From the IMG/VR virus record IMGVR_UViG_3300036820_000024, positions 1 through 54,369 of that record: a stretch of DNA of 54,369 nt, one strand, 5' to 3'. How positions within the stretch are numbered: the first letter of the stretch is position 1; the number at the start of each line of letters is the position of its first letter. The stretch is from a virus. Under the pieces are notes generated by a model that ran no database searches, had not been told where the DNA came from, and was given only the letters and a program-made list of their open reading frames with translations. Positions 1 to 54,369 of this stretch are shown here, piece after piece. The position numbers and the translations under genes were made by a program.

Positions 1-145
1 TAAAGATCGGCGAACGCTTGGAGCGCCGTTGGTTTTATAAACCCGTTTGGGGTTGTCACAAGTGCATAGCGGGGCAATTAACTGCCTGGTTGTACCTTGC
101 GCGGCTCATACGGTCGAATTTTAAACTTTTGATATACTTGCCCGG
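1..145. repeat. Terminal direct repeat (left copy)
   Basis: These 145 bases are repeated at 54225-54369 with a single mismatch, T at 19 against G at 54243. The gene that runs off the right end continues in frame here, so the repeat is overlap left when a circular (or circularly permuted) genome was assembled. True physical terminal repeats of this exact length cannot be excluded. Confidence 0.95.
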
Positions 146-245
146 TTTGGGGCATTACTCGATTATAGGGCATATTTTCGCTATTTGTGCCGCTATATAT
201 ATCTCGGAAATTTTTGCATATTACTATAACAACAAACTATCTTAA
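1..245 (+). CDS. Membrane protein with CxxC motif, C-terminal part (gene spans the contig ends)
   Basis: This is the 3' part of a gene that starts at ATG 54119; the first complete codon here begins at base 3. The joined protein is about 116 aa. It has an N-terminal membrane segment (about residues 7-27), a charged WERRW stretch, a Cys-His-Lys-Cys motif (bases about 52-63), and a second hydrophobic segment near the C-terminus before a Tyr-rich end. It sits between a probable tail-completion gene and the tail chaperones. Small membrane proteins with a CxxC are common at this place in Bacteroidota phages; the function is unknown to me. The terminal-repeat mismatch changes Trp to Leu in the WER motif. 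Confidence 0.8.
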   Translation, partial: KIGERLERRWFYKPVWGCHKCIAGQLTAWLYLARLIRSNFKLLIYLPGLGHYSIIGHIFAICAAIYISEIFAYYYNNKLS

Positions 246-248
246 TTT

Positions 249-761
249 ATGGAACTAAAAAAAATCAACTTCGACGACCCGCAATTTATTGCGAACGGTA
301 CACACTACCAGGTGCAAGGCTTTTTAAGTATTGAGCGGTATTGTGAGTTTCAAATTTTGGAGAAAGAGTTAGGTTACGGCTTAACCTTTAACGAAATGTA
401 CAAGCATTTGGATACCGCCGAAAAGCTATTAAACAAAACAAATTTTGTCGGTGCCGCCGTTCATATCAATAACATTAAACAGGGTATTTTAAAAGTCCAG
501 GAACGCGAACCCGTTATATTAAAAATTTGTGCCCTGTTTATTAATGCGGACGACGAGGATATCAAGACGATCAACGGGGATATGGTGGATAAAAAAATTA
601 AGGATTGGAAAACGGAGGGCATGGATATGAATAGTTTTTTTCTTGTGGCAGTCAATTCGGTAAATGGCTTTTTAGGCGCTTATCAGAACATTACCCGGAG
701 CATTACCGGGATATTGGAGGGGTCGTCAAAAGTACCAAAGGACGAAAAACCGGCGAATTGA
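249..761 (+). CDS. Tail assembly chaperone candidate (short product, gpG-like)
   Basis: The 170-aa acidic, soluble protein lies directly upstream of the tape measure gene, where long-tailed phages carry the chaperone pair gpG/gpGT. I see no domain motif, so the call rests on gene order and on a frameshift signal. Codons AGT TTT TTT at 633-641 form a perfect T TTT TTT heptamer in the correct phase for a -1 shift, and the -1 frame is open from 635 to the stop at 952. The zero-frame product ends at TGA 759-761. The long product would share the first 131 residues. Start ATG 249 follows the previous stop closely. Confidence 0.6.
   Translation: MELKKINFDDPQFIANGTHYQVQGFLSIERYCEFQILEKELGYGLTFNEMYKHLDTAEKLLNKTNFVGAAVHINNIKQGILKVQEREPVILKICALFINADDEDIKTINGDMVDKKIKDWKTEGMDMNSFFLVAVNSVNGFLGAYQNITRSITGILEGSSKVPKDEKPAN
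635..641 (+). promoter_or_regulatory. Candidate -1 ribosomal slippery heptamer
   Basis: Seven T residues are read as ..T TTT TTT CTT in the chaperone frame. A -1 slip keeps both codons Phe and enters the frame that ends at 952. The last stop in that frame (TAG 632-634) lies immediately before the heptamer. I did not identify a convincing downstream pseudoknot by eye. Confidence 0.5.
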
Positions 762-952
762 CTGCCAAAAAAACGATATATCAAACCTGCCAGGACACAC
801 GTAACACCTGGCGGGAAATTTGGTTTAATATGGCCGACGGTAAGCAAAGCGAGTACGACCGTATTAAGGCCCTGGACGTCCTGGAGTTTTGGGGGGTTTT
901 CAACCTTTGGCGCGAGAAAGTAAAAAGAGACACTAAACAATATAAAAAATAA
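758..952 (+). CDS. Tail assembly chaperone, frameshift extension (gpT-like) or TTG-started gene
   Basis: This 64-aa reading frame (with a TTG start overlapping the previous TGA) ends 4 nt before the tape measure ATG. It contains WREIWFNMADGKQSEYD and a Trp-rich, basic end. The same frame is open back to 635, so it may be expressed as a 103-residue extension of the upstream protein by -1 frameshifting, giving a product of about 234 aa. This arrangement is typical of tail assembly chaperones. Reinitiation at TTG 758 is the alternative. Confidence 0.55.
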   Translation: MTAKKTIYQTCQDTRNTWREIWFNMADGKQSEYDRIKALDVLEFWGVFNLWREKVKRDTKQYKK

Positions 953-956
953 AGCT

Positions 957-3900
957 ATGCCCGATAACTATACCGTCCCGTTTGGGATTGACAGCAGCAA
1001 GTTTTTTAACGACATTAACCAAATGGACGCGGGCCTCGACAAGTTATCAGCCGGGGCCGCTGATGCCGCAAGCAATATGCAAAAAGCATTTAACGCGACG
1101 GCGCAATCTTCCGACAAGCTGGGGGCGTCCCTGGATGCCAACACCTCGGCGGTGCAAATCTTACGCGACCAGGCAGCAAAGGCGGGTGCTGATATTGCCA
1201 ACTCATTATCCGGAAAAGGTATTGATACGGCATTTAGTACCCGCGTTGCTGCGATTAAAAAGCAATTGCAAACCCTGGCAACAACTACAATCGATCTAAA
1301 CGTCGATTTTCCCGACGCCAAAATACAAGTATTGGAGGAACAAATTAAAGCCGCTACCAGCGCGACCGAGCAATTTAATACCGTTATCCAGTTTGCAAAA
1401 GATCAATTAGCTACAATGACGCCCGGCGGTCAATCATTCATTACGTTATCGACCCAAATACAGACAGCCGAGGAATTTTTACAAAGCCTTAACACCGCGA
1501 TTGCTCAAACGGTGCCAACCGCCGCCGAGTTATCCGAACAATTTAACCGCATATTTGGCGACCCTGGGCAATTCTTAAGCCAAAAAGAATTATTAGCCCT
1601 GGACGAAGCGTTAAGCACTACCAACAGCGACGCCGAGGCCCTCACGGCACAAGTAACGGCCCTATCTAATAAGCTGGCAACGCTCAAACCTGACAATGCC
1701 CAATTTGAGCAATTTACAACCGCCGTCCAGGCTGGCAATGAGGCACTCCAGGCAATGGGCGCAAGCGTCGTGCAAACCGCCGGGGCCGAGGATAACGCAA
1801 CCGCCTCGACCGTTAGTTATCGTACCCAACTAAGAAACATACGTGAGGAATTGGCAAACCTATACGCCGCTGGCTTGCAAAATTCGCAAGAATTTCAGGA
1901 CCTAACCGCAAAGGCGGCACAAGTCGGCAACGCGTTTGCAAATGCCAGCACGGCAATAAAAAACTTAAGCGCTAACGACGTTTATCTACGTGCCGGAACC
2001 GAGGCAATGACGGGTTTAGTGGGAGCCTTTACAGCAGCCCAGGGCGCGGCTGCATTATTTGGGGGTGAAAACAAAAAAACCCAGGAAACAATCGCCAAAG
2101 TAACCGGCGCGCTGGCAGTATTGCAAGGCGTCCAGGCAATCGCTAACGCCCTGCAAAAAGATAGCGCGTTAACCATTTTGTTAACCAAGAGTGCAAGGCA
2201 AGCCGATACCGTCGCCGCCGTTGAGGAAACGGTAGCGGTTGAGGGTGAAGCCGAGGCAACGGTTGCCGCAACCGCCGCAACCGAAGGGTTTACGCTGGCA
2301 TTGCTGGCAAACCCTTTGACGTTGATCGTTGCCGCGATAGCGTTAGCAATTGCCGGTTTGGTGGAATATATCAGCAAAACGGACGACGCAACCGACGCGA
2401 TCAATAAGGAAAACATTGCCCTTAAAGTCCAAAAAGAGAGTTACGACGATCAATTAAACGCCATTCAAAAGTCAACCGATTTGCAAGTCGCCCAGGCTCA
2501 ACAAGCTGGCGCCAAACAAAGCGAAATACAGGCCCGTACGATTTTCGGTTTACAGCAAGAATTAAAAGCCAGGCAGGATAATGTAAAACAGGTCGGGGCG
2601 CAATTGGACGAAATCCAAAAACTTGCGGACGCTTCCCCGGATAATAAGGATTTAGGTAAACAGTTAATCGACGTCGGCGAACAATATAAAAAGGCACTCG
2701 ACGACGTGTTTAACGCTACTCACGATCTCGAGGTTAAAGGCATTGAGCAACATACCGAAATTACAAAAGAGCACGAAGAGGTCGACGCGGCATTTTTGGC
2801 CGAGATGCAAAGCAATTACGCCGCCCGAAAGGCTATAATTTCAGCAACCCAGGGCTTCATAAAGGATGCCCATAAAGAGGAACAAGACGAGTTAACACAA
2901 AACAACGATAAGCAGTTGTTAAAGATAAAACAGGATGCCCAGGACAGGATAGACGTTGTAAACTCGTCTATCCAGGATATGAAGCAAAAGGTTAAGGAAA
3001 ACAACGCGCAAATTAGCCTTATAGGTGAGCAAGTGGGTACGGGCAATATTGACCCAGCCGTCGGCGCTAAACAGATAGCGGATTTACGGGCGCAAAATAA
3101 TTTAATCGCGACCGAGGAAAAGCGGGCCGGTGATGACATTGTGGCAATTAAAAATAATACTGGCTTGCAAATTTTCCAGGCTCAAAAAGAATTTGCACAA
3201 AAGCAGTTAGACCTTCAGTTATCGGCAAACCTGTTATTTGCCCAAAATACCGAAGCCGGTTTTCAGCACGACCAGGATGTTTTAAAAGCCCAATTTGAGC
3301 AACGAAACCAAACGATTATACAGCAGTTTGCAAACCGGAAGGATTTGATCGGGCATTTACTTGCGTCCAATACCGCCGCGTATGCTGATGCCCTGTTAAA
3401 GTTAATAGAGGCTAACCGTGAAAAGGTTTTAGACCAACAAAGCCAGTTAGACCAGTTGCAATTACAAAACTCGGGACAATTCGCGTTAGATAGCACAAAA
3501 CAGCAGGAACAATTACAGGTACAATTATTAGAAATTCAAATTAAGTACGCAAAACTTAAGCTGGACGGCATGGTGGACGACGGCACCAAAGAGAGCGAGG
3601 TAGCCATTGCCCAGCAGAAACTATTAATTGCAAATCTGCAAAACGGACTTAAACAAGCGACCGTAAAGGCGGGCACCGTTGATATTTTCGACGTCCTGGG
3701 GTTGGGGTCACTTTCGGACGATAGCAAAAAGGCACTTTCTGATGCATTGAGCGCCGTTACAAAGGGCCTCGGTCAAATACTGACAGCCGTAACGGACGGG
3801 TATAAGGCCCAAATACAGGCAAAGCAAACGTTAATCGACGCCGATACCGCCGCGCTTAATACCCTGACTAATCAGTTACAAACCGAGCAGGACCTACGGG

Positions 3901-4676
3901 CTAAGGGTTTAGCTAATAACGTCGCCGGTATCCAGGCACAAATAAACGCTAAAAACCAACAGATTGCGACCGAGAAAGCCCAGCAGACTAAATTAATAAA
4001 GCAAAACCAGGACGCCCAGCGCGCCCAGGCTGAAATTAACGCCGCCATTGAGGCCGGTAATTTAATCGTTGCCGCCTCAAATATTTTTAAATCACTTTCG
4101 GCAATTCCTTACGTCGGAGTTGCCCTGGCTATTGCCAGCGTCGCCGCAATGACAGCCGGTTATATTGCCGCCCAGGTAGGTATCTTTAAAGCCATTAACG
4201 CGCAAAACAGCGGAAGCCAGTTTGAGGGGGGCGGTTGGATTGAGGGGCAACCGCATAGCCGGGGCGGTCAAAAATACCGCTCGGTTGACGGGGGGGGCGG
4301 TTTACTCGAGTTAGAGGGGAGCGAGTTTGTTGTGAGAAAATCGGTTGCCGCAAAAAATGCTAACTTTTTAGAAGCCCTTAACGATGGGCAATTAACGGAG
4401 GACGATCTGCGGGAATTTTTACACGGTTCCGGTGTGTCGTTGAGCGTTGACGCCCCGTTAAAGGCTATCGGGGACGTTAAAGTACTGGACGCCGCTAAGG
4501 TTGGTTATTTTCACACGATGCAAAATAACAACTTCAGCGCCGACGACATAAGCGCGTTACGCGAGGGCGTCGAGTACATGGTTAACCTTAAGAAAACCGA
4601 ACCTAAACGCTGGGAGGATGCCAATTATTATTATTCCCAATTGGGTAACACTATTTCAAAAACCGCCAAAAAATGA
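957..4676 (+). CDS. Tail tape measure protein
   Basis: The 1239-aa protein sets tail length and is threaded through the tail tube during DNA injection. It is rich in Ala, Gln and coiled-coil heptads, with two hydrophobic segments (about residues 445-472 and 1045-1080) that could insert in the membrane. Near the C-terminus a Gly-rich stretch is followed by a motif around residue 1122 (EFVVRKSVAAKN), typical of tape measure C-termini. By the usual 0.15 nm per residue this predicts a tail of roughly 180-190 nm, that is, a siphovirus. It follows the chaperone pair and overlaps the next gene by ATGA. Confidence 0.92.
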   Translation: MPDNYTVPFGIDSSKFFNDINQMDAGLDKLSAGAADAASNMQKAFNATAQSSDKLGASLDANTSAVQILRDQAAKAGADIANSLSGKGIDTAFSTRVAAIKKQLQTLATTTIDLNVDFPDAKIQVLEEQIKAATSATEQFNTVIQFAKDQLATMTPGGQSFITLSTQIQTAEEFLQSLNTAIAQTVPTAAELSEQFNRIFGDPGQFLSQKELLALDEALSTTNSDAEALTAQVTALSNKLATLKPDNAQFEQFTTAVQAGNEALQAMGASVVQTAGAEDNATASTVSYRTQLRNIREELANLYAAGLQNSQEFQDLTAKAAQVGNAFANASTAIKNLSANDVYLRAGTEAMTGLVGAFTAAQGAAALFGGENKKTQETIAKVTGALAVLQGVQAIANALQKDSALTILLTKSARQADTVAAVEETVAVEGEAEATVAATAATEGFTLALLANPLTLIVAAIALAIAGLVEYISKTDDATDAINKENIALKVQKESYDDQLNAIQKSTDLQVAQAQQAGAKQSEIQARTIFGLQQELKARQDNVKQVGAQLDEIQKLADASPDNKDLGKQLIDVGEQYKKALDDVFNATHDLEVKGIEQHTEITKEHEEVDAAFLAEMQSNYAARKAIISATQGFIKDAHKEEQDELTQNNDKQLLKIKQDAQDRIDVVNSSIQDMKQKVKENNAQISLIGEQVGTGNIDPAVGAKQIADLRAQNNLIATEEKRAGDDIVAIKNNTGLQIFQAQKEFAQKQLDLQLSANLLFAQNTEAGFQHDQDVLKAQFEQRNQTIIQQFANRKDLIGHLLASNTAAYADALLKLIEANREKVLDQQSQLDQLQLQNSGQFALDSTKQQEQLQVQLLEIQIKYAKLKLDGMVDDGTKESEVAIAQQKLLIANLQNGLKQATVKAGTVDIFDVLGLGSLSDDSKKALSDALSAVTKGLGQILTAVTDGYKAQIQAKQTLIDADTAALNTLTNQLQTEQDLRAKGLANNVAGIQAQINAKNQQIATEKAQQTKLIKQNQDAQRAQAEINAAIEAGNLIVAASNIFKSLSAIPYVGVALAIASVAAMTAGYIAAQVGIFKAINAQNSGSQFEGGGWIEGQPHSRGGQKYRSVDGGGGLLELEGSEFVVRKSVAAKNANFLEALNDGQLTEDDLREFLHGSGVSLSVDAPLKAIGDVKVLDAAKVGYFHTMQNNNFSADDISALREGVEYMVNLKKTEPKRWEDANYYYSQLGNTISKTAKK

Positions 4677-6871
4677 GCAATATAAATAATTACCGCTATA
4701 CCCTTACGACCCGTCGCGGGGTTAAAACTGTTTATCCCCTCGGCGAAGGGGATTTTACTATTTCCTGGGCAAACCAAACCAGCGGCAAGCGATATTATAA
4801 AACCGATTTGCCAAATAACGTAATATTTTTTAAAGATGCTTACGACACTCTTTATAAACTCGAGACCTCGGTATACCGCTGCGAGTATATAAAAATTTTG
4901 GTTGAGCGACGTTGTACCCTGGGCGGCTTGGAAAATTGGGCTCCGTGGTTTACGGGGCGTTTTTTGTTAAATAGCGGCTCGTTTGATCTCGACCGGGAGC
5001 AAGTGGTTATAAAGGTCGATGATTTACAGGATTACAGTTGTTTTGACGACAACAATACCCTCCAGCTTAATTTATTTGACTTTGTGACGAACCGTTACCA
5101 GGTTAACACATACCCGCCCAATACCTCGGTTGAAAAAATCGACAAAACCAGCGTTTATTTAAGTAGTGAGCATGGGCGTTGCGTCGGTTATGCCTGGGAT
5201 GAACTTTATACAGCCGAAAGCGTCGGTTTTACCCCGTACTATAACGAAATTCGTACCGATTGGGTACCCGACCCTGACAATCCTATGGGGCCGGGGAGTC
5301 CCGTTCCTTACACTTGTACCATACACACGTCATACGCTCGGCAAAAAATGGTAGTTGCTTGCGGCGACCCGTCGCCCGGGTCTGACTGGATTTTATTAAC
5401 CGACACTTGCCCAGGCGGGGAGAAAACGTATGTACGGGGCGTCGGTACCTATGGTTGCACCCTTACGGACGAAACCCCCGATTTAGGCGGTTATCTTAAT
5501 CAGATTTGGAATTGCTTAATAGTTGGCGACTCCGACACGATCACGACAATAGATAATGGCATGTTATTGAGCGATTGTTTACAGTTGTTTTTAAATCAAT
5601 ATTGCGGCTCGATTTTGATAAAATCTAACTTTTTGCAGATCAACCCGGACGTCGTTAGCCCAAATAATTACGTAACGGGCGAACTATCCAAAACCGCCAA
5701 CGTGTTAGTTTTTCAGAAATCGGACGTTAAGCGCCCCAACGTTTCGGGTAACGCTACCATTGCACAAATCGACTGGACGGACCTGTTAACGTACGTCGTT
5801 ACCCTTTATAATTTGGCCTGGAGGTTTGAGTACGACGAGACCGGCGCGGTAACTGTTTTTCGTCTCGAGCACGTGAGTTATTACGACCCTGGAGTAGGCC
5901 TTGACCTCACGCAACCGAAATACGCCAAATACATGAATAATTTACGGCGTTACAGCTATAACAACCCCTCGATACCAGCCCAGGAAACGTTTAGTTTCAT
6001 GGAGGCCGTCGGGGCTGATTTTGTGGGGTTGCCAATCGTTTACGACGCCGGTTGTGTCACGGCTGAAAGCAGCCAAAATAATATTAACTATGCGTTGAGC
6101 AACTTAACGACTGAAGTGGCATTGTGTTTGAGTAACCCACCGTCGGACAGCTCTATCGTGTCGGACGATGGGTTTGTTTTTATCGCGTGTCAAAAGGACG
6201 GCGACGGTAATTTTTTTATTGTTTCGGAAAGCGGCATATTTAGCGGGAGCGCCTTAAATAATTCGTTAGCCTGGGCGCAATTACACCGGGATTATTGGAA
6301 ATATGAGCGCCCCGTTAAAGTCGGAAATATGAACGGGGCCGAGACTACGTTTATATCCATTATCCCAACAAAAAAAGGCGACGTTTTAACAATTCCTTTG
6401 TGCTGCGGGGATACTTTCGACCCGTCGTTAAAGGTATTAACACCCCTGGGTATCGGGAAAGTAGACAGCGCCGTTTATTCGTTCAAATCAAATACTTTGC
6501 AGCTTAGTTTATTGTATGACGCCAACCTGGATTTAACAACCAATACGCCGCCGGTAGCTGGCAACCTTACCGAAAGCGTTTACCAGCCCGAAAGTATCGA
6601 CATTGACGTCCTGGCCGTATGCTCGGACGTTGACCCCGATAGTTATTTTACGGCGGTTAATATCATTTACCCGCCTTTGCACGGGCACATTGACGTATTG
6701 GATAACATGCACGTACGCTATACCCCGGACGTTGGTTATATCGGTACTGATAGTTTCGTTTACGAAGTTTTGGACGACTGGAGCGAACCATCAAACCCGG
6801 CACTTGTCGCAATAAATGTTTATGGTGAATATGAGGCATTCACTTATACTTTTTCTTTAACTTTAGCATAA
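4673..6871 (+). CDS. Distal tail / baseplate protein with C-terminal Ig-like domain
   Basis: This 732-aa protein directly follows the tape measure (ATGA overlap), the usual place of the distal tail and tail-associated proteins. The body has no enzymatic motif that I recognise. Residues about 623-720 look like a bacterial Ig/cadherin-like repeat: NTPPVAGN, then a GHIDVLDN...YTP..GYIGTDSFVYEVLD pattern. Such domains bind surface glycans weakly in phage virions. It is probably part of the tail tip. The exact role (Dit-like or Tal-like) cannot be fixed from the sequence alone. Confidence 0.7.
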   Translation: MSNINNYRYTLTTRRGVKTVYPLGEGDFTISWANQTSGKRYYKTDLPNNVIFFKDAYDTLYKLETSVYRCEYIKILVERRCTLGGLENWAPWFTGRFLLNSGSFDLDREQVVIKVDDLQDYSCFDDNNTLQLNLFDFVTNRYQVNTYPPNTSVEKIDKTSVYLSSEHGRCVGYAWDELYTAESVGFTPYYNEIRTDWVPDPDNPMGPGSPVPYTCTIHTSYARQKMVVACGDPSPGSDWILLTDTCPGGEKTYVRGVGTYGCTLTDETPDLGGYLNQIWNCLIVGDSDTITTIDNGMLLSDCLQLFLNQYCGSILIKSNFLQINPDVVSPNNYVTGELSKTANVLVFQKSDVKRPNVSGNATIAQIDWTDLLTYVVTLYNLAWRFEYDETGAVTVFRLEHVSYYDPGVGLDLTQPKYAKYMNNLRRYSYNNPSIPAQETFSFMEAVGADFVGLPIVYDAGCVTAESSQNNINYALSNLTTEVALCLSNPPSDSSIVSDDGFVFIACQKDGDGNFFIVSESGIFSGSALNNSLAWAQLHRDYWKYERPVKVGNMNGAETTFISIIPTKKGDVLTIPLCCGDTFDPSLKVLTPLGIGKVDSAVYSFKSNTLQLSLLYDANLDLTTNTPPVAGNLTESVYQPESIDIDVLAVCSDVDPDSYFTAVNIIYPPLHGHIDVLDNMHVRYTPDVGYIGTDSFVYEVLDDWSEPSNPALVAINVYGEYEAFTYTFSLTLA

Positions 6872-6881
6872 TTTTTAACAC

Positions 6882-7217
6882 ATGGCAAACACAACGGTAG
6901 AAACTAAAATCACAGGTGATACATTTAGCGCTGATGAATGTAATAACATGGTTTCGGCAATTAATAGCAAGCAGGACGATTTAACAATCATCACTAAAAA
7001 TGAAAGCGATTTGATAGAAACATTTACAGGAAGCGGAGTATGGTATTTACCGTTTTTGGATAGTTTGGGAGATTCTCTTCCGGCCGACACTATCCCGCTA
7101 TTCATTCGCTACAATGGCACCCAATTTTTAGGCAATTATGATGAAACCACAACCCCTCCACGAATTTATAACTTTCCAAATAATTCCTCCGCAACTATCA
7201 AAATAACAACTAATTAA
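6882..7217 (+). CDS. Small tail-tip protein of unknown function
   Basis: The protein has 111 aa and lies between the distal tail protein and the fibre. It has no cysteine or clear motif; it starts MANTTVETKITGDTFSADE, which resembles the short N-termini of virion attachment proteins. Its DNA is richer in AT than the flanking tail genes and lacks the CTCGAG and CCWGG words that are frequent elsewhere, so it appears to belong to the same imported segment as the fibre gene. A fibre adaptor or accessory is an inference from position. Confidence 0.6.
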   Translation: MANTTVETKITGDTFSADECNNMVSAINSKQDDLTIITKNESDLIETFTGSGVWYLPFLDSLGDSLPADTIPLFIRYNGTQFLGNYDETTTPPRIYNFPNNSSATIKITTN

Positions 7218-7228
7218 TATTTTATAAC

Positions 7229-10210
7229 ATGAAAAAAATAAACATTTTATTAACCTTAGTGGCGCTATCGTTAGCGCTAAAAGCACAAACATATACTCCA
7301 GCCGGCACAGTTGTGCAAAGGGCGCCAACGTCTAAAGGATATATATACCGCATTCCGCTGGGGATATATGGATATTTGAATATAAGGAGTAATGCTCAAA
7401 CTGATAGTTTAATATCATTGGCAGCGGTTAATGCTAATCAAGGCCTGACGCTTTCAGGCGACACTGTGGAGTTTGGAGGGACGATGTATAAAGACGCTGT
7501 GGTAACGGTTGGCGGACATTTGCTGAACTTTATCGTAAGCAATTCAACAAGCCCAGGCGTTAACGTTTCCAGTTTGGGAGGCAATAACTATGTTCAGATA
7601 GTGCCCCCTGACGGCCTTTTCGACCAGCCAGCGGGTATCACAATGGTAGATAGCTTAGGCAATCAAAGTAATTTAACAAGTCAAATATTTCAGGTATTTA
7701 ATCAGGCATATCCTACCGATCCGGCATTAAATGGATATGCCGGGGGTACAACGATTGGAGGTGCTTTTATGAGTATGTCAGGGGGGCAGGGAAATGGCGA
7801 TATGGTATTAGATACCGCGCAATTAGTAATTTCATATCAAAAATCAGGTACTAATAGTGCAGTGGAAATTCAACCAAATGCCGGGGAATTTATATTTTAT
7901 TACGATCAAGGGAGTACCAATCCTTCTGGTTTTTCATTAGACACTTTAACAGACTATCTACAAGATTATAATAATGTCCATTACGCTAAAGCGGGTTCAG
8001 ACGCTTCACACGTAATATTAGGGGATGGTACTTATGGCGCCTATAGCGGCGGCGGTTCCGGCACCATGACTTCCATAACCCCCGGCGTAGGCTTCTTATC
8101 TCACACCCCGATAACAACCTCCGGAACAATGGACGTTGACACGGCGACAACGGTGGCGAGTAAAACGTTCGCAGGTAGATACATTACGGCGGCAAGTACG
8201 AATACGTTAAGCAATAAAAACCTAACAGGGGCCGGAAATTCATTTCCAACCTTCAACCAGGCTACAACAAGCACGGCCGCAAATTTATCAGGCACCCCGG
8301 CATTACCGAACGGGACTACAGCGACAACGCAAACAACTGGCGATAATACCAGTAAGTTAGCTACGGACGCGTTTGTTAACTCTTCGGTGACGGCTGATAG
8401 TACATCATTATCGGCAAACTACCAAACGAGGCCGATCGGGCTTATCTATAAAACAGCGCCGACAACACTAACCGATTTTACCTATTCAGGCTTTACCCCA
8501 ACGGCGTCAAATGCCGGCATAACATTTACGGGCGGAAGCAACACGTTTACCCAAACGATGATTATTAACGGCATCACAAACAACGACCCGAACCAGGATA
8601 TCGTTGTCGGTTATAAGATCGGAGCTACCGGGCATGGATTGGGTATCGGCCGAAAATCAATCGATATACAGGCATCGCTCATTATTCAATATGATGAGAC
8701 CACGAATGCCTTAATATTTACAAGCCTTCAGGGCCCGACGACGTTGGCTACCATCCCGGCTAACTTTACTGTGTCTAATAACGATCTTTGCATTATAAGA
8801 CTTTCACAGCGAGAAAATGTAATTACCGGCACATTTACCGATGCATCGCTGACGGGAGCAACCTTTAGCTTTGCAGTGCCGCTTCAAACGGCTGGGTACA
8901 ATGTTCAAATACCAAATACCGCCGATATCTGCCTGTACAATATCGGCGGTACGCATACCGTATCAAACATTTCGGTAACGTCGAAATCATTATTTCGGCC
9001 GGATTTAATCCTGGTCGGCGACAGCAAAGTAGCGGGATTCGGGGTGTTTGGTCTCCCTTTCAGGTGGGCTAATCAATTAGGCCCATTGGGGAGCGTAGAG
9101 GTATACGCCGGCGGCGGCGACAAGGTGGCCGATATGCTGGCCGCACAGCCTTATATCCTTAAGTACGTCCAGCCGCGTAATGTTGGCATTTGTGTGCTGA
9201 GAAACAACCTTAGCGGCGGCACGTTAACATCCGGAAACAAAACCGACTACCAAACGCTGACAACGAATTACCTGGTTGGGTCTGCCGTCTATCATTTCCT
9301 GCCGATTACAGAAGAGTCAATACCCGATCAAAGCGCCATTACCACATTTATTGACGCCACTTATTCAAGCGCAAATATTATCGACCCATCTTCCGGTGTT
9401 ATAACCATCGACACCGCTACAATGCTGGCCGTGGACAAGATACATCTGAACTATTTGGGCGACCTGGCCGTTTCGACCAACATACTTCATGCCAATAAAA
9501 TTCCGCTTTCCAATCACGTTAGTCCGTTTATCCCGTCGGACCCGATAATTACTTATCCAGTCGTTTACACGTCGGGCAGGGCACTGTTTGGAAATGGCAC
9601 ATCAACCCCGGTTGTAAGCACAAACATCTTTGCAAGCGGCACATTCGTAGGGATAAACGCATCTTCACCTGGTGTGGCATTGGACGTTTCAGGAGCAAGG
9701 GTAAGGCTGTTAAGCGGTTCCGGGAGCGTAGGTTATCAAACTGGTGTGAGTGCTGTTACATACGGTAATTATGTTGCGTCATCATCGGCGCAATTCAGTA
9801 CAGATGCGGCGGTTGGCGATAATGTTCAGCAAGTGTCGAGCACATCGGAGGCAATTCTGTTTAATCTAAACGCTGGTGCCGGTGCGGCAGAGGTGGCATT
9901 AAGACATACCGGGCTTCTTACGACAGTTCCAATAAAGATAACATCGGCTACAACCTCGGTAACAGGAAGCACAAGCGGGACGGCGGTATTTAGCCAACCG
10001 GAAGCAGGCGGAACGATGAAAATTGTAATGATTCAGTTAACATCGCTAATTGGAACAGCATCATACACTTATCCTACTGCATTTGTAAACACTCCGGTAG
10101 TTTTGACAAGTTCGGGTTTATCTGGCAGTATAGCCACATCGGTGAGCACGACGGCGGTAACATGCACCGGGACGACAAGTACGGGGACTTTGATTTTAAT
10201 GGGATATTAA
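7229..10210 (+). CDS. Tail fibre with SGNH/GDSL esterase domain and N-terminal signal-like sequence
   Basis: The 993-aa protein is the likely receptor-binding fibre. Residues 1-20 read as a Bacteroidota signal peptide (MKK, hydrophobic core, ending KAQ|T). The middle has fibre-type low-complexity repeats, including a GTPALPNGTTATTQ..DNTSKLATDAFV block like the phage tail-collar repeats. Residues about 594-745 resemble an SGNH hydrolase: nucleophile motif G597-D598-S599, a Gly-rich block (YAGGGDK), an Asn in VLRNN, and D736-x-x-H739 near its end. Such domains deacetylate surface polysaccharide. The Ser/Gly-rich C-terminus probably trimerises. The segment 6875-10210 differs in word composition from the rest of the genome. 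A terminator follows at 10251. Confidence 0.8.
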   Translation: MKKINILLTLVALSLALKAQTYTPAGTVVQRAPTSKGYIYRIPLGIYGYLNIRSNAQTDSLISLAAVNANQGLTLSGDTVEFGGTMYKDAVVTVGGHLLNFIVSNSTSPGVNVSSLGGNNYVQIVPPDGLFDQPAGITMVDSLGNQSNLTSQIFQVFNQAYPTDPALNGYAGGTTIGGAFMSMSGGQGNGDMVLDTAQLVISYQKSGTNSAVEIQPNAGEFIFYYDQGSTNPSGFSLDTLTDYLQDYNNVHYAKAGSDASHVILGDGTYGAYSGGGSGTMTSITPGVGFLSHTPITTSGTMDVDTATTVASKTFAGRYITAASTNTLSNKNLTGAGNSFPTFNQATTSTAANLSGTPALPNGTTATTQTTGDNTSKLATDAFVNSSVTADSTSLSANYQTRPIGLIYKTAPTTLTDFTYSGFTPTASNAGITFTGGSNTFTQTMIINGITNNDPNQDIVVGYKIGATGHGLGIGRKSIDIQASLIIQYDETTNALIFTSLQGPTTLATIPANFTVSNNDLCIIRLSQRENVITGTFTDASLTGATFSFAVPLQTAGYNVQIPNTADICLYNIGGTHTVSNISVTSKSLFRPDLILVGDSKVAGFGVFGLPFRWANQLGPLGSVEVYAGGGDKVADMLAAQPYILKYVQPRNVGICVLRNNLSGGTLTSGNKTDYQTLTTNYLVGSAVYHFLPITEESIPDQSAITTFIDATYSSANIIDPSSGVITIDTATMLAVDKIHLNYLGDLAVSTNILHANKIPLSNHVSPFIPSDPIITYPVVYTSGRALFGNGTSTPVVSTNIFASGTFVGINASSPGVALDVSGARVRLLSGSGSVGYQTGVSAVTYGNYVASSSAQFSTDAAVGDNVQQVSSTSEAILFNLNAGAGAAEVALRHTGLLTTVPIKITSATTSVTGSTSGTAVFSQPEAGGTMKIVMIQLTSLIGTASYTYPTAFVNTPVVLTSSGLSGSIATSVSTTAVTCTGTTSTGTLILMGY

Positions 10211-10250
10211 CTATTGACAAATAGGGAGTGGCTAAGAAAATACACCCAAT

Positions 10251-10276
10251 AAAAAGGGCATTTAAACGCCCTTTTT
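10251..10276 (+). terminator. Rho-independent terminator after the fibre gene
   Basis: A 9-bp stem (AAAAAGGGC with GCCCTTTTT), 8-nt loop and T-run. It lies 40 nt downstream of the fibre stop and separates it from the next tail gene. Confidence 0.85.
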
Positions 10277-10375
10277 ATGTTTTAAATACCTTTAAAGTTG
10301 CCCGTTTTCTGATGCCTTAAGGACGAAAAAAGATCGTCGATTACAGGCCATTTTTAAAACAAAAAATTAATAAAC

Positions 10376-11536
10376 ATGCTAATTTTTAACACTGTGCCCG
10401 GCCCGTTTCCGGTATATGACAAGCTGCAAAAGCAAAACCGTTACCGGAAAAATTGCGCCGGGCAACAACTCGATTATAAATTAATATCCCCGAAGGACGC
10501 CCTTTTACCCTGGCAATATCGGCGCTTAACGGCGGCGTCCGAGATGACAACCTGGAAAATCGTTAAAGTCGATACCGGCGACATTTTGGACATAACGGAA
10601 AACATTGCCTTTGGGGTAATTCATACCGAGACGCTCGAGGGTTACGACTATTTTTATTACGGGGGAGACGGCTTGCAGTTTAGCGACGATACCCTCCGGC
10701 TTACTTATGGTTATTATTACTTTGGCCTGGAATTTTCCGACGGGTCGGCGGCTTATAGTGAGTTGTTTTTTATTCCTGAAGATAGTTTTTCCATTACGGA
10801 CGCCCCCGAGTACGTTAATTACATCAAATTGGAATGGTACAACCTGGGGGGCGACATAGCGCCGTTTTATTACTCGGGCCTATACGAGGACGATAGCCTG
10901 ATTTTTCGTTGCGTGTGTTACCTGGATAGTATCATTACGGAAAGCCAGCCGGTACTGACCCAAACGACCGCAAAGGACGGCGACGACCAGGACATACCAA
11001 TTTTTCAGCGGGTCGACATTCCGTACATAATTAATACGTTTGTGCCCGACTTTTTAAAGCGGGCCTTCGTGTTGATGCCATTGCACGATACGATCAATTA
11101 TACCAGCGCCGACGGCATAGACAGCGGGCAATTTGATACCGTTTCCGTGACCGTTAAGAGCGAAGCGCCGGGGTGTATGAGTAGCGTTGACCTATCGTTT
11201 AAACAAGCCCTGGCAGTCGTTAACCGGGCTTGTGCAACCAATTTAATTAAAACCCCGACCGGCACGACTTACAATTATTTCAAGGTTCAAAATACGGATA
11301 GCGAACATTACGACATTAACGACCTCGGGCAAGTTGTGGTAACGTCGTCGTTGTTGATGGGGAAAACCGGTTACGGCATATATGCCCCCCAAATACCTAA
11401 TTTTATCGACCGGTCATTGATCACGTACGACGGCACCGGCGGCTCGTTTACCATTACGGCCCCTGGCTTCGTATTGATCGACGGCGGTTATTTATATGTT
11501 TTTTACAATTTAGTTGACTTAGATTTATTCCCATGA
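10376..11536 (+). CDS. Virion/tail protein of unknown role
   Basis: The 386-aa protein is rich in Tyr, Asp and Phe, with short beta-like stretches (such as YGYYYFGLEFSDGSAAYSELFF), a composition usual in baseplate and tail-tip proteins. I recognise no family. It starts a new transcription unit after the fibre terminator, and its last codons overlap the next gene (ATGA at 11533), which points to joint expression. Codon and word use match the main genome rather than the fibre segment. Confidence 0.65.
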   Translation: MLIFNTVPGPFPVYDKLQKQNRYRKNCAGQQLDYKLISPKDALLPWQYRRLTAASEMTTWKIVKVDTGDILDITENIAFGVIHTETLEGYDYFYYGGDGLQFSDDTLRLTYGYYYFGLEFSDGSAAYSELFFIPEDSFSITDAPEYVNYIKLEWYNLGGDIAPFYYSGLYEDDSLIFRCVCYLDSIITESQPVLTQTTAKDGDDQDIPIFQRVDIPYIINTFVPDFLKRAFVLMPLHDTINYTSADGIDSGQFDTVSVTVKSEAPGCMSSVDLSFKQALAVVNRACATNLIKTPTGTTYNYFKVQNTDSEHYDINDLGQVVVTSSLLMGKTGYGIYAPQIPNFIDRSLITYDGTGGSFTITAPGFVLIDGGYLYVFYNLVDLDLFP

Positions 11537-12063
11537 GCAAACCCGAATTAATCAGAAGCCCGGCGGGGCCTAATACGATTGTCGACGACAATCTGAAAGT
11601 AAACGCGTTTATTTTCCCCGTTAATGTGGACGACGAGCATTTGCCGGAACTCGAGGAAATACAAGGCCGTTGTTTCGTAAGCAGTACCGACAAACGGTTG
11701 TACATTTTGGACGACGATGGCGTTTACAACCCGGTTGCCTATTTGTCCGACACGTCGATAGCAAACGCTTTAATAAATCTTGCAAGTGGAACAAAAATTA
11801 TCGGCGATGCGGACACTAATCATACGGATGTCGGGGATGGAACGACCGTGACGTTTGATATAGGAATAGTCTTACATTCAACAAATTACATGGTAATTCT
11901 AACAATAATTTCATTGTCAGATGACCCACAAAATGATTTATTTCATAACGTCACGATTCGGGAAAAAACAACCGCGACCTTTGATGTTTATTTTAGAGAG
12001 ACGGCCGACCTTGTACAAAACATCAATGTTGACTGGCTAATTATTCCGTTGGCTGAATATTAA
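11533..12063 (+). CDS. Tail appendage protein with a compositionally distinct C-terminal half
   Basis: 176 aa. The first 75 residues are acidic and encoded in the GC-richer style of the genome, with a CTCGAG site; they include an SSTDKRLYILDDDGVYN stretch common in phage attachment proteins. From about 11760 the DNA becomes AT-rich and the protein changes to a beta-rich segment (VGDGTTVTFDIG...). This looks like a conserved virion anchor fused to an exchangeable tip. No enzyme motif is seen. A promoter for the next gene overlaps its 3' end. Confidence 0.6.
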   Translation: MSKPELIRSPAGPNTIVDDNLKVNAFIFPVNVDDEHLPELEEIQGRCFVSSTDKRLYILDDDGVYNPVAYLSDTSIANALINLASGTKIIGDADTNHTDVGDGTTVTFDIGIVLHSTNYMVILTIISLSDDPQNDLFHNVTIREKTTATFDVYFRETADLVQNINVDWLIIPLAEY

Positions 12064-12080
12064 TGAAAATTATATCTTTG
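12049..12080 (+). promoter_or_regulatory. Bacteroidota-type promoter upstream of a tail protein gene
   Basis: TTG at 12049-12051, 21-bp spacer, TATCTTTG at 12073-12080, matching the TAnnTTTG -7 element. The start codon is at 12112. The gene downstream ends in a terminator at 13011, so it forms a single-gene, probably strongly expressed unit. Confidence 0.7.
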
Positions 12081-12111
12081 TTTATATTATTAAACTTTAA
12101 ATATTTTCAAA

Positions 12112-12987
12112 ATGAGCAACCCAGTATGTCCCGAAAATTGCGCTTATGACTTGCCCGCCGTAAGTTATAACAATTGCGCGCCAAAAGTGCAGCAATCACA
12201 AATCAGGCGGTTATTTGTAGGCAAAGCCAACGCGGCGGCGTTCGCCGATTGGACGCAAGCCGCTGAATGGTTAACCAGGTGTAACCAAAACACCACGACG
12301 GGCGACGATTACATTCGCGTCCTGACAGTAACGGGCGAAAAGCCAGCGCCTAAAAACATTACTAAAGTAATTGACAATGGATTTTTAGCCCAAATCGGCA
12401 AAGATCACACGGTTAATTTTACAACCTACCAGGTAACCGACGACAATTATGAATTTATGCGCGGTTCCGAGTGCGGGACGTTCGTTAAACTCTTTGCTAT
12501 CGAGACAATGGGCGGGGCCTTTTTTGGCACCAACGCCGGGCAACTCGTTTCTAACGTTATGGACTCCGTGTTAACGGGGGGTGATGACGACCTGGAAAAC
12601 CTTACCGGCTCAATGACCTGGAGGAGTAAATTTAGCCTCGAGCGTATCGCATTAAGCCCGATTTTTGAGGTTGATTTTAACCTGACACCGGGCGACGGCG
12701 GCGGGGTCGTTTATGACACTATCCAGTTATTCGACACCGAGGCAAGCATCACAAGTGAGGGTATAACAACAACATTGCCAGGCACAGATCCGGACGCTAA
12801 GTTTGAGTTTAACAGGGTAATTTCAGCAGTCGGCGCGCCTCAAACCATGAACTTAAACGAGGGCGTCGATAACGTTGCAGTTGTTGACTTCCCAGCCGAT
12901 TATCTCGGGGCAACCTGGAGGTTTACGGACGACAGCGGAACCGTTTACCAGGGCGTATTTACAAACGGGGACATTATTATGTCATAA
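12112..12987 (+). CDS. Major tail (tube) protein candidate
   Basis: The 291-aa acidic protein has its own promoter (12049-12080) and terminator (13011), an arrangement expected for a very abundant structural protein. The N-terminus has several Cys (VCPENCAYD..NNCAPK), then a mixed beta-rich body with W-R-S and SPIFEVDF segments resembling tail-tube subunits, and a C-terminal small domain (DDSGTVYQGVFTNGD). I recognise no named family. Its position after the tail tip genes is unusual for a tube protein, so another abundant virion protein is the alternative. Confidence 0.5.
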   Translation: MSNPVCPENCAYDLPAVSYNNCAPKVQQSQIRRLFVGKANAAAFADWTQAAEWLTRCNQNTTTGDDYIRVLTVTGEKPAPKNITKVIDNGFLAQIGKDHTVNFTTYQVTDDNYEFMRGSECGTFVKLFAIETMGGAFFGTNAGQLVSNVMDSVLTGGDDDLENLTGSMTWRSKFSLERIALSPIFEVDFNLTPGDGGGVVYDTIQLFDTEASITSEGITTTLPGTDPDAKFEFNRVISAVGAPQTMNLNEGVDNVAVVDFPADYLGATWRFTDDSGTVYQGVFTNGDIIMS

Positions 12988-13009
12988 TTAACCAAATCAT
13001 TAACAATAC

Positions 13010-13034
13010 AGGGCGGTTTTTTAACCGCCCTTTT
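13010..13034 (+). terminator. Rho-independent terminator
   Basis: An 8-bp perfect stem (GGGCGGTT with AACCGCCC), TTTT loop and a TTTT tail. It ends the single-gene unit of the preceding tail protein and lies 24 nt before the next start. Confidence 0.9.
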
Positions 13035-13057
13035 ACTTAGTCAAAAATTAACCCCTT

Positions 13058-13984
13058 ATGAGTAAAACCCTTTTAATCGGGCCTAACGCCGTTACCGCTT
13101 TGGTATCCCAGGCCGCAAGCGAAATTTTCACGTCCGAAAATTGCGCGGTTGTTTTCAACGCCGACGGTACATACAGAAGTTGGCAACCCAACCGGGTAAT
13201 AAATTCCTTTACCGATCTCGAGGTCGGCGCTGGATACATTGCCATTATGAAGGATACACTCGACGTCACGGGCGTATTTTCCGAGGGTATCCCCGGCATA
13301 GCGCAAGCCGGGGTTTACAATTTAAGCCAGTACGATTTAACATTATTTGATTTGGGGTCGAGTGATACCTCAACCCTGGCAAGCGGCGATTTTTTACCGC
13401 AACCGGACGGCGACGCATACAACTTTGAGGTAAAGGCCGTAACCGCCGGTATATACGGCGTTATACACGTCCCCACAAACCCGCAAAATGTGGTTTATTG
13501 GGAGGGAGGTGGAAACTTTGCACACGTTGGGGCAACAAGCCAGTTTTTCAGCTTTAACGCCGCCTCTTTTAATCAAAAGAGCATTTATATAATTTTGGAC
13601 GTTCACGATAGCGCGTTGCCCCCAGGCGCTCCGGAAAATGAGTTTTATTTTTTCAACGGCTCGGCTGATGATTTGTCGTACAAGGAAAACGATATAGTTA
13701 TCGCGACGATTGCCGCCGGAACCGGATACAAACGGACGCTAACGCAATTAACTGGCAAAGTAAACCCGGAGGTCACGACCCCCGTTACAGCTGGCAGCTA
13801 TAAGGTTGCCAGGATTGACAATCTTAACACCGGGGAAAACAAAGCCCTTTATTTTGATGTTGCGGGCGCGCCGTCGTCAAACGTGGAAATAAATTTATCC
13901 GACATTACGGCGGGAAATCAATTCTTTTTCTTAGGCCCCGCCGGGGCATTTGGAGAGGGTACAATTATCGACATACCCGCATAA
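13058..13984 (+). CDS. Virion structural protein of unknown role
   Basis: 308 aa, soluble, with beta-rich, Gly/Asp/Asn-rich segments, no cysteine-rich motif and no recognised enzyme signature. It begins MSKTLLIGPNAVTALVSQAA. It stands between two strong terminators (13010 and 13991), which suggests a high-copy product with its own expression. Position between tail and lysis genes and composition point to a virion decoration or tail protein. No family was recognised. Confidence 0.55.
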   Translation: MSKTLLIGPNAVTALVSQAASEIFTSENCAVVFNADGTYRSWQPNRVINSFTDLEVGAGYIAIMKDTLDVTGVFSEGIPGIAQAGVYNLSQYDLTLFDLGSSDTSTLASGDFLPQPDGDAYNFEVKAVTAGIYGVIHVPTNPQNVVYWEGGGNFAHVGATSQFFSFNAASFNQKSIYIILDVHDSALPPGAPENEFYFFNGSADDLSYKENDIVIATIAAGTGYKRTLTQLTGKVNPEVTTPVTAGSYKVARIDNLNTGENKALYFDVAGAPSSNVEINLSDITAGNQFFFLGPAGAFGEGTIIDIPA

Positions 13985-13990
13985 CGTTTA

Positions 13991-14026
13991 AAAAATGCCC
14001 CGATCAAACAACGGGGCATTTTTTTT
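13991..14026 (+). terminator. Rho-independent terminator
   Basis: A long stem (AAAAATGCCCCG with CGGGGCATTTTT), 9-nt loop and an extended T-run. It separates the virion genes from the lysis cassette. An upstream ATG-like start inside this hairpin is therefore not used for the next gene. Confidence 0.92.
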
Positions 14027-14038
14027 GAGCAATTTTAT

Positions 14039-14046
14039 TACCTTTA
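14039..14046 (+). promoter_or_regulatory. Near-consensus -7 element before the lysis cassette
   Basis: TACCTTTA differs from TAnnTTTG only in the last base. The same TACCTTTA recurs at 14399-14406, again between a terminator and a start codon, which supports a promoter role for both. No -33 element at the correct distance was found. Confidence 0.35.
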
Positions 14047-14060
14047 AAGCTAAATTTATT

Positions 14061-14336
14061 ATGAATATGACAACTCAAAACATTGAGGAGTTAGGCGCTC
14101 ACATTACCAGCAAAACCGGCGCTCGTATCCTTTGGTATTTCGGTATTATGTTAATTGCTTTGCTGGGTTGCTTCTATGGCATAGAGGCCAAAATTGACAG
14201 TATGCAGGCACAAATGGAAATCAGGAAAACCCAGGCAGACGGTAAATTTGATCTCATTAACAACAATATCGAGAACGTCAAAAACGATCTTAAGGACGTA
14301 AAAGACGACGTGAAAGATTTGAAGGGCCGAAAGTAA
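14061..14336 (+). CDS. Small membrane protein with C-terminal coiled coil (lysis cassette)
   Basis: 91 aa from ATG 14061; a longer frame starting at 13995 would run through the terminator and is not credible. One membrane segment (WYFGIMLIALLGCFYGI, about residues 26-42) is followed by an amphipathic coiled coil ending in DLKDVKDDVKDLKGRK. Topology and place before the holin candidate and endolysin suggest a lysis accessory, such as a holin partner or spanin-like protein. No lipobox is present. Confidence 0.6.
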   Translation: MNMTTQNIEELGAHITSKTGARILWYFGIMLIALLGCFYGIEAKIDSMQAQMEIRKTQADGKFDLINNNIENVKNDLKDVKDDVKDLKGRK

Positions 14337-14361
14337 CAACCTTTTTACTATACAATATTTT

Positions 14362-14397
14362 AACGACTTGTCTAACAAACAGGTCGTTTGCTTTTTT
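14362..14397 (+). terminator. Rho-independent terminator in the lysis cassette
   Basis: A 10-bp stem with one G-T pair (AACGACTTGT with ACAGGTCGTT), 7-nt loop, then TGCTTTTTT. A TACCTTTA promoter-like element follows directly at 14399. Confidence 0.85.
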
Positions 14398-14430
14398 ATA
14401 CCTTTACATAAATTAATTAATCAAAACAAT

Positions 14431-14991
14431 ATGAGCAACTTTTTAAAAATCGTTTTTGGGGACGCGCCCCTCAACAATTTTGCCGCGTACATGGTACTGG
14501 CAATAATCGGAATTTTCATTAAATTACTTTTGCACGTTGTGCAGCGTAACCAGGCAAGCCCAAATACGCCGGTTGATTTTTCCATTTGCTTTATGCTTAA
14601 GGATAACGCCATTAGGTTAATGGCTTCGCTATCGTTAAGCCTATTTGTGGTTTTCGCTTGCATACGCTTTACGAGTGAAATTTTACACGTCCAGTTAAGC
14701 CCGTTTGTTGCCCTGGGTATAGGGCTTGCGTCCGATTACCTGGCAGAGCAGCTAAAAAATTTGGCGTCGTCCCGTACGCCTTTTACGGGCGTAGCAACGT
14801 TGTTGACGGATTTAAAACCCGATCAACCAGGCTCGGGTGATCAGCCAGCAGGTCCTGCAGCAATAGACCCCGAGAAACCAGCCATTGACCAAATACAAGT
14901 CGGGCCGATTGCCGAGGTTAAACAAATCGTACAACAAGACGAGACGCCTCCAGCTGGGGATATCAACGGAAACCAAAAACCAACCGTATAA
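14431..14991 (+). CDS. Holin candidate
   Basis: 186 aa from ATG 14431; the longer in-frame start at 14368 falls inside the terminator. Two or three hydrophobic segments are visible (about residues 12-30, 61-80 and a weaker one near 95-108), followed by a hydrophilic, Pro/Gln-rich tail. It precedes the endolysin, with only a homing endonuclease between them. In phages this topology and position indicate a holin that permeabilises the inner membrane. The long charged tail is unusual for small holins and could be a regulatory domain. Confidence 0.6.
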   Translation: MSNFLKIVFGDAPLNNFAAYMVLAIIGIFIKLLLHVVQRNQASPNTPVDFSICFMLKDNAIRLMASLSLSLFVVFACIRFTSEILHVQLSPFVALGIGLASDYLAEQLKNLASSRTPFTGVATLLTDLKPDQPGSGDQPAGPAAIDPEKPAIDQIQVGPIAEVKQIVQQDETPPAGDINGNQKPTV

Positions 14992-14992
14992 G

Positions 14993-15541
14993 ATGCGGTA
15001 TATTATCGGTACGGCCATAAAAAAACAAACCTCGGGTAAATTGGAACCCGAGGTTTTTGTGCCTATTGTTGGGTATGAGCGTGGTTATGCCATTGGCTCA
15101 CATGGTAACGTTTACAGCATATCTAAACAAATAATAATGCAACCGTTTGTCGATAAGGATGATTATTTAATCATTAAGTTATCAAAACGGGGACACAAAC
15201 GAAACTTTAAAATTTCCAGGCTCGTTGCCTTACACTTTATCTCAAACCCCGAAAACAAAGAGGAGGTTAACCACTTGAAAGGTAAGCGGGATAATTATTA
15301 TAAACATCTTGCCTGGGCGACGCCAAAAGAAAACGTTAACCACGCTTTTGAGCACGGTTTGAATAATAGTAACCATTGCCGACACCGCGTAAAAAGCACT
15401 CACGTTGCTACCGGCGAACAAAAAACATTTGATAGCTTACGCGAGGCAGAAACCATTTTAAACATAAGTCGCGGGTGTGTGTCGTCCGTATTATTGGGTA
15501 AATGCAATCAAACAAAAGGATATAAATTTGAAAAACTATGA
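14993..15541 (+). CDS. HNH homing endonuclease with NUMOD4 and NUMOD1 domains
   Basis: 182 aa from ATG 14993, one base after the holin stop. An N-terminal NUMOD4-like part (IVGYERGYAIGSHGNVYSI) leads into an HNH_3-type core with VNHLKGKRDN..YKHLAWATPKEN and a NUMOD1-like DNA-binding helix at the C-terminus (LREAETILNISRGCVSSVL, ending GYKF). Such enzymes cut alleles lacking them and spread by repair. It sits between holin and endolysin as a free-standing element, its stop overlapping the endolysin ATG. It has fewer CCWGG words than its neighbours, which fits later arrival. Confidence 0.9.
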   Translation: MRYIIGTAIKKQTSGKLEPEVFVPIVGYERGYAIGSHGNVYSISKQIIMQPFVDKDDYLIIKLSKRGHKRNFKISRLVALHFISNPENKEEVNHLKGKRDNYYKHLAWATPKENVNHAFEHGLNNSNHCRHRVKSTHVATGEQKTFDSLREAETILNISRGCVSSVLLGKCNQTKGYKFEKL

Positions 15542-16254
15542 AATCAGGAATTGACCTTTTTAACGCCCTGAAGCCACATGTTGGTGAGGCGTATGTAATG
15601 GGTACTTTGGTGCCTAAAAATAATAGCGGTTGGCGGGGGCCATGGGATTGTGCCGAGTTTGCCATTTGGGGCGCTTACCAGGTTGCGGCACAATTGTACG
15701 GTTGTCTTAACGATAACGGCAACCCAGGCAGCGCCGACGCTTATACCGGGTATTTGCAGCGGGACGCCGAAACCCTGGGTATTAAGATAAGTGTTGACCA
15801 GGCAAGCCGTACCCCAGGCGCGTTTATCTTACGCCTGGCGGCAAATGGCGTTTGTGCGCATGTAGTTGTGTCCGATGGAAACGGCGGCACCGTAGAGGCT
15901 CACGGACACGCTGACGGCGTTATTTTCGGTAAGGTAGCGGGGCGTCGCTGGGATTACGGTATTTTGTTGCCGTTCCTGACTTATACCGAGAACCTGATAG
16001 GCCCGGGAACTCAACCCGTAAGCCAGCCAGCAACGCCGGTGTATTACTTGCGGCAACCTATGATGGTCGGGCCGGTCGTGCTCGAGATCGAAAATAAATT
16101 AAAGGCCCTGGGTTATTATCACGGCGCGCTCGATAGTGAGTACGGCGGGGGCCTGTTTTCTGCGGTACGATCTTACCAGGCAAAAGAGGGGTTAAACCCG
16201 GACGGCGAGGTCGGCGAAAAAACAGCCGCCGCCCTGGGTATAAGCCTCGAATAA
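15538..16254 (+). CDS. Endolysin: NlpC/P60-CHAP-type peptidase with peptidoglycan-binding domain
   Basis: The 238-aa lysin cleaves cell-wall peptide bonds at the end of infection. Residues 1-150 form a papain-like fold: the catalytic Cys is C38 in PWDCAEF and the His is about residue 107 in CAHVVVSDG, followed by EAHGH. A Pro/Gln linker leads to a PG_binding_1-type domain (about residues 176-235, with VLEIENKLKALGYYHG and AVRSYQAKEGLNPDGEVGEKTAAAL). No signal peptide is present, so it needs a holin. The ATG overlaps the endonuclease stop. Confidence 0.88.
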   Translation: MKSGIDLFNALKPHVGEAYVMGTLVPKNNSGWRGPWDCAEFAIWGAYQVAAQLYGCLNDNGNPGSADAYTGYLQRDAETLGIKISVDQASRTPGAFILRLAANGVCAHVVVSDGNGGTVEAHGHADGVIFGKVAGRRWDYGILLPFLTYTENLIGPGTQPVSQPATPVYYLRQPMMVGPVVLEIENKLKALGYYHGALDSEYGGGLFSAVRSYQAKEGLNPDGEVGEKTAAALGISLE

Positions 16255-16257
16255 TAG

Positions 16258-16265
16258 TATATTTG
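16258..16265 (+). promoter_or_regulatory. TATATTTG -7 element after the endolysin gene
   Basis: A full match to TAnnTTTG lies just downstream of the endolysin stop, 47 nt before a terminator stem at 16312. No TTG lies at the -33 position. If active it would produce only a short RNA. Confidence 0.35.
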
Positions 16266-16311
16266 TGCCGCCCTTGTAGCGAGGGGAAACGTAATGATAG
16301 TTTGTTTTTGG

Positions 16312-16345
16312 ATGCCAGGTATTAACGTACCTGGCATTTTTTTTG
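16312..16345 (+). terminator. Rho-independent terminator after the endolysin
   Basis: A 10-bp perfect stem (ATGCCAGGTA with TACCTGGCAT), 6-nt loop and eight T residues. It marks the end of the lysis operon. The gap 16255-16415 otherwise holds the promoter-like element at 16258 and an AT-rich stretch leading to the next gene. Confidence 0.93.
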
Positions 16346-16415
16346 ATAAATGTTTAAAATAAGTTTTATATATGTTTAATAAAATTTATATAATTGTACT
16401 TTAAACAAAAAACGT

Positions 16416-16592
16416 ATGAAAAATTTGTTATTATTTCCTGGATGCTATAACGAGGGTTATACCGCTTGCCAGCAGTTTATGGGCGACGAAAACATGATTA
16501 CCAACCCGTATAAACCCGGCACCGGCGAAGCTAAGGCCTGGGCTAATGGTTGGGCCGAGGCCCTTTGTCGCTTACCTGTTTTTGCTTACTGA
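16416..16592 (+). CDS. Small protein of unknown function (58 aa)
   Basis: Starts MKNLLLFPGCYNEGYTACQQ and ends LCRLPVFAY. The pattern of FPGCYNEGYTA..F...NPYKPG..EAKAWANGWAEA reads like a small host-takeover-type protein with a conserved Gly-Cys, but I know no family. Its stop overlaps the next ATG (TGATG), so the two are translationally coupled. AT-rich DNA with TTGTACTTTAAAC upstream may hold a weak promoter. Confidence 0.65.
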   Translation: MKNLLLFPGCYNEGYTACQQFMGDENMITNPYKPGTGEAKAWANGWAEALCRLPVFAY

Positions 16593-16798
16593 TGGAAAAG
16601 ATTATTATTGATAGGTATTTGTACAGTTGCAAAAATGGTACAAGTAAAAAGCTAAGTGATCTTTTAAAAGAGGCCGAAAAATCTCCGCCCGAAAAGCACG
16701 AAAACGGCACCGCATACGACGCGTACAACGCCGAGGTTGAAGCGGTTGTGTCCGATAAAAAAGGGGTTTTTATAGATAACCTTTTTTATTCGGTTTAA
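16592..16798 (+). CDS. Small acidic protein of unknown function (68 aa)
   Basis: The 68-aa protein starts at ATG 16592, overlapping the previous stop. It is charged, with a Lys-rich first half and an acidic EAEKSPPEKHENGTAYDAYNAEVEA centre that looks flexible. No motif, membrane segment or cysteine cluster apart from one Cys is seen. Tight coupling to the neighbours suggests one operon leading into the cytosine methyltransferase. Confidence 0.6.
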   Translation: MEKIIIDRYLYSCKNGTSKKLSDLLKEAEKSPPEKHENGTAYDAYNAEVEAVVSDKKGVFIDNLFYSV

Positions 16799-16800
16799 CC

Positions 16801-16938
16801 ATGTATTACATTTTCCTAACAACTTTAACGGAGCATAAATATAACCTCGTCTCGGCGCGTCTTATGGTAACAACCTGGGCGGGGGACGGCGTTTTTAAAT
16901 ATGCCATTTACTCACATTTATTTTTTTCAGCCAACTAA
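16801..16938 (+). CDS. Small hydrophobic protein of unknown function (45 aa)
   Basis: MYYIFLTTLTEHKYNLVSAR begins a 45-residue frame that fills the gap exactly between the previous stop and the methyltransferase start, with 2-nt spacings on both sides. It is rich in aromatic residues and ends HLFFSAN. The tight packing is the main support. No function can be proposed. Confidence 0.5.
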   Translation: MYYIFLTTLTEHKYNLVSARLMVTTWAGDGVFKYAIYSHLFFSAN

Positions 16939-16940
16939 AC

Positions 16941-18425
16941 ATGATCAACCGTAACCAATTCAACATTAATTTTAAAACCGAAAGTCACGACCCCGCCGAT
17001 ATCATAACGTGCGGTGAATTTTTTGCAGGGGGAGGCGGTTGGACGACCGGCATAAGTAGTTTACCGGGCATAAAAACAAAATGGATACTTAACCACGATA
17101 GCGTTGCACTAAAAACAAACGCCCTCAACCATAAGGGCGTCCGCGTGTATTGGAGCGACATTTTCACCCAGGACGAGCACGAACTCGAGCCGGTCGATTA
17201 TGTACACGCCTCGACCGAGTGCGACGAGCATAGCAACGCCAACGCTGGCAAGGGTAAGAAAACAGGCAGCTACGTAATGGGCTGGGAATTGTTTAGGTAT
17301 CTCAAATATTTAAACGCCTCGGTTATCAGTATCGAGAACGTCCCCGAGTTTAAAAAATGGGCACCATTGGATGATCACGGCAACCCCGATAAAACAAAGG
17401 TCGGCCAGGAATTTGAACGGTGGAAACGCGCAATAATGGATTTGGGTTATGAGTATAAAGAAAGCATAAGGAACGCCGCCGACGATGGGTTGCCAACCAG
17501 GCGCGTACGTTTTTTTTGTTTCTTTTACAAACCAGGTATAGAAATTACCTTCCCGCCGTTTACTCATTCTGCCAACGGCAAAGGCGGTTTACATAAACAT
17601 AAAAGTTGCCGCCCTCACATTGATACGGACGATCACGGTATTAGCATTTTCGGGCGCGAACATAACCCCGCTATACGCAAGTGCCAAAGAAAAAAACTTT
17701 GCAAAAACAGCATTACGCGTATTGTCGGCGGTATCAAAAAGCTACACCCCGAGTTTTTGCAATTCATTGCCCAATATCACGCGGGCAAAAACCCGGAGCG
17801 TTTTCAAAGTCTCGAGTTACCGATCAATACGATTGATACCAGCAACCGGCACCAATTGATCACGATTGAAAAATTACAGTTTATTGCCGATCACTGCCAT
17901 ACGGATAATTTTAATTTGCTAAACGAGCCGCTTAACCCCATATTAACCAGGCAAACAAAAACGCTCACGACGGTTGAGTTTTTTATTACCCAATATTACG
18001 GCGGTTCAATCCAGTTTAATGAGTTGGGCGACCCGATCAACACGATACCGTGCCGCGACATGCACCAATTGGTACGCCTCGAAAAATACCAGTTTATCAC
18101 AAAGTATTTTAATAATTATGGCAGTCCGGAGTTAAGTATCCAAAGCCTGGACGACCCGTTATCAACCGTGTTAACGACCAATAAACACCAACTCATTACC
18201 TTACTGGACGACTTCGACATAAAGGCCCGTTTCTTAAGGCCCGACGAGTTGGCGGCGTGTAGTACGTTCCCTGAAAATTATTTTAGTCCCCCAGGCTTAA
18301 AATTAAGCCATAAGGACGCGGTACGTTTGATCGGTAACGCGGTGCCACCAATGTGGGCGGAGCGCCTGGTAGGGCCTAACGTAAAAAGCATGAAGGACTA
18401 TAAATTAAACAGACTTTCGGCGTAA
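16941..18425 (+). CDS. DNA (cytosine-5) methyltransferase with tandem repeats in the target-recognition region
   Basis: The 494-aa enzyme transfers a methyl group from AdoMet to cytosine C5. Motif I is FAGGGGW (residues 28-34), the catalytic Cys is C94 in STECDEHS (replacing the usual PCQ), motif VI is E132-N133-V134, and motif VIII appears as PTRRVRFF. Motif X GNAVPP is near the C-terminus. Between VIII and IX there are four degenerate repeats of about 40 residues (about residues 270-430), each like F-I-x-Q-Y....L..P-L-x-T-I....H-Q-L-I-T. The Cys-x-x-H-S version of motif IV is known from phage-type enzymes. No restriction partner lies nearby, so a role in protecting phage DNA is likely. Confidence 0.9.
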   Translation: MINRNQFNINFKTESHDPADIITCGEFFAGGGGWTTGISSLPGIKTKWILNHDSVALKTNALNHKGVRVYWSDIFTQDEHELEPVDYVHASTECDEHSNANAGKGKKTGSYVMGWELFRYLKYLNASVISIENVPEFKKWAPLDDHGNPDKTKVGQEFERWKRAIMDLGYEYKESIRNAADDGLPTRRVRFFCFFYKPGIEITFPPFTHSANGKGGLHKHKSCRPHIDTDDHGISIFGREHNPAIRKCQRKKLCKNSITRIVGGIKKLHPEFLQFIAQYHAGKNPERFQSLELPINTIDTSNRHQLITIEKLQFIADHCHTDNFNLLNEPLNPILTRQTKTLTTVEFFITQYYGGSIQFNELGDPINTIPCRDMHQLVRLEKYQFITKYFNNYGSPELSIQSLDDPLSTVLTTNKHQLITLLDDFDIKARFLRPDELAACSTFPENYFSPPGLKLSHKDAVRLIGNAVPPMWAERLVGPNVKSMKDYKLNRLSA

Positions 18426-18434
18426 ATTTGCCGT

Positions 18435-18491
18435 ATGGGTAAAAAAGGAATGGCCTCCGGAACGGTCAAGGGCGGCACCGTAAAGTGCTAA
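18435..18491 (+). CDS. Possible 18-aa Gly/Lys-rich leader or microprotein
   Basis: ATG at 18435 opens a frame reading MGKKGMASGTVKGGTVKC. It lies between a TAAATTTG element (18423-18430) and a terminator (18503). The length is too short for statistical support. It could be a real microprotein or a chance frame. Confidence 0.25.
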   Translation: MGKKGMASGTVKGGTVKC

Positions 18492-18502
18492 CGCGCCCGG
18501 TT

Positions 18503-18532
18503 AAAGGCTTCGCGAATTGCGGAGCCTTTTTC
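18503..18532 (+). terminator. Rho-independent terminator after the cytosine methyltransferase
   Basis: Stem AAAGGCT with AGCCTTT, extended inwards by CGC-GCG pairs around a GAATT loop, and a T-run. It separates the late methyltransferase unit from the promoter at 18570. Confidence 0.85.
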
Positions 18533-18569
18533 ATTTAACAAATAAAGTTGAAAATATTTGTTAAAATGT

Positions 18570-18601
18570 TTTGAATTGACAAATAAAAGCGCGTATATTT
18601 G
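18570..18601 (+). promoter_or_regulatory. Early-type promoter, copy 1
   Basis: TTTG at 18570-18573, 20-bp spacer, TATATTTG at 18594-18601. The 35 bases 18579-18613 are identical to 41801-41835, which form the promoter of another early-type cluster. The A-rich leader runs to ATG 18623 without a Shine-Dalgarno sequence. Confidence 0.85.
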
Positions 18602-18613
18602 TCTTAACAAAAA
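18579..18613 (+). repeat. 35-bp exact repeat covering the promoter (copy 1)
   Basis: Identical to 41801-41835. It begins ACAAATAAAAGCGCG and includes the -7 element and the start of the leader. A related, diverged version lies at 43741-43780. Confidence 0.95.
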
Positions 18614-18622
18614 ACAAACGAA

Positions 18623-18820
18623 ATGGAAACCGTACAAATCAAAATCAAAAAATCAAAAAACGTATTTGCCTGGGGCAATCAAAACGTTGGTAAAACCGTA
18701 ACCGCTACAATCGAAAACGACCGTTACGAGGTCGATTTTTTAGCCAACCCGCAAATTGAATGTACACGCAATTGGTTGAGTGGTTTTGTAGAATTTAAAG
18801 ACGCTGACCTCGTTAAATAA
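18623..18820 (+). CDS. Small basic protein, first gene after an early promoter (65 aa)
   Basis: The 65-aa, beta-rich protein follows the promoter at 18570 directly. It reads like a small SH3-like or OB-like barrel (VGKTVTATIENDRYEVDF), but I know no family. First position in an early transcript suggests an early, possibly host-directed function. That is inference. Confidence 0.7.
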   Translation: METVQIKIKKSKNVFAWGNQNVGKTVTATIENDRYEVDFLANPQIECTRNWLSGFVEFKDADLVK

Positions 18821-18826
18821 TTAGCT

Positions 18827-19171
18827 ATGAGAAAGCCAAAGTTTACATATAAAAAAACCCTCGAGCGGCAAGCAGCCGCCGAGGTTATAGAAAAAAAACG
18901 CCAACAAATGATCACCGAGACAATTATGGGTTACGGTCGTGAGCATTGGTTAAAAAGTGCAAAGCAGGGTTTTCCTCCCTTGCACGGGGAAAACCTGGAC
19001 GCAATGACAACCCAGGAGTTAACCGATCACATTAGTAATTACGATATTGATTTTCGCACAATGTCATCACACGGCAAGCCATTTAATAAACTAACGGGTA
19101 AGTTTGTCGAGCAACCGTTACAGACTTACGACCAGCTTTACGCCTATTGTGAGACGTTAAAAGCAAAATAA
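18827..19171 (+). CDS. Early protein of unknown function (114 aa)
   Basis: 114 aa, strongly basic N-terminal helix (KKTLERQAAAEVIEKKRQQM) followed by a less regular C-terminal part. It has no recognised motif. It lies 6 nt after the previous gene in the same transcript and before a GNRA-capped hairpin at 19177. Confidence 0.65.
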   Translation: MRKPKFTYKKTLERQAAAEVIEKKRQQMITETIMGYGREHWLKSAKQGFPPLHGENLDAMTTQELTDHISNYDIDFRTMSSHGKPFNKLTGKFVEQPLQTYDQLYAYCETLKAK

Positions 19172-19176
19172 AATAC

Positions 19177-19194
19177 AGGGGCCGAAAGGCCCTT
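19177..19194 (+). terminator. GAAA-tetraloop hairpin, weak terminator or attenuator
   Basis: GGGGCC-GAAA-GGCCCT hairpin followed by only TT. The 17 bases 19198-19214 just after it recur at 42323-42339, again just after a GGCCC hairpin, so hairpin plus leader form a repeated regulatory unit. Confidence 0.55.
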
Positions 19195-19216
19195 TGCCAG
19201 TAAAAAACAAATCATT

Positions 19217-19375
19217 ATGCAACTCACATTTAAACAGTATGACATAGCCAAAACCTTAAGGGCTAATTATGATTATATCGAAAAGCTGGCGGCGATCAAA
19301 TTTATAAAATCCATTTTCGGCACGACTGCCAGCCTTAAGGATATAATTATAGCTTATAATTCACTTGAATATTAA
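19217..19375 (+). CDS. Small protein of unknown function (52 aa)
   Basis: MQLTFKQYDIAKTLRANYDY begins this 52-aa, helix-rich protein, which ends 6 nt before the PAPS-reductase-like gene. Its start lies in the context ATCATTATG, which recurs before several other genes of this genome (25521, 36163, 43791). No motif is seen. Confidence 0.65.
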   Translation: MQLTFKQYDIAKTLRANYDYIEKLAAIKFIKSIFGTTASLKDIIIAYNSLEY

Positions 19376-19381
19376 AAAACC

Positions 19382-20119
19382 ATGAACCCGAAAGCGCTAA
19401 AATATTTCATTGAAAACCGGGCTTTGTTCGTCATTAATCACAGCGGCGGCAAGGATAGCCAGGCAATGACGGCTTATTTACGATCAATCATACCCGCCGA
19501 GTTATTGGTGGTTATACACGCCCATTTGCCCGGCGTCGAGTGGGAGGGCGTTCGTGAGCACATACAGGACACAACCCAGGGATTGCCATATTACGAGGTA
19601 AGGGCCGTTAAAACCTTTATGGATATGGTTTTGCACAGGGGCAAATGGCCGGGTGCCGCTCAACGTCAATGCACAAGCGATTTAAAACGCGACCCAATAG
19701 ATAAGCAAATTCGGGCAATCGCAAAAGAGCGCGGTTGTAAACTAATTATTTCGTGTATGGGATTACGTGCCCAGGAAAGCACAAGCCGGGCAAAACAACC
19801 CCTGTTTAAAATGAGCAAACGCAACTCGAGGGCCGGGCGCAAATGGTATAATTTTAACCCTATTCATAGCTGGGATATAAACGACGTTTGGGCCGCGATC
19901 ACAGCAGCGGGCCAAAAAAGACATTGGGCATACGACGCCGGTATGAGCCGGTTAAGTTGCTGTTTTTGTATCCTGGCTAACAAAGCCGATTTAGCGACCG
20001 CCAAAAGATTGCGGCCCGAACTTTTCGCCAAATACGTTGCGGTTGAGAAACAAATAAATCACAGCTTTATTTCACCCCAGCGCGGGCACCCTGTTAAATT
20101 TTTGGACGAGATAATTTAA
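19382..20119 (+). CDS. PAPS reductase-like adenine nucleotide alpha-hydrolase
   Basis: The 245-aa protein belongs to the PP-loop ATPase superfamily: S21-G-G-K-D-S26 is the pyrophosphate-binding loop. A QCTSDLKRDPI segment near residue 98-108 and a Cys cluster LSCCFC near residue 192 match phage-borne PAPS-reductase/DndC-type proteins. In bacteria such enzymes reduce sulfate or transfer sulfur to nucleic acids. No DndD/E or other phosphorothioation gene is nearby, so the substrate in the phage is unknown. A terminator follows at 20162. Confidence 0.8.
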   Translation: MNPKALKYFIENRALFVINHSGGKDSQAMTAYLRSIIPAELLVVIHAHLPGVEWEGVREHIQDTTQGLPYYEVRAVKTFMDMVLHRGKWPGAAQRQCTSDLKRDPIDKQIRAIAKERGCKLIISCMGLRAQESTSRAKQPLFKMSKRNSRAGRKWYNFNPIHSWDINDVWAAITAAGQKRHWAYDAGMSRLSCCFCILANKADLATAKRLRPELFAKYVAVEKQINHSFISPQRGHPVKFLDEII

Positions 20120-20161
20120 TTTTCTACCTTAGCGGAAGTTTAATAATAGGGGCATTTTGGA

Positions 20162-20188
20162 GGCCTGGGCGATTGTCCAGGCTTTTTT
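20162..20188 (+). terminator. Rho-independent terminator
   Basis: GCCTGG with CCAGGC stem, 8-nt loop and six T residues, 43 nt after the PAPS-reductase-like gene. The rest of the gap up to 20254 is AT-rich with weak promoter-like words and no clear TAnnTTTG. Confidence 0.85.
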
Positions 20189-20254
20189 ATTTCAAAAAGT
20201 TTCGATATAAGTTTAATATTTGTTTTATTTGTGTTTAAAATAAACATTTATAAA

Positions 20255-20524
20255 ATGGGTAGAAACCGAACCGCCGCGTATGAGCGGACAATATCAGCCG
20301 AATTGCTGGCCGTATGGAATAAATACCGACGCAATCACGACGGCGAAACGATTAGCCAAAAATTAGGTTACTCGAGGCCCGTAATAGACAGGGCGTTAAA
20401 CTATGGCTATGTAAAAACCCAAAACCTTACCGAGCAAATCAGCAAATTTTTTTCTGACCGCTTAACCCAGGAACGGGAAACCGCCGCCACTATGGAAAGC
20501 GAATTAAACAACAATCAATCTTAA
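20255..20524 (+). CDS. Small helix-turn-helix DNA-binding protein
   Basis: 89 aa from ATG 20255; an earlier GTG/TTG start at 20231 is possible but lies in the AT-rich leader. Residues about 30-60 read as an HTH (ETISQKLGYSRPVIDRALNYG), with a helical C-terminal tail (LTEQISKFFSDRLTQERETAA). It heads the recombination and replication operon after a terminator, which suggests a regulator of that operon. It is too short and generic to assign to a repressor family. Confidence 0.65.
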   Translation: MGRNRTAAYERTISAELLAVWNKYRRNHDGETISQKLGYSRPVIDRALNYGYVKTQNLTEQISKFFSDRLTQERETAATMESELNNNQS

Positions 20525-20529
20525 AACTT

Positions 20530-21393
20530 ATGGAGTACACACAAGACACCGAGCACACCGACGACGCTAACAACAACGTAAACGAGGCGGCGTTAAGTCG
20601 GTTTGTAAAGGCCGAGATTGATATGCAAATATCAACCGCAAAGGCTTACCCCCGTTCGATCACGAATTTTAAAAAACGTTCCCTTAGTTTGGCAACCGTA
20701 AACGAGGACGTCGCCCAAAGTTGTACATACGCGTTACCCCGAAAAGAGAAACAACCCGACGGTACGTTTAAGGTAAAAACCATTGAAGGCCCCTCCGTTC
20801 GCCTGGCTGAAATTGTCGTAAGCGCTTACGGTAATTTGCGGGCCGGTGCCCGTGTGGTGGATAACGACGGGCGTATGATCACGGCGCAAGGCGTTTGCCA
20901 CGACCTGGAAAGTAACACGGTCGTTACCTTTGAGGTTAAGCGTCGTATTACGGACAAATTCGGGAGGACCTTTAACGACGACATGCAAGTGGTTACCGGC
21001 AACGCGGCGTGTGCAATAGCTTTTCGTAATGCCGTGTTTAAAGTTATCCCTATGGCATTGATACACGACGTTTGGGACGATGTTAAACGCGTTGCCCTGG
21101 GTAATGCCGAGACGTTGGTGCGTCGCCGTGATAAAGCCGTTTTGTACTTTACAGATCAAAACATTACACCGGTGCAAATTTGCGACGTGCTCAACATTAA
21201 AGCGATTGAGGATATCGACCTGGATAAGCTGGGGGTATTGTCCGGGATGAAAGCGGCCCTAAAAAACGGGGAGGCCTTACTGGCTGATTTGTTTGCGCCA
21301 AAGTCAACCGAGGCCGATAAAAAAGAGGCTGGCAACAAAGCCGCCGCCGCTACCAAAAAAATTATAAAAAAGAAATCGGGCGCAAATGGCTGA
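20530..21393 (+). CDS. Probable single-strand annealing / recombination protein
   Basis: 287 aa. It resembles a phage family with the signature EGPSVRLAE..vSAYGNL..G (about residues 83-105), then a DLE-T-x-V-T-F strand and a GNAACAIAFRNAVFKVIP helix, followed by a Lys/Ala-rich tail. Members are usually found beside YqaJ-type exonucleases, as here (22124), and are thought to anneal single strands like RecT/Rad52 types. That role is inferred from gene context. ATG follows the HTH gene by 5 nt. Confidence 0.55.
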   Translation: MEYTQDTEHTDDANNNVNEAALSRFVKAEIDMQISTAKAYPRSITNFKKRSLSLATVNEDVAQSCTYALPRKEKQPDGTFKVKTIEGPSVRLAEIVVSAYGNLRAGARVVDNDGRMITAQGVCHDLESNTVVTFEVKRRITDKFGRTFNDDMQVVTGNAACAIAFRNAVFKVIPMALIHDVWDDVKRVALGNAETLVRRRDKAVLYFTDQNITPVQICDVLNIKAIEDIDLDKLGVLSGMKAALKNGEALLADLFAPKSTEADKKEAGNKAAAATKKIIKKKSGANG

Positions 21394-21607
21394 TTGTTTA
21401 ACAGTCCTTCGTGAGGTTATCGCTAACAACCCCGAGGGTATCGTCATACATTGCCCCGATATTACCGAAATCCTGGACGCGCTCAACGAGCCGCCGGGCT
21501 TTTCTTTTGTTGCTAAAAATATTCCCGACGAGTACATCAGTAAACAGGGGTATAACTGGCAACGCAAAAACAAACGAAAATACGTTATATGGAAACCAAA
21601 AAATTAA
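21386..21607 (+). CDS. Small protein of unknown function (73 aa)
   Basis: 73 aa, overlapping the annealing-protein gene by 8 nt and the next gene by 19 nt. The C-terminus is strongly basic and aromatic (GYNWQRKNKRKYVIWKPKN), suggesting nucleic-acid contact. No family recognised. Confidence 0.6.
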   Translation: MADCLTVLREVIANNPEGIVIHCPDITEILDALNEPPGFSFVAKNIPDEYISKQGYNWQRKNKRKYVIWKPKN

Positions 21608-21855
21608 GGTCGGTATTGTTCCGTGTGTGGATACCGGCACATTACCAACCCGTTGAGGGCGCTCCCGATCAACCCGAAATTATCCCAGGTACCAACGAGT
21701 GGAGCGACTTTGTAAAACCCGGCTCGTTTCATTGCTGGGGGCAATCTTATTTTTACGAACGTGATCAAATCGTGCAGCATACCGTTGCCATTATCGAGGA
21801 CAGAAACGGTTTTGTTTATGAGTTGACGAGCGATAAATTTAAGTTTGCGGTATGA
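21589..21855 (+). CDS. Small protein of unknown function (88 aa)
   Basis: 88 aa, beta-rich, with Trp and Pro-rich segments (FRVWIPAHYQPVEG, KPGSFHCWGQ). It overlaps the following zinc-ribbon gene by 4 nt (ATGA). The overall look is that of a short host- or repair-related barrel, but no family is recognised. It belongs to the exonuclease operon. Confidence 0.6.
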   Translation: METKKLRSVLFRVWIPAHYQPVEGAPDQPEIIPGTNEWSDFVKPGSFHCWGQSYFYERDQIVQHTVAIIEDRNGFVYELTSDKFKFAV

Positions 21856-22124
21856 AGGGAAAACCACAAAATAAGAGTTGCCCCGTTTGTGGGCACCCGT
21901 TGGATATTGATACCTATGTGCCGGGTCAACCCGAACCGGTCGAGATCGAACCAGGAGACATTACATTTTGTTTTGAGTGTAGGACGATTTTTGTTTTTAA
22001 CCTGGCTTTAAACATAGTTTTACCCGACGAGCAAACGTTACACAAGATTGCACACGACCCCGATTTTTACCGTTTCGTCGATCAAATAGATACGGCCCGT
22101 AAGAACAAAATAAACCTTAACTAA
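21852..22124 (+). CDS. Zinc-ribbon protein (90 aa)
   Basis: Two Cys pairs, SCPVCGHPLD and CFECR (about residues 10-13 and 37-40), form a likely zinc ribbon. The C-terminus is helical and charged. It overlaps the exonuclease start by one base. Role unknown; zinc ribbons of this size often contact DNA or a protein partner. Confidence 0.6.
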   Translation: MKGKPQNKSCPVCGHPLDIDTYVPGQPEPVEIEPGDITFCFECRTIFVFNLALNIVLPDEQTLHKIAHDPDFYRFVDQIDTARKNKINLN

Positions 22125-23134
22125 TGAAAAGTAATTTACAGTTTATCAGTACGCAAAACATGAATTACGACGCCTGGCTTCGGTATCGTAAATCAGGCGT
22201 CGGCGCTTCCGAGGTTGGCGCAATCCTGGGATTAAGCCCGTACTCCTCGAGTATTGAGTTATTTTATGACAAGATCGGCGAACAAATAAAATATAACCCG
22301 GAAAACATTTTTATGTTTATGGGCAAAGAGCAGGAAGCATTTATTGCCAAACTTTGGCAATATTGGGACGGTAGCGAGGAGGGAATGATGGCAAATTACC
22401 GTGCCGGCACTATCGTACGCCGCTGCCAGCGCGTAAAGGCCTATGTACGTAACCCGCGTTTTCCCTGGTTATTTGTGTCCCTGGATAGGAAAATAAATAA
22501 ATACGACGGTCGAGGGGAGGGCGCGCTCGAGATCAAAACAATAGGCGGTTACGAGGCTGATAAATGGGAGGGCGGTATCCCGCCGTCGCACGTCGTCCAG
22601 GTGCAAACACAATGCGCCGTTTTGGAGTTTATATTCGGCGAACTGGCAACCCTTAAGGACGGGCGAAGGTTTGACGTTATCCCGTTCGATGTTAATAAAG
22701 AGATCACCGAGGCAATTATAGACCAAACGGGCGACTTTTGGAAACGGGTAACCAAAGCCAGGGAATTGTTAACCGCAAAGTATCACGCGGGGACAAAGTT
22801 TAATTACCGCCTCGTTGACGAACTTACCTCCCAGCTGGCCGAACTCGAGCCGAGCGCCGACAACTCAACCGCTTACGCTGACTTCATTACATCAAAGTTT
22901 GACAGGTCGAGCGCCGGGCATAGGTCCGGAACTTTAAAAGAATTGAACGACGCAACCAGGCACAAAGAGATCGGCGGCGAAATAACAGCCCTCGAGGATA
23001 AACGCCGTTTGTTTGAAAACAAGCTGAAGCGATCAATGGGCGACGTCGAGCGGCTTACATTTGGGGACGCCGGTTTTGTTTCCTGGAAATCTGACGTTAA
23101 CGGAGCGCGTCGTTTTATTAACAAAATCAACTAA
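22124..23134 (+). CDS. YqaJ-family recombination exonuclease
   Basis: 336 aa, in the lambda-exonuclease-like fold of viral recombinases. The N-terminal helix motif SGVGASEVGAILGLSPYSS (about residues 25-43) is characteristic; the active site includes the acidic residue in SLDR (about residue 120), the LEIKT E-x-K pair (about residue 136) and a QVQTQ helix following it. Such nucleases resect double-strand ends for an annealing protein, here the candidate at 20530. The C-terminal 100 residues are helical and charged, beyond the usual domain. Confidence 0.85.
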   Translation: MKSNLQFISTQNMNYDAWLRYRKSGVGASEVGAILGLSPYSSSIELFYDKIGEQIKYNPENIFMFMGKEQEAFIAKLWQYWDGSEEGMMANYRAGTIVRRCQRVKAYVRNPRFPWLFVSLDRKINKYDGRGEGALEIKTIGGYEADKWEGGIPPSHVVQVQTQCAVLEFIFGELATLKDGRRFDVIPFDVNKEITEAIIDQTGDFWKRVTKARELLTAKYHAGTKFNYRLVDELTSQLAELEPSADNSTAYADFITSKFDRSSAGHRSGTLKELNDATRHKEIGGEITALEDKRRLFENKLKRSMGDVERLTFGDAGFVSWKSDVNGARRFINKIN

Positions 23135-23203
23135 GTTATTAGCAACTTATAACTTTTTTATAAACAGGGTTTTTAACCTCTTTTTTATTTGGACTTTTAA
23201 ATT

Positions 23204-24142
23204 ATGCTTAACGGTTACAACCTTAGTAAACAATGGTTTGATTTTGCGTTTGAGAACCCGCGCCTGGTTAAGCCAGTACACGGGATTTTGTATTTATGGT
23301 GTGTGGAAAAAAACAACCGTTTGGGCTGGGTAAAAGAGTTTCAGTTACCAACGGACGAGGGTATGCAAGCCGTCGGCGTAAAGGACAAAGAGACGTTTTT
23401 AAAAGCCTTAAAAGATTTGGCAACCTGGGGGGCGCTTAAGATATTGCAAGAAAGTAAAAATATTTATTCGGCCCGATATATCACGTTACACGATTGTTTT
23501 TTGTCGGCTGAAGGCTCGTTAACAGATGCCGTTTACCGTACGGAAAAATCGGACGGCATAACCGACGCTATATCGGACGGCTTACCCGATGCCATACAGG
23601 ACGCCATACCCACAACTATACCCCAGGGCACACCAACCAATAGTAAACGTAAAACTGTTAAACCTAAAACTAACAAACTGCAAACTACAAACACCTCCCC
23701 GCCGCTAATCGCGACGGGCGGCGAAAAGGAACTATTTACCCCGTGTAAAAATGACTTTATAAAATTTTACAAAACAAAATTTTTGACCGAATATTATTTT
23801 ACCGCAATGGATGCGGCGAAACTTAAGAGCGTGTTAAAAAAGATCGTTTATAAGATCAAAGAAAAATTTGCTGGGCAAAGGGAAAGTTTCGATTTGCCCG
23901 AGGTACAAAAAGCGTTTACCTGGTTTTATACCCAGGCACACGAACATGGGGGCACCTGGATTGTTTCAAATTACAGTCTTAAGAACCTCGACACTCAATT
24001 TAATGAACTATATACAGCAATCGTAAATGGAAAATCAAAACAACCAGCTGCCAGCGGCACAAAACAACGGGGTAACGGTCACGCCTCAAATGAAGCCATT
24101 ATCAACGCGCTACATAAACGCACTAACGGGCCGGGACAATGA
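23204..24142 (+). CDS. Replication initiator (replisome organiser) with internal repeats
   Basis: The 312-aa protein has an N-terminal winged-helix-like part (residues 1-95: FAFENPRLVKPVHGILYLWCVEKNNRLGW) as in DnaD/replisome-organiser proteins of Bacteroidota phages. A central Asp/Pro/Thr-rich linker contains three 8-residue repeats (SDGITDAI, SDGLPDAI, QDAIPTTI), encoded by three 24-bp DNA repeats that may be the replication origin. A C-terminal helical domain (about residues 180-285) follows. The next gene overlaps by 116 nt. Function is inferred from domain order, linker repeats and neighbours. Confidence 0.6.
   Translation: MLNGYNLSKQWFDFAFENPRLVKPVHGILYLWCVEKNNRLGWVKEFQLPTDEGMQAVGVKDKETFLKALKDLATWGALKILQESKNIYSARYITLHDCFLSAEGSLTDAVYRTEKSDGITDAISDGLPDAIQDAIPTTIPQGTPTNSKRKTVKPKTNKLQTTNTSPPLIATGGEKELFTPCKNDFIKFYKTKFLTEYYFTAMDAAKLKSVLKKIVYKIKEKFAGQRESFDLPEVQKAFTWFYTQAHEHGGTWIVSNYSLKNLDTQFNELYTAIVNGKSKQPAASGTKQRGNGHASNEAIINALHKRTNGPGQ
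23549..23620 (+). repeat. Three imperfect 24-bp tandem repeats (origin candidate)
   Basis: Copies at 23549-23572, 23573-23596 and 23597-23620 share GGACG-C and a final CTATA or CCATA at a constant 24-bp spacing, inside the initiator gene. Tandem iterons inside an initiator gene mark the origin in lambda-type phages. The repeats are also in frame, so protein-level selection is an alternative. Confidence 0.6.
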
Positions 24143-24677
24143 GCATATCCAGGATAAGAAAGTATTAACAGGGGCGCTAATTTACGGCGACAAGCCAAAT
24201 TTTCCCGCTATACTTAACAACGGTACCCAATTGTCGGTATTAAAAAATGAATTGGGTTTAGATTATAGCGCGTCTATACTGGCTTTAATGATCGGGGATT
24301 TTTGCAGCAACTTTAATACGCGTTTTCCCATGAGCGCCGAACAAATAGCCGATTTTGCAATAGAGCTGTTAACGGATTATTGGACATACCGCCTCGAGGA
24401 CTTTGTGGCGTTTTTCGCCCTGGCAAAGCGCGGCAATTTTGGCAAGGTTTACGACCGCATAGACGCCGCCGTTATTTTAACGTTCTTGGGGGAATATAAC
24501 AAACACAGGGAAAGCAATTTAATTGAAAGCCAAATGTATTTTACCCAACACGAAAAGGGTTACCGTGATCGGCCCGAGGGCGACGGCGTTACGGGACTGG
24601 CCGGTGCCTTCAGCGAGGTTAAAAAATTGGCTGGCTTTAACAAAGATCAAATTAACCGCTTAGACCCGGGAGAATGA
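24027..24677 (+). CDS. Possible helicase-loader or replication accessory protein
   Basis: 216 aa by the ATG at 24027; an internal ATG at 24090 (MKPLSTRY) would shorten the 116-nt overlap with the initiator gene. The first 30 residues are low-complexity and Gln/Asn-rich, so the later start may be correct. The remainder is an alpha-helical domain (LGLDYSASILALMIGDFCSNFN..., FALAKRGNFGKVYDRIDAAVI) seen in Bacteroidota mobile elements. Position after the initiator suggests a replication accessory role. No ATPase motif is present. Confidence 0.5.
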   Translation: MENQNNQLPAAQNNGVTVTPQMKPLSTRYINALTGRDNEHIQDKKVLTGALIYGDKPNFPAILNNGTQLSVLKNELGLDYSASILALMIGDFCSNFNTRFPMSAEQIADFAIELLTDYWTYRLEDFVAFFALAKRGNFGKVYDRIDAAVILTFLGEYNKHRESNLIESQMYFTQHEKGYRDRPEGDGVTGLAGAFSEVKKLAGFNKDQINRLDPGE

Positions 24678-25027
24678 AAAAAAATAACGACGACACCCCT
24701 ACAACCTTTTTAAATTGGTTTTATCAGCAACGGGAGCCACAATTCAAGATTTTGGATAACGAAACGGTTGATACCTGGGGGGATAAGATAGCCGACCAGG
24801 CACGTAAAGGCGCGGCCCTGGGTAAGGATTGCGGTAAAATGTGCAAGGATTGTGCGTTTAACAACAATCAACCGCACACAATAGATTATTTGGAAAGTGT
24901 GGACGGGGCCGTGCTGATGCTCGTAAGCGAAGGGCGGTTTAATTGCCATACCCCGGACGGCGGGGACGCTCATAAGCCTTGCGCCGGTTTTCTTTATGCC
25001 AAAGAACATTTAAACTCAATCGAATGA
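24674..25027 (+). CDS. Cys-cluster protein (117 aa)
   Basis: Four cysteines in DCGKMCKDCAF and later FNCH and PCAGF make a C-x2-C-x-F ... F-x-CH ... C-x-GF pattern. The same pattern recurs in the protein at 42919. It resembles small phage proteins with a metal or iron-sulfur site, but the function is unknown. It overlaps both neighbours by 4 nt (ATGA). Confidence 0.6.
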   Translation: MKKNNDDTPTTFLNWFYQQREPQFKILDNETVDTWGDKIADQARKGAALGKDCGKMCKDCAFNNNQPHTIDYLESVDGAVLMLVSEGRFNCHTPDGGDAHKPCAGFLYAKEHLNSIE

Positions 25028-25452
25028 AACCACGTACAGATCTTATGACGAGCGCCGAGTATTTGGCACACATGGCAGCAAAAGCCCTAAAGCCCAGCAA
25101 ATACGGCAACAAATGGGTTAAGGTTGACGGTCAAAATTTCCAGTCACAAGCCGAGGCCGACCGATACATGGTTTTAAACAATTGGGTACGTATGGGCATT
25201 ATATTGCCCTTTGAACGGCAAAAACTGTTTAAGCTAATTATTAACGGCACAATGATAACGACATATCGTTGTGATTTTTATTACAAGACACCCGAGGGCG
25301 GGCACGTCGTCGAGGACGTTAAAGGATTTATAACGGAGGAGTACCTGATTAAAAAAAGGTTAATGAAAGTCATTTACGGCGTTGAGATCAAAGAACCCAA
25401 TTTGGCAACGCCCGCCACAAAACGATCACGCAAAAGATATTTTAAGAAATAA
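25024..25452 (+). CDS. DUF1064-like endonuclease
   Basis: 142 aa from ATG 25024 (4-nt overlap with the previous stop). The protein matches the DUF1064 layout: KYGNKW..VDGQNFQSQAEADRYMVLNNWVRMGII at residues 20-60, then a strand with YRCDFYY and VVEDVKGF (about 80-100), where the E and D-x-K give the nuclease site. These proteins have a restriction-endonuclease-like fold and are common in phage replication and recombination modules. A Holliday-junction role is plausible, not proven. Confidence 0.8.
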   Translation: MKPRTDLMTSAEYLAHMAAKALKPSKYGNKWVKVDGQNFQSQAEADRYMVLNNWVRMGIILPFERQKLFKLIINGTMITTYRCDFYYKTPEGGHVVEDVKGFITEEYLIKKRLMKVIYGVEIKEPNLATPATKRSRKRYFKK

Positions 25453-25486
25453 ATTTAATATGAGTTTAAAAAAAGTTTAAAATAAA

Positions 25487-25494
25487 TATATTTG
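25487..25494 (+). promoter_or_regulatory. TATATTTG -7 element upstream of the coiled-coil gene
   Basis: TATATTTG followed by TCACTT in a very AT-rich leader. A clear TTG at -33 is lacking (TTTA occurs). Just downstream, AATCGCTACAA at 25505-25515 is shared with two other leaders. Confidence 0.55.
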
Positions 25495-25520
25495 TCACTT
25501 AATTAATCGCTACAATCATT

Positions 25521-26954
25521 ATGAACGAAAACAAACCTGGGGACACCAACGCCCCCGCTATGCCGGGCGACGACCTTACGATCACCCCGCACGTCGAACT
25601 AATTACGGTCGATCAACAAATTAAAAACGAGGTTGCAAAAATTGACGTATCAAAACAGGCGGTTGCCTCTTTTGTGCGAAAATTTGGCGCTCTTAAAATT
25701 GCGGACGTTAACGACGTCGCCGGTTATAAAGCCGTTGACGAGGCCCGAAAATTGGTTAAGAAAAAAGCTATTGCGGTCGAGGGAAAAACAAAGCAACTTA
25801 ACGAGGATTATTTAAAAATAATCAACGGAGTAAGGCTTTACGGTAAATCATTATCCGAACCGCTGCGCAAATTGGAGGACGAACTGGACGCAAAATTAAA
25901 AGTCATTGACGACGAAAAGGTCCAAATTGAAACCGAGCGCCTCGAGGCCGAGACAAAAAAAGCAAACCAGCGCGTCGAGGATTTGATCGCCGCCGGGATT
26001 GCGTTTAATGGCAGATATTACGCCATAGGCGACACAATCAGCGTCGATATTATTACCCTTAAGGCAATGACGGACGACGAGTTTACGGCGCTGCAAAATT
26101 CCGTAATCCTGGAAAAAACCCGCATTGACGACCGGGAAACCGAGCGCCTCGAGGCCGAGCGAAAGCAAAAGGAAGCCGACGAACTATTGCGACAACAAAA
26201 CGAGGACAAACAAAAGGAACTCGACGAGCAACAAAAAAAGATTGATCAACAGCTGGCAGAAATTGCCGAGTTTAAACTCCAGCAAAAAAAGATCGAAACA
26301 AACCGCCGGGCTGGCTTATTGTTGGAACTCGGTTTATTATCCCTGGCAACAACCAGCGGGGCCGTTGTGTACCGACTGGACACCAAAAGCGGGGCAGTTG
26401 AGGTATCGCTGGCAGACGTTGAGGACTTAAGCCCGGACGACTGGCAAAAGAGGCTCGAGGGCGTACAAAAATTATCCCGTGAGATCACGGCAAAAGAGTT
26501 GACCAGGATAAACGAGGAAACCGCCGCCGCCAACCAATACGACTCCCGTGTCGCCCAGCTTAAGGCGCTCGAATTGGTGCCGATGCCAGGGGCATACGGT
26601 ATTTATCACGACGTTACGGAAGCCCTGTTTAAGATCGACGAGACCGAAATAAAAACCTTTGACGCCGACCAATGGGTAGCGGCTTTAAAGCGGCTTAAAA
26701 CCTGGAAACAAAACCAGGACGCCGAAGGCATTAAGATCACAAAGCAACTCGAAACCCTGGTAGAAACCAAACGTAAAAACGGGCAATCTGATTTTACCAA
26801 CATAAGCGAGTTTAATAGTGCTATGTTGTTGAGCCTGGGCGAAGCGCCAAAACTTAAGCGGGCCGATATGCAAGCCCTTATGGACACGTTTATTAAAAAG
26901 GTAAAAGGGGCGTTATCCGATCTAACACTCGAGGCCGAAAAACTAAGTAAATAA
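25521..26954 (+). CDS. Large coiled-coil protein of unknown function
   Basis: 477 aa, mostly charged heptads. Long coiled coils run from about residue 60 to 160 and 220 to 285 (with KQKEADELLRQQNEDKQKEL). A middle segment (residues 165-200) and the C-terminal third look globular. Two TERLEAE segments occur, about 65 residues apart. Such proteins in Siphoviridae-type early operons often resemble DUF1351 family members, but I cannot confirm that here. It heads a transcript from the promoter at 25487. Confidence 0.6.
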   Translation: MNENKPGDTNAPAMPGDDLTITPHVELITVDQQIKNEVAKIDVSKQAVASFVRKFGALKIADVNDVAGYKAVDEARKLVKKKAIAVEGKTKQLNEDYLKIINGVRLYGKSLSEPLRKLEDELDAKLKVIDDEKVQIETERLEAETKKANQRVEDLIAAGIAFNGRYYAIGDTISVDIITLKAMTDDEFTALQNSVILEKTRIDDRETERLEAERKQKEADELLRQQNEDKQKELDEQQKKIDQQLAEIAEFKLQQKKIETNRRAGLLLELGLLSLATTSGAVVYRLDTKSGAVEVSLADVEDLSPDDWQKRLEGVQKLSREITAKELTRINEETAAANQYDSRVAQLKALELVPMPGAYGIYHDVTEALFKIDETEIKTFDADQWVAALKRLKTWKQNQDAEGIKITKQLETLVETKRKNGQSDFTNISEFNSAMLLSLGEAPKLKRADMQALMDTFIKKVKGALSDLTLEAEKLSK

Positions 26955-26969
26955 CAAATTATCAAATCA

Positions 26970-26994
26970 GCCTCCGCGTAAACCACGCGGGGGC
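26970..26994 (+). other. Stable hairpin in the intergenic region
   Basis: GCCTCCGCG pairs with CGCGGGGGC around a 7-nt loop, 14 nt before ATG 27008. It lacks an immediate T-run (TTTTTT lies 8 nt on), so it is either a weak terminator or an mRNA-stabilising or translational element. Confidence 0.5.
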
Positions 26995-27007
26995 ATAACC
27001 ATTTTTT

Positions 27008-27301
27008 ATGAACACCGACCAGTTAAAAAGAGGTAATGAGATTACCGAAAGTATTGCCAAATTAAAAAAACACCGCAAAGAGGTTTTAGAGATACTTTGC
27101 GGCACAAACGCTCCCGCGTACGTCTCGGAGGATAAAATAGAGGCCCGACACTTTGAAATAAAAATCAATTGTACGACGCTCGGGCCTGTTAAGCTGGCAA
27201 AAGAATGTTTTATAATTGACCCCGTGCGGGCTATGAAAATTTATTTGGAGGAAATCGACAAAGAGGTCGCCGCCAAAGAAACCGAATTTAGTAAACTTTA
27301 A
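27008..27301 (+). CDS. Small protein of unknown function (97 aa)
   Basis: 97 aa with a helical N-terminus (ITESIAKLKKHRKEVLEIL), a beta-rich centre and a helical end. It begins 14 nt after the hairpin at 26970. No motif. It probably belongs to the same transcript as the coiled-coil gene. Confidence 0.6.
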   Translation: MNTDQLKRGNEITESIAKLKKHRKEVLEILCGTNAPAYVSEDKIEARHFEIKINCTTLGPVKLAKECFIIDPVRAMKIYLEEIDKEVAAKETEFSKL

Positions 27302-27312
27302 AAACCAATTTT

Positions 27313-27816
27313 ATGAACTTTAACGAGATAACCGCTCCCGAGTTGAGCGGCAAGCAAAAAGAAAACGACGACCGTTTTAACCTGGCTTATGAGGGCCTTA
27401 AGTCCTGGGAATTTACCGGAACCGCAAAGGACGACGCAATTATTTGTTTACAACTTATAACAACCCAGGACGGCCCCGAGCAAAAATATAAACTGGAGGG
27501 TATGGTTGCGGGCGACGACGAGGCAATCGGGGCGCTATTGGTACACGCCGGTTTAAAGCAATGGGTTGTCGGGGACATTATCCTGGCAGCTGCGGAATTA
27601 ATCAAAGAGCAACGCGCCCAGGGCGGGCCCCCGGTTGACGCTATCCTGGCAGCGGTAAAACGAATGTTTCCGGGCGCTGATGTTAAATTAATGAGCGTCG
27701 CCGCGTTACCGTTCGTCCCTGGGGGTTTTCCAGGATCTACACCTGGCGACGCTTGCCCTTGCCCCGTGTGTGTCGCGAGACGCGAAAGCAACAAAAAAAA
27801 CACTAACGTTAATTAA
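27313..27816 (+). CDS. Protein of unknown function with C-terminal CPCPVC (167 aa)
   Basis: The 167-aa protein has a helical body (MNFNEITAPELSGKQKENDD...) and a Pro/Gly-rich end with a compact Cys motif CPCPVCVARRE, maybe a metal site. No named family. The following gene starts in its leader context after one base. Confidence 0.6.
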   Translation: MNFNEITAPELSGKQKENDDRFNLAYEGLKSWEFTGTAKDDAIICLQLITTQDGPEQKYKLEGMVAGDDEAIGALLVHAGLKQWVVGDIILAAAELIKEQRAQGGPPVDAILAAVKRMFPGADVKLMSVAALPFVPGGFPGSTPGDACPCPVCVARRESNKKNTNVN

Positions 27817-27817
27817 C

Positions 27818-28132
27818 ATGCACTATACCGAAAGTCACATACAAAAGCTAATCGGGGGCGTTTTGCCATACTTGAATAAAACCCCCACGATGCGTAAAAA
27901 GGTAACCAGGTCCGGGCACGAATTGATCGCCGCCGGTATCTATAAAACCGAAAGCGGCAAGCCGATTGCCAGGGGGCAACAATACCCGGTTTTTGAAAAC
28001 GTGCCGGTCGCCATTAACCACGAAAAACATTTACGCAAACTGATTAAAAACGCAAAAACCGAGAAAGCCATGACGGACGCCGTGGGTACTTATATGGCAA
28101 AGCACGGTTTTAAACCAACAACGCAACAATAA
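27818..28132 (+). CDS. Small protein of unknown function (104 aa)
   Basis: 104 aa from ATG 27818; a frame open to 27770 would overlap the previous gene more and is less likely. It is basic (LNKTPTMRKKVTRSG, KHLRKLIKNAKTEKA) and may contact nucleic acid. No motif recognised. Confidence 0.55.
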   Translation: MHYTESHIQKLIGGVLPYLNKTPTMRKKVTRSGHELIAAGIYKTESGKPIARGQQYPVFENVPVAINHEKHLRKLIKNAKTEKAMTDAVGTYMAKHGFKPTTQQ

Positions 28133-28143
28133 ATTTAACCATA

Positions 28144-28302
28144 ATGGAAAAAGCAACAAAAATGTACGCGGATATGAGCCGCGAAGACCGCGAGAAAATG
28201 ATGGCGGCGCAATGTTACAAAGTCGTAACCCAGGACTTCAGCCGTACCCTTAGCGAGACGACCTGGACGCCGAAAAAAGCGGATACACTCAAAACGCTAT
28301 AA
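28144..28302 (+). CDS. Small protein, possibly the N-terminal part of the next gene (52 aa)
   Basis: 52 aa, MEKATKMYADMSREDREKMM, ending ADTLKTL. The -1 frame downstream of its A6 run (28273-28278) is open and gives a natural-looking continuation (SGYTQNAISLEGLKGEL) into the protein at 28377. This suggests the two frames are one gene split by a missing A or joined by slippage. See the finding for details. Confidence 0.5.
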   Translation: MEKATKMYADMSREDREKMMAAQCYKVVTQDFSRTLSETTWTPKKADTLKTL

Positions 28303-28376
28303 GTCTCGAGGGCCTTAAGGGCGAATTAAAAGAGATAACAGCCAGGTATAAGGGTCAAATTAAGGGTATCGAGACC

Positions 28377-28994
28377 GTGATGGTTGAGGCCTTAAAGGTT
28401 ATATCAAGCGGCAAACGCAAGGTAAACGGAAAGTTATTTTTGTTTCCCGATCACCAAAGCGGGCGAATGAGATTTTTTGACGTTTGGGGCGAACTTATCG
28501 AAACCAGGCCGTTAACCATTGACGAAAAGCAAACAAAACTTTTCCTGGGGGAGGACGGCATTAATAAACATCAAACCTCTAACGAGGAGGCGGGCGTCGT
28601 TGACGTTGAGCACGTCGAAATTAACGACGCGACCGAAACCCAGGCCCTCGAGGAAAATACCGAACAGCAACCCGTAAAGCCGCGTAAAGCCAGCCGTAAG
28701 AAAAACCAGGACAAAGCCCAGGCAGGAGAGGATATCAACGAAAAGGTTGCCGCTATGACTAAGGGCCAAAAGGGCCGAAAAGCGGCGTTTCAAACCGCCG
28801 TCGAAAAGCAAGCCGCTCCCCAGGCAGAAGGTAGTGATCACGCCGAAGGATTTACCGAGGGGCCGCAAGCTATGGAAATCCATATAGAAGAAGCCGAAAT
28901 TGAGCAAACCCAGGGACAGATCCCCCGCGAGGAAACCAAAATTGACCCGTCACAAGTGCCTCCCCTGGACGAGGGCGACGAATTGCCCGAGTAA
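28377..28994 (+). CDS. Acidic, low-complexity protein of unknown function (205 aa)
   Basis: 205 aa from GTG 28377 (ATG 28380 is next). Residues 1-55 are folded-looking (KVNGKLFLFPDHQSGRMRFF, a small barrel), the rest is charged and disordered with a Lys-rich block (KPRKASRKKNQDKA). The frame is open upstream to 28254 without a start codon, and the upstream translation looks like coding sequence, so the true protein may be longer. Confidence 0.55.
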   Translation: MMVEALKVISSGKRKVNGKLFLFPDHQSGRMRFFDVWGELIETRPLTIDEKQTKLFLGEDGINKHQTSNEEAGVVDVEHVEINDATETQALEENTEQQPVKPRKASRKKNQDKAQAGEDINEKVAAMTKGQKGRKAAFQTAVEKQAAPQAEGSDHAEGFTEGPQAMEIHIEEAEIEQTQGQIPREETKIDPSQVPPLDEGDELPE

Positions 28995-29461
28995 TGATTA
29001 AAGCAACGAGTAAGCCCAAAAGAGGGGCACAATTTAAAGTTAAGGCGACCGGCGCAATCGTTTGGCTCGACCGTATCCAGGAAAACGGTAACTATTTTTG
29101 TAGAACGACTCCCCCGGAACAAATCGACCCGGAATACGAGGTATTTAAACCGTCGGGCCTAACGCCTCACTTTAAAGCAAACGCCCCGATCAAATCAAAG
29201 TCCGACAAGCGCCGGGCTGACGAGCGGGTTTACTCTACGTTGCGAAAAGTGTTTTTAGAAAGTCACCCGTATTGCCAGGCCGGGCTGCAGGGTTGCCGAG
29301 GACGTAGTACCGAGGTACACCACAAGGCCGGGCGTACGGGCGACTTATATTTAAATGTTAAATTTTGGCTGGCATGTTGTCGCCATTGTCACGACTGGAT
29401 AGGCTTACACCCTACCGAGGCAATCGCAAAAGGCCTATCTATACCCAGCACGACCGTATGA
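28994..29461 (+). CDS. HNH endonuclease
   Basis: 155 aa. The C-terminal part (residues 92-150) reads as an HNH nuclease with zinc-binding cysteines: HPYCQAGLQGC, then TEVHHKAGR (the His pair), then CCRHCHDWIGLHP. An N-terminal 80-residue barrel-like part precedes it. Free-standing HNH nucleases in phage early regions act as homing or nicking enzymes; packaging HNHs lie next to terminase, which is not the case here. Its start overlaps the previous stop by one base. Confidence 0.8.
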   Translation: MIKATSKPKRGAQFKVKATGAIVWLDRIQENGNYFCRTTPPEQIDPEYEVFKPSGLTPHFKANAPIKSKSDKRRADERVYSTLRKVFLESHPYCQAGLQGCRGRSTEVHHKAGRTGDLYLNVKFWLACCRHCHDWIGLHPTEAIAKGLSIPSTTV

Positions 29462-29700
29462 TCAAAAGAACCCCCGAGGAAAAGGCCGAAAACCTTATAA
29501 ATTACTTTGCCGGTAAAACTTACCCCGGACAAATCAGGTTAAACGCTCACGCCGTCATTAATGACGCCAACCGAATGATTGCGACTAATGCGGAGCGGTT
29601 GCGGGCCAATAAATACCCGTCCGAACCCTTTAAGGCGGCATATTATAGCCTTTACGAACTTAAACAATATTTGGAAAATGAAATCAAAAACAAACTTTGA
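29458..29700 (+). CDS. Small protein of unknown function (80 aa)
   Basis: 80 aa from ATG 29458, overlapping the HNH stop by 4 nt; a longer frame from 29365 is open but lies within the HNH gene. It is helical with a Lys/Glu-rich N-terminus (IKRTPEEKAENLINYF). No family recognised. Confidence 0.6.
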   Translation: MIKRTPEEKAENLINYFAGKTYPGQIRLNAHAVINDANRMIATNAERLRANKYPSEPFKAAYYSLYELKQYLENEIKNKL

Positions 29701-30154
29701 GTACAACTCCGTGCCGTGTTGGGACGGGGTGCCTATCGATTGCCGTGTCGTTGAGATCACGATGGCGGACGAAAAACAATTTAAATGGTATTGGGGTCGC
29801 CCGTATGTTGGACAGCAACGGCAAGCCCTGGAAATAACGACGCCTCGAGGCTCTAAATTTTACATTGATAACCAGGACGGCGGCGGTATCTTTAAGGTTA
29901 TCAACGGCGGCGGTATGCGGCTCGGACACCGGGGATTAATCCCCGAGCCTGGCACCGACATAATAGAGCTGGCCCCCGAATATGTGATTTATCCCGATTA
30001 TGATTTGAGCATTAAAATACAAGCCCAAATTGAGGAGGACGGCAATTTATTATGGGGACATTTGCCCGAGTATGCCGATATGTTAGTGCGGGCGGCGGCG
30101 TTGAGGAAGCAAATACAGGAGGGCACATTTATGAAAGGACTAAAACGAACATGA
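29678..30154 (+). CDS. Protein of unknown function (158 aa)
   Basis: 158 aa from ATG 29678, with 23 nt overlap with the previous gene. Beta-rich first half with many Gly (NQDGGGIFKVINGGGMRLGHRG), helical end. The pattern YVIYPDYDLSIKIQAQIEEDG looks like a small barrel, but no function can be assigned. Confidence 0.55.
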   Translation: MKSKTNFEYNSVPCWDGVPIDCRVVEITMADEKQFKWYWGRPYVGQQRQALEITTPRGSKFYIDNQDGGGIFKVINGGGMRLGHRGLIPEPGTDIIELAPEYVIYPDYDLSIKIQAQIEEDGNLLWGHLPEYADMLVRAAALRKQIQEGTFMKGLKRT

Positions 30155-30600
30155 ACGCGATTGCTCAAATTACTGCCAGTACGGGCGATTGCGACGTTTT
30201 GGTAGACCAGGGAATTACCCCCAGGGCTTTTTTTTGGCACCTTAAAGAGGGGCAAATTTGGGACGTGTGGGAAATGGAGGACCCTGTTTATAAAAAAAAT
30301 CATTGCGTACCCGCCTGGACAAAAGAGGAGTTAGACGTGATGCTGGGCGGCGACGTCGGGCACCCGATCTTGCCCGAGAAAATCAATACAAAAGTTGAGA
30401 CGGTCGAAAAAAAAGTAGTTTACGCGTATGAGTATGTATTTTGGGACATTAAAAGCATGTACACGTTCAAGCCAACCAAAACGAGAATTAACCCCGGCGC
30501 TCACGCCTCGGCGACCATTTTAAAACGTGCCCTGGCTGAAGGATGGATTACCGCCGACGAGGCAAACGACCGTTATAACCAATTTTTCAAACCCTTATGA
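30151..30600 (+). CDS. Protein of unknown function (149 aa)
   Basis: 149 aa from ATG 30151, ATGA overlap with the previous stop. Mixed alpha/beta with many aromatic residues (WEMEDPVYKKNHCVPAW, YEYVFWDIKSMYTF). The ATG overlaps 4 nt downstream with the ASCH gene too. No motif recognised. Confidence 0.55.
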   Translation: MNAIAQITASTGDCDVLVDQGITPRAFFWHLKEGQIWDVWEMEDPVYKKNHCVPAWTKEELDVMLGGDVGHPILPEKINTKVETVEKKVVYAYEYVFWDIKSMYTFKPTKTRINPGAHASATILKRALAEGWITADEANDRYNQFFKPL

Positions 30601-30902
30601 GCACAAAGAAAAACCCGCACAAGATCGTACCATTTGTTTTAAAACGTCAATGGTTTGATATGATTGCAGCCGGTATTAAGCCCGAGGAGTACCGGGAAAT
30701 TACGCCCTATTGGGCCGTTCGTCTCGAGCCGTTGTTTACGCAACCGCCCGAGTTTTTGCGCTTTTACCTGGGTTACCAGGCAAACCGCCCAATGGTGCAA
30801 AAACAGTTTATAGGCATTGAGAAACGTACCGGCAACCCGCAATGGGGCGCGGTTCCTGATAAAATTTATTACGTCATTATTTTTAAAGATTATGGAAAAT
30901 AG
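30597..30902 (+). CDS. ASCH-domain protein
   Basis: 101 aa. The features of the ASCH fold are present: LKRQWFDMIAAGIKPEEYREITPYW at residues 15-39, then a strand with RFYLGYQANRP and a final YYVIIFKDY. ASCH domains are PUA-like and bind RNA or modified nucleotides; some are nucleases or regulators. Here it starts the run of genes for nucleotide and DNA modification. ATGA overlap upstream. Confidence 0.75.
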   Translation: MSTKKNPHKIVPFVLKRQWFDMIAAGIKPEEYREITPYWAVRLEPLFTQPPEFLRFYLGYQANRPMVQKQFIGIEKRTGNPQWGAVPDKIYYVIIFKDYGK

Positions 30903-31845
30903 CAACATAGGGTGGACACATAACACCTTAAATTTTTGGATTGGCTGCGAGAAAGTTAGCCCAGGTTGTAAACATTGTTACGCCGAGGCTGACCAGGCGA
31001 CCAGGCGCGGGCGCGTCGTGTGGGGAAAACACGGGACGCGCTCGGTAACGAGTTACAGTAATTGGCGGCAATTGCTACGCTGGGATCGCGAGGCCGCGAT
31101 CACGGGTAAAAAGATTTTGGTTTTTGCGCAATCCCTTGCGGATACTTTCGAGGACTTCAGCGGGCCGGTTATCAATGCTAAAAAACAACGCCTTTATTGG
31201 CCTGACTTTGGCAGCTATGACGTTGACGGCTTCCCGGTTTTTGATAACGCCGTTACGATCAAAGAGACAGACCAACCGTTAACGCTCGAGATAATGCGGG
31301 CCGAAATGTTTAAAATTATTGATCGTACGCCAAACCTAATTTATCAGATGTTAACGAAGCGCCCGGAAAATATGCAAAAAATGGCTCCGGACAATTGGGT
31401 CGACGGCTGGCCGTCCAACGTTTGGGCCGGAACCTCAACGGAAAACCAGGAGGAATATACCAGGCGCGTAAAGCACTTGTTAAAGGTTCCGGCACATAAA
31501 CACTTCATAAGCGCCGAGCCGCTTTTATCAAACATTGAATTAGCCGATAGTTATACCAAATGGTTACCCAAAATAGAGGACGCCGACGGACATACGCCCA
31601 TTTGTATCTCGAGTTATTGGGGCGTCGGTTTAGATTGGGTTATAGTGGGCGGCGAAAGCGGAAGCAAGGGCCGCGCTATGCAAAAGGCCTGGGCTATGAA
31701 CATACAGCGGCAATGTAAAAAATACGACGTTCCGTTTTTCTTTAAACAATGGGGAGAGCACGACGAGGCCGGGGTGGCGGTCGGTAAGAAAAACAGCGGC
31801 GAACTTTTGGACGGAGTGGAAATAAAACAATTTCCTGTTTTTTGA
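30892..31845 (+). CDS. Phage Gp37/Gp68-family (DUF5131) protein, radical-SAM-like
   Basis: 317 aa from ATG 30892, overlapping the ASCH gene by 11 nt; earlier starts are inside that gene. The N-terminal GWTHNTLNFWIGCEKVSPGCKHCYAE signature has three Cys in a C-x6-C-x2-C arrangement typical of this family, which resembles radical SAM enzymes. LTKRPENM, EPLL and VIVGGESG blocks follow in the usual order. The family is widespread in phages and often sits with DNA-modification genes; the reaction is unknown. Confidence 0.85.
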   Translation: MENSNIGWTHNTLNFWIGCEKVSPGCKHCYAEADQATRRGRVVWGKHGTRSVTSYSNWRQLLRWDREAAITGKKILVFAQSLADTFEDFSGPVINAKKQRLYWPDFGSYDVDGFPVFDNAVTIKETDQPLTLEIMRAEMFKIIDRTPNLIYQMLTKRPENMQKMAPDNWVDGWPSNVWAGTSTENQEEYTRRVKHLLKVPAHKHFISAEPLLSNIELADSYTKWLPKIEDADGHTPICISSYWGVGLDWVIVGGESGSKGRAMQKAWAMNIQRQCKKYDVPFFFKQWGEHDEAGVAVGKKNSGELLDGVEIKQFPVF

Positions 31846-31895
31846 TTGCATATATAATTTATTTTAAACATATTTGAAACTTATATCAAACGTTA

Positions 31896-32153
31896 ATGAA
31901 AAGATCAATTAATTTGCCCGAGGGCCTTTTTTTAATATTGCTCTATTTGAGGTTATCCAACCAGCAACATTATAGCTGGCTGATTGTATTTTGTCCGCTC
32001 ATTTATGACGGGTTGCTGGGGTTGACAAAGGTTGTTTTAATACAGCTGGGTAAAAGCCAAACGTTTGAGGCCTGGGCGGTTAAACTGTTCGTTAAGATTC
32101 ATTATTTCTTTGCGCTGCGTAAAATCAAAAAAGATTTTAAAGTAAAAAAATGA
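31896..32153 (+). CDS. Small membrane protein (85 aa)
   Basis: 85 aa with hydrophobic segments (GLFLILLYLRL, WLIVFCPLIYDGLLGLTKVVLI) and a Lys-rich C-terminus, consistent with two membrane passes. The preceding gap 31846-31895 is AT-rich with a CATATTTG near-promoter. It overlaps the methyltransferase ATG by 4 nt. Confidence 0.6.
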   Translation: MKRSINLPEGLFLILLYLRLSNQQHYSWLIVFCPLIYDGLLGLTKVVLIQLGKSQTFEAWAVKLFVKIHYFFALRKIKKDFKVKK

Positions 32154-32836
32154 GCGAGTTAACGATCAATACCATTGACCAGGCTGATTGCCTGGACGGG
32201 CTTAAGCACATAAAAACAGGGTCGGTAAAGTTAATTATTGCCGACCCCCCGTACTTCATAGGTATGACACACAACGGCAAGCGCGGGTCGTTCGTTGACC
32301 TGGCAATTTGCAAGCCGTTTTTTAGGCTATTGTTTACGGAGTTTAAACGTATCCTGGCTAAGGACGGGGAATGTTACTTTTTTTGTGATTGGCGCTCCTA
32401 TGCGTTTTATTATCCCATATTCGACGGTATCATCACGGGCGGCGCTCGTAATTTGATCGTATGGGATAAAATCAGCGGGGCCGGTAACTTTTACACCTTT
32501 AACCACGAATTAATGATTTATGGCAGCGTTCGCAATGACGTTGCCAAAAAGGGCTCCAATATTTGGCGCTCGAAATCGTTTGCCTCGGGGGCCAAAGTCA
32601 CCAACGGCCAAAAGGTACACGACACACAAAAAACCTTTGAGATAATCGAAAAGATTATAACGGATAGTAGCCAGCCGGGCGACCTCGTCGTTGACCCCTT
32701 TAGCGGCTCCGGAACGGTTTTTATTTCCTGCCAAAAGTTGGGGCGCGGTTGTATCGCGTTTGAACTGGACGAGGATAATTTTAAGGTTGGGAACGACCGC
32801 GCTAACGCGTCGGTACAATCAAAAATTATCTTATGA
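32150..32836 (+). CDS. DNA adenine/N4-cytosine methyltransferase, beta-type order
   Basis: 228 aa. The catalytic DPPY (residues 31-34) is at the N-terminal end and the AdoMet motif PFSGSGT (about 183-188) at the C-terminal end, the circularly permuted order of beta/N6-N4 amino-methyltransferases. A GSGTVF..CQKLGRGCIAFELDEDNF segment follows. No target-recognition domain of large size is seen. No restriction partner lies close by, so a protective role is likely. Confidence 0.9.
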   Translation: MSELTINTIDQADCLDGLKHIKTGSVKLIIADPPYFIGMTHNGKRGSFVDLAICKPFFRLLFTEFKRILAKDGECYFFCDWRSYAFYYPIFDGIITGGARNLIVWDKISGAGNFYTFNHELMIYGSVRNDVAKKGSNIWRSKSFASGAKVTNGQKVHDTQKTFEIIEKIITDSSQPGDLVVDPFSGSGTVFISCQKLGRGCIAFELDEDNFKVGNDRANASVQSKIIL

Positions 32837-33168
32837 TACCGACGCCCCAATATATCTACACCGCAAAGCAAAGCAGCGGCGGCGCTGATGCAACGCTGCC
32901 AGTAACTAAGTACGAACCCCGTAAACATTTACGTTTCGGGTTTTTTGTTGCCGGTAAGGTTTATATATGCCGCAATGAAAGCGGGCGCATATTCGCGTCC
33001 GGGTTTTTTAAGATCAAAACGACCAACCAGGTACATAACGTAACCGTTAGCCGCCTTAAAAAGTTATCAAAACAGCCCGGTTATTTCGAGTTTGAGATCA
33101 CGAAGGAACTGGCAAAAAAGTACCTGGTTTACGCTTATACGCTACAAACAAAAACAAAATCATACTAA
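32833..33168 (+). CDS. Small basic protein of unknown function (111 aa)
   Basis: 111 aa, ATGA overlap with the methyltransferase. Strongly basic, beta-rich, with KHLRFGFFVAGKVYICRN and a Lys-rich end (KKLSKQPGYFEFEITKELAKKY). It may be a DNA- or RNA-binding partner of the modification enzymes; that is inference from charge and position. Confidence 0.6.
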   Translation: MIPTPQYIYTAKQSSGGADATLPVTKYEPRKHLRFGFFVAGKVYICRNESGRIFASGFFKIKTTNQVHNVTVSRLKKLSKQPGYFEFEITKELAKKYLVYAYTLQTKTKSY

Positions 33169-33169
33169 A

Positions 33170-33586
33170 ATGAAAATCGTTTACATTGCTCACCCGATTA
33201 GCGGAGACGTTAACGGAAATTTGGAAAAAATCCGTTTGATCGTTCGCGCCGTAAATTTGACGTTTCCCGACGTCGTGCCCTTTGTGCCGTATTATGCCGA
33301 TTGCCTGGCATTGGACGACGGCAATACGGACGAACGCGCCCGAGGTATCAGGAACGACCGAGAGTTTTTTTTACAGGGTATCATTAACGAGGTTTGGTTA
33401 TTTGGCCCGACCATTAGCGGCGGTATGCATGCCGAGGTCGCCCTGGCAAACTCGTTAAATACCCCGGTGTATGCCATTGCCAAAAGCATACAAAACGAGG
33501 TAAGGCAAACGGCGGTTAACGGCGTAAGTCTCCCGAGTAAATTTAATCTGCCAGCCGCTTTTTTAACCAAAATCGCAAATCTGTAA
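33170..33586 (+). CDS. Nucleoside 2-deoxyribosyltransferase-like protein (DUF4406-type)
   Basis: 138 aa from ATG 33170. The start MKIVYIAHPISGDVNGNLEK is the N-terminal motif of the NDT-like/DUF4406 family; VPFVPYYADCLALDDG, RNDREFFLQGI and a SGGMHAEVALA block follow in the expected order. Relatives transfer deoxyribose between bases or act on nucleotides. It is placed in the middle of the methyltransferase run, which suggests nucleotide supply or modification. Confidence 0.75.
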   Translation: MKIVYIAHPISGDVNGNLEKIRLIVRAVNLTFPDVVPFVPYYADCLALDDGNTDERARGIRNDREFFLQGIINEVWLFGPTISGGMHAEVALANSLNTPVYAIAKSIQNEVRQTAVNGVSLPSKFNLPAAFLTKIANL

Positions 33587-33590
33587 CAGT

Positions 33591-33884
33591 ATGGCAACCT
33601 TTACAGACCGCAAACGGATTGTTTCGGACGATGCAACCGAATTGCACAATTTTGCAAAACTCATTAAGTTGACGCCCCCGACCGGCAAATATTTAAACGG
33701 CATTTGGTACGATCTGCCAGCCAGGTTATTGCAGCCAGCCATTGATCACGGAGCCAAAATGGTAAGTGAGGCCGAGTTAAACCGAAAAATTGAGGACTTG
33801 CGCCGGTACCGCTTGCTGCATTTGCACCATACCCATATCGTACATGAACATTTTGGCCTTTATGGCTGCGAACACCCCGCATAA
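33591..33884 (+). CDS. DUF4031-like small protein (97 aa)
   Basis: 97 aa. The pattern FTDRKRIVSDDATELHNFAKLI and YDLPARLLQPAIDHGAKMVSEAEL resembles the DUF4031 family, whose members carry a conserved aromatic-plus-GA.xVS motif. The function is unknown. Its stop overlaps the start of the next methyltransferase by one base. Confidence 0.5.
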   Translation: MATFTDRKRIVSDDATELHNFAKLIKLTPPTGKYLNGIWYDLPARLLQPAIDHGAKMVSEAELNRKIEDLRRYRLLHLHHTHIVHEHFGLYGCEHPA

Positions 33885-34576
33885 TGAATACCTTTTTAAA
33901 CGACGACGTTAATAACCATTTGCCGAATTACCCCAATAATTATTTTGATTTTGGGGTTTTCGACGGCCCGTACGCTATTGGGGAGGACGGCACAAAGAAC
34001 GACACGCGCGGGCTTTTGGCTAAGGTTACGAACTATAAACACCGAGGTTGGGATGATCAGCCGCCGAGCCTCGAGACCTTCGCCGAAATAACGCGCGTTT
34101 GCCGTACCTGGTTGATCTTTGGCGCGAATTACTACCAACCGTTGGGCATACCGTTTAAAACGCCCAGGCGTGAGCAATTCGAGGCCTGGAGGCAAAATAA
34201 CCCTTACGGTTGGATTGCCTGGGATAAGGATAACGGCAAAACCGACTTTAACGACTTTGAGTTGGCGTTATCAAACCTAACGTTTCCAACCCAGCGCGTA
34301 AAATTCAAATGGCAGGGTATGCTCCAGGGGGACATGAAAAACAAGCAAAAACGGATACACGCGACCGAGAAACCAATACCATTATACAGCTGGATTTTTA
34401 GGAATTTCACGACCCCAGGTATGCGGGTAATTGATGGTTACCTGGGGAGCGGCGCTTCAGCCATTGCGGCACACTATGCGGGCCTCGAGTTTACGGGTAT
34501 CGAAAAACACCCAGGCATTTTTAAAGATTGCATGAAACGATACAACACGATCACAAAACAGACAAAATTATTATGA
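33884..34576 (+). CDS. DNA methyltransferase with variant DGPY catalytic motif
   Basis: 230 aa. The order again is catalytic motif first: F-D27-G-P-Y30 replaces the usual DPPY, and DGYLGSGASAIA (about 183-194) replaces FxGxG. The TEKPIPLY segment around residue 167 is common near the AdoMet fold of amino-methyltransferases. Related phage proteins are annotated as site-specific DNA methyltransferases. The altered second residue of DPPY is occasionally seen in active enzymes, so activity is open. Confidence 0.75.
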   Translation: MNTFLNDDVNNHLPNYPNNYFDFGVFDGPYAIGEDGTKNDTRGLLAKVTNYKHRGWDDQPPSLETFAEITRVCRTWLIFGANYYQPLGIPFKTPRREQFEAWRQNNPYGWIAWDKDNGKTDFNDFELALSNLTFPTQRVKFKWQGMLQGDMKNKQKRIHATEKPIPLYSWIFRNFTTPGMRVIDGYLGSGASAIAAHYAGLEFTGIEKHPGIFKDCMKRYNTITKQTKLL

Positions 34577-35409
34577 GTAGAAACGAGGATAAAAGCGTCG
34601 TAACGCGTCCAGTCGTGAGGTATCACGGGGGTAAATACATTTTAGCGCCCTGGATAATTTCGACCTTTCCCGAGCACAAAGGATATACCGAGGTTTTCGG
34701 CGGCGGCGGCTCGGTATTGTTGAAAAAACGCCGGTCGTACTTTGAGGTTTATAATGACCTGGACGGCGAAATAGTTAATATTTTCCGTATGGTACGCGAC
34801 CGGGGCGACGAGTTAATAGCCCTGTTAGAGCTGACGCCATTTAGCCGCGAGGAACTTAATTTATCGTATGAGCCGAGCCTCGACCCCCTGGAATGGGCGC
34901 GCCGGTCAATATTCCGGAGTATGGCTGGGTTTGGCAGCGCCGCCGCTACCGGACAAAAAACCGGCTTCCGGGCAAATTCCAACCGGTCGGGAACTACACC
35001 GGCGTTGGACTGGAGAAATTTCCCGGGCGCAATTCCTGCCATAATCGAGCGGTTGCGGGGCGTCATAATCGAAAACAAAGATTATTACGAGATACTTAAA
35101 CAGCACGACGCCCCCAAAGTTTTACATTATCTCGACCCGCCGTATATGCCGGAAACCCGCAATAAGAAATGGGCCGAAAAGTCATACCGGCACGAATTAA
35201 CCCCCGATCAACACGGGTTATTTTTGACCAGGGCGCAAAGCCTGGAGGGTTATGCCATTATTTCGGGATACGATACCGAACTATATAACGACACTCTTAA
35301 GGGTTGGCACAAGATCACGCGCGCGGCGCTGGCAGATGGTGCCCGCAAACGTACGGAGGTACTTTGGTTAAGCCCTAACACACCAATTGCAAACCAACTA
35401 TTTCAATAA
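34573..35409 (+). CDS. D12-class (Dam-like) DNA adenine methyltransferase
   Basis: 278 aa from ATG 34573, overlapping the previous stop (ATGA). It shows the alpha order: RYHGGKY (residues 16-22), TEVFGGGGSV (about 39-48) for AdoMet, and YLDPPYM (about 186-192) as the catalytic motif. Dam-like enzymes methylate adenine, usually GATC. The frequent GATC of this genome fits, but the target is not shown by the sequence. Earlier in-frame codons to 34528 overlap the previous gene and are not needed. Confidence 0.92.
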   Translation: MSRNEDKSVVTRPVVRYHGGKYILAPWIISTFPEHKGYTEVFGGGGSVLLKKRRSYFEVYNDLDGEIVNIFRMVRDRGDELIALLELTPFSREELNLSYEPSLDPLEWARRSIFRSMAGFGSAAATGQKTGFRANSNRSGTTPALDWRNFPGAIPAIIERLRGVIIENKDYYEILKQHDAPKVLHYLDPPYMPETRNKKWAEKSYRHELTPDQHGLFLTRAQSLEGYAIISGYDTELYNDTLKGWHKITRAALADGARKRTEVLWLSPNTPIANQLFQ

Positions 35410-35618
35410 TGATAAAAGGCCCCAAAAACAAGTATTTGCGCCGCGTTTGGTTCATGTACAAAAACCTGAAGTTTGATATTTTCGGGTTTACCGGTCGCGA
35501 AATAATCGCTATCCAGGAACAAATCATAAAGGACAGGGAGGCGGCAATCTGCGAGTTATCCCAGGAAAACGCCGAGTTAAGGCAACAAATTTTCGATTAC
35601 GAACATGAACAATATTAA
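35409..35618 (+). CDS. Small coiled-coil protein (69 aa)
   Basis: 69 aa, basic N-terminus (IKGPKNKYLRRVWFMYKNLK) and a heptad-rich C-terminus (EAAICELSQENAELRQQIFDYEHEQY). It overlaps the Dam-like stop by one base, so it is probably cotranslated. No family recognised. Confidence 0.6.
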   Translation: MIKGPKNKYLRRVWFMYKNLKFDIFGFTGREIIAIQEQIIKDREAAICELSQENAELRQQIFDYEHEQY

Positions 35619-35629
35619 ACCTTAAAACT

Positions 35630-35881
35630 ATGCCAAAAATTACCGCGCCCGATTGGGCACCCGACTCCGACAATACCAAAAAGTACAACAAGTATGCACC
35701 TTACGACGCCGCGATCGACGATAGTACCGTTATGGTTTTCGGCAAATACAAGGGGTTAAAAATGGTTGATGTACCGGCAAGTTATTTATTTTGGTATGCT
35801 GAACAATCAACCAACGTAAAAAATTACTGGCTGATGCAATACATTTTTGAAAACTTCGAAGTACTTAAAAAAGAGAAATAA
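35630..35881 (+). CDS. DUF3820-like small protein (83 aa)
   Basis: 83 aa. The core VFGKYKGLKMVDVPASYLFWYAEQ matches the DUF3820 / exonuclease X C-terminal pattern (FGK-x-KG-x2-L-x-dvP-x-x-YL-x-W). These small domains are widespread in phages and occur fused to exonucleases; alone their role is unclear. Confidence 0.75.
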   Translation: MPKITAPDWAPDSDNTKKYNKYAPYDAAIDDSTVMVFGKYKGLKMVDVPASYLFWYAEQSTNVKNYWLMQYIFENFEVLKKEK

Positions 35882-35883
35882 CC

Positions 35884-36141
35884 ATGTATAGACACACAAA
35901 GGAAAGCATACGGCCCGAAATATTTAGCGCCGTGAGGGAGGCAATGTTCGACACCGATACCAATAGCCAGCCGATTATCCAGGAAATTGAAAACATAACA
36001 ACGAAAGTTATCGACCGGCTCGAGTGCCTGGGATTGATACCAGCGTTAAAGTTTAAAGCGGATGCGTTGCCCGAGTTAAAGGGTTCACCAAAAACCCCGC
36101 TCGAGATTGAACTCGACGCGGCCATGAAAAAAGATTTTTAA
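35884..36141 (+). CDS. Small protein of unknown function (85 aa)
   Basis: 85 aa, helical, with an N-terminal HTKESIRPEIFSAVREAMFD and an acidic C-terminus. It follows the DUF3820 gene by 2 nt. No motif. Confidence 0.55.
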   Translation: MYRHTKESIRPEIFSAVREAMFDTDTNSQPIIQEIENITTKVIDRLECLGLIPALKFKADALPELKGSPKTPLEIELDAAMKKDF

Positions 36142-36162
36142 CAAAAACAATAAATAATCATT

Positions 36163-37803
36163 ATGAAAACAAACGACACGATCAAGCTAAGGCAGCTAAT
36201 CGAACAATTAAACAGTATTAACCATTTAAAAAACCAAATTCCAGTCCAGGAATTTACAGAGCGGGCATTAATGAAATTGCACGACATAGAAAACCGGCCC
36301 GTTGATGCTTTACACGACATTGACGCCCTGGCAGCAATCGGCATACACATAAGCAATAAAGCTATTGGGCCGGTCGTGATGCCCGATTATAGCCGCAAGC
36401 TGGGGGAGGAAAGTAAAGAACTATTAGCAGCCATTGCCGGGGGTAACCTGGTTGAGATCACGGACGAAATCGCCGACGTCCTGTTTGTCCTTAGCAAAAT
36501 AGCCGGGTACTATAATCTGCCATTGTACGGGCTTTTACACGCTGCCATTAACAAGACGTTTAACCGTATGGCTAACGCTGAATTTAAGCGCCGCCCGCAA
36601 GATACAACCCAAATGACTCCAGGCGGGGATATCAATACAGCGCCCGCAAGCCGGGGAGGCGGTAAATCGTTCCACGTGGAACAATCGGACAAAAAATTAT
36701 TTACCGTAAGTGTTGGAACGCCCGAGTATGATTTATTAAAGCAATTGGAAGAAGCTGGCAACATTGGTAAAGTTGTCGAGTTGGACGAGGTTGTTAAAAC
36801 GCTCGATTGCAACCATTGTGTTTTTATAAGCGGTGTAATACGAAAAGGTGGAGACGGAAAAACACGGCGAAATGTCACAATTTCCACCGCTGGGGTTTGT
36901 GTACTGGCTGAAGCCGAGCAACGAGGCGCGGCTGCAGGAACTAAGATAAACCCCGTTTTAGACGAGGATGTGCCGGTCGGAAAATGGTTTGAAGAGCGAA
37001 CCGTCCTCCATATTGTCCAGGCCTTTTGTATGGAGAAAATGGATTGCCAAACCCCGGAAATTTTAAAGAGTAATTTATGTGCCTGGTTTTACCCCAACCG
37101 CTGGGAAAGTTTAATACACGTAAGCCATAGAGACGCATACGACGGCAAGCCGTCATTTTTGGACGATCTGACGGACGCCATTAACCGGCATAACCTGGAA
37201 AGCGGCAACGACACCCCGGACTTCATGTTGGCGCAATACCTGGCTAATTGCCTGGACAATTATACCGAGATTGTAAACAACCGCGATCAATGGGAAGCCG
37301 TCGGCGCAAAATCGGGCGAAAGCACACGGTTAAACGGGGTAACGTCCGAGCCTTTCCCGGCATGGTTCCCAACGTTGCTGGCGTTAATACTCGAGATCGA
37401 AAAGGATTATAACGACGATCACACCGAGACGCTGGGAAAGCTGGGTTATCTATACCGGCAAAACGGCGGCTTATTCGTAACGGAGCGAGGCCGCGCCGTA
37501 TTTGAGTACATAGACAGCATACGCCCAAAGAACGACGCCCAGGGCAAAGCGGCGGCGGCATTGATCGAAAAAACATATTTCGGCCCGCGATCACACCCAA
37601 AACTCGGGACTGATAACGTTTTCCACGAACCGATAGACCCGGGCGCGTTGTCATTGTTGCAAGCGCTCAACCGCGAACCGTTGGACTATACGGGCGGTAA
37701 AGCAATTGCAAATCTTTTAAGCATGGGATTTGCCGACATAAAAGAAAAAACCGCATACATTACGCATACAGGTCGAAATTTTTTGGCCGAAAACCATAAA
37801 TAG
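36163..37803 (+). CDS. MazG-like nucleotide pyrophosphohydrolase fused to a large C-terminal region
   Basis: 546 aa. Residues about 75-120 carry the MazG signature: LGEESKELLAAI with EExxE, then EITDEIADVLFVL with E-x-x-D, which bind Mg and hydrolyse NTP to NMP. MazG proteins reduce (p)ppGpp or remove unwanted dNTPs. After a Gly/Ala/Ser linker (residues 146-175) comes an unrelated 370-residue region with two Cys-containing blocks and helical parts, which I cannot assign. The linker DNA encodes a parS-like palindrome at 36669. The start context ATCATTATG recurs at other genes. Confidence 0.7.
   Translation: MKTNDTIKLRQLIEQLNSINHLKNQIPVQEFTERALMKLHDIENRPVDALHDIDALAAIGIHISNKAIGPVVMPDYSRKLGEESKELLAAIAGGNLVEITDEIADVLFVLSKIAGYYNLPLYGLLHAAINKTFNRMANAEFKRRPQDTTQMTPGGDINTAPASRGGGKSFHVEQSDKKLFTVSVGTPEYDLLKQLEEAGNIGKVVELDEVVKTLDCNHCVFISGVIRKGGDGKTRRNVTISTAGVCVLAEAEQRGAAAGTKINPVLDEDVPVGKWFEERTVLHIVQAFCMEKMDCQTPEILKSNLCAWFYPNRWESLIHVSHRDAYDGKPSFLDDLTDAINRHNLESGNDTPDFMLAQYLANCLDNYTEIVNNRDQWEAVGAKSGESTRLNGVTSEPFPAWFPTLLALILEIEKDYNDDHTETLGKLGYLYRQNGGLFVTERGRAVFEYIDSIRPKNDAQGKAAAALIEKTYFGPRSHPKLGTDNVFHEPIDPGALSLLQALNREPLDYTGGKAIANLLSMGFADIKEKTAYITHTGRNFLAENHK
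36669..36682 (+). other. parS-like palindrome (GTTCCACGTGGAAC)
   Basis: A perfect 14-bp palindrome, identical to the core of chromosomal parS (16-bp form TGTTCCACGTGGAACA; here the flanking bases are C and A, so 15 of 16 match). It lies in the low-complexity linker of the MazG fusion gene, where codon choice is least constrained. ParB binding is inferred from the sequence alone. Confidence 0.6.
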
Positions 37804-37830
37804 CTGGCAAGATCATACCGCGAAGCGTGA

Positions 37831-37880
37831 CAAAAACCGCCCGAAACGTACAATTTCGCGGCGGTTTTGTTTTTTTTTAC
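37831..37880 (+). terminator. Rho-independent terminator after the MazG fusion
   Basis: AAAACCGCC-C-GAAA pairs with TTTCG-C-GGCGGTTTT around a short loop, followed by nine T residues. It ends the large early transcript and precedes the packaging genes. The gap 37804-37971 also contains T-rich stretches but no clear TAnnTTTG. Confidence 0.8.
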
Positions 37881-37971
37881 CACTTTGCGATCTCGACGTG
37901 CTTTTTTTTATCCGGTTCAAATCCCTATTTTTATAACGTTTTTCAAACGCAAATGAAAGATAAGCAATTTT

Positions 37972-38565
37972 ATGGGACTAAAAACGGGCCTAACCGCGTC
38001 GGCACAATGGCGTTCACGCGTGAAGGAAAAATCAATACTTTATTACTTACAGGGGTCTACCATTAAACAGGCAGCGGCCCGCATATCGTTTGAGGAAGCG
38101 CGGGGCGTATCGTTTTCAGCGGTTCATAAACACATTAGGGCCGCTATTGACGAGTACGAAAAAGCCAGCCAGGATATAATAACCCAATACAAAGCGCGGG
38201 AACTTGCCAAAATCGACAACCTGGAGGCGCAAGCCTGGGCGGCGTTTCAAAGGTCCTGCCAGCCGATCAAAACCAACCAGGTTAAAAATATACCGCTCGA
38301 GACGCCAAAGGGCAAAAAGAAATCAAACCTAACGATCAAAGAGGAAACCGAAACCATACGCGAAAGCGCCGGGGATAAACGGTTTTTGGATACGGTGCAA
38401 TGGTGTATCGATAAACGCCTCGAGATTATGGCAACAATGGCAATGCCAGCCGCCGATGCCGATAAGCCGGGCGCTATCACGACAAATACAACTATTAGAC
38501 AAATCATTTTCCGAGGCCGTACGCAAATAGGCACCGCCCAGGTAACCACAATCGTAACCGAATGA
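37972..38565 (+). CDS. Terminase small subunit candidate
   Basis: 197 aa from ATG 37972. Residues about 20-55 (EKSILYYLQGSTIKQAAARISFEEARGVSFSAVHKHI) look like the HTH of terminase small subunits, followed by a long charged helix (EYEKASQDIITQYKARELAKIDNLEAQAW) as in the oligomerising part of TerS. It begins the packaging region, although four small genes separate it from TerL. The start is uncertain: another frame reads through ATG 37953. Its role is to recognise the packaging site. Confidence 0.6.
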   Translation: MGLKTGLTASAQWRSRVKEKSILYYLQGSTIKQAAARISFEEARGVSFSAVHKHIRAAIDEYEKASQDIITQYKARELAKIDNLEAQAWAAFQRSCQPIKTNQVKNIPLETPKGKKKSNLTIKEETETIRESAGDKRFLDTVQWCIDKRLEIMATMAMPAADADKPGAITTNTTIRQIIFRGRTQIGTAQVTTIVTE

Positions 38566-38858
38566 ACGAAGAACAAATAGCACGGGCCGAATTATTGAGT
38601 ATGAGCAAAGAGCAGCTAACGCGCGTCGATCACGATGTTTTAAAATGGATTTGCCAGGGCGTTGATTGTGCCGGTTATACGAGGATAAAGGATTACGGTA
38701 TAAGTCCCTGGTATTACACGCGCTGGGGTTGGTTAAACCTCGAGCGGCATTATTTACATTGTTCCCGATGTTACCATGCTGAAAAGCGCGGAGTTGACGT
38801 CCCGCATAAAGAGACGACACCAATAGAAAACCTAATTTTTGACAAAAAACAACGCTAA
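38562..38858 (+). CDS. Small Cys-rich protein in the packaging region (98 aa)
   Basis: 98 aa, ATGA overlap with the terminase small subunit. Four cysteines in two pairs (CQGVDC and HCSRCYH) suggest a zinc site; the middle is aromatic (PWYYTRWGWLNLERHY). No family recognised. Confidence 0.6.
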   Translation: MNEEQIARAELLSMSKEQLTRVDHDVLKWICQGVDCAGYTRIKDYGISPWYYTRWGWLNLERHYLHCSRCYHAEKRGVDVPHKETTPIENLIFDKKQR

Positions 38859-38869
38859 TAAATGTCATT

Positions 38870-39205
38870 ATGAAACGATCAATTACCAACCAACAACAAA
38901 TTAACCGGCTTAAATTCTTAGAGGAGTTACGCTCGGGTATCCACAAAAAAGGCACGATAAGATCCGACGAGCGCGGAATGCCAGTTATTGAAACCGAGGC
39001 CGATAACGACGGGCATTGTGCATGTGCTATTTTTACGGAAATGTTTGGCGACACCGGTAACGAAAAATTAAGTATCGCGACCGCTTGCAAAGCCATAGGA
39101 ATATCAACAAAAGAGTGTGGTTATATCCAACAAAAATTAAATGATACCGGTTTGAACTTTAACCAAATTGCCGACCATATCGAAAGTGAGGTATTTAGCA
39201 AATGA
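38870..39205 (+). CDS. Small protein of unknown function (111 aa)
   Basis: 111 aa, starting with a basic helix (MKRSITNQQQINRLKFLEEL) and ending with a helical region resembling an HTH-like segment (KLSIATACKAIGISTKECGYIQQKL). The last codons overlap the next start by 4 nt (ATGA). Function unknown. Confidence 0.6.
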   Translation: MKRSITNQQQINRLKFLEELRSGIHKKGTIRSDERGMPVIETEADNDGHCACAIFTEMFGDTGNEKLSIATACKAIGISTKECGYIQQKLNDTGLNFNQIADHIESEVFSK

Positions 39206-39537
39206 GAGCCAAACCAATAAGACGCCTATTTGAGGGCAAAGAGCAAATCATAGGATACGAAATATTTTGCCTGGGTTGTGATCACCGGCACGTGATATAT
39301 ACGTTAAAAGGATTTTACCGCGCTTACTGGACGTTTAACGGCGACGTTAATAAACCGACTTTCGGGCCGTCGCTGAAGTGTACGACTGGCAGTTTAGCCG
39401 TAAAGGGATACATTGACGACCCCGCCATACCGCCGACGTGCTGCCATAGCTTTATCCGTAACGGACAAATGCAATACCTAAAAGATTGCACACACTTTTT
39501 AAGAGGTCAAACCGTAGATTTACCCCAAATAGTATGA
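39202..39537 (+). CDS. DUF6527-like protein (111 aa)
   Basis: 111 aa. The pattern CLGCDHRH ... YWTFNGDVNKPTFGPSL ... CCHSFIRNGQMQYLKDCTHFLRGQTVDLP matches the DUF6527 family well (W-x-F-N-G-D, PT-x-x-PS, C-H-x-F, DCTH-x-L-x-G-Q). It is a small likely metal-binding protein found in phages and mobile elements; function unknown. It overlaps both neighbours by 4 nt. Confidence 0.75.
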   Translation: MRAKPIRRLFEGKEQIIGYEIFCLGCDHRHVIYTLKGFYRAYWTFNGDVNKPTFGPSLKCTTGSLAVKGYIDDPAIPPTCCHSFIRNGQMQYLKDCTHFLRGQTVDLPQIV

Positions 39538-39755
39538 AAAATATTAAAGTTTTCGAGTGTAGAAATTGCCCATTTTCAACTTTTAGTTTGGCCGGTGGAC
39601 ATTATAATTTGATTTGGACGGGTCGTAAGCGCTTGCAACATTCATGTAACTTACAAAAGTTGCCAACGCAATATAAGGCAAACAGCGAGTATGATTGTTT
39701 TAATACTTGTCCCTTAAGGGATATGTCGTTTACCGTTGAATTAGCCAAACAATAA
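39534..39755 (+). CDS. Small Cys-rich protein before terminase (73 aa)
   Basis: 73 aa from ATG 39534. Cysteines in CRNCPF, HSCNL and CFNTCPL form a C-x2-C ... C ... C-x3-C pattern, likely a metal site. It lies 2 nt before the terminase GTG and overlaps the DUF6527 gene by ATGA. Unknown function. Confidence 0.6.
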   Translation: MKNIKVFECRNCPFSTFSLAGGHYNLIWTGRKRLQHSCNLQKLPTQYKANSEYDCFNTCPLRDMSFTVELAKQ

Positions 39756-39757
39756 CC

Positions 39758-41329
39758 GTGCAGGAAAACACCGAGATAATAGAGGTTGAGTTAAGCGCCC
39801 CCCAGGAGGCGTTTATGGCTTGCCGTATGGCTATTATGCTCAATATGGCGGGGCAAGGTTCCGGAAAATCCCATTTGATCGGGTTGATTACGGGTTATCT
39901 CATTAGTAATTTTCCACGCGTTCGCGGTTTTATCGGTGCAAATACTTACGACCAGTTAAGCGGTGCAACGTTGAAAAAAAGTTATGACGTTTGGCGCGAG
40001 ATATACGGTTTTACCGAGTATCATAAAGACAGCAACCCCGCCGGGTCGTTTGTGGCTGACAGAAAGCCGCCCCCGCATTTTCAGCGCTTTATAAATCTGA
40101 AATCATACAAAAACGTTATCAGCTTTTTTAACGGTTGTGTCGTTTTTGTCGGTTCCCTTGAAAATTACGAGGCACAAGACGGTAAGGAGTACGGTTGGGC
40201 CGAACTTGACGAAACTAAGGACACAAAGGAGGAAGCCGTAAAGGACGTTATACTCGGGCGTTTGCGGCAAATCGGGCTTTGGTTTGATGCCCTGGGCGAA
40301 CTATTTTATAACAGCTCTATTGCGGACGCCCAGGCCAAAGGATTAACGGCGTGGAACCCGCTACACATACACACGTCGCCCGCGTCGGGCCTCGTTACCT
40401 GGGTTAATGATTGGTTTGATCTCGAGCAATACCGCGACGACATTAAAGCCAAATGCCAGGCCCGCGAAAAAGATTTTTTCTTTTTGGAAAACCAGGTAAA
40501 ACGTACCGCCGCAATCATATACAGCGCGTACCATAACCGGCATAACCTTGCACCTGGTTACTTTGAGATACGCGAGGCTAACATGAGCGCCGAAAAGTCG
40601 TTAAAGCTAATCGACGGTTACCCCTTCAGTAAATCGGGCGGCGAATATTTCCCGGACTTTAACCAATTGGTACACGTCAAAGAAACTCCATTTTTACCAG
40701 CGTCGCCCATACATTTAACCTGGGACTTTAACGTCGTGCCGTATATGACTGCCCTATGCTTGCAAATCAAATTTGTTAAACGTTTTATAGGTCCTGGCAA
40801 CATGAAAGTTGACAGCCCGGCGATAGGCTTTAAGGGCATTGACGTTATGCAGCTGCGATTTTATAAAGAGTATTGCCTGGAAAGCCCGCGCAATACGACC
40901 GAGGCAATTTGTTTGCAGTTTGAAGCCGATCACGAATTAAACGACCTATTTTTTTACGGGGATGCCAGCGGCGCGTCCAGGATACCAGGTTTAGGCAGCG
41001 CGTCAAATTTCGGATACATTGAGGAAGCCCTGGCCGAGTTTCTAACGACCGTAAGCAACCGGGTTAAAAAACCCAATGTTGCAGTACTTAAGCGCCGCGA
41101 CTTAATGAATAACATTTTTGCCGGTCGTATCCCGGAGGTCGAGATAGTGATCGACCCGAGTTGTGAAAACCTTATAAAGGATTTTGAAAAATGCAAACTC
41201 GGCGTTGAGGGTAAAGTAAAGAGCGAAAAAAAGGACGAGGAAACCGGCGGCAAATACCAGGAATTGGGGCACACGTCCGACGCGGCGGAGTACGTCGTTT
41301 GTGTCGTCGCGGTTGATTACATGAAATAA
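39758..41329 (+). CDS. Terminase large subunit
   Basis: 523 aa from GTG 39758, the only start near the previous stop. It pumps DNA into the capsid and cuts it. The ATPase has Walker A G32-Q-G-S-G-K-S38 and Walker B with a catalytic Glu at about residues 147-155 (GWAELDE). The RNase-H-like nuclease follows, with LTWDFNVVP (about residue 326), FFYGDASG (about 400) and HTSDAAEYVV near the C-terminus supplying the acidic residues. Length and order are normal for TerL. Confidence 0.93.
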   Translation: MQENTEIIEVELSAPQEAFMACRMAIMLNMAGQGSGKSHLIGLITGYLISNFPRVRGFIGANTYDQLSGATLKKSYDVWREIYGFTEYHKDSNPAGSFVADRKPPPHFQRFINLKSYKNVISFFNGCVVFVGSLENYEAQDGKEYGWAELDETKDTKEEAVKDVILGRLRQIGLWFDALGELFYNSSIADAQAKGLTAWNPLHIHTSPASGLVTWVNDWFDLEQYRDDIKAKCQAREKDFFFLENQVKRTAAIIYSAYHNRHNLAPGYFEIREANMSAEKSLKLIDGYPFSKSGGEYFPDFNQLVHVKETPFLPASPIHLTWDFNVVPYMTALCLQIKFVKRFIGPGNMKVDSPAIGFKGIDVMQLRFYKEYCLESPRNTTEAICLQFEADHELNDLFFYGDASGASRIPGLGSASNFGYIEEALAEFLTTVSNRVKKPNVAVLKRRDLMNNIFAGRIPEVEIVIDPSCENLIKDFEKCKLGVEGKVKSEKKDEETGGKYQELGHTSDAAEYVVCVVAVDYMK

Positions 41330-41338
41330 ATTTTAAAC

Positions 41339-41734
41339 ATGAAATATTTTTTAAAGAAAGCCCAGGACGTGGTTATCGATCACGTTAAAACGAATTACCA
41401 GCTTGCCAGCGTTAAGCCTGGCAAATGCCGTTATAACTTTTATTGTCACGCCAACGCCGTACACGACGCGTTAAAAAAAGATCAACAACGTATCGGGCTT
41501 GTTGTGTACATTGAGGGCAACGCCCCTATTGTACATTTTGTAAACGAGGCCAAAGCCGGGGAGTTTAAGGACAATACCCTGGGCTATTGGAGCGGGGGTT
41601 GTAAATACTACTTTATAAGGTGGATAAGCCGGGGCGAATATAACGACGTTTTTAAAATCCGGGATACCCTTAGTAAGCAGTTTAAAAAACTTATTCCCTG
41701 GTATATTCGATTATTTGCAAAGTTTGATTGTTGA
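41339..41734 (+). CDS. Protein of unknown function after terminase (131 aa)
   Basis: 131 aa with a Cys-His rich segment (KCRYNFYCHANAVHDALKKDQ), a beta-rich centre and an aromatic, basic end (WYIRLFAKFDC). It resembles small phage proteins with a NYQLASVKPG..CH-x-NAVHDA pattern, but no function is known to me. It ends a transcript before the AT-rich regulatory gap. Confidence 0.6.
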   Translation: MKYFLKKAQDVVIDHVKTNYQLASVKPGKCRYNFYCHANAVHDALKKDQQRIGLVVYIEGNAPIVHFVNEAKAGEFKDNTLGYWSGGCKYYFIRWISRGEYNDVFKIRDTLSKQFKKLIPWYIRLFAKFDC

Positions 41735-41790
41735 GCCGATTACATAACGGTTACATAAAGACAAATAATTTACACTTTTTTTGTTTTTTA

Positions 41791-41823
41791 TTTGGATATA
41801 ACAAATAAAAGCGCGTATATTTG
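41791..41823 (+). promoter_or_regulatory. Early-type promoter, copy 2
   Basis: TTTG at 41791-41794, 21-bp spacer, TATATTTG at 41816-41823. 41801-41835 is identical to 18579-18613. Upstream, TTACATAA occurs twice 11 bp apart (about 41741-41760), a possible operator. The leader leads to ATG 41848. Confidence 0.85.
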
Positions 41824-41835
41824 TCTTAACAAAAA
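41801..41835 (+). repeat. 35-bp exact repeat covering the promoter (copy 2)
   Basis: Identical to 18579-18613; both copies are placed 12-13 nt before a start codon at the head of an early-type gene cluster. Confidence 0.95.
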
Positions 41836-41847
41836 CAAACAAACAAA

Positions 41848-42276
41848 ATGGTAAAAGAACTTTCAACCCCAGCACAAGCCGCCAAAGAGATAAAAGCAGC
41901 TTTAAAACTTGCCTTCCCTGGTATCGTTTTCAATGTTAAATCCGATAGTTTCGCCGGTGGAGACGCCGTAAGGATTAAATATTTTGACGGTGTAAAGCAC
42001 GACAAAGTGAGCGAAATAGTTGCACCGTATCAATATGGCAGCTTCGACGGTATGAACGACCTTTATAACTATGACAATAAAAACGCTGAATTGCCGCAAG
42101 TAAAATACGTAAACGTTAGTCGGTCAATGAGTGACGCCGTACGCGATCAACTGTTAAACAAAATCATTACCGAGTATGCCGGTTGCGAAAACTTAACTTA
42201 TGACGATTACGCCCCCGAGCACGGCGCGTATGTTAATACCCTGGTTGGACGCTTGTTTGCGGCAACCGAGTTTTAA
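41848..42276 (+). CDS. LPD29-domain protein
   Basis: 142 aa. Nearly the whole protein matches the large polyvalent protein-associated domain 29: AAKEIKAALKLAFPGIVFNVKSDSF, GGDAVRIKYFDGVKHDKV, YQYGSFDGMNDLYNYDN. LPD29 is found alone or fused to large polyvalent proteins of phages and conjugative elements and is thought to help defend incoming DNA; the mechanism is unknown. It is the first gene after the second copy of the early promoter. Confidence 0.8.
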   Translation: MVKELSTPAQAAKEIKAALKLAFPGIVFNVKSDSFAGGDAVRIKYFDGVKHDKVSEIVAPYQYGSFDGMNDLYNYDNKNAELPQVKYVNVSRSMSDAVRDQLLNKIITEYAGCENLTYDDYAPEHGAYVNTLVGRLFAATEF

Positions 42277-42300
42277 ACCACGCCAACCCGCACAATATCG

Positions 42301-42321
42301 AGGCCCTTAATTGGGCCTTTT
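42301..42321 (+). terminator. Rho-independent terminator with shared downstream leader
   Basis: AGGCCC with GGGCCT stem, 6-nt loop and four T residues. The 17 bases 42323-42339 right after it equal 19198-19214, which also follow a GGCC hairpin. Confidence 0.75.
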
Positions 42322-42351
42322 GCAGTAAAAAACAAATCAAATCGCTACAAA

Positions 42352-42915
42352 ATGAACTTAGAACTAAAAAACATTAAGTTTTTCGAGGCTGGGAGCCAGG
42401 AAACAAATTGCTTTACCGCCGACCTGTATGTGGACGGTAATAAAATCGCTTACGTCAACAATGACGGGCACGGCGGTTGCACCAATTACAGCACGTACAA
42501 AGGCGACAAACGCCCCGTATTGCTGGCAGCGGAGTTATACTGCAAAGGTTTGGCCCCGCACGTGTACGCGCCCGTTGCCGGTATGGACGACGAGTTTAGC
42601 GTACCTATGACGCTCGAGGTTATGATTGATAGCCTTTTTGAGGCGTGGTTAAAGGATTACACCGAGCGCAAGTTTTTGCAAACGATCAAACGCAAGTTTG
42701 TTACCTCGGTTGTGATCGGCAATACCAAAGAGTTTATTTACATATCCTGGAAAAACGTAACCATTGCGCAAATGCTGGCAGTACCAAACGGTCGTGCCGC
42801 TATCCTTAAGGCGCTCACGAAAGCCGTTGCCGACGGTAAGGTTAACGCAACCAACCGGGTTTTAAACGACAATATCCCCGCTGATTTGCTGGCAGAAGCC
42901 GGTGCAAATATTTAA
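42352..42915 (+). CDS. Protein of unknown function, widespread-looking phage type (187 aa)
   Basis: 187 aa. The pattern LELKNIKFFEAGSQETNCFTADLYVDGNKIAYVNNDGHGG..Y is one I recognise from phage hypothetical proteins in early regions. Helical C-terminal half. The start is preceded by AATCGCTACAA, the leader word shared with the genes at 25521 and 43927. Function unknown. Confidence 0.65.
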   Translation: MNLELKNIKFFEAGSQETNCFTADLYVDGNKIAYVNNDGHGGCTNYSTYKGDKRPVLLAAELYCKGLAPHVYAPVAGMDDEFSVPMTLEVMIDSLFEAWLKDYTERKFLQTIKRKFVTSVVIGNTKEFIYISWKNVTIAQMLAVPNGRAAILKALTKAVADGKVNATNRVLNDNIPADLLAEAGANI

Positions 42916-42918
42916 GCC

Positions 42919-43212
42919 ATGTTAGTTTGCTCACACGCTTGCGATCAATGCCTATTTAGCAAGGAACGCATAGTAACCAAAGCCAGGGCCAAAGAGATAA
43001 TAACCGAGTGCCTCGAGACCAACCAATTTTTTGAATGCCACAAAGGCAACATAGTTTCTATGTCAATTTGTTGCAGGGGGTTTTTTGAGGCATACGGCGA
43101 CGTTGTCGAGGGCGTTAAAATGGCTAAACGGTTTAAGGGTATTATTGAGGTTGACCCCGACACCGTGATCACTAATAACCTCGACAAACTTAATCCCGAG
43201 TATTTACCATAA
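42919..43212 (+). CDS. Cys-cluster protein (97 aa)
   Basis: 97 aa. CSHACDQCLF at the N-terminus, then FFECHKG and ICCRGFF, reproduce the C-x2-C-x-F ... F-x-CH ... C-x-GF pattern of the protein at 24674. It probably holds a metal or iron-sulfur centre. Function unknown; the two may be distant relatives. Confidence 0.65.
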   Translation: MLVCSHACDQCLFSKERIVTKARAKEIITECLETNQFFECHKGNIVSMSICCRGFFEAYGDVVEGVKMAKRFKGIIEVDPDTVITNNLDKLNPEYLP

Positions 43213-43222
43213 TTTTACATAC

Positions 43223-43327
43223 ATGAAAACGCAACAAAGAAAGTTAAGCCCGAGTATGCAGATATATTGCGGGCTTATTATCGCAATCGTCCTTTACGTT
43301 ATTTTAACTTTAATCAAAAACGCATGA
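43223..43327 (+). CDS. Single-pass small membrane protein (34 aa)
   Basis: 34 aa: a short basic N-terminus (MKTQQRKLSPSM) and one hydrophobic helix (IYCGLIIAIVLYVILTLI) ending KNA. Its TGA overlaps the next ATG (ATGA), which supports real coupled translation. Short phage membrane proteins of this kind can act in lysis, superinfection exclusion or host takeover; nothing here decides between them. Confidence 0.55.
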   Translation: MKTQQRKLSPSMQIYCGLIIAIVLYVILTLIKNA

Positions 43328-43647
43328 AAAAAACAATCAGTCTATCAAAGCTACACCCCGACGCTACAATCTCGGGCGCTGTTTATCCTCACGACGTCCT
43401 CCTGGGCTTATTGGGCGAACGCCTTAAACTCGGTATCGTACATTTTTCGTACAAGCGTACCGACGGCAATAGCCGTGAGGCTTACGGGACACTCGAGCCG
43501 TCATATTTCCCGCCAAAGCCGCCGCCGGTTGAGGGTGCCGCGCCCAAAAAGGAACGGCAACCCAACCCGAACCTCGTTAGTTATTTTGACTTGGGGGTAA
43601 AAGAATGGCGGTCGTTTAAGATCGAAAATTTACAAGCCGTGTTTTAA
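43324..43647 (+). CDS. DUF2693-like protein (107 aa)
   Basis: 107 aa from ATG 43324; an open frame from 43267 overlaps the small membrane protein. The pattern GIVHFSYKRTDGNSREAYGTL and YFDLGVKEWRSFKIENL matches DUF2693, an SH3-like domain common in Bacteroidota mobile elements. A Pro-rich insertion (PPKPPPVEGAAPKK) separates the strands. Function unknown; WRSF suggests nucleic-acid or peptide binding. A terminator follows at 43672. Confidence 0.75.
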   Translation: MKKTISLSKLHPDATISGAVYPHDVLLGLLGERLKLGIVHFSYKRTDGNSREAYGTLEPSYFPPKPPPVEGAAPKKERQPNPNLVSYFDLGVKEWRSFKIENLQAVF

Positions 43648-43671
43648 CGGTCGTGTAAATGTGATATCCCA

Positions 43672-43698
43672 GCCTGGCAGCAAATGCCGGGCTTTTTT
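43672..43698 (+). terminator. Rho-independent terminator
   Basis: GCCTGGCA with TGCCGGGC (one G-T pair), 5-nt loop and six T residues. A new promoter follows at 43737. Confidence 0.88.
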
Positions 43699-43736
43699 AT
43701 TTATAACAAATTATTACGTGTTTATTTGTCGTAACA

Positions 43737-43769
43737 TTTGCATTTAACAAATAAAGTATTGTATTTTTG
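43737..43769 (+). promoter_or_regulatory. Early-type promoter, diverged copy
   Basis: TTTG at 43737-43740, 21-bp spacer, TATTTTTG at 43762-43769. The spacer holds ACAAATAAAG; 43741-43757 is identical to 18532-18548 near the other early promoter. The start codon is at 43791 in the ATCATTATG context. Confidence 0.8.
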
Positions 43770-43790
43770 TTTCAAACAAATTTAATCATT

Positions 43791-43916
43791 ATGGAAAAAC
43801 CAAAATTTACTATCCTGGACGCTTATTTTGAAAAGCGTTTAAGAGACAACCGGCACCTTTGTTTGGTAGCTGGCTGCATTGTGTTAATCGTTTACGCCTT
43901 AACGTTTCTTTTTTAA
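43791..43916 (+). CDS. Single-pass small membrane protein (41 aa)
   Basis: 41 aa: basic N-terminal part (ILDAYFEKRLRDNRH) and one hydrophobic segment (LVAGCIVLIVYALTFLF) at the very C-terminus. First gene after the promoter at 43737, so it is likely expressed early. Two such membrane microproteins (with 43223) flank the DUF2693 gene. Function unknown. Confidence 0.65.
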   Translation: MEKPKFTILDAYFEKRLRDNRHLCLVAGCIVLIVYALTFLF

Positions 43917-43926
43917 TCGCTACAAA

Positions 43927-44238
43927 ATGAAAACAATTGCTATCACTATCGTAAGGACTTACGGCGAACGCCGGGAGGTACTGGAAAACGTTACCTGTTT
44001 AGGTGACGCCCTGTTATTGCTTAAGGAAAAACACGCCGACGTTAAAATAAGCGACATAACCGCCGTCGAGACCGTCGCGGACGAGTTACCGACGCCTTAT
44101 TTTACCGAAAAGGATTTTGAGCGGCATAGACGCGCTAAAACAATCGACGACTATATCGCCGATGCTGTCCGCTGTTTAGGCCTCGACCCAAACCGCCGTA
44201 TTTTCGAGCGTGACACCTATAACCCCGATCACTTATAA
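43927..44238 (+). CDS. Small protein of unknown function (103 aa)
   Basis: 103 aa, starting KTIAITIVRTYGERREVLEN, then a mixed alpha/beta body. It begins directly after the AATCGCTACAA leader word. The pattern of an N-terminal strand followed by KHADVKISDITAVETVADEL looks like a small alpha/beta domain without known function. Confidence 0.65.
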   Translation: MKTIAITIVRTYGERREVLENVTCLGDALLLLKEKHADVKISDITAVETVADELPTPYFTEKDFERHRRAKTIDDYIADAVRCLGLDPNRRIFERDTYNPDHL

Positions 44239-44262
44239 ATTTTACTACTCTCAATAACTAAA

Positions 44263-44469
44263 ATGAAAGCCAAAAACTGTATTGTCGTTTCCTGGAAAGC
44301 GGGCGACGCCGGGCAAGCCGGAAAAACTGAAGTATTTAATAACCTCAAAGCGTTTGTTAAACATTATCCCGTTTACTCATACGACACGATTACGAATTAC
44401 TTAAGCCGGGCCGGTGTGCCGTTCATTGACGACACATTGAGCCTCGAGCGTCAAGAAATTAAAAATTGA
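44263..44469 (+). CDS. Small protein of unknown function (68 aa)
   Basis: 68 aa; MKAKNCIVVSWKAGDAGQAG, then a helical part with NLKAFVKHYPVYSYDTITNYLSRAG. This second half resembles a small DNA-binding helix pair with a tyrosine-rich surface, but the assignment is weak. No family recognised. Confidence 0.6.
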   Translation: MKAKNCIVVSWKAGDAGQAGKTEVFNNLKAFVKHYPVYSYDTITNYLSRAGVPFIDDTLSLERQEIKN

Positions 44470-44473
44470 TCGT

Positions 44474-44815
44474 ATGGCAAGCCTTAAAGAGCATAGCCGT
44501 ACGGCATACACGGAGGACAAAATCACTCACGACGGCGTCCGGACTGGCAGTTTGCAAAGGATTGCGGACGCCGTGGAAATAATCGCAAAGGATAGGGCGC
44601 AAATAATACGCGACGTCGATTATTATAAAAGCAGAACCCAAAAACTCGAGGGCGATTTACAGCAAACCAACCGGTATTTAACCGCAAGCAAAGGAACCGG
44701 AACCAGGTACAAAAACCAGCGAGACGAGGCCCGAGCGACCGTTTTAGAGCAAGCCAAAGAGATCAACCTTTTAGCACGTGAAAACCTTGAATTAACGGAG
44801 CAACTATCACAATAA
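44474..44815 (+). CDS. Coiled-coil protein (113 aa)
   Basis: 113 aa, of which residues 35-113 form a continuous charged coiled coil (RAQIIRDVDYYKSRTQKLEG, EARATVLEQAKEINLLAREN). It closes the cluster before a weak hairpin at 44836 and the promoter of the secreted protein. Function unknown. Confidence 0.6.
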   Translation: MASLKEHSRTAYTEDKITHDGVRTGSLQRIADAVEIIAKDRAQIIRDVDYYKSRTQKLEGDLQQTNRYLTASKGTGTRYKNQRDEARATVLEQAKEINLLARENLELTEQLSQ

Positions 44816-44835
44816 TTATGGAAAACGAACCATTC

Positions 44836-44862
44836 AACCCTTAAAAGGTTGCCGGGTTTTTT
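44836..44862 (+). terminator. Weak terminator-like hairpin
   Basis: AACCC with GGGTT around a 13-nt loop and a run of six T. The stem is short, so termination may be partial. Confidence 0.4.
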
Positions 44863-44876
44863 GTTTAATAATGTTT

Positions 44877-44884
44877 TATATTTG
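44877..44884 (+). promoter_or_regulatory. TATATTTG -7 element just before the secreted-protein start
   Basis: A full match to TAnnTTTG only 3 nt upstream of ATG 44888. Transcription would start at or within the start codon, which predicts a leaderless or nearly leaderless mRNA. A TTG lies 13 bp upstream, too close for a normal -33 element. Confidence 0.45.
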
Positions 44885-44887
44885 GGC

Positions 44888-45367
44888 ATGAAAAGAATTG
44901 CTTTATTTTTTTCCGCTTCAATATTGATTGTCGCGGGTTTGGCCTCCCAGGTTGGGGCACAAACGAGGGGCGCGGGTTATTTTCCCAATTCGCACGGCGT
45001 CGCGGCAAAGCCGTTTACAACGCCAAACAATGACACCATAAGCGGCTCGGCAAAGGGGCAAGTCTTAAACGCGCAAGGCTTTTACGACGACTTTGTTATC
45101 CAGGTTAATGTTGCCAGGCTAACGGGCACACCGACGACGGGATCGTCCGTTAAATTGTTCGCCGGTATCGACGGGGTTAATTTCCCCTTCCAGGTACAAA
45201 CCAAAGCGAACGACACGCTGGCAGTCGCGGGCACGGCCCCGCAACATTATGCCTGGGATATTGGGGCAAATCACTTCCCGTATTACAAAGTCATTTATAC
45301 GCCCTTTGGGACACACACGGCCCAAATCAATACACAATTTGCCTGGGCGCTATGGCTGCGACATTGA
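44888..45367 (+). CDS. Predicted secreted or periplasmic protein with signal peptide
   Basis: 159 aa from ATG 44888. Residues 1-25 form a classic signal peptide (MKR, hydrophobic core ALFFSASILIVAGL, ending VGAQ|T). The mature part is small, beta-rich and Gly/Asn-rich (SGSAKGQVLNAQGFYDDFVIQV; DGVNFPFQVQTKAND), resembling a beta-sandwich. No lipobox is present. It lies next to the portal gene and is preceded by its own -7 element. It might be a virion surface protein or a secreted phage protein acting on the cell envelope. Confidence 0.7.
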   Translation: MKRIALFFSASILIVAGLASQVGAQTRGAGYFPNSHGVAAKPFTTPNNDTISGSAKGQVLNAQGFYDDFVIQVNVARLTGTPTTGSSVKLFAGIDGVNFPFQVQTKANDTLAVAGTAPQHYAWDIGANHFPYYKVIYTPFGTHTAQINTQFAWALWLRH

Positions 45368-45391
45368 CGGGCTTTAACCTAATCAACCGGC

Positions 45392-45428
45392 AAGGGCTTA
45401 ACTGTAAAATGTTAAGCCTTTGTTTTTT
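45392..45428 (+). terminator. Rho-independent terminator
   Basis: AAGG(G)CTTAAC pairs with GTTAAGCCTT across an 8-nt loop with one bulge, followed by TGTTTTTTT. It separates the secreted-protein gene from the portal gene. Confidence 0.8.
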
Positions 45429-45431
45429 TAT

Positions 45432-45439
45432 TACATTTG
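45432..45439 (+). promoter_or_regulatory. TACATTTG -7 element before the portal gene
   Basis: TACATTTG lies 16 nt before ATG 45456 and immediately follows a terminator T-run. The same word TACATTTGG stands in the same terminator-promoter position at 51207. A TTTG lies only 9 bp upstream, so the -33 element is not clear. Confidence 0.55.
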
Positions 45440-45455
45440 GTAAAACTTTTTAACG

Positions 45456-47405
45456 ATGGAACTAAACGACGCGTTGGCACTCATTACAGACCAGGTAAAA
45501 AACGGCACAAAGCACACCGATTATAAAGCGGTTACGGACCTGGCAACCAAATTGCAAATACTCATTACGGGTAATAATTCGGCTTTGTTATTGCGCCGAT
45601 ATGTTAGCCGTGAAAGTGCGGAGGAGTTTGTAACGCGCTGCGCGATCACTCGGGCAATTACTCCGGCGGTTGCTGCCAGCGTCAAAATACCATTTTATAA
45701 AGTTGCCCGTAACCAGCGGATACGCTCAAACATCGACGTAAAGGACGAGGTTAAGAATGAGCAAATAAAAAACATGGCAAAAGGTTTTTACGGCTCGTCG
45801 GGTCGAAAAACTAAGGGCCTGGACTATTGGTTAAAAACCCGGTTTATGGATTTGACATTTACGGACCCTAACGCCTGGGTGATCGTAGAGTGGGATGCCC
45901 CCCAGGACGCAACAAGCCTAATACAGGCCCGACCGTTTGAGGTATCGAGCGCCCAGGCCTGGAATTTCAATATAGTAAACGAGGAGGTTTTTTGGTTATT
46001 TACGGCTTTGCCGATCACGTACATACAGGTTAACGCCGACAAAGAGGTAAAGAAAGCGGGCCGCAAATTTACCCTTTACGACAAAGATTATACCATTACG
46101 TGGGAACAATGCGACAAGGCATATTATACCGCTAAGGCTATACCGCTCGGGTCTAATCAAACATTTGTTACCAATGGTAAGAACGACTCCGAGACCTATT
46201 TACAAACGGTCAATACCCCAAAGCTGGGCTTCGTTCCCGCCTTTCGCATAGGTTACAACCGCGACCTATCAACCAACGGTAGGACCTATGTTAACCCGTT
46301 CCACGATGGGATGTGTTATTTTGATAAATCGCTGAAAACCGTTAGCGAGTTGGATTTAACCATGACACAACACGCCTTCCCGCAAAAAGTACAATACGCC
46401 CCGGCTTGTAAAGGGGCCGGTAAGCAAAAAAAATGTATGGGCGGTTACCTGGCAGACGGTACGGTGTGCGGGGTTTGTAACGGCACCGGCTTTGCTGGGC
46501 ATAAATCCAGTATGGACGTGTTAAACTTGCCATTGCCAACGGCGGGCACCCCAAACTCCGAGGTTATCGACCTTAGCAAACTGATTGCATACATTACCCC
46601 CGACATTAAATTGTTACAGTTTTTGGACGACTATATTAGCGGGCTGGAGGTTAAAGTACATAGCGCCGTTTTTAACAGCCAGGTATTTGTCCGGAAATCG
46701 GGCGGGGGCGGCTCAACCGCTGGCAAGTCGTCCGACGGTCAAACTTTCCAAACCGCGACCGAAAACGACAACAACATGCAATCCGTGTACGATGCCCTCG
46801 AGCCGTTTACCGAAAAGTTTAGCGACGTTTGGGAGGATATTGTGACGGTTTTAACCATGTTGGCGAACGTTACCCAAATAGAGGACGCCGACATAGACCA
46901 CGTTTTCCCGGCTGACTTTAAACTAAAAACAACCGACATTTTGCTGGGCGAACTTAAGGTCGTGAGCGATAGCGGCGCGCCCTCGTTTATGAAGGATAGG
47001 ATTACGGCCGATCTTGCCGAAATCGTTTTTGCAGGGGACACGCTCGGACTGTTAAAACTTAAGACGCAACGCCGGTACTTTCCATTTAATGGCAAGGGTG
47101 CCGACGAAATCGCGTTGCTGTTAAGCAGCCCGGACGTGCCCCGACGATCAAAAATATTATATTCAAATTTTGAGTTGATATTTACCGAGATCGAGATCGA
47201 AAACCCAAACTTTTACGTAATAACCGTTATCAAAACCCAGGACGATATCGTTAACAAAAAGGTTGAGGACTATAAGGCGCAAATTGATGCCGATACCCCG
47301 GCCCTGGATATAAATAGCCTCCGTAAGCAAATGACAGCTTTACCGATAGGCGTAGACCCGGGCGATACCGGGGGGCCTGGAAATCCCAATAACTCACAGG
47401 GCTAA
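45456..47405 (+). CDS. Portal protein with zinc-finger-like insertion
   Basis: 649 aa. Size, position before the head morphogenesis, scaffold and capsid genes, and a portal-like core (YIQVNADKEV..., then a long helix-rich C-terminal domain with LLGELKVVSDSGAP) support a portal. Unusually, residues about 317-346 carry CKGAGKQKKCMGGYL then CGVCNGTGF: two C-x-GxG or C-x2-C-x-G-x-G knuckles as in DnaJ zinc domains. The C-terminus is disordered (GDTGGPGNPNNS). The portal forms the dodecameric DNA gate. No frameshift is seen. Confidence 0.75.
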   Translation: MELNDALALITDQVKNGTKHTDYKAVTDLATKLQILITGNNSALLLRRYVSRESAEEFVTRCAITRAITPAVAASVKIPFYKVARNQRIRSNIDVKDEVKNEQIKNMAKGFYGSSGRKTKGLDYWLKTRFMDLTFTDPNAWVIVEWDAPQDATSLIQARPFEVSSAQAWNFNIVNEEVFWLFTALPITYIQVNADKEVKKAGRKFTLYDKDYTITWEQCDKAYYTAKAIPLGSNQTFVTNGKNDSETYLQTVNTPKLGFVPAFRIGYNRDLSTNGRTYVNPFHDGMCYFDKSLKTVSELDLTMTQHAFPQKVQYAPACKGAGKQKKCMGGYLADGTVCGVCNGTGFAGHKSSMDVLNLPLPTAGTPNSEVIDLSKLIAYITPDIKLLQFLDDYISGLEVKVHSAVFNSQVFVRKSGGGGSTAGKSSDGQTFQTATENDNNMQSVYDALEPFTEKFSDVWEDIVTVLTMLANVTQIEDADIDHVFPADFKLKTTDILLGELKVVSDSGAPSFMKDRITADLAEIVFAGDTLGLLKLKTQRRYFPFNGKGADEIALLLSSPDVPRRSKILYSNFELIFTEIEIENPNFYVITVIKTQDDIVNKKVEDYKAQIDADTPALDINSLRKQMTALPIGVDPGDTGGPGNPNNSQG

Positions 47406-47407
47406 CG

Positions 47408-48313
47408 ATGGACATTACACAATTTACCGGGCAGCGTACCGACCTTATAAACGCGATTTTGGATAATTTGCAAGTTAAAGTACTGGCAAACCAGCGCGTA
47501 TTATATCAACTCATTATCGACGAGTTTGTCGATAAGTTGGAAACCAAAGGCGGCATAATTCAAAACACGACACAAAACAAACGCCTTTTAGCCCTGTTTG
47601 ATGCTGTTTTTAAAAAGTACACCGACGCGACGACCCCAGCGACAATAAAAACCCTCCTGGACGGGGTACAACAAATAATCGACTTTAACGCCCAATACTT
47701 TGCGGTTTTGGCTCCAAAATCCCAGCTTATCCCGATCAAAACGGACGTACAAAAATTGATCGATAGCTGGCTGGGTATCTCGAGCGACGGAAAAACCGTA
47801 CCGAACGGTTACCTGGATACTCTCATTAACGACCCGACCGTTAAAAATCAAATCCGTAACGTGATGATTAAGGGGATTGTTAATCAGGTTGGAAATATCC
47901 AGTTAAAACAGGACCTTAAGGATTACATTACCGGCAACAACCAGGGCACCGTTGCCGCCGGTGAAACTGGCAGCGCCCCCGATACCGGCGCGTTATCAAA
48001 ATATTACCGGAACTTTGTTTATGATACATACAGCCAGTTAGACAGGGCAACCGCCAACACGTACGCCAACACGTTAGAGCTGAATTACGCAATCTATGAA
48101 GGTGGTATCATTAGGACGAGCCGCAAATTTTGCAAAGATCACAACGGCAAAGTTTACAGCCGTGCGGAGATTGCGGTATTTGACCCCCCGACCGCTCAAC
48201 CCCCAGGATACAATCCGTTTGTTGATCTCGGCGGGTATGGGTGCCGACACCATTTAAATTGGATACCCGAGATTATCGCGTTTTCTATGCGGCCCGATTT
48301 AAAACCCGCTTAA
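47408..48313 (+). CDS. Head morphogenesis protein (SPP1 gp7 / Mu F-like)
   Basis: 301 aa. The C-terminal part shows the signature of this family: RTSRKFCKDHNGKVYSRAEI, then GGYGCRHHLNWIPE (C-R-H-x-x-x-W). The N-terminal half is helical. It follows the portal by 2 nt, as these proteins usually do. They bind the portal during head assembly and are needed for infectivity. Confidence 0.75.
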   Translation: MDITQFTGQRTDLINAILDNLQVKVLANQRVLYQLIIDEFVDKLETKGGIIQNTTQNKRLLALFDAVFKKYTDATTPATIKTLLDGVQQIIDFNAQYFAVLAPKSQLIPIKTDVQKLIDSWLGISSDGKTVPNGYLDTLINDPTVKNQIRNVMIKGIVNQVGNIQLKQDLKDYITGNNQGTVAAGETGSAPDTGALSKYYRNFVYDTYSQLDRATANTYANTLELNYAIYEGGIIRTSRKFCKDHNGKVYSRAEIAVFDPPTAQPPGYNPFVDLGGYGCRHHLNWIPEIIAFSMRPDLKPA

Positions 48314-48362
48314 TTTGTAATTTATTTCTATCTATATTTACAACGTAAATTAAATTTCATTT

Positions 48363-49049
48363 ATGAAGCTAAGATATTTAAACAGGGTTGCCGACGCGAA
48401 TAACAGTAACGGCGGCAACCAGGCTAACGCCAACCAGGCAAAAGCAGCGCCCGCAAAAGCGGCGACCGCAAGCGACGACCTGTTAAATGCCGACAAAGCG
48501 GACGGCGCAAAAACAAACGAGCCTCCAGCCGGTACTAACAAGCTGACAGAAATTAACCCAGGCCCGGACGGACCTACGCCTGGCCCAACTTCCGGTACCG
48601 AAAACCAGGGAACGGCACAAACCGATCAGCAGCAAAAGGCAGCGGGGGGTGATCAGCCAGGCGCGGCTGCAGTCCAGGGCGAAAAAACAAACGAGGAAAG
48701 CGGCAACCAGGCTAACGCCAACCAGGCAAACCAGCCCAGCGCAAAGGACGAAAACGCCGAACAGGACGAAGTTTTAAACAAAGTCGCTGAAAAAATTGCG
48801 GGACATTTGCAAAATGCCGGTATTGGTGCCCAGGTCGCTAACGCAAACAAGCCAGCCGGGCCTCGTATCTTATCGGATGATCAAAAGCTGGCAAAATACG
48901 GGCCGGGCTATATTGACGCCAAAAACGAACGGGGGGCAACAACAACCTTCAGCGCTAAGGTATGGGCTTCCCTGGGTAAAAATAAACTCGGCTGGGTGCC
49001 GGTCGTTAAGACACCGCCCGAGGTTGACGCGTTAAACAAAACAAACTAA
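48363..49049 (+). CDS. Low-complexity virion-region protein with internal repeat (228 aa)
   Basis: 228 aa. Residues 10-150 are Ala/Asn/Gln/Pro/Gly-rich and disordered, with NQANANQAK- and NQANANQAN-type repeats. A 30-bp stretch is repeated exactly (48413-48442 and 48701-48730). The C-terminal 65 residues (ILSDDQKLAKYGPGYIDAKNERG...) may fold. Place before the scaffold suggests an internal head or assembly protein; no family recognised. Confidence 0.55.
   Translation: MKLRYLNRVADANNSNGGNQANANQAKAAPAKAATASDDLLNADKADGAKTNEPPAGTNKLTEINPGPDGPTPGPTSGTENQGTAQTDQQQKAAGGDQPGAAAVQGEKTNEESGNQANANQANQPSAKDENAEQDEVLNKVAEKIAGHLQNAGIGAQVANANKPAGPRILSDDQKLAKYGPGYIDAKNERGATTTFSAKVWASLGKNKLGWVPVVKTPPEVDALNKTN
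48413..48442 (+). repeat. 30-bp direct repeat, copy 1
   Basis: Identical to 48701-48730 and in the same reading frame, encoding the GNQANANQA-type repeat. Confidence 0.95.
48701..48730 (+). repeat. 30-bp direct repeat, copy 2
   Basis: Identical to 48413-48442; probably a product of internal duplication in the low-complexity gene. Confidence 0.95.
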
Positions 49050-49092
49050 TCATTAAAAGCCGCCGGGGGCTTCATGCCCGGCATTTATAACA

Positions 49093-50034
49093 ATGGATTA
49101 CGAAAAGATTTTACGGGCGCTTTTGTCTAAGGCGTTTAAATTAGACCAGGGCCAAATCGACGAGTTATTAGCAAAAGAAACCGACGGAACCGACGGTAAA
49201 AAAGTTGCAGTAACAGCCGACGAGTTGGAAAACAAAATACTTACGGCGGACAAAACACGCATTGCAACCATAACCAAACCAAAGGACGGGCAAACTTTCC
49301 AGGACGGTTATAAGAAAGCAAAGGCCGAGGTTTTGACCGACTTTGAAAAAAGCGTAAGGGAAAAATACGGACTGGATACCGAGGTAACAGGTATCGAATT
49401 GATCGACGCGTTAGTTGATGAAAAGTCAAAAGGTGCCGCCAAAAAGGAAATAACAGACGACGACGTTAAAAAACACCCTGTTTACCAAAACATGGAAAAA
49501 CAGATGAAGAAAAGCGTTGCCGACACTAAAACCGAGTATGAAGGCAAGTTGACACAAAAGGACAATGAGTTTAACCGTACAAAAACCCTTAGTCAGGTGC
49601 AAAACCTTGCCTGGGAAAGTGTAGTAAAACTTAATCCCATTTTATCCAAAAACGCGGCGGTCGCCCAAACCGCTAAAAATAATTTCCTTAAGTCGCTGGA
49701 GGGATACGATTACGAAATCCAGGAAAGCGGCCCGGTAATTATGAAGGACGGCAAAGTCGTTGACGATGGGCACGGGAATAGTTTAGCGTTTAGTGATTTG
49801 GTGAAATCAACAGCACAAAATCACTTTGAATTTTCAAATAATAACGGCGGTGTAAACGGTGGAAATGACAACAACCAGCACAAAGGCGCTGATAATATCG
49901 GCGCTTACCCTGCGGGCATTAACAAGCCGGGCACAATGGCCGATTATGCGAAAATCGTAAACGACGAGACAATACCGTTAGCAGATCGGCAGACAGTTGC
50001 CAAAGTTTGGGACACGGAACATAGTAACGTTTAG
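49093..50034 (+). CDS. Capsid scaffold protein
   Basis: 313 aa. Charged, helical and Lys/Glu-rich with the layout of scaffold proteins: N-terminal EKILRALLSKAF, a long central coiled coil (EKQMKKSVADTKTEYEGKLTQKDNEFN), and a C-terminal part with Asn/Gly low complexity followed by a short ordered end (NKPGTMADYAKIVNDET). It precedes the major capsid gene. Scaffolds template the shell and then leave or are cleaved. A gp20-type minor protein is the alternative. Confidence 0.75.
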   Translation: MDYEKILRALLSKAFKLDQGQIDELLAKETDGTDGKKVAVTADELENKILTADKTRIATITKPKDGQTFQDGYKKAKAEVLTDFEKSVREKYGLDTEVTGIELIDALVDEKSKGAAKKEITDDDVKKHPVYQNMEKQMKKSVADTKTEYEGKLTQKDNEFNRTKTLSQVQNLAWESVVKLNPILSKNAAVAQTAKNNFLKSLEGYDYEIQESGPVIMKDGKVVDDGHGNSLAFSDLVKSTAQNHFEFSNNNGGVNGGNDNNQHKGADNIGAYPAGINKPGTMADYAKIVNDETIPLADRQTVAKVWDTEHSNV

Positions 50035-50060
50035 TCTTTAACTTTTTAAACTTTAATCAA

Positions 50061-51146
50061 ATGCCATTACCAGCAAACGGCGACGTAACCGCCTCACAAT
50101 TGTTACAGATCAAATTAAAGGCGGAGCAAATGTGGCAAGATAGCCAGCTTATGGCCGAATATATGCCCAACGCCGACGCGGCAATAGCCGTTTTGAAAAA
50201 CCAAACCGCGAGGTTTGAGGAACTGACAAACTCTAACATTGACAACAAAGTTACTGTTAACTGGATTAACCCATGTGGTATAACCGTACAGGACTGCGAG
50301 CCTCTTTGTACATTGGACGGCCAGGAATTGAGCACCGGCGGCAATGATTACGAGTTAAGCATGTGTAAACAAACGCTCGGCTTAAAGATCAACCGCGAGA
50401 AATTCCGTACTAATCTTTATGATTACGACGAGTTTGTAGCCGCTGGCATTTTACAGCACATTAAGGCGCTCGACGAGTATTGGGCACAACAAATTTTAGT
50501 TAAACTGAAGGCATTTGCCGGGGTAAACGTTGCGGTTGCAGCGGGCGGCATTGCTTCAAACGGCTTCAGTTGGGACGGTAACACAACCCAAATACCCGCC
50601 GACCAGTACAACGTGCAAATTTTGACTAAATTGTTACAGCAACAAATTATCAATAAGATGCCAGCGGGGTACATAATCGACGACGGTTGGATGTACCAAT
50701 CTATTAACAATTCGTTGATTGACCAGCAAAACCTCAACGCCCAGGGCGACGCAAAACGCGCCGCAACCTTAGCGGGCCGGGTTACGTTCGATCAATTTAA
50801 CTTCGCGTTATCGGGCGTTACCGAGGATATGTTTATCGTAAACCCTGGCGCGGTTGCGTTCAAAACCAAAACCCGCAACCCTGACGTGCCTACGTTGATC
50901 GGGGGTAACGTACAACAAACTCGTTACACCGTTCCGAGCCGTGTTTTACCAGGTGTAAAATATGACGTTTATTATACCCTTACTTGTGTCGTTAACGAGA
51001 CAACTAACAGGGGCGAAATAGTGGACGTTTGGAATTTTGAAACCCTGGGGGACATATTCCTAAACCCTAACGGGTGCCCGGTTGAAATCGGGGGTACAAC
51101 TTACACCCCAACCGGTGTATTGGGTTACGAACGGCAAGCCGCTTAA
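50061..51146 (+). CDS. Major capsid protein
   Basis: 361 aa, placed between scaffold and neck genes and followed by a strong terminator at 51174. The N-terminal part has a helix-rich extension (TASQLLQIKLKAEQMWQDSQLM), then a HK97-like mix, with NPCGITVQDCEPLCTLDGQEL and C-terminal beta strands (RYTVPSRVLPGVKYDVYYTLTC). No exact family motif is visible to me, so the assignment rests on context, length and composition. Confidence 0.75.
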   Translation: MPLPANGDVTASQLLQIKLKAEQMWQDSQLMAEYMPNADAAIAVLKNQTARFEELTNSNIDNKVTVNWINPCGITVQDCEPLCTLDGQELSTGGNDYELSMCKQTLGLKINREKFRTNLYDYDEFVAAGILQHIKALDEYWAQQILVKLKAFAGVNVAVAAGGIASNGFSWDGNTTQIPADQYNVQILTKLLQQQIINKMPAGYIIDDGWMYQSINNSLIDQQNLNAQGDAKRAATLAGRVTFDQFNFALSGVTEDMFIVNPGAVAFKTKTRNPDVPTLIGGNVQQTRYTVPSRVLPGVKYDVYYTLTCVVNETTNRGEIVDVWNFETLGDIFLNPNGCPVEIGGTTYTPTGVLGYERQAA

Positions 51147-51173
51147 GCCTCCCGGTTGCCTTATTAAACTGCG

Positions 51174-51203
51174 AAAGCCTGGAATTTATTCCGGGCTTTT
51201 TTT
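51174..51203 (+). terminator. Rho-independent terminator after the major capsid gene
   Basis: AAAGCCTGGA pairs with TCCGGGCTTT (one G-T pair) around a short AT loop, with an extended T-run. It is followed at once by a promoter element at 51207. Confidence 0.9.
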
Positions 51204-51206
51204 GTT

Positions 51207-51214
51207 TACATTTG
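51207..51214 (+). promoter_or_regulatory. TACATTTG -7 element after the capsid terminator
   Basis: TACATTTG lies 22 nt before ATG 51236 and directly after the terminator T-run, the same layout as at 45432. A TTTG at 51201 is too close to serve as a standard -33 box. Confidence 0.5.
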
Positions 51215-51235
51215 GATAAAAAAATATTTATCGCT

Positions 51236-52447
51236 ATGGAATGTTTAAACGGTATTATAGGCATTGCGCCGGACCTTTGCGAATGTTTGCAAAACGGGGC
51301 CGAACCCGACCAAATCACACAAATAACCTCGAGCGTCTCGGGCCTTTACGTTTCCGATCTGCCCGGCGGCGTCGATATTTCAGCCCTGGCAACCGTTGAC
51401 AACTGTAAAAGTTTAGCCCAGGTTTGTATCGACGCCTTAACGTCGGCGTACAAAAATGTTAATACGGATCTCATTGTGGCTTTAAACACAAACTACCAGG
51501 GGCAAAAAACTTTTGTCGGTACACTCGGGCAAATGAGTTATACCGGCACCCTGCCAGCTGTAAAGCGTTACCAGGCCTTTGTGTTGAAAGCTAACACCGG
51601 GAGCGACGCAATCGCAAAGATCAACCGTATAGGTTTAATTGTAAACGGCTCGGAAAGCGTCAACGTTTCCGTTATCAGCGCCCCGCGTGACAGCTCTATG
51701 GGCACGGTCGTTGCGACGTACACGATTAACAGCGTTGCAAATTCTTACGCATGGTTTTCGGTGCCCTCGGGTGGTTTATCGCTGCCATTGTCAAAGAGCG
51801 GAAGCCCGATTGATTATTATTTCGTTTACGATAGCCAAACCGGAGCGGGCATTGCCCCAAAGGATAATAAAATTTGGTGTAATTGCCCGGGTCTGCAAAA
51901 AACAGTTAAAACGGTCGGTAATTATTTGGCCCCTATGGGTATGCAACTCGACGACCCCAATAACTTAAGCAGCGGGATTGTTGACAAATATACGCGGGGT
52001 ATTTTGTTAGATTGTGAGTTAAGATGTAACGCGGAGGTTTTGGTGTGCGGGAACTATGATAATACGGAGGCCGTCGCCGTCGTCCTGGCAGTTGCGGCCC
52101 AATTTAAAGCCGCCGAGTTGTTGATCGAGGGCGTAATGAAAACCCGCGAGGTTAACCGCCTGGTATTGCAAAACAAGGAGTATTTATGGGGTAAACGCAA
52201 TCATTTTGTTACCGAGTATCAAAACCGTATCCTTTACCTGGCTAAGGTTATCGACGTAACCGCCTCGAGTTGCTATATATGCCGCGACGACGATATGTAT
52301 TTTACAAAACAGCAAGTAACCGACGGCGTTTTTCAAGATCAATACGAGGCAATAAACGCGATCAACCAAAGCGGGTATTTAGGTTACAACCCGCAATTAA
52401 TAAACAACGTTATCCCCGGTGTAATTCCTATACCGGACAAATTTTAA
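51236..52447 (+). CDS. Neck or head-decoration protein candidate (403 aa)
   Basis: 403 aa from ATG 51236; a TTG at 51212 is in the promoter element. The N-terminus is Cys-containing (APDLCECLQNG), the middle has beta-rich stretches with Ser/Gly-rich turns (GSESVNVSVISAPRDSSMGT), and the C-terminus is helical and aromatic. It lies between capsid and tail-completion genes, so it is probably a virion component. No family recognised. Confidence 0.6.
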   Translation: MECLNGIIGIAPDLCECLQNGAEPDQITQITSSVSGLYVSDLPGGVDISALATVDNCKSLAQVCIDALTSAYKNVNTDLIVALNTNYQGQKTFVGTLGQMSYTGTLPAVKRYQAFVLKANTGSDAIAKINRIGLIVNGSESVNVSVISAPRDSSMGTVVATYTINSVANSYAWFSVPSGGLSLPLSKSGSPIDYYFVYDSQTGAGIAPKDNKIWCNCPGLQKTVKTVGNYLAPMGMQLDDPNNLSSGIVDKYTRGILLDCELRCNAEVLVCGNYDNTEAVAVVLAVAAQFKAAELLIEGVMKTREVNRLVLQNKEYLWGKRNHFVTEYQNRILYLAKVIDVTASSCYICRDDDMYFTKQQVTDGVFQDQYEAINAINQSGYLGYNPQLINNVIPGVIPIPDKF

Positions 52448-52450
52448 AGG

Positions 52451-53053
52451 ATGCCCGATATATCAGTATTTAAGGAAAAATTAAAGTCGTTGCAGGATGC
52501 CGTCCGGGCAAAATTGCCCGACATTGCGACAACCTTAACGCTATCGGCAAAGGCAATTTCTGAACGCCGTATAAAAGATCAAGGCTTCGGCGCTGAATAT
52601 TCTAAAACCCCGATCCCAGCCTGGTTTTTTCACGACAAAGAATTAAACGCCCAGGGCACCGCATTTTTAAACGCTCACGGTGTAACGCAACCAGGCGCGC
52701 CCAAAAAGGCCAAACGGGCCAAAAAGGGCGAAGGGATACCCAAAGCCGACAGGGAGGCAACCTGGGGGGAATTTCGCGCCGCGCAAGGTCTGCAAAACGG
52801 GTTTGTTGATCTTAGTTACAGCAACAAAATGTTTGCCGCAATGATACCCCAAGAAGTCCAGGTAAACGGCGACATTTATAGCGCCCCCCTGGGTGCAAGC
52901 AATCAGCAAGCCCAAAAGGAAATGAATTATAATTTTGAGCGGTACGGGGATTTTATCGGTAAGGCACTCCAGCCCGAGGATTTTAATTTACTCGGTGACG
53001 TGGTTATTACCGAGTTTGATAAACTTATTTCAGCAGCTAATTTAATACCATGA
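52451..53053 (+). CDS. Head-tail joining / tail completion protein candidate (200 aa)
   Basis: 200 aa. Helical N-terminus (FKEKLKSLQDAVRAKLPDI), Lys-rich linker, then a C-terminal part with VDLSYSNKMFAAMIP and ALQPEDF. Position before the tail chaperones and a shared LGxxN..ERYGDFIG pattern are seen in Bacteroidota phage neck genes. I cannot name the exact neck role. An HNH endonuclease follows with ATGA overlap. Confidence 0.55.
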   Translation: MPDISVFKEKLKSLQDAVRAKLPDIATTLTLSAKAISERRIKDQGFGAEYSKTPIPAWFFHDKELNAQGTAFLNAHGVTQPGAPKKAKRAKKGEGIPKADREATWGEFRAAQGLQNGFVDLSYSNKMFAAMIPQEVQVNGDIYSAPLGASNQQAQKEMNYNFERYGDFIGKALQPEDFNLLGDVVITEFDKLISAANLIP

Positions 53054-53463
53054 ACGAAAACTATTTCACTATCCACAAATGGCTGGGCAAGCAATACGGC
53101 CCGGCGTCAAAATGCGAAAAACCGGAATGTACCGGTAAGGCTAAACGGTTTGAATATGCTTTAAAAAAAGGTTGTGAGCATAGTAAAAATCGTGATAATT
53201 ATATTATGCTTTGCGCGTCTTGTCACCGTAAATACGATATTACCGCCGAAATGTTGGAAAACCTTAAACAACCACGAAAATCAGTACACCACGAAACGCC
53301 CGTTACGTCCGTTAACCAGTTATCAGCGGATGGCAAAATAATCAACACATACCAGTCGATAATGGACGCTCATAAAAATACTGGCATTAACCGCCGAAGT
53401 ATTTATAACGTAGTTGCCGGAACTGCCAAAACAGCGGGTGGCTATATTTTTTCACGTATTTAA
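53050..53463 (+). CDS. HNH homing endonuclease with NUMOD1-like C-terminus
   Basis: 137 aa. The N-terminal part has zinc-binding pairs (SKCEKPECTG, then CASCHRKYD) typical of small HNH nucleases, with RDNYIMLC between. The C-terminal 50 residues (GKIINTYQSIMDAHKNTGINRRSIYNVVAG, ending GYIFSRI) match NUMOD1 DNA-binding segments of homing enzymes. It is inserted between two neck/tail-completion genes, overlapping the upstream stop, a free-standing element like the one in the lysis cassette. Confidence 0.8.
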   Translation: MNENYFTIHKWLGKQYGPASKCEKPECTGKAKRFEYALKKGCEHSKNRDNYIMLCASCHRKYDITAEMLENLKQPRKSVHHETPVTSVNQLSADGKIINTYQSIMDAHKNTGINRRSIYNVVAGTAKTAGGYIFSRI

Positions 53464-53475
53464 AATCTTAAGAAG

Positions 53476-54117
53476 TTGAATAAAGAACTTGCCAGCACAC
53501 TAAGGAACAAATTAACGGCCCTCCCATTTGTTGACAAATTGGCGGCCCTTGTGCAAACGGTGGAGGACGTCCAGTTTAGCGACGACGACGCCCCAAAAAC
53601 AACCCCTTACCGGAATAAATTCCCCGTAAGCTATGACGTGATCGGTGCCGGAACCTCGGGAACCGATTACCAGGGCCGAGAAAAGGATTTAGTACCTGAC
53701 AGCTCTAAAAAATCAATCATATATTTTGAGGACTTCGGGAGTACAATTGTCGCTGTTCGTGATCTCGGGTTAACGGAATTTAACAGTAAACTAAGGTTAA
53801 TTTGTTGGCTAAACCGGCAAAGGTTCACGGGCGACGCGTATAGCGAAATATCAGCCTATTGCATTGCCGCCATATTGGGCAAGCTGGCAGCGCCCCCGCA
53901 CTTTAAGGATAACGGCATTTTTAAGCGCCTCAACGTTAAGGCGACCGCGATACCGGCGCAAAATGCTGATTTGTTTAGCCGTTATACTTATGATCAAACC
54001 GTGCGGCAATTCTTACGCCCGCCGTTTGAATTTTTTGGCATTGATCTTTCATGTAATTACCACGCTGGGATATCATGTTTTGACCCGATAAATTTTAACA
54101 TTGATAATAATTGTTAG
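53476..54117 (+). CDS. Tail completion / terminator protein candidate (213 aa)
   Basis: 213 aa from TTG 53476; no ATG lies closer to the HNH stop. Starts with a helix (KELASTLRNKLTAL), followed by a beta-rich body with GAGTSGTDYQGREKD. The position right before the membrane protein and the tail chaperones fits tail-terminator or completion proteins. No motif proves it. The stop is one base before the membrane-protein ATG. Confidence 0.55.
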   Translation: MNKELASTLRNKLTALPFVDKLAALVQTVEDVQFSDDDAPKTTPYRNKFPVSYDVIGAGTSGTDYQGREKDLVPDSSKKSIIYFEDFGSTIVAVRDLGLTEFNSKLRLICWLNRQRFTGDAYSEISAYCIAAILGKLAAPPHFKDNGIFKRLNVKATAIPAQNADLFSRYTYDQTVRQFLRPPFEFFGIDLSCNYHAGISCFDPINFNIDNNC

Positions 54118-54118
54118 T

Positions 54119-54369
54119 ATGCTTTTAATCGACTTTTTACAAACCCTGGCCTTTGCCGGGGTTACGGCTTTAATATCGGTCGTGTACCGTTACGTATTGC
54201 TCGAGGAGGTTTTACATTTTTGGTTAAAGATCGGCGAACGCTGGGAGCGCCGTTGGTTTTATAAACCCGTTTGGGGTTGTCACAAGTGCATAGCGGGGCA
54301 ATTAACTGCCTGGTTGTACCTTGCGCGGCTCATACGGTCGAATTTTAAACTTTTGATATACTTGCCCGG
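54119..54369 (+). CDS. Membrane protein with CxxC motif, N-terminal part (gene spans the contig ends)
   Basis: ATG 54119 begins the gene that continues at base 1-245 of the window; the complete product has about 116 aa. The N-terminal hydrophobic segment (IDFLQTLAFAGVTALISVVY) and the CHKC motif lie in this part. The ATG follows the previous stop by one base. See the entry at 1-245. Confidence 0.8.
   Translation, partial: MLLIDFLQTLAFAGVTALISVVYRYVLLEEVLHFWLKIGERWERRWFYKPVWGCHKCIAGQLTAWLYLARLIRSNFKLLIYLP
54225..54369. repeat. Terminal direct repeat (right copy)
   Basis: Equal to 1-145 except for position 54243 (G against T at 19). It makes the genome circular by overlap, with a unit length of 54,224 bp. 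Confidence 0.95.

Follow-up and report, generated by a model that had tools for sequence, protein, structure and literature searches.

Does a phage protein that resembles a tail fibre leave the cytoplasm through the export pathway of its host? Tail-fibre assembly is normally taken as purely cytoplasmic. The question is raised by the virus DNA of the IMG/VR record IMGVR_UViG_3300036820_000024, of which the whole stretch of 54,369 bases was analysed (hereafter the window). Here, a gene located among tail genes encodes a protein of 993 aa, termed P0001, whose translation opens with MKKINILLTLVALSLALKAQTYTP. The tape-measure gene and the adjoining genes of the window (the gene following it and one neighbour) are related to genes of Bacteroides, Parabacteroides, Croceibacter, and Elizabethkingia phages, and the sequence thus points to a member of the Bacteroidota as the very probable host. 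The features discussed below are compiled in Table 1.

Table 1. Features of the window, with their positions and the basis of assignment.
Feature	Position	Strand	Basis or remark
Tail protein gene, left flank, after the tape-measure gene	4673-6871	+	Family common to Bacteroides, Parabacteroides, and Croceibacter phages
Low-GC3 module: ORF 6882-7217 and P0001 residues 1-280	6882-8068	+	GC3
Signal-free ORF, 111 aa, the other gene of the cassette	6882-7217	+	Possible adaptor, guessed from the N-terminus
P0001, fibre-like protein carrying the signal, 993 aa	7229-10210	+	ATG start; no whole-length relatives
Signal peptide, 19 residues, MKKINILLTLVALSLALKA	7229-7285	+	Expected cut before Q20 (Q-rule)
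Probable SGNH (GDSL) esterase domain, P0001 residues 585-765	8981-9523	+	Alignment to the GDSL domain of the L047 fibre
Terminator-like hairpin directly after the P0001 gene	10249-10278	+	Similar sites behind other late genes
Tail gene, right flank	10376-11536	+	Adjoins the homologue of 4673-6871 in nearly all relatives
Signal-free gene at the usual fibre position	13058-13984	+	phmmer E 1.6e-5 to L093:11978-12943
Second protein with a Q-rule-like signal, 159 aa	44888-45367	+	Just upstream of the portal gene
Terminator-like site after the 44888-45367 gene	45389-45424		

P0001 Starts with a Signal Peptide That Follows the Q-Rule

The N-terminal stretch MKKINILLTLVALSLALKA is followed by QTYTP and comprises the n-region MKKIN with two lysines, a hydrophobic and uncharged h-region, and the c-region ALKA, directly succeeded by Q20. 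Hence, the basic n-region, the hydrophobic core, the small residue at -1, and the Gln at +1 that characterise substrates of signal peptidase I (SPI) under the Bacteroidetes Q-rule are all present, and the N-terminus is among the most hydrophobic of the long ORFs in the window. Signals were scored with a home-made rule that demands a basic n-region, a hydrophobic core of 8-14 residues, permissive residues at -3 and -1, and Q at +1. An equal score was reached by 3 of 200,000 shuffled segments, and a hydrophobic start arising by chance was rejected on these grounds. When all distinct ORFs of 300 aa or longer from the window and the first-round related loci (365) are compared, a Q-rule start is unique to P0001. 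A relaxed version of the rule was passed by 17 of 2,088 ORFs on both strands of the window and the related loci, versus 0.09% of shuffles, and not a single one among 5,172 internal Met positions passed it. By this home-made rule, the sequence of the P0001 start is confirmed as that of a Sec/SPI signal obeying the Q-rule, and the Bacteroidota-type export signal that a preliminary description had seen on this protein looks authentic.

In Bacteroidetes, Q stands directly after the cut in about 71% of the SPI substrates on average (PMC5837995), and we therefore place the cleavage between LKA and QT, one residue earlier than the cut between KAQ and T that had been proposed. With the cut before Q20, the signal consequently ends at 7285, and the span 7229-7291 given before takes in two mature residues. 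There is no Cys within residues 1-40 of P0001 that could follow a lipobox, and a lipoprotein was rejected for this reason. Likewise, P0001 as a cargo of type IX secretion was rejected, as scans with Pfam and NCBIfam did not reveal a C-terminal T9SS domain.

The hydrophobic segment might alternatively stay uncleaved and tie the fibre to the virion or to the inner membrane. A low-confidence structure model of residues 1-281 (AlphaFold without an alignment, pLDDT 37), in which the segment forms a hydrophobic helix, would be compatible with such an anchor; the short h-region and the clean SPI site, with its Q at +1, point to cleavage, and we consider the chances of an anchor to be slim. The virion anchor, as put forward in the preliminary description, is disfavoured because the hydrophobic segment ends at a cleavable Q-rule site.

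The ATG start at 7229 appears sound: it is preceded by an AT-rich leader and, 11 nt upstream, by the stop codon of the previous ORF, as is the case for the neighbouring genes. Other in-frame starts would be offered by GTG at residues 11 and 29 and, further on, by the next ATG at residue 86. The GTG codons would permit a true start further downstream (at residue 29, or with both starts being used), so that the signal would not normally be translated. The context of the ATG argues against such a misassignment, and so does the shuffle test, according to which a Q-rule signal would arise by chance upstream of the true start in about 1.5 of 100,000 cases. We thus judge a misassigned start to be very unlikely.

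The P0001 Gene Is Part of an Inserted Cassette

Some 60 distinct related phages were compared, as counted by hand from the comparison table, and in about 54 of them the homologues of the two tail genes that flank the cassette (4673-6871 and 10376-11536) lie no more than ~70 nt apart. In the window, the same junction extends over 3,504 nt and contains ORF 6882-7217 and the signal-bearing gene, the largest gap in the other phages being below 1 kb when L042, which was misassigned, is left out. The latter viral contig also harbours a signal-bearing gene (2319-3182) that resembles di-haem cytochrome c peroxidases (CCP_MauG, E 5e-9) and may be flanking host DNA. Relatives of ORF 6882-7217 were not found in the searches run. 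The tail protein encoded by 4673-6871 carries at its C-terminus an additional bacterial Ig domain (Big_9, E 5e-10), which is absent from the aligned relatives. Elsewhere in the window, we noted a gene similar to C5-cytosine DNA methylases (16941-18425, E 8e-21) and one with a PAPS-reductase domain (19382-20119, E 6e-13).

Moreover, the codons of 6882-8068 have a GC3 of 0.353 versus 0.526 in the other genes tested, a value below that of all 10,343 windows of equal size, with the boundary at 8068 picked after the data had been seen. The aberrant GC3 points to a different origin of the 5′ module, and insertion into a conserved junction combined with deviating composition is what characterises a moron-like cassette. 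Of the promoter and terminator that a moron may have of its own, the hairpin at 10249-10278 resembles the latter, although similar sites lie behind other late genes, and a promoter was not established. The earlier idea that the N-terminus was copied from a secreted host protein lacks support in that a host relative was not found, although the GC3 points to a different origin.

The position usually held by the fibre is taken by the gene 13058-13984, which is weakly similar to the L093 gene at the matching place. Because of this gene and the insertion into the junction, the gene with the signal is probably supernumerary, that is, neither an ordinary fibre nor the only receptor-binding protein of the phage. 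The designation as a tail fibre, given at first sight, therefore needs to be qualified. P0001 has the gene position in the tail region and the fibre-like composition (a repetitive sequence rich in Thr, Ser, and Gly) expected of a virion fibre; the usual place of the fibre, however, is occupied by another gene.

The location in the tail region and the low-GC3 5′ module, which suggests a transplanted N-terminus, could also be reconciled with a virion fibre that retains and tolerates its signal. Such a fibre would fold and trimerise too fast for Sec and would be assembled on the tail in the cytoplasm; the N-terminal module would stem from a secreted host protein or another phage, and ORF 6882-7217 perhaps attaches the fibre. 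However, an idle signal should decay, yet all of its elements, including the Q, are intact. We regard a retained signal as rather unlikely, also in light of the related phages described below.

P0001 Comprises a Probable SGNH Esterase Domain

Relatives spanning the whole length of P0001 were found neither among phages nor among hosts, and comparison of pieces of the protein with phages yielded only weak unrelated matches. A scan for the pattern NRTHDLNG returned three loci, which are devoid of signal-bearing fibres, and a scan for GDTVEFGGT returned none. P0001 contains GDS at 597-599 (Ser599) and DxxHxN at 736-741, and the blocks GDS, Gly, Asn, and DxxH occur between residues 593 and 741 in the order known from SGNH/GDSL hydrolases. 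The block pattern, which was written after the P0001 sequence had been seen, matched 2 of 846 ORFs and none of 20,000 shuffles. In addition, the 802-aa fibre of L047 contains a GDSL domain with which residues ~570-755 of P0001 can be aligned (196 columns, pairwise E 6e-6), and none of 2,000 shuffles gave an equally good alignment. The L047 fibre itself matches Lipase_GDSL_2 (PF13472) with E 1.8e-7 and narrowly misses the curated cut-off.

Based on its sequence, P0001 is likely but not proven to be an SGNH/GDSL esterase with predicted activity. The assignment falls short of proof because a direct Pfam search of P0001 did not detect an SGNH domain, AlphaFold run without an alignment gave a model of low confidence for residues 585-765 (pLDDT 30), and hhalign of the domain against the SGNH domain of the Croceibacter phage P2559 fibre was negative. 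The N-terminus of the L047 fibre is signal-free, and in P0001 the similar effector domain sits behind the signal peptide. The presence of SGNH domains on signal-free fibres is again in line with P0001 being a virion fibre with a retained signal.

Export Signals Recur in the Fibre Clusters of Related Phages

Although the fibres of most relatives are signal-free, the P0001 signal is not an isolated case. In L097, three genes in a row at the fibre position, and a fourth nearby, encode proteins with Q-rule signals. The signal genes in this region (IMGVR_UViG_2915072144_000002, 11707-16420) specify a 538-aa fibre-like protein, a CBM5/12 protein, and a laminin-G protein. In L103 (7701-10750), which has a different tail module, up to three consecutive genes of the fibre cluster carry export signals, one being recognised by the relaxed rule, the second by a looser rule, and the third by eye; in the third protein, which resembles a fibre adaptor, SFA would be followed by QQQVINNGETGLVVRNKLNAMF after the cut. 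The CBM proteins encoded by L097 and L103 share 38% identity, and the signal is present in both. The relatives L101 and L105 are without signal, with L101-L107 having been fetched by similarity to a signal-bearing protein and thus biased for judging how common the signal is. Single Q-rule signals were observed in L032, L037, and L017. The L032 and L037 ORFs are truncated by the end of their contigs, and in both the signal overlaps with the gene upstream.

Signals on several neighbouring genes that are kept between diverged homologues speak against a signal that is merely tolerated. They would be reconciled with the fibre-like sequence and the location in the tail cluster if the fibre were cut, kept in the periplasm, and bound to finished particles during lysis. 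Such a late-joining fibre requires a docking site that is accessible after lysis, and a precedent was not found in the open-access literature; we deem it improbable.

Further signal-bearing proteins were encountered outside and next to the fibre genes. The 156-aa protein encoded directly after the fibre gene of L017 (16513-16983) has a Q-rule signal and, at its C-terminus, a transmembrane segment, and by its sequence looks like a periplasmic protein anchored in the inner membrane. A predicted lipoprotein of 267 aa is encoded directly after the fibre gene of another relative (L010:18424-19227). In L038 (9920-10378), L021 (20852-21406), and L041 (4461-4961), the probable major capsid gene is immediately followed by a gene for a protein with a hydrophobic signal-like N-terminus, and the three proteins are homologous. 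These proteins and the product of 44888-45367 in the window are small (150-185 aa); the latter is like them in size and ending, phmmer shows no link, and phage relatives of it were not found.

An Exported Accessory Esterase as the Favoured Reading

Taken together, the reading that we favour, with about even confidence, is that P0001 is an exported accessory, fibre-like esterase that remains periplasmic until lysis. Several direct observations argue for it: the signal lies far above chance and fits the Q-rule, the gene is inserted into the tail junction, the composition breaks within P0001, leaving a foreign GC3 in the 5′ module, and the GDSL-type domain can be aligned, as a distant similarity, with that of a fibre. 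The hairpin behind the gene and the occupation of the usual fibre position by another gene point in the same direction, as do the recurrence of signals in the phages L097, L103, L032, L037, and L017 and the precedent of Porphyromonas phages (PMC10367356). What weighs against it is that most fibres of the relatives are signal-free, that the SGNH domain was not detected by Pfam directly, and that export is predicted by the home-made rule only; moreover, P0001 could still be part of the virion, given the position of its gene among the tail genes and the occurrence of its SGNH type on signal-free fibres. Among the options offered by the preliminary description, export as a free enzyme or receptor blocker fits best, with export predicted by that rule.

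In detail, the two-gene cassette 6882-10210 would have been acquired between two otherwise adjacent tail genes. P0001 would be made late in infection, threaded through the inner membrane by the SecYEG translocon of the host, and cut between LKA and QT, whereupon the new N-terminus may be capped as pyroglutamate by a host glutaminyl cyclase. Since neither a type IX secretion domain nor a lipobox was detected, we propose that the protein would be held in the periplasm and set free at lysis. Outside the cell, the fibre-like parts could bind a surface glycan while the SGNH domain strips ester groups from it. Free P0001 would thereby act as a receptor-destroying or matrix-clearing enzyme, with the putative benefit of limiting the rebinding of progeny and superinfection.

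A bolder reading, which we put forward as speculative and quite unlikely, is that, in the case of some Bacteroidota phages, whole sets of fibre-cluster proteins, encoded by several consecutive signal genes, pass through the Sec machinery of the host. These proteins would then function beyond the cytoplasm, as free lectins and receptor-modifying enzymes or as parts that join virions only at lysis, which, if true, would provide a second compartment for the assembly or action of phage fibres. If fibre-type enzymes and lectins are exported during infection, proteins annotated as tail fibres in Bacteroidota phages may in some cases be secreted effectors by which neighbouring cells or glycans are modified, and the prediction of receptor-binding proteins and host range from sequence would have to change.

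Comparison with Known Systems

The small lipoprotein Llp encoded by phage T5 blocks the receptor, is exported to the envelope, and can stop phage from rebinding. P0001 is likewise proposed to be an exported accessory phage protein that limits rebinding; in contrast to Llp, it is large and fibre-like, and bears an SPI signal in place of a lipobox. Like the L047 fibre and gp25 of Croceibacter phage P2559S, annotated as 'SGNH hydrolase-type esterase', P0001 is a large protein of the fibre cluster that is encoded near the same tail genes, and it probably bears an SGNH-type domain as well. Whereas the N-termini of these two proteins are signal-free (MAWE...), the probable domain of P0001 lies behind a signal peptide.

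Signal peptides have been noted in rumen Bacteroides phages (PMC5723332), and we did not find a report in the open-access literature of export signals on tail-fibre genes of Bacteroidota phages or of a link between such signals and fibre clusters or esterases. A close parallel is provided by phages of Porphyromonas gingivalis ('Nixviridae'), in which five genes of unknown function encode signal peptides predicted to expose a Gln after SPI cleavage (PMC10367356). P0001 is similarly a phage-encoded protein with a Q-rule signal; unlike these genes, which the text of that study does not tie to fibres, it is a 993-aa fibre-like probable esterase encoded among tail genes. Thus, phage-encoded Q-rule proteins as such are known, and it is the pairing of a fibre and esterase with a Q-rule signal that looks new.
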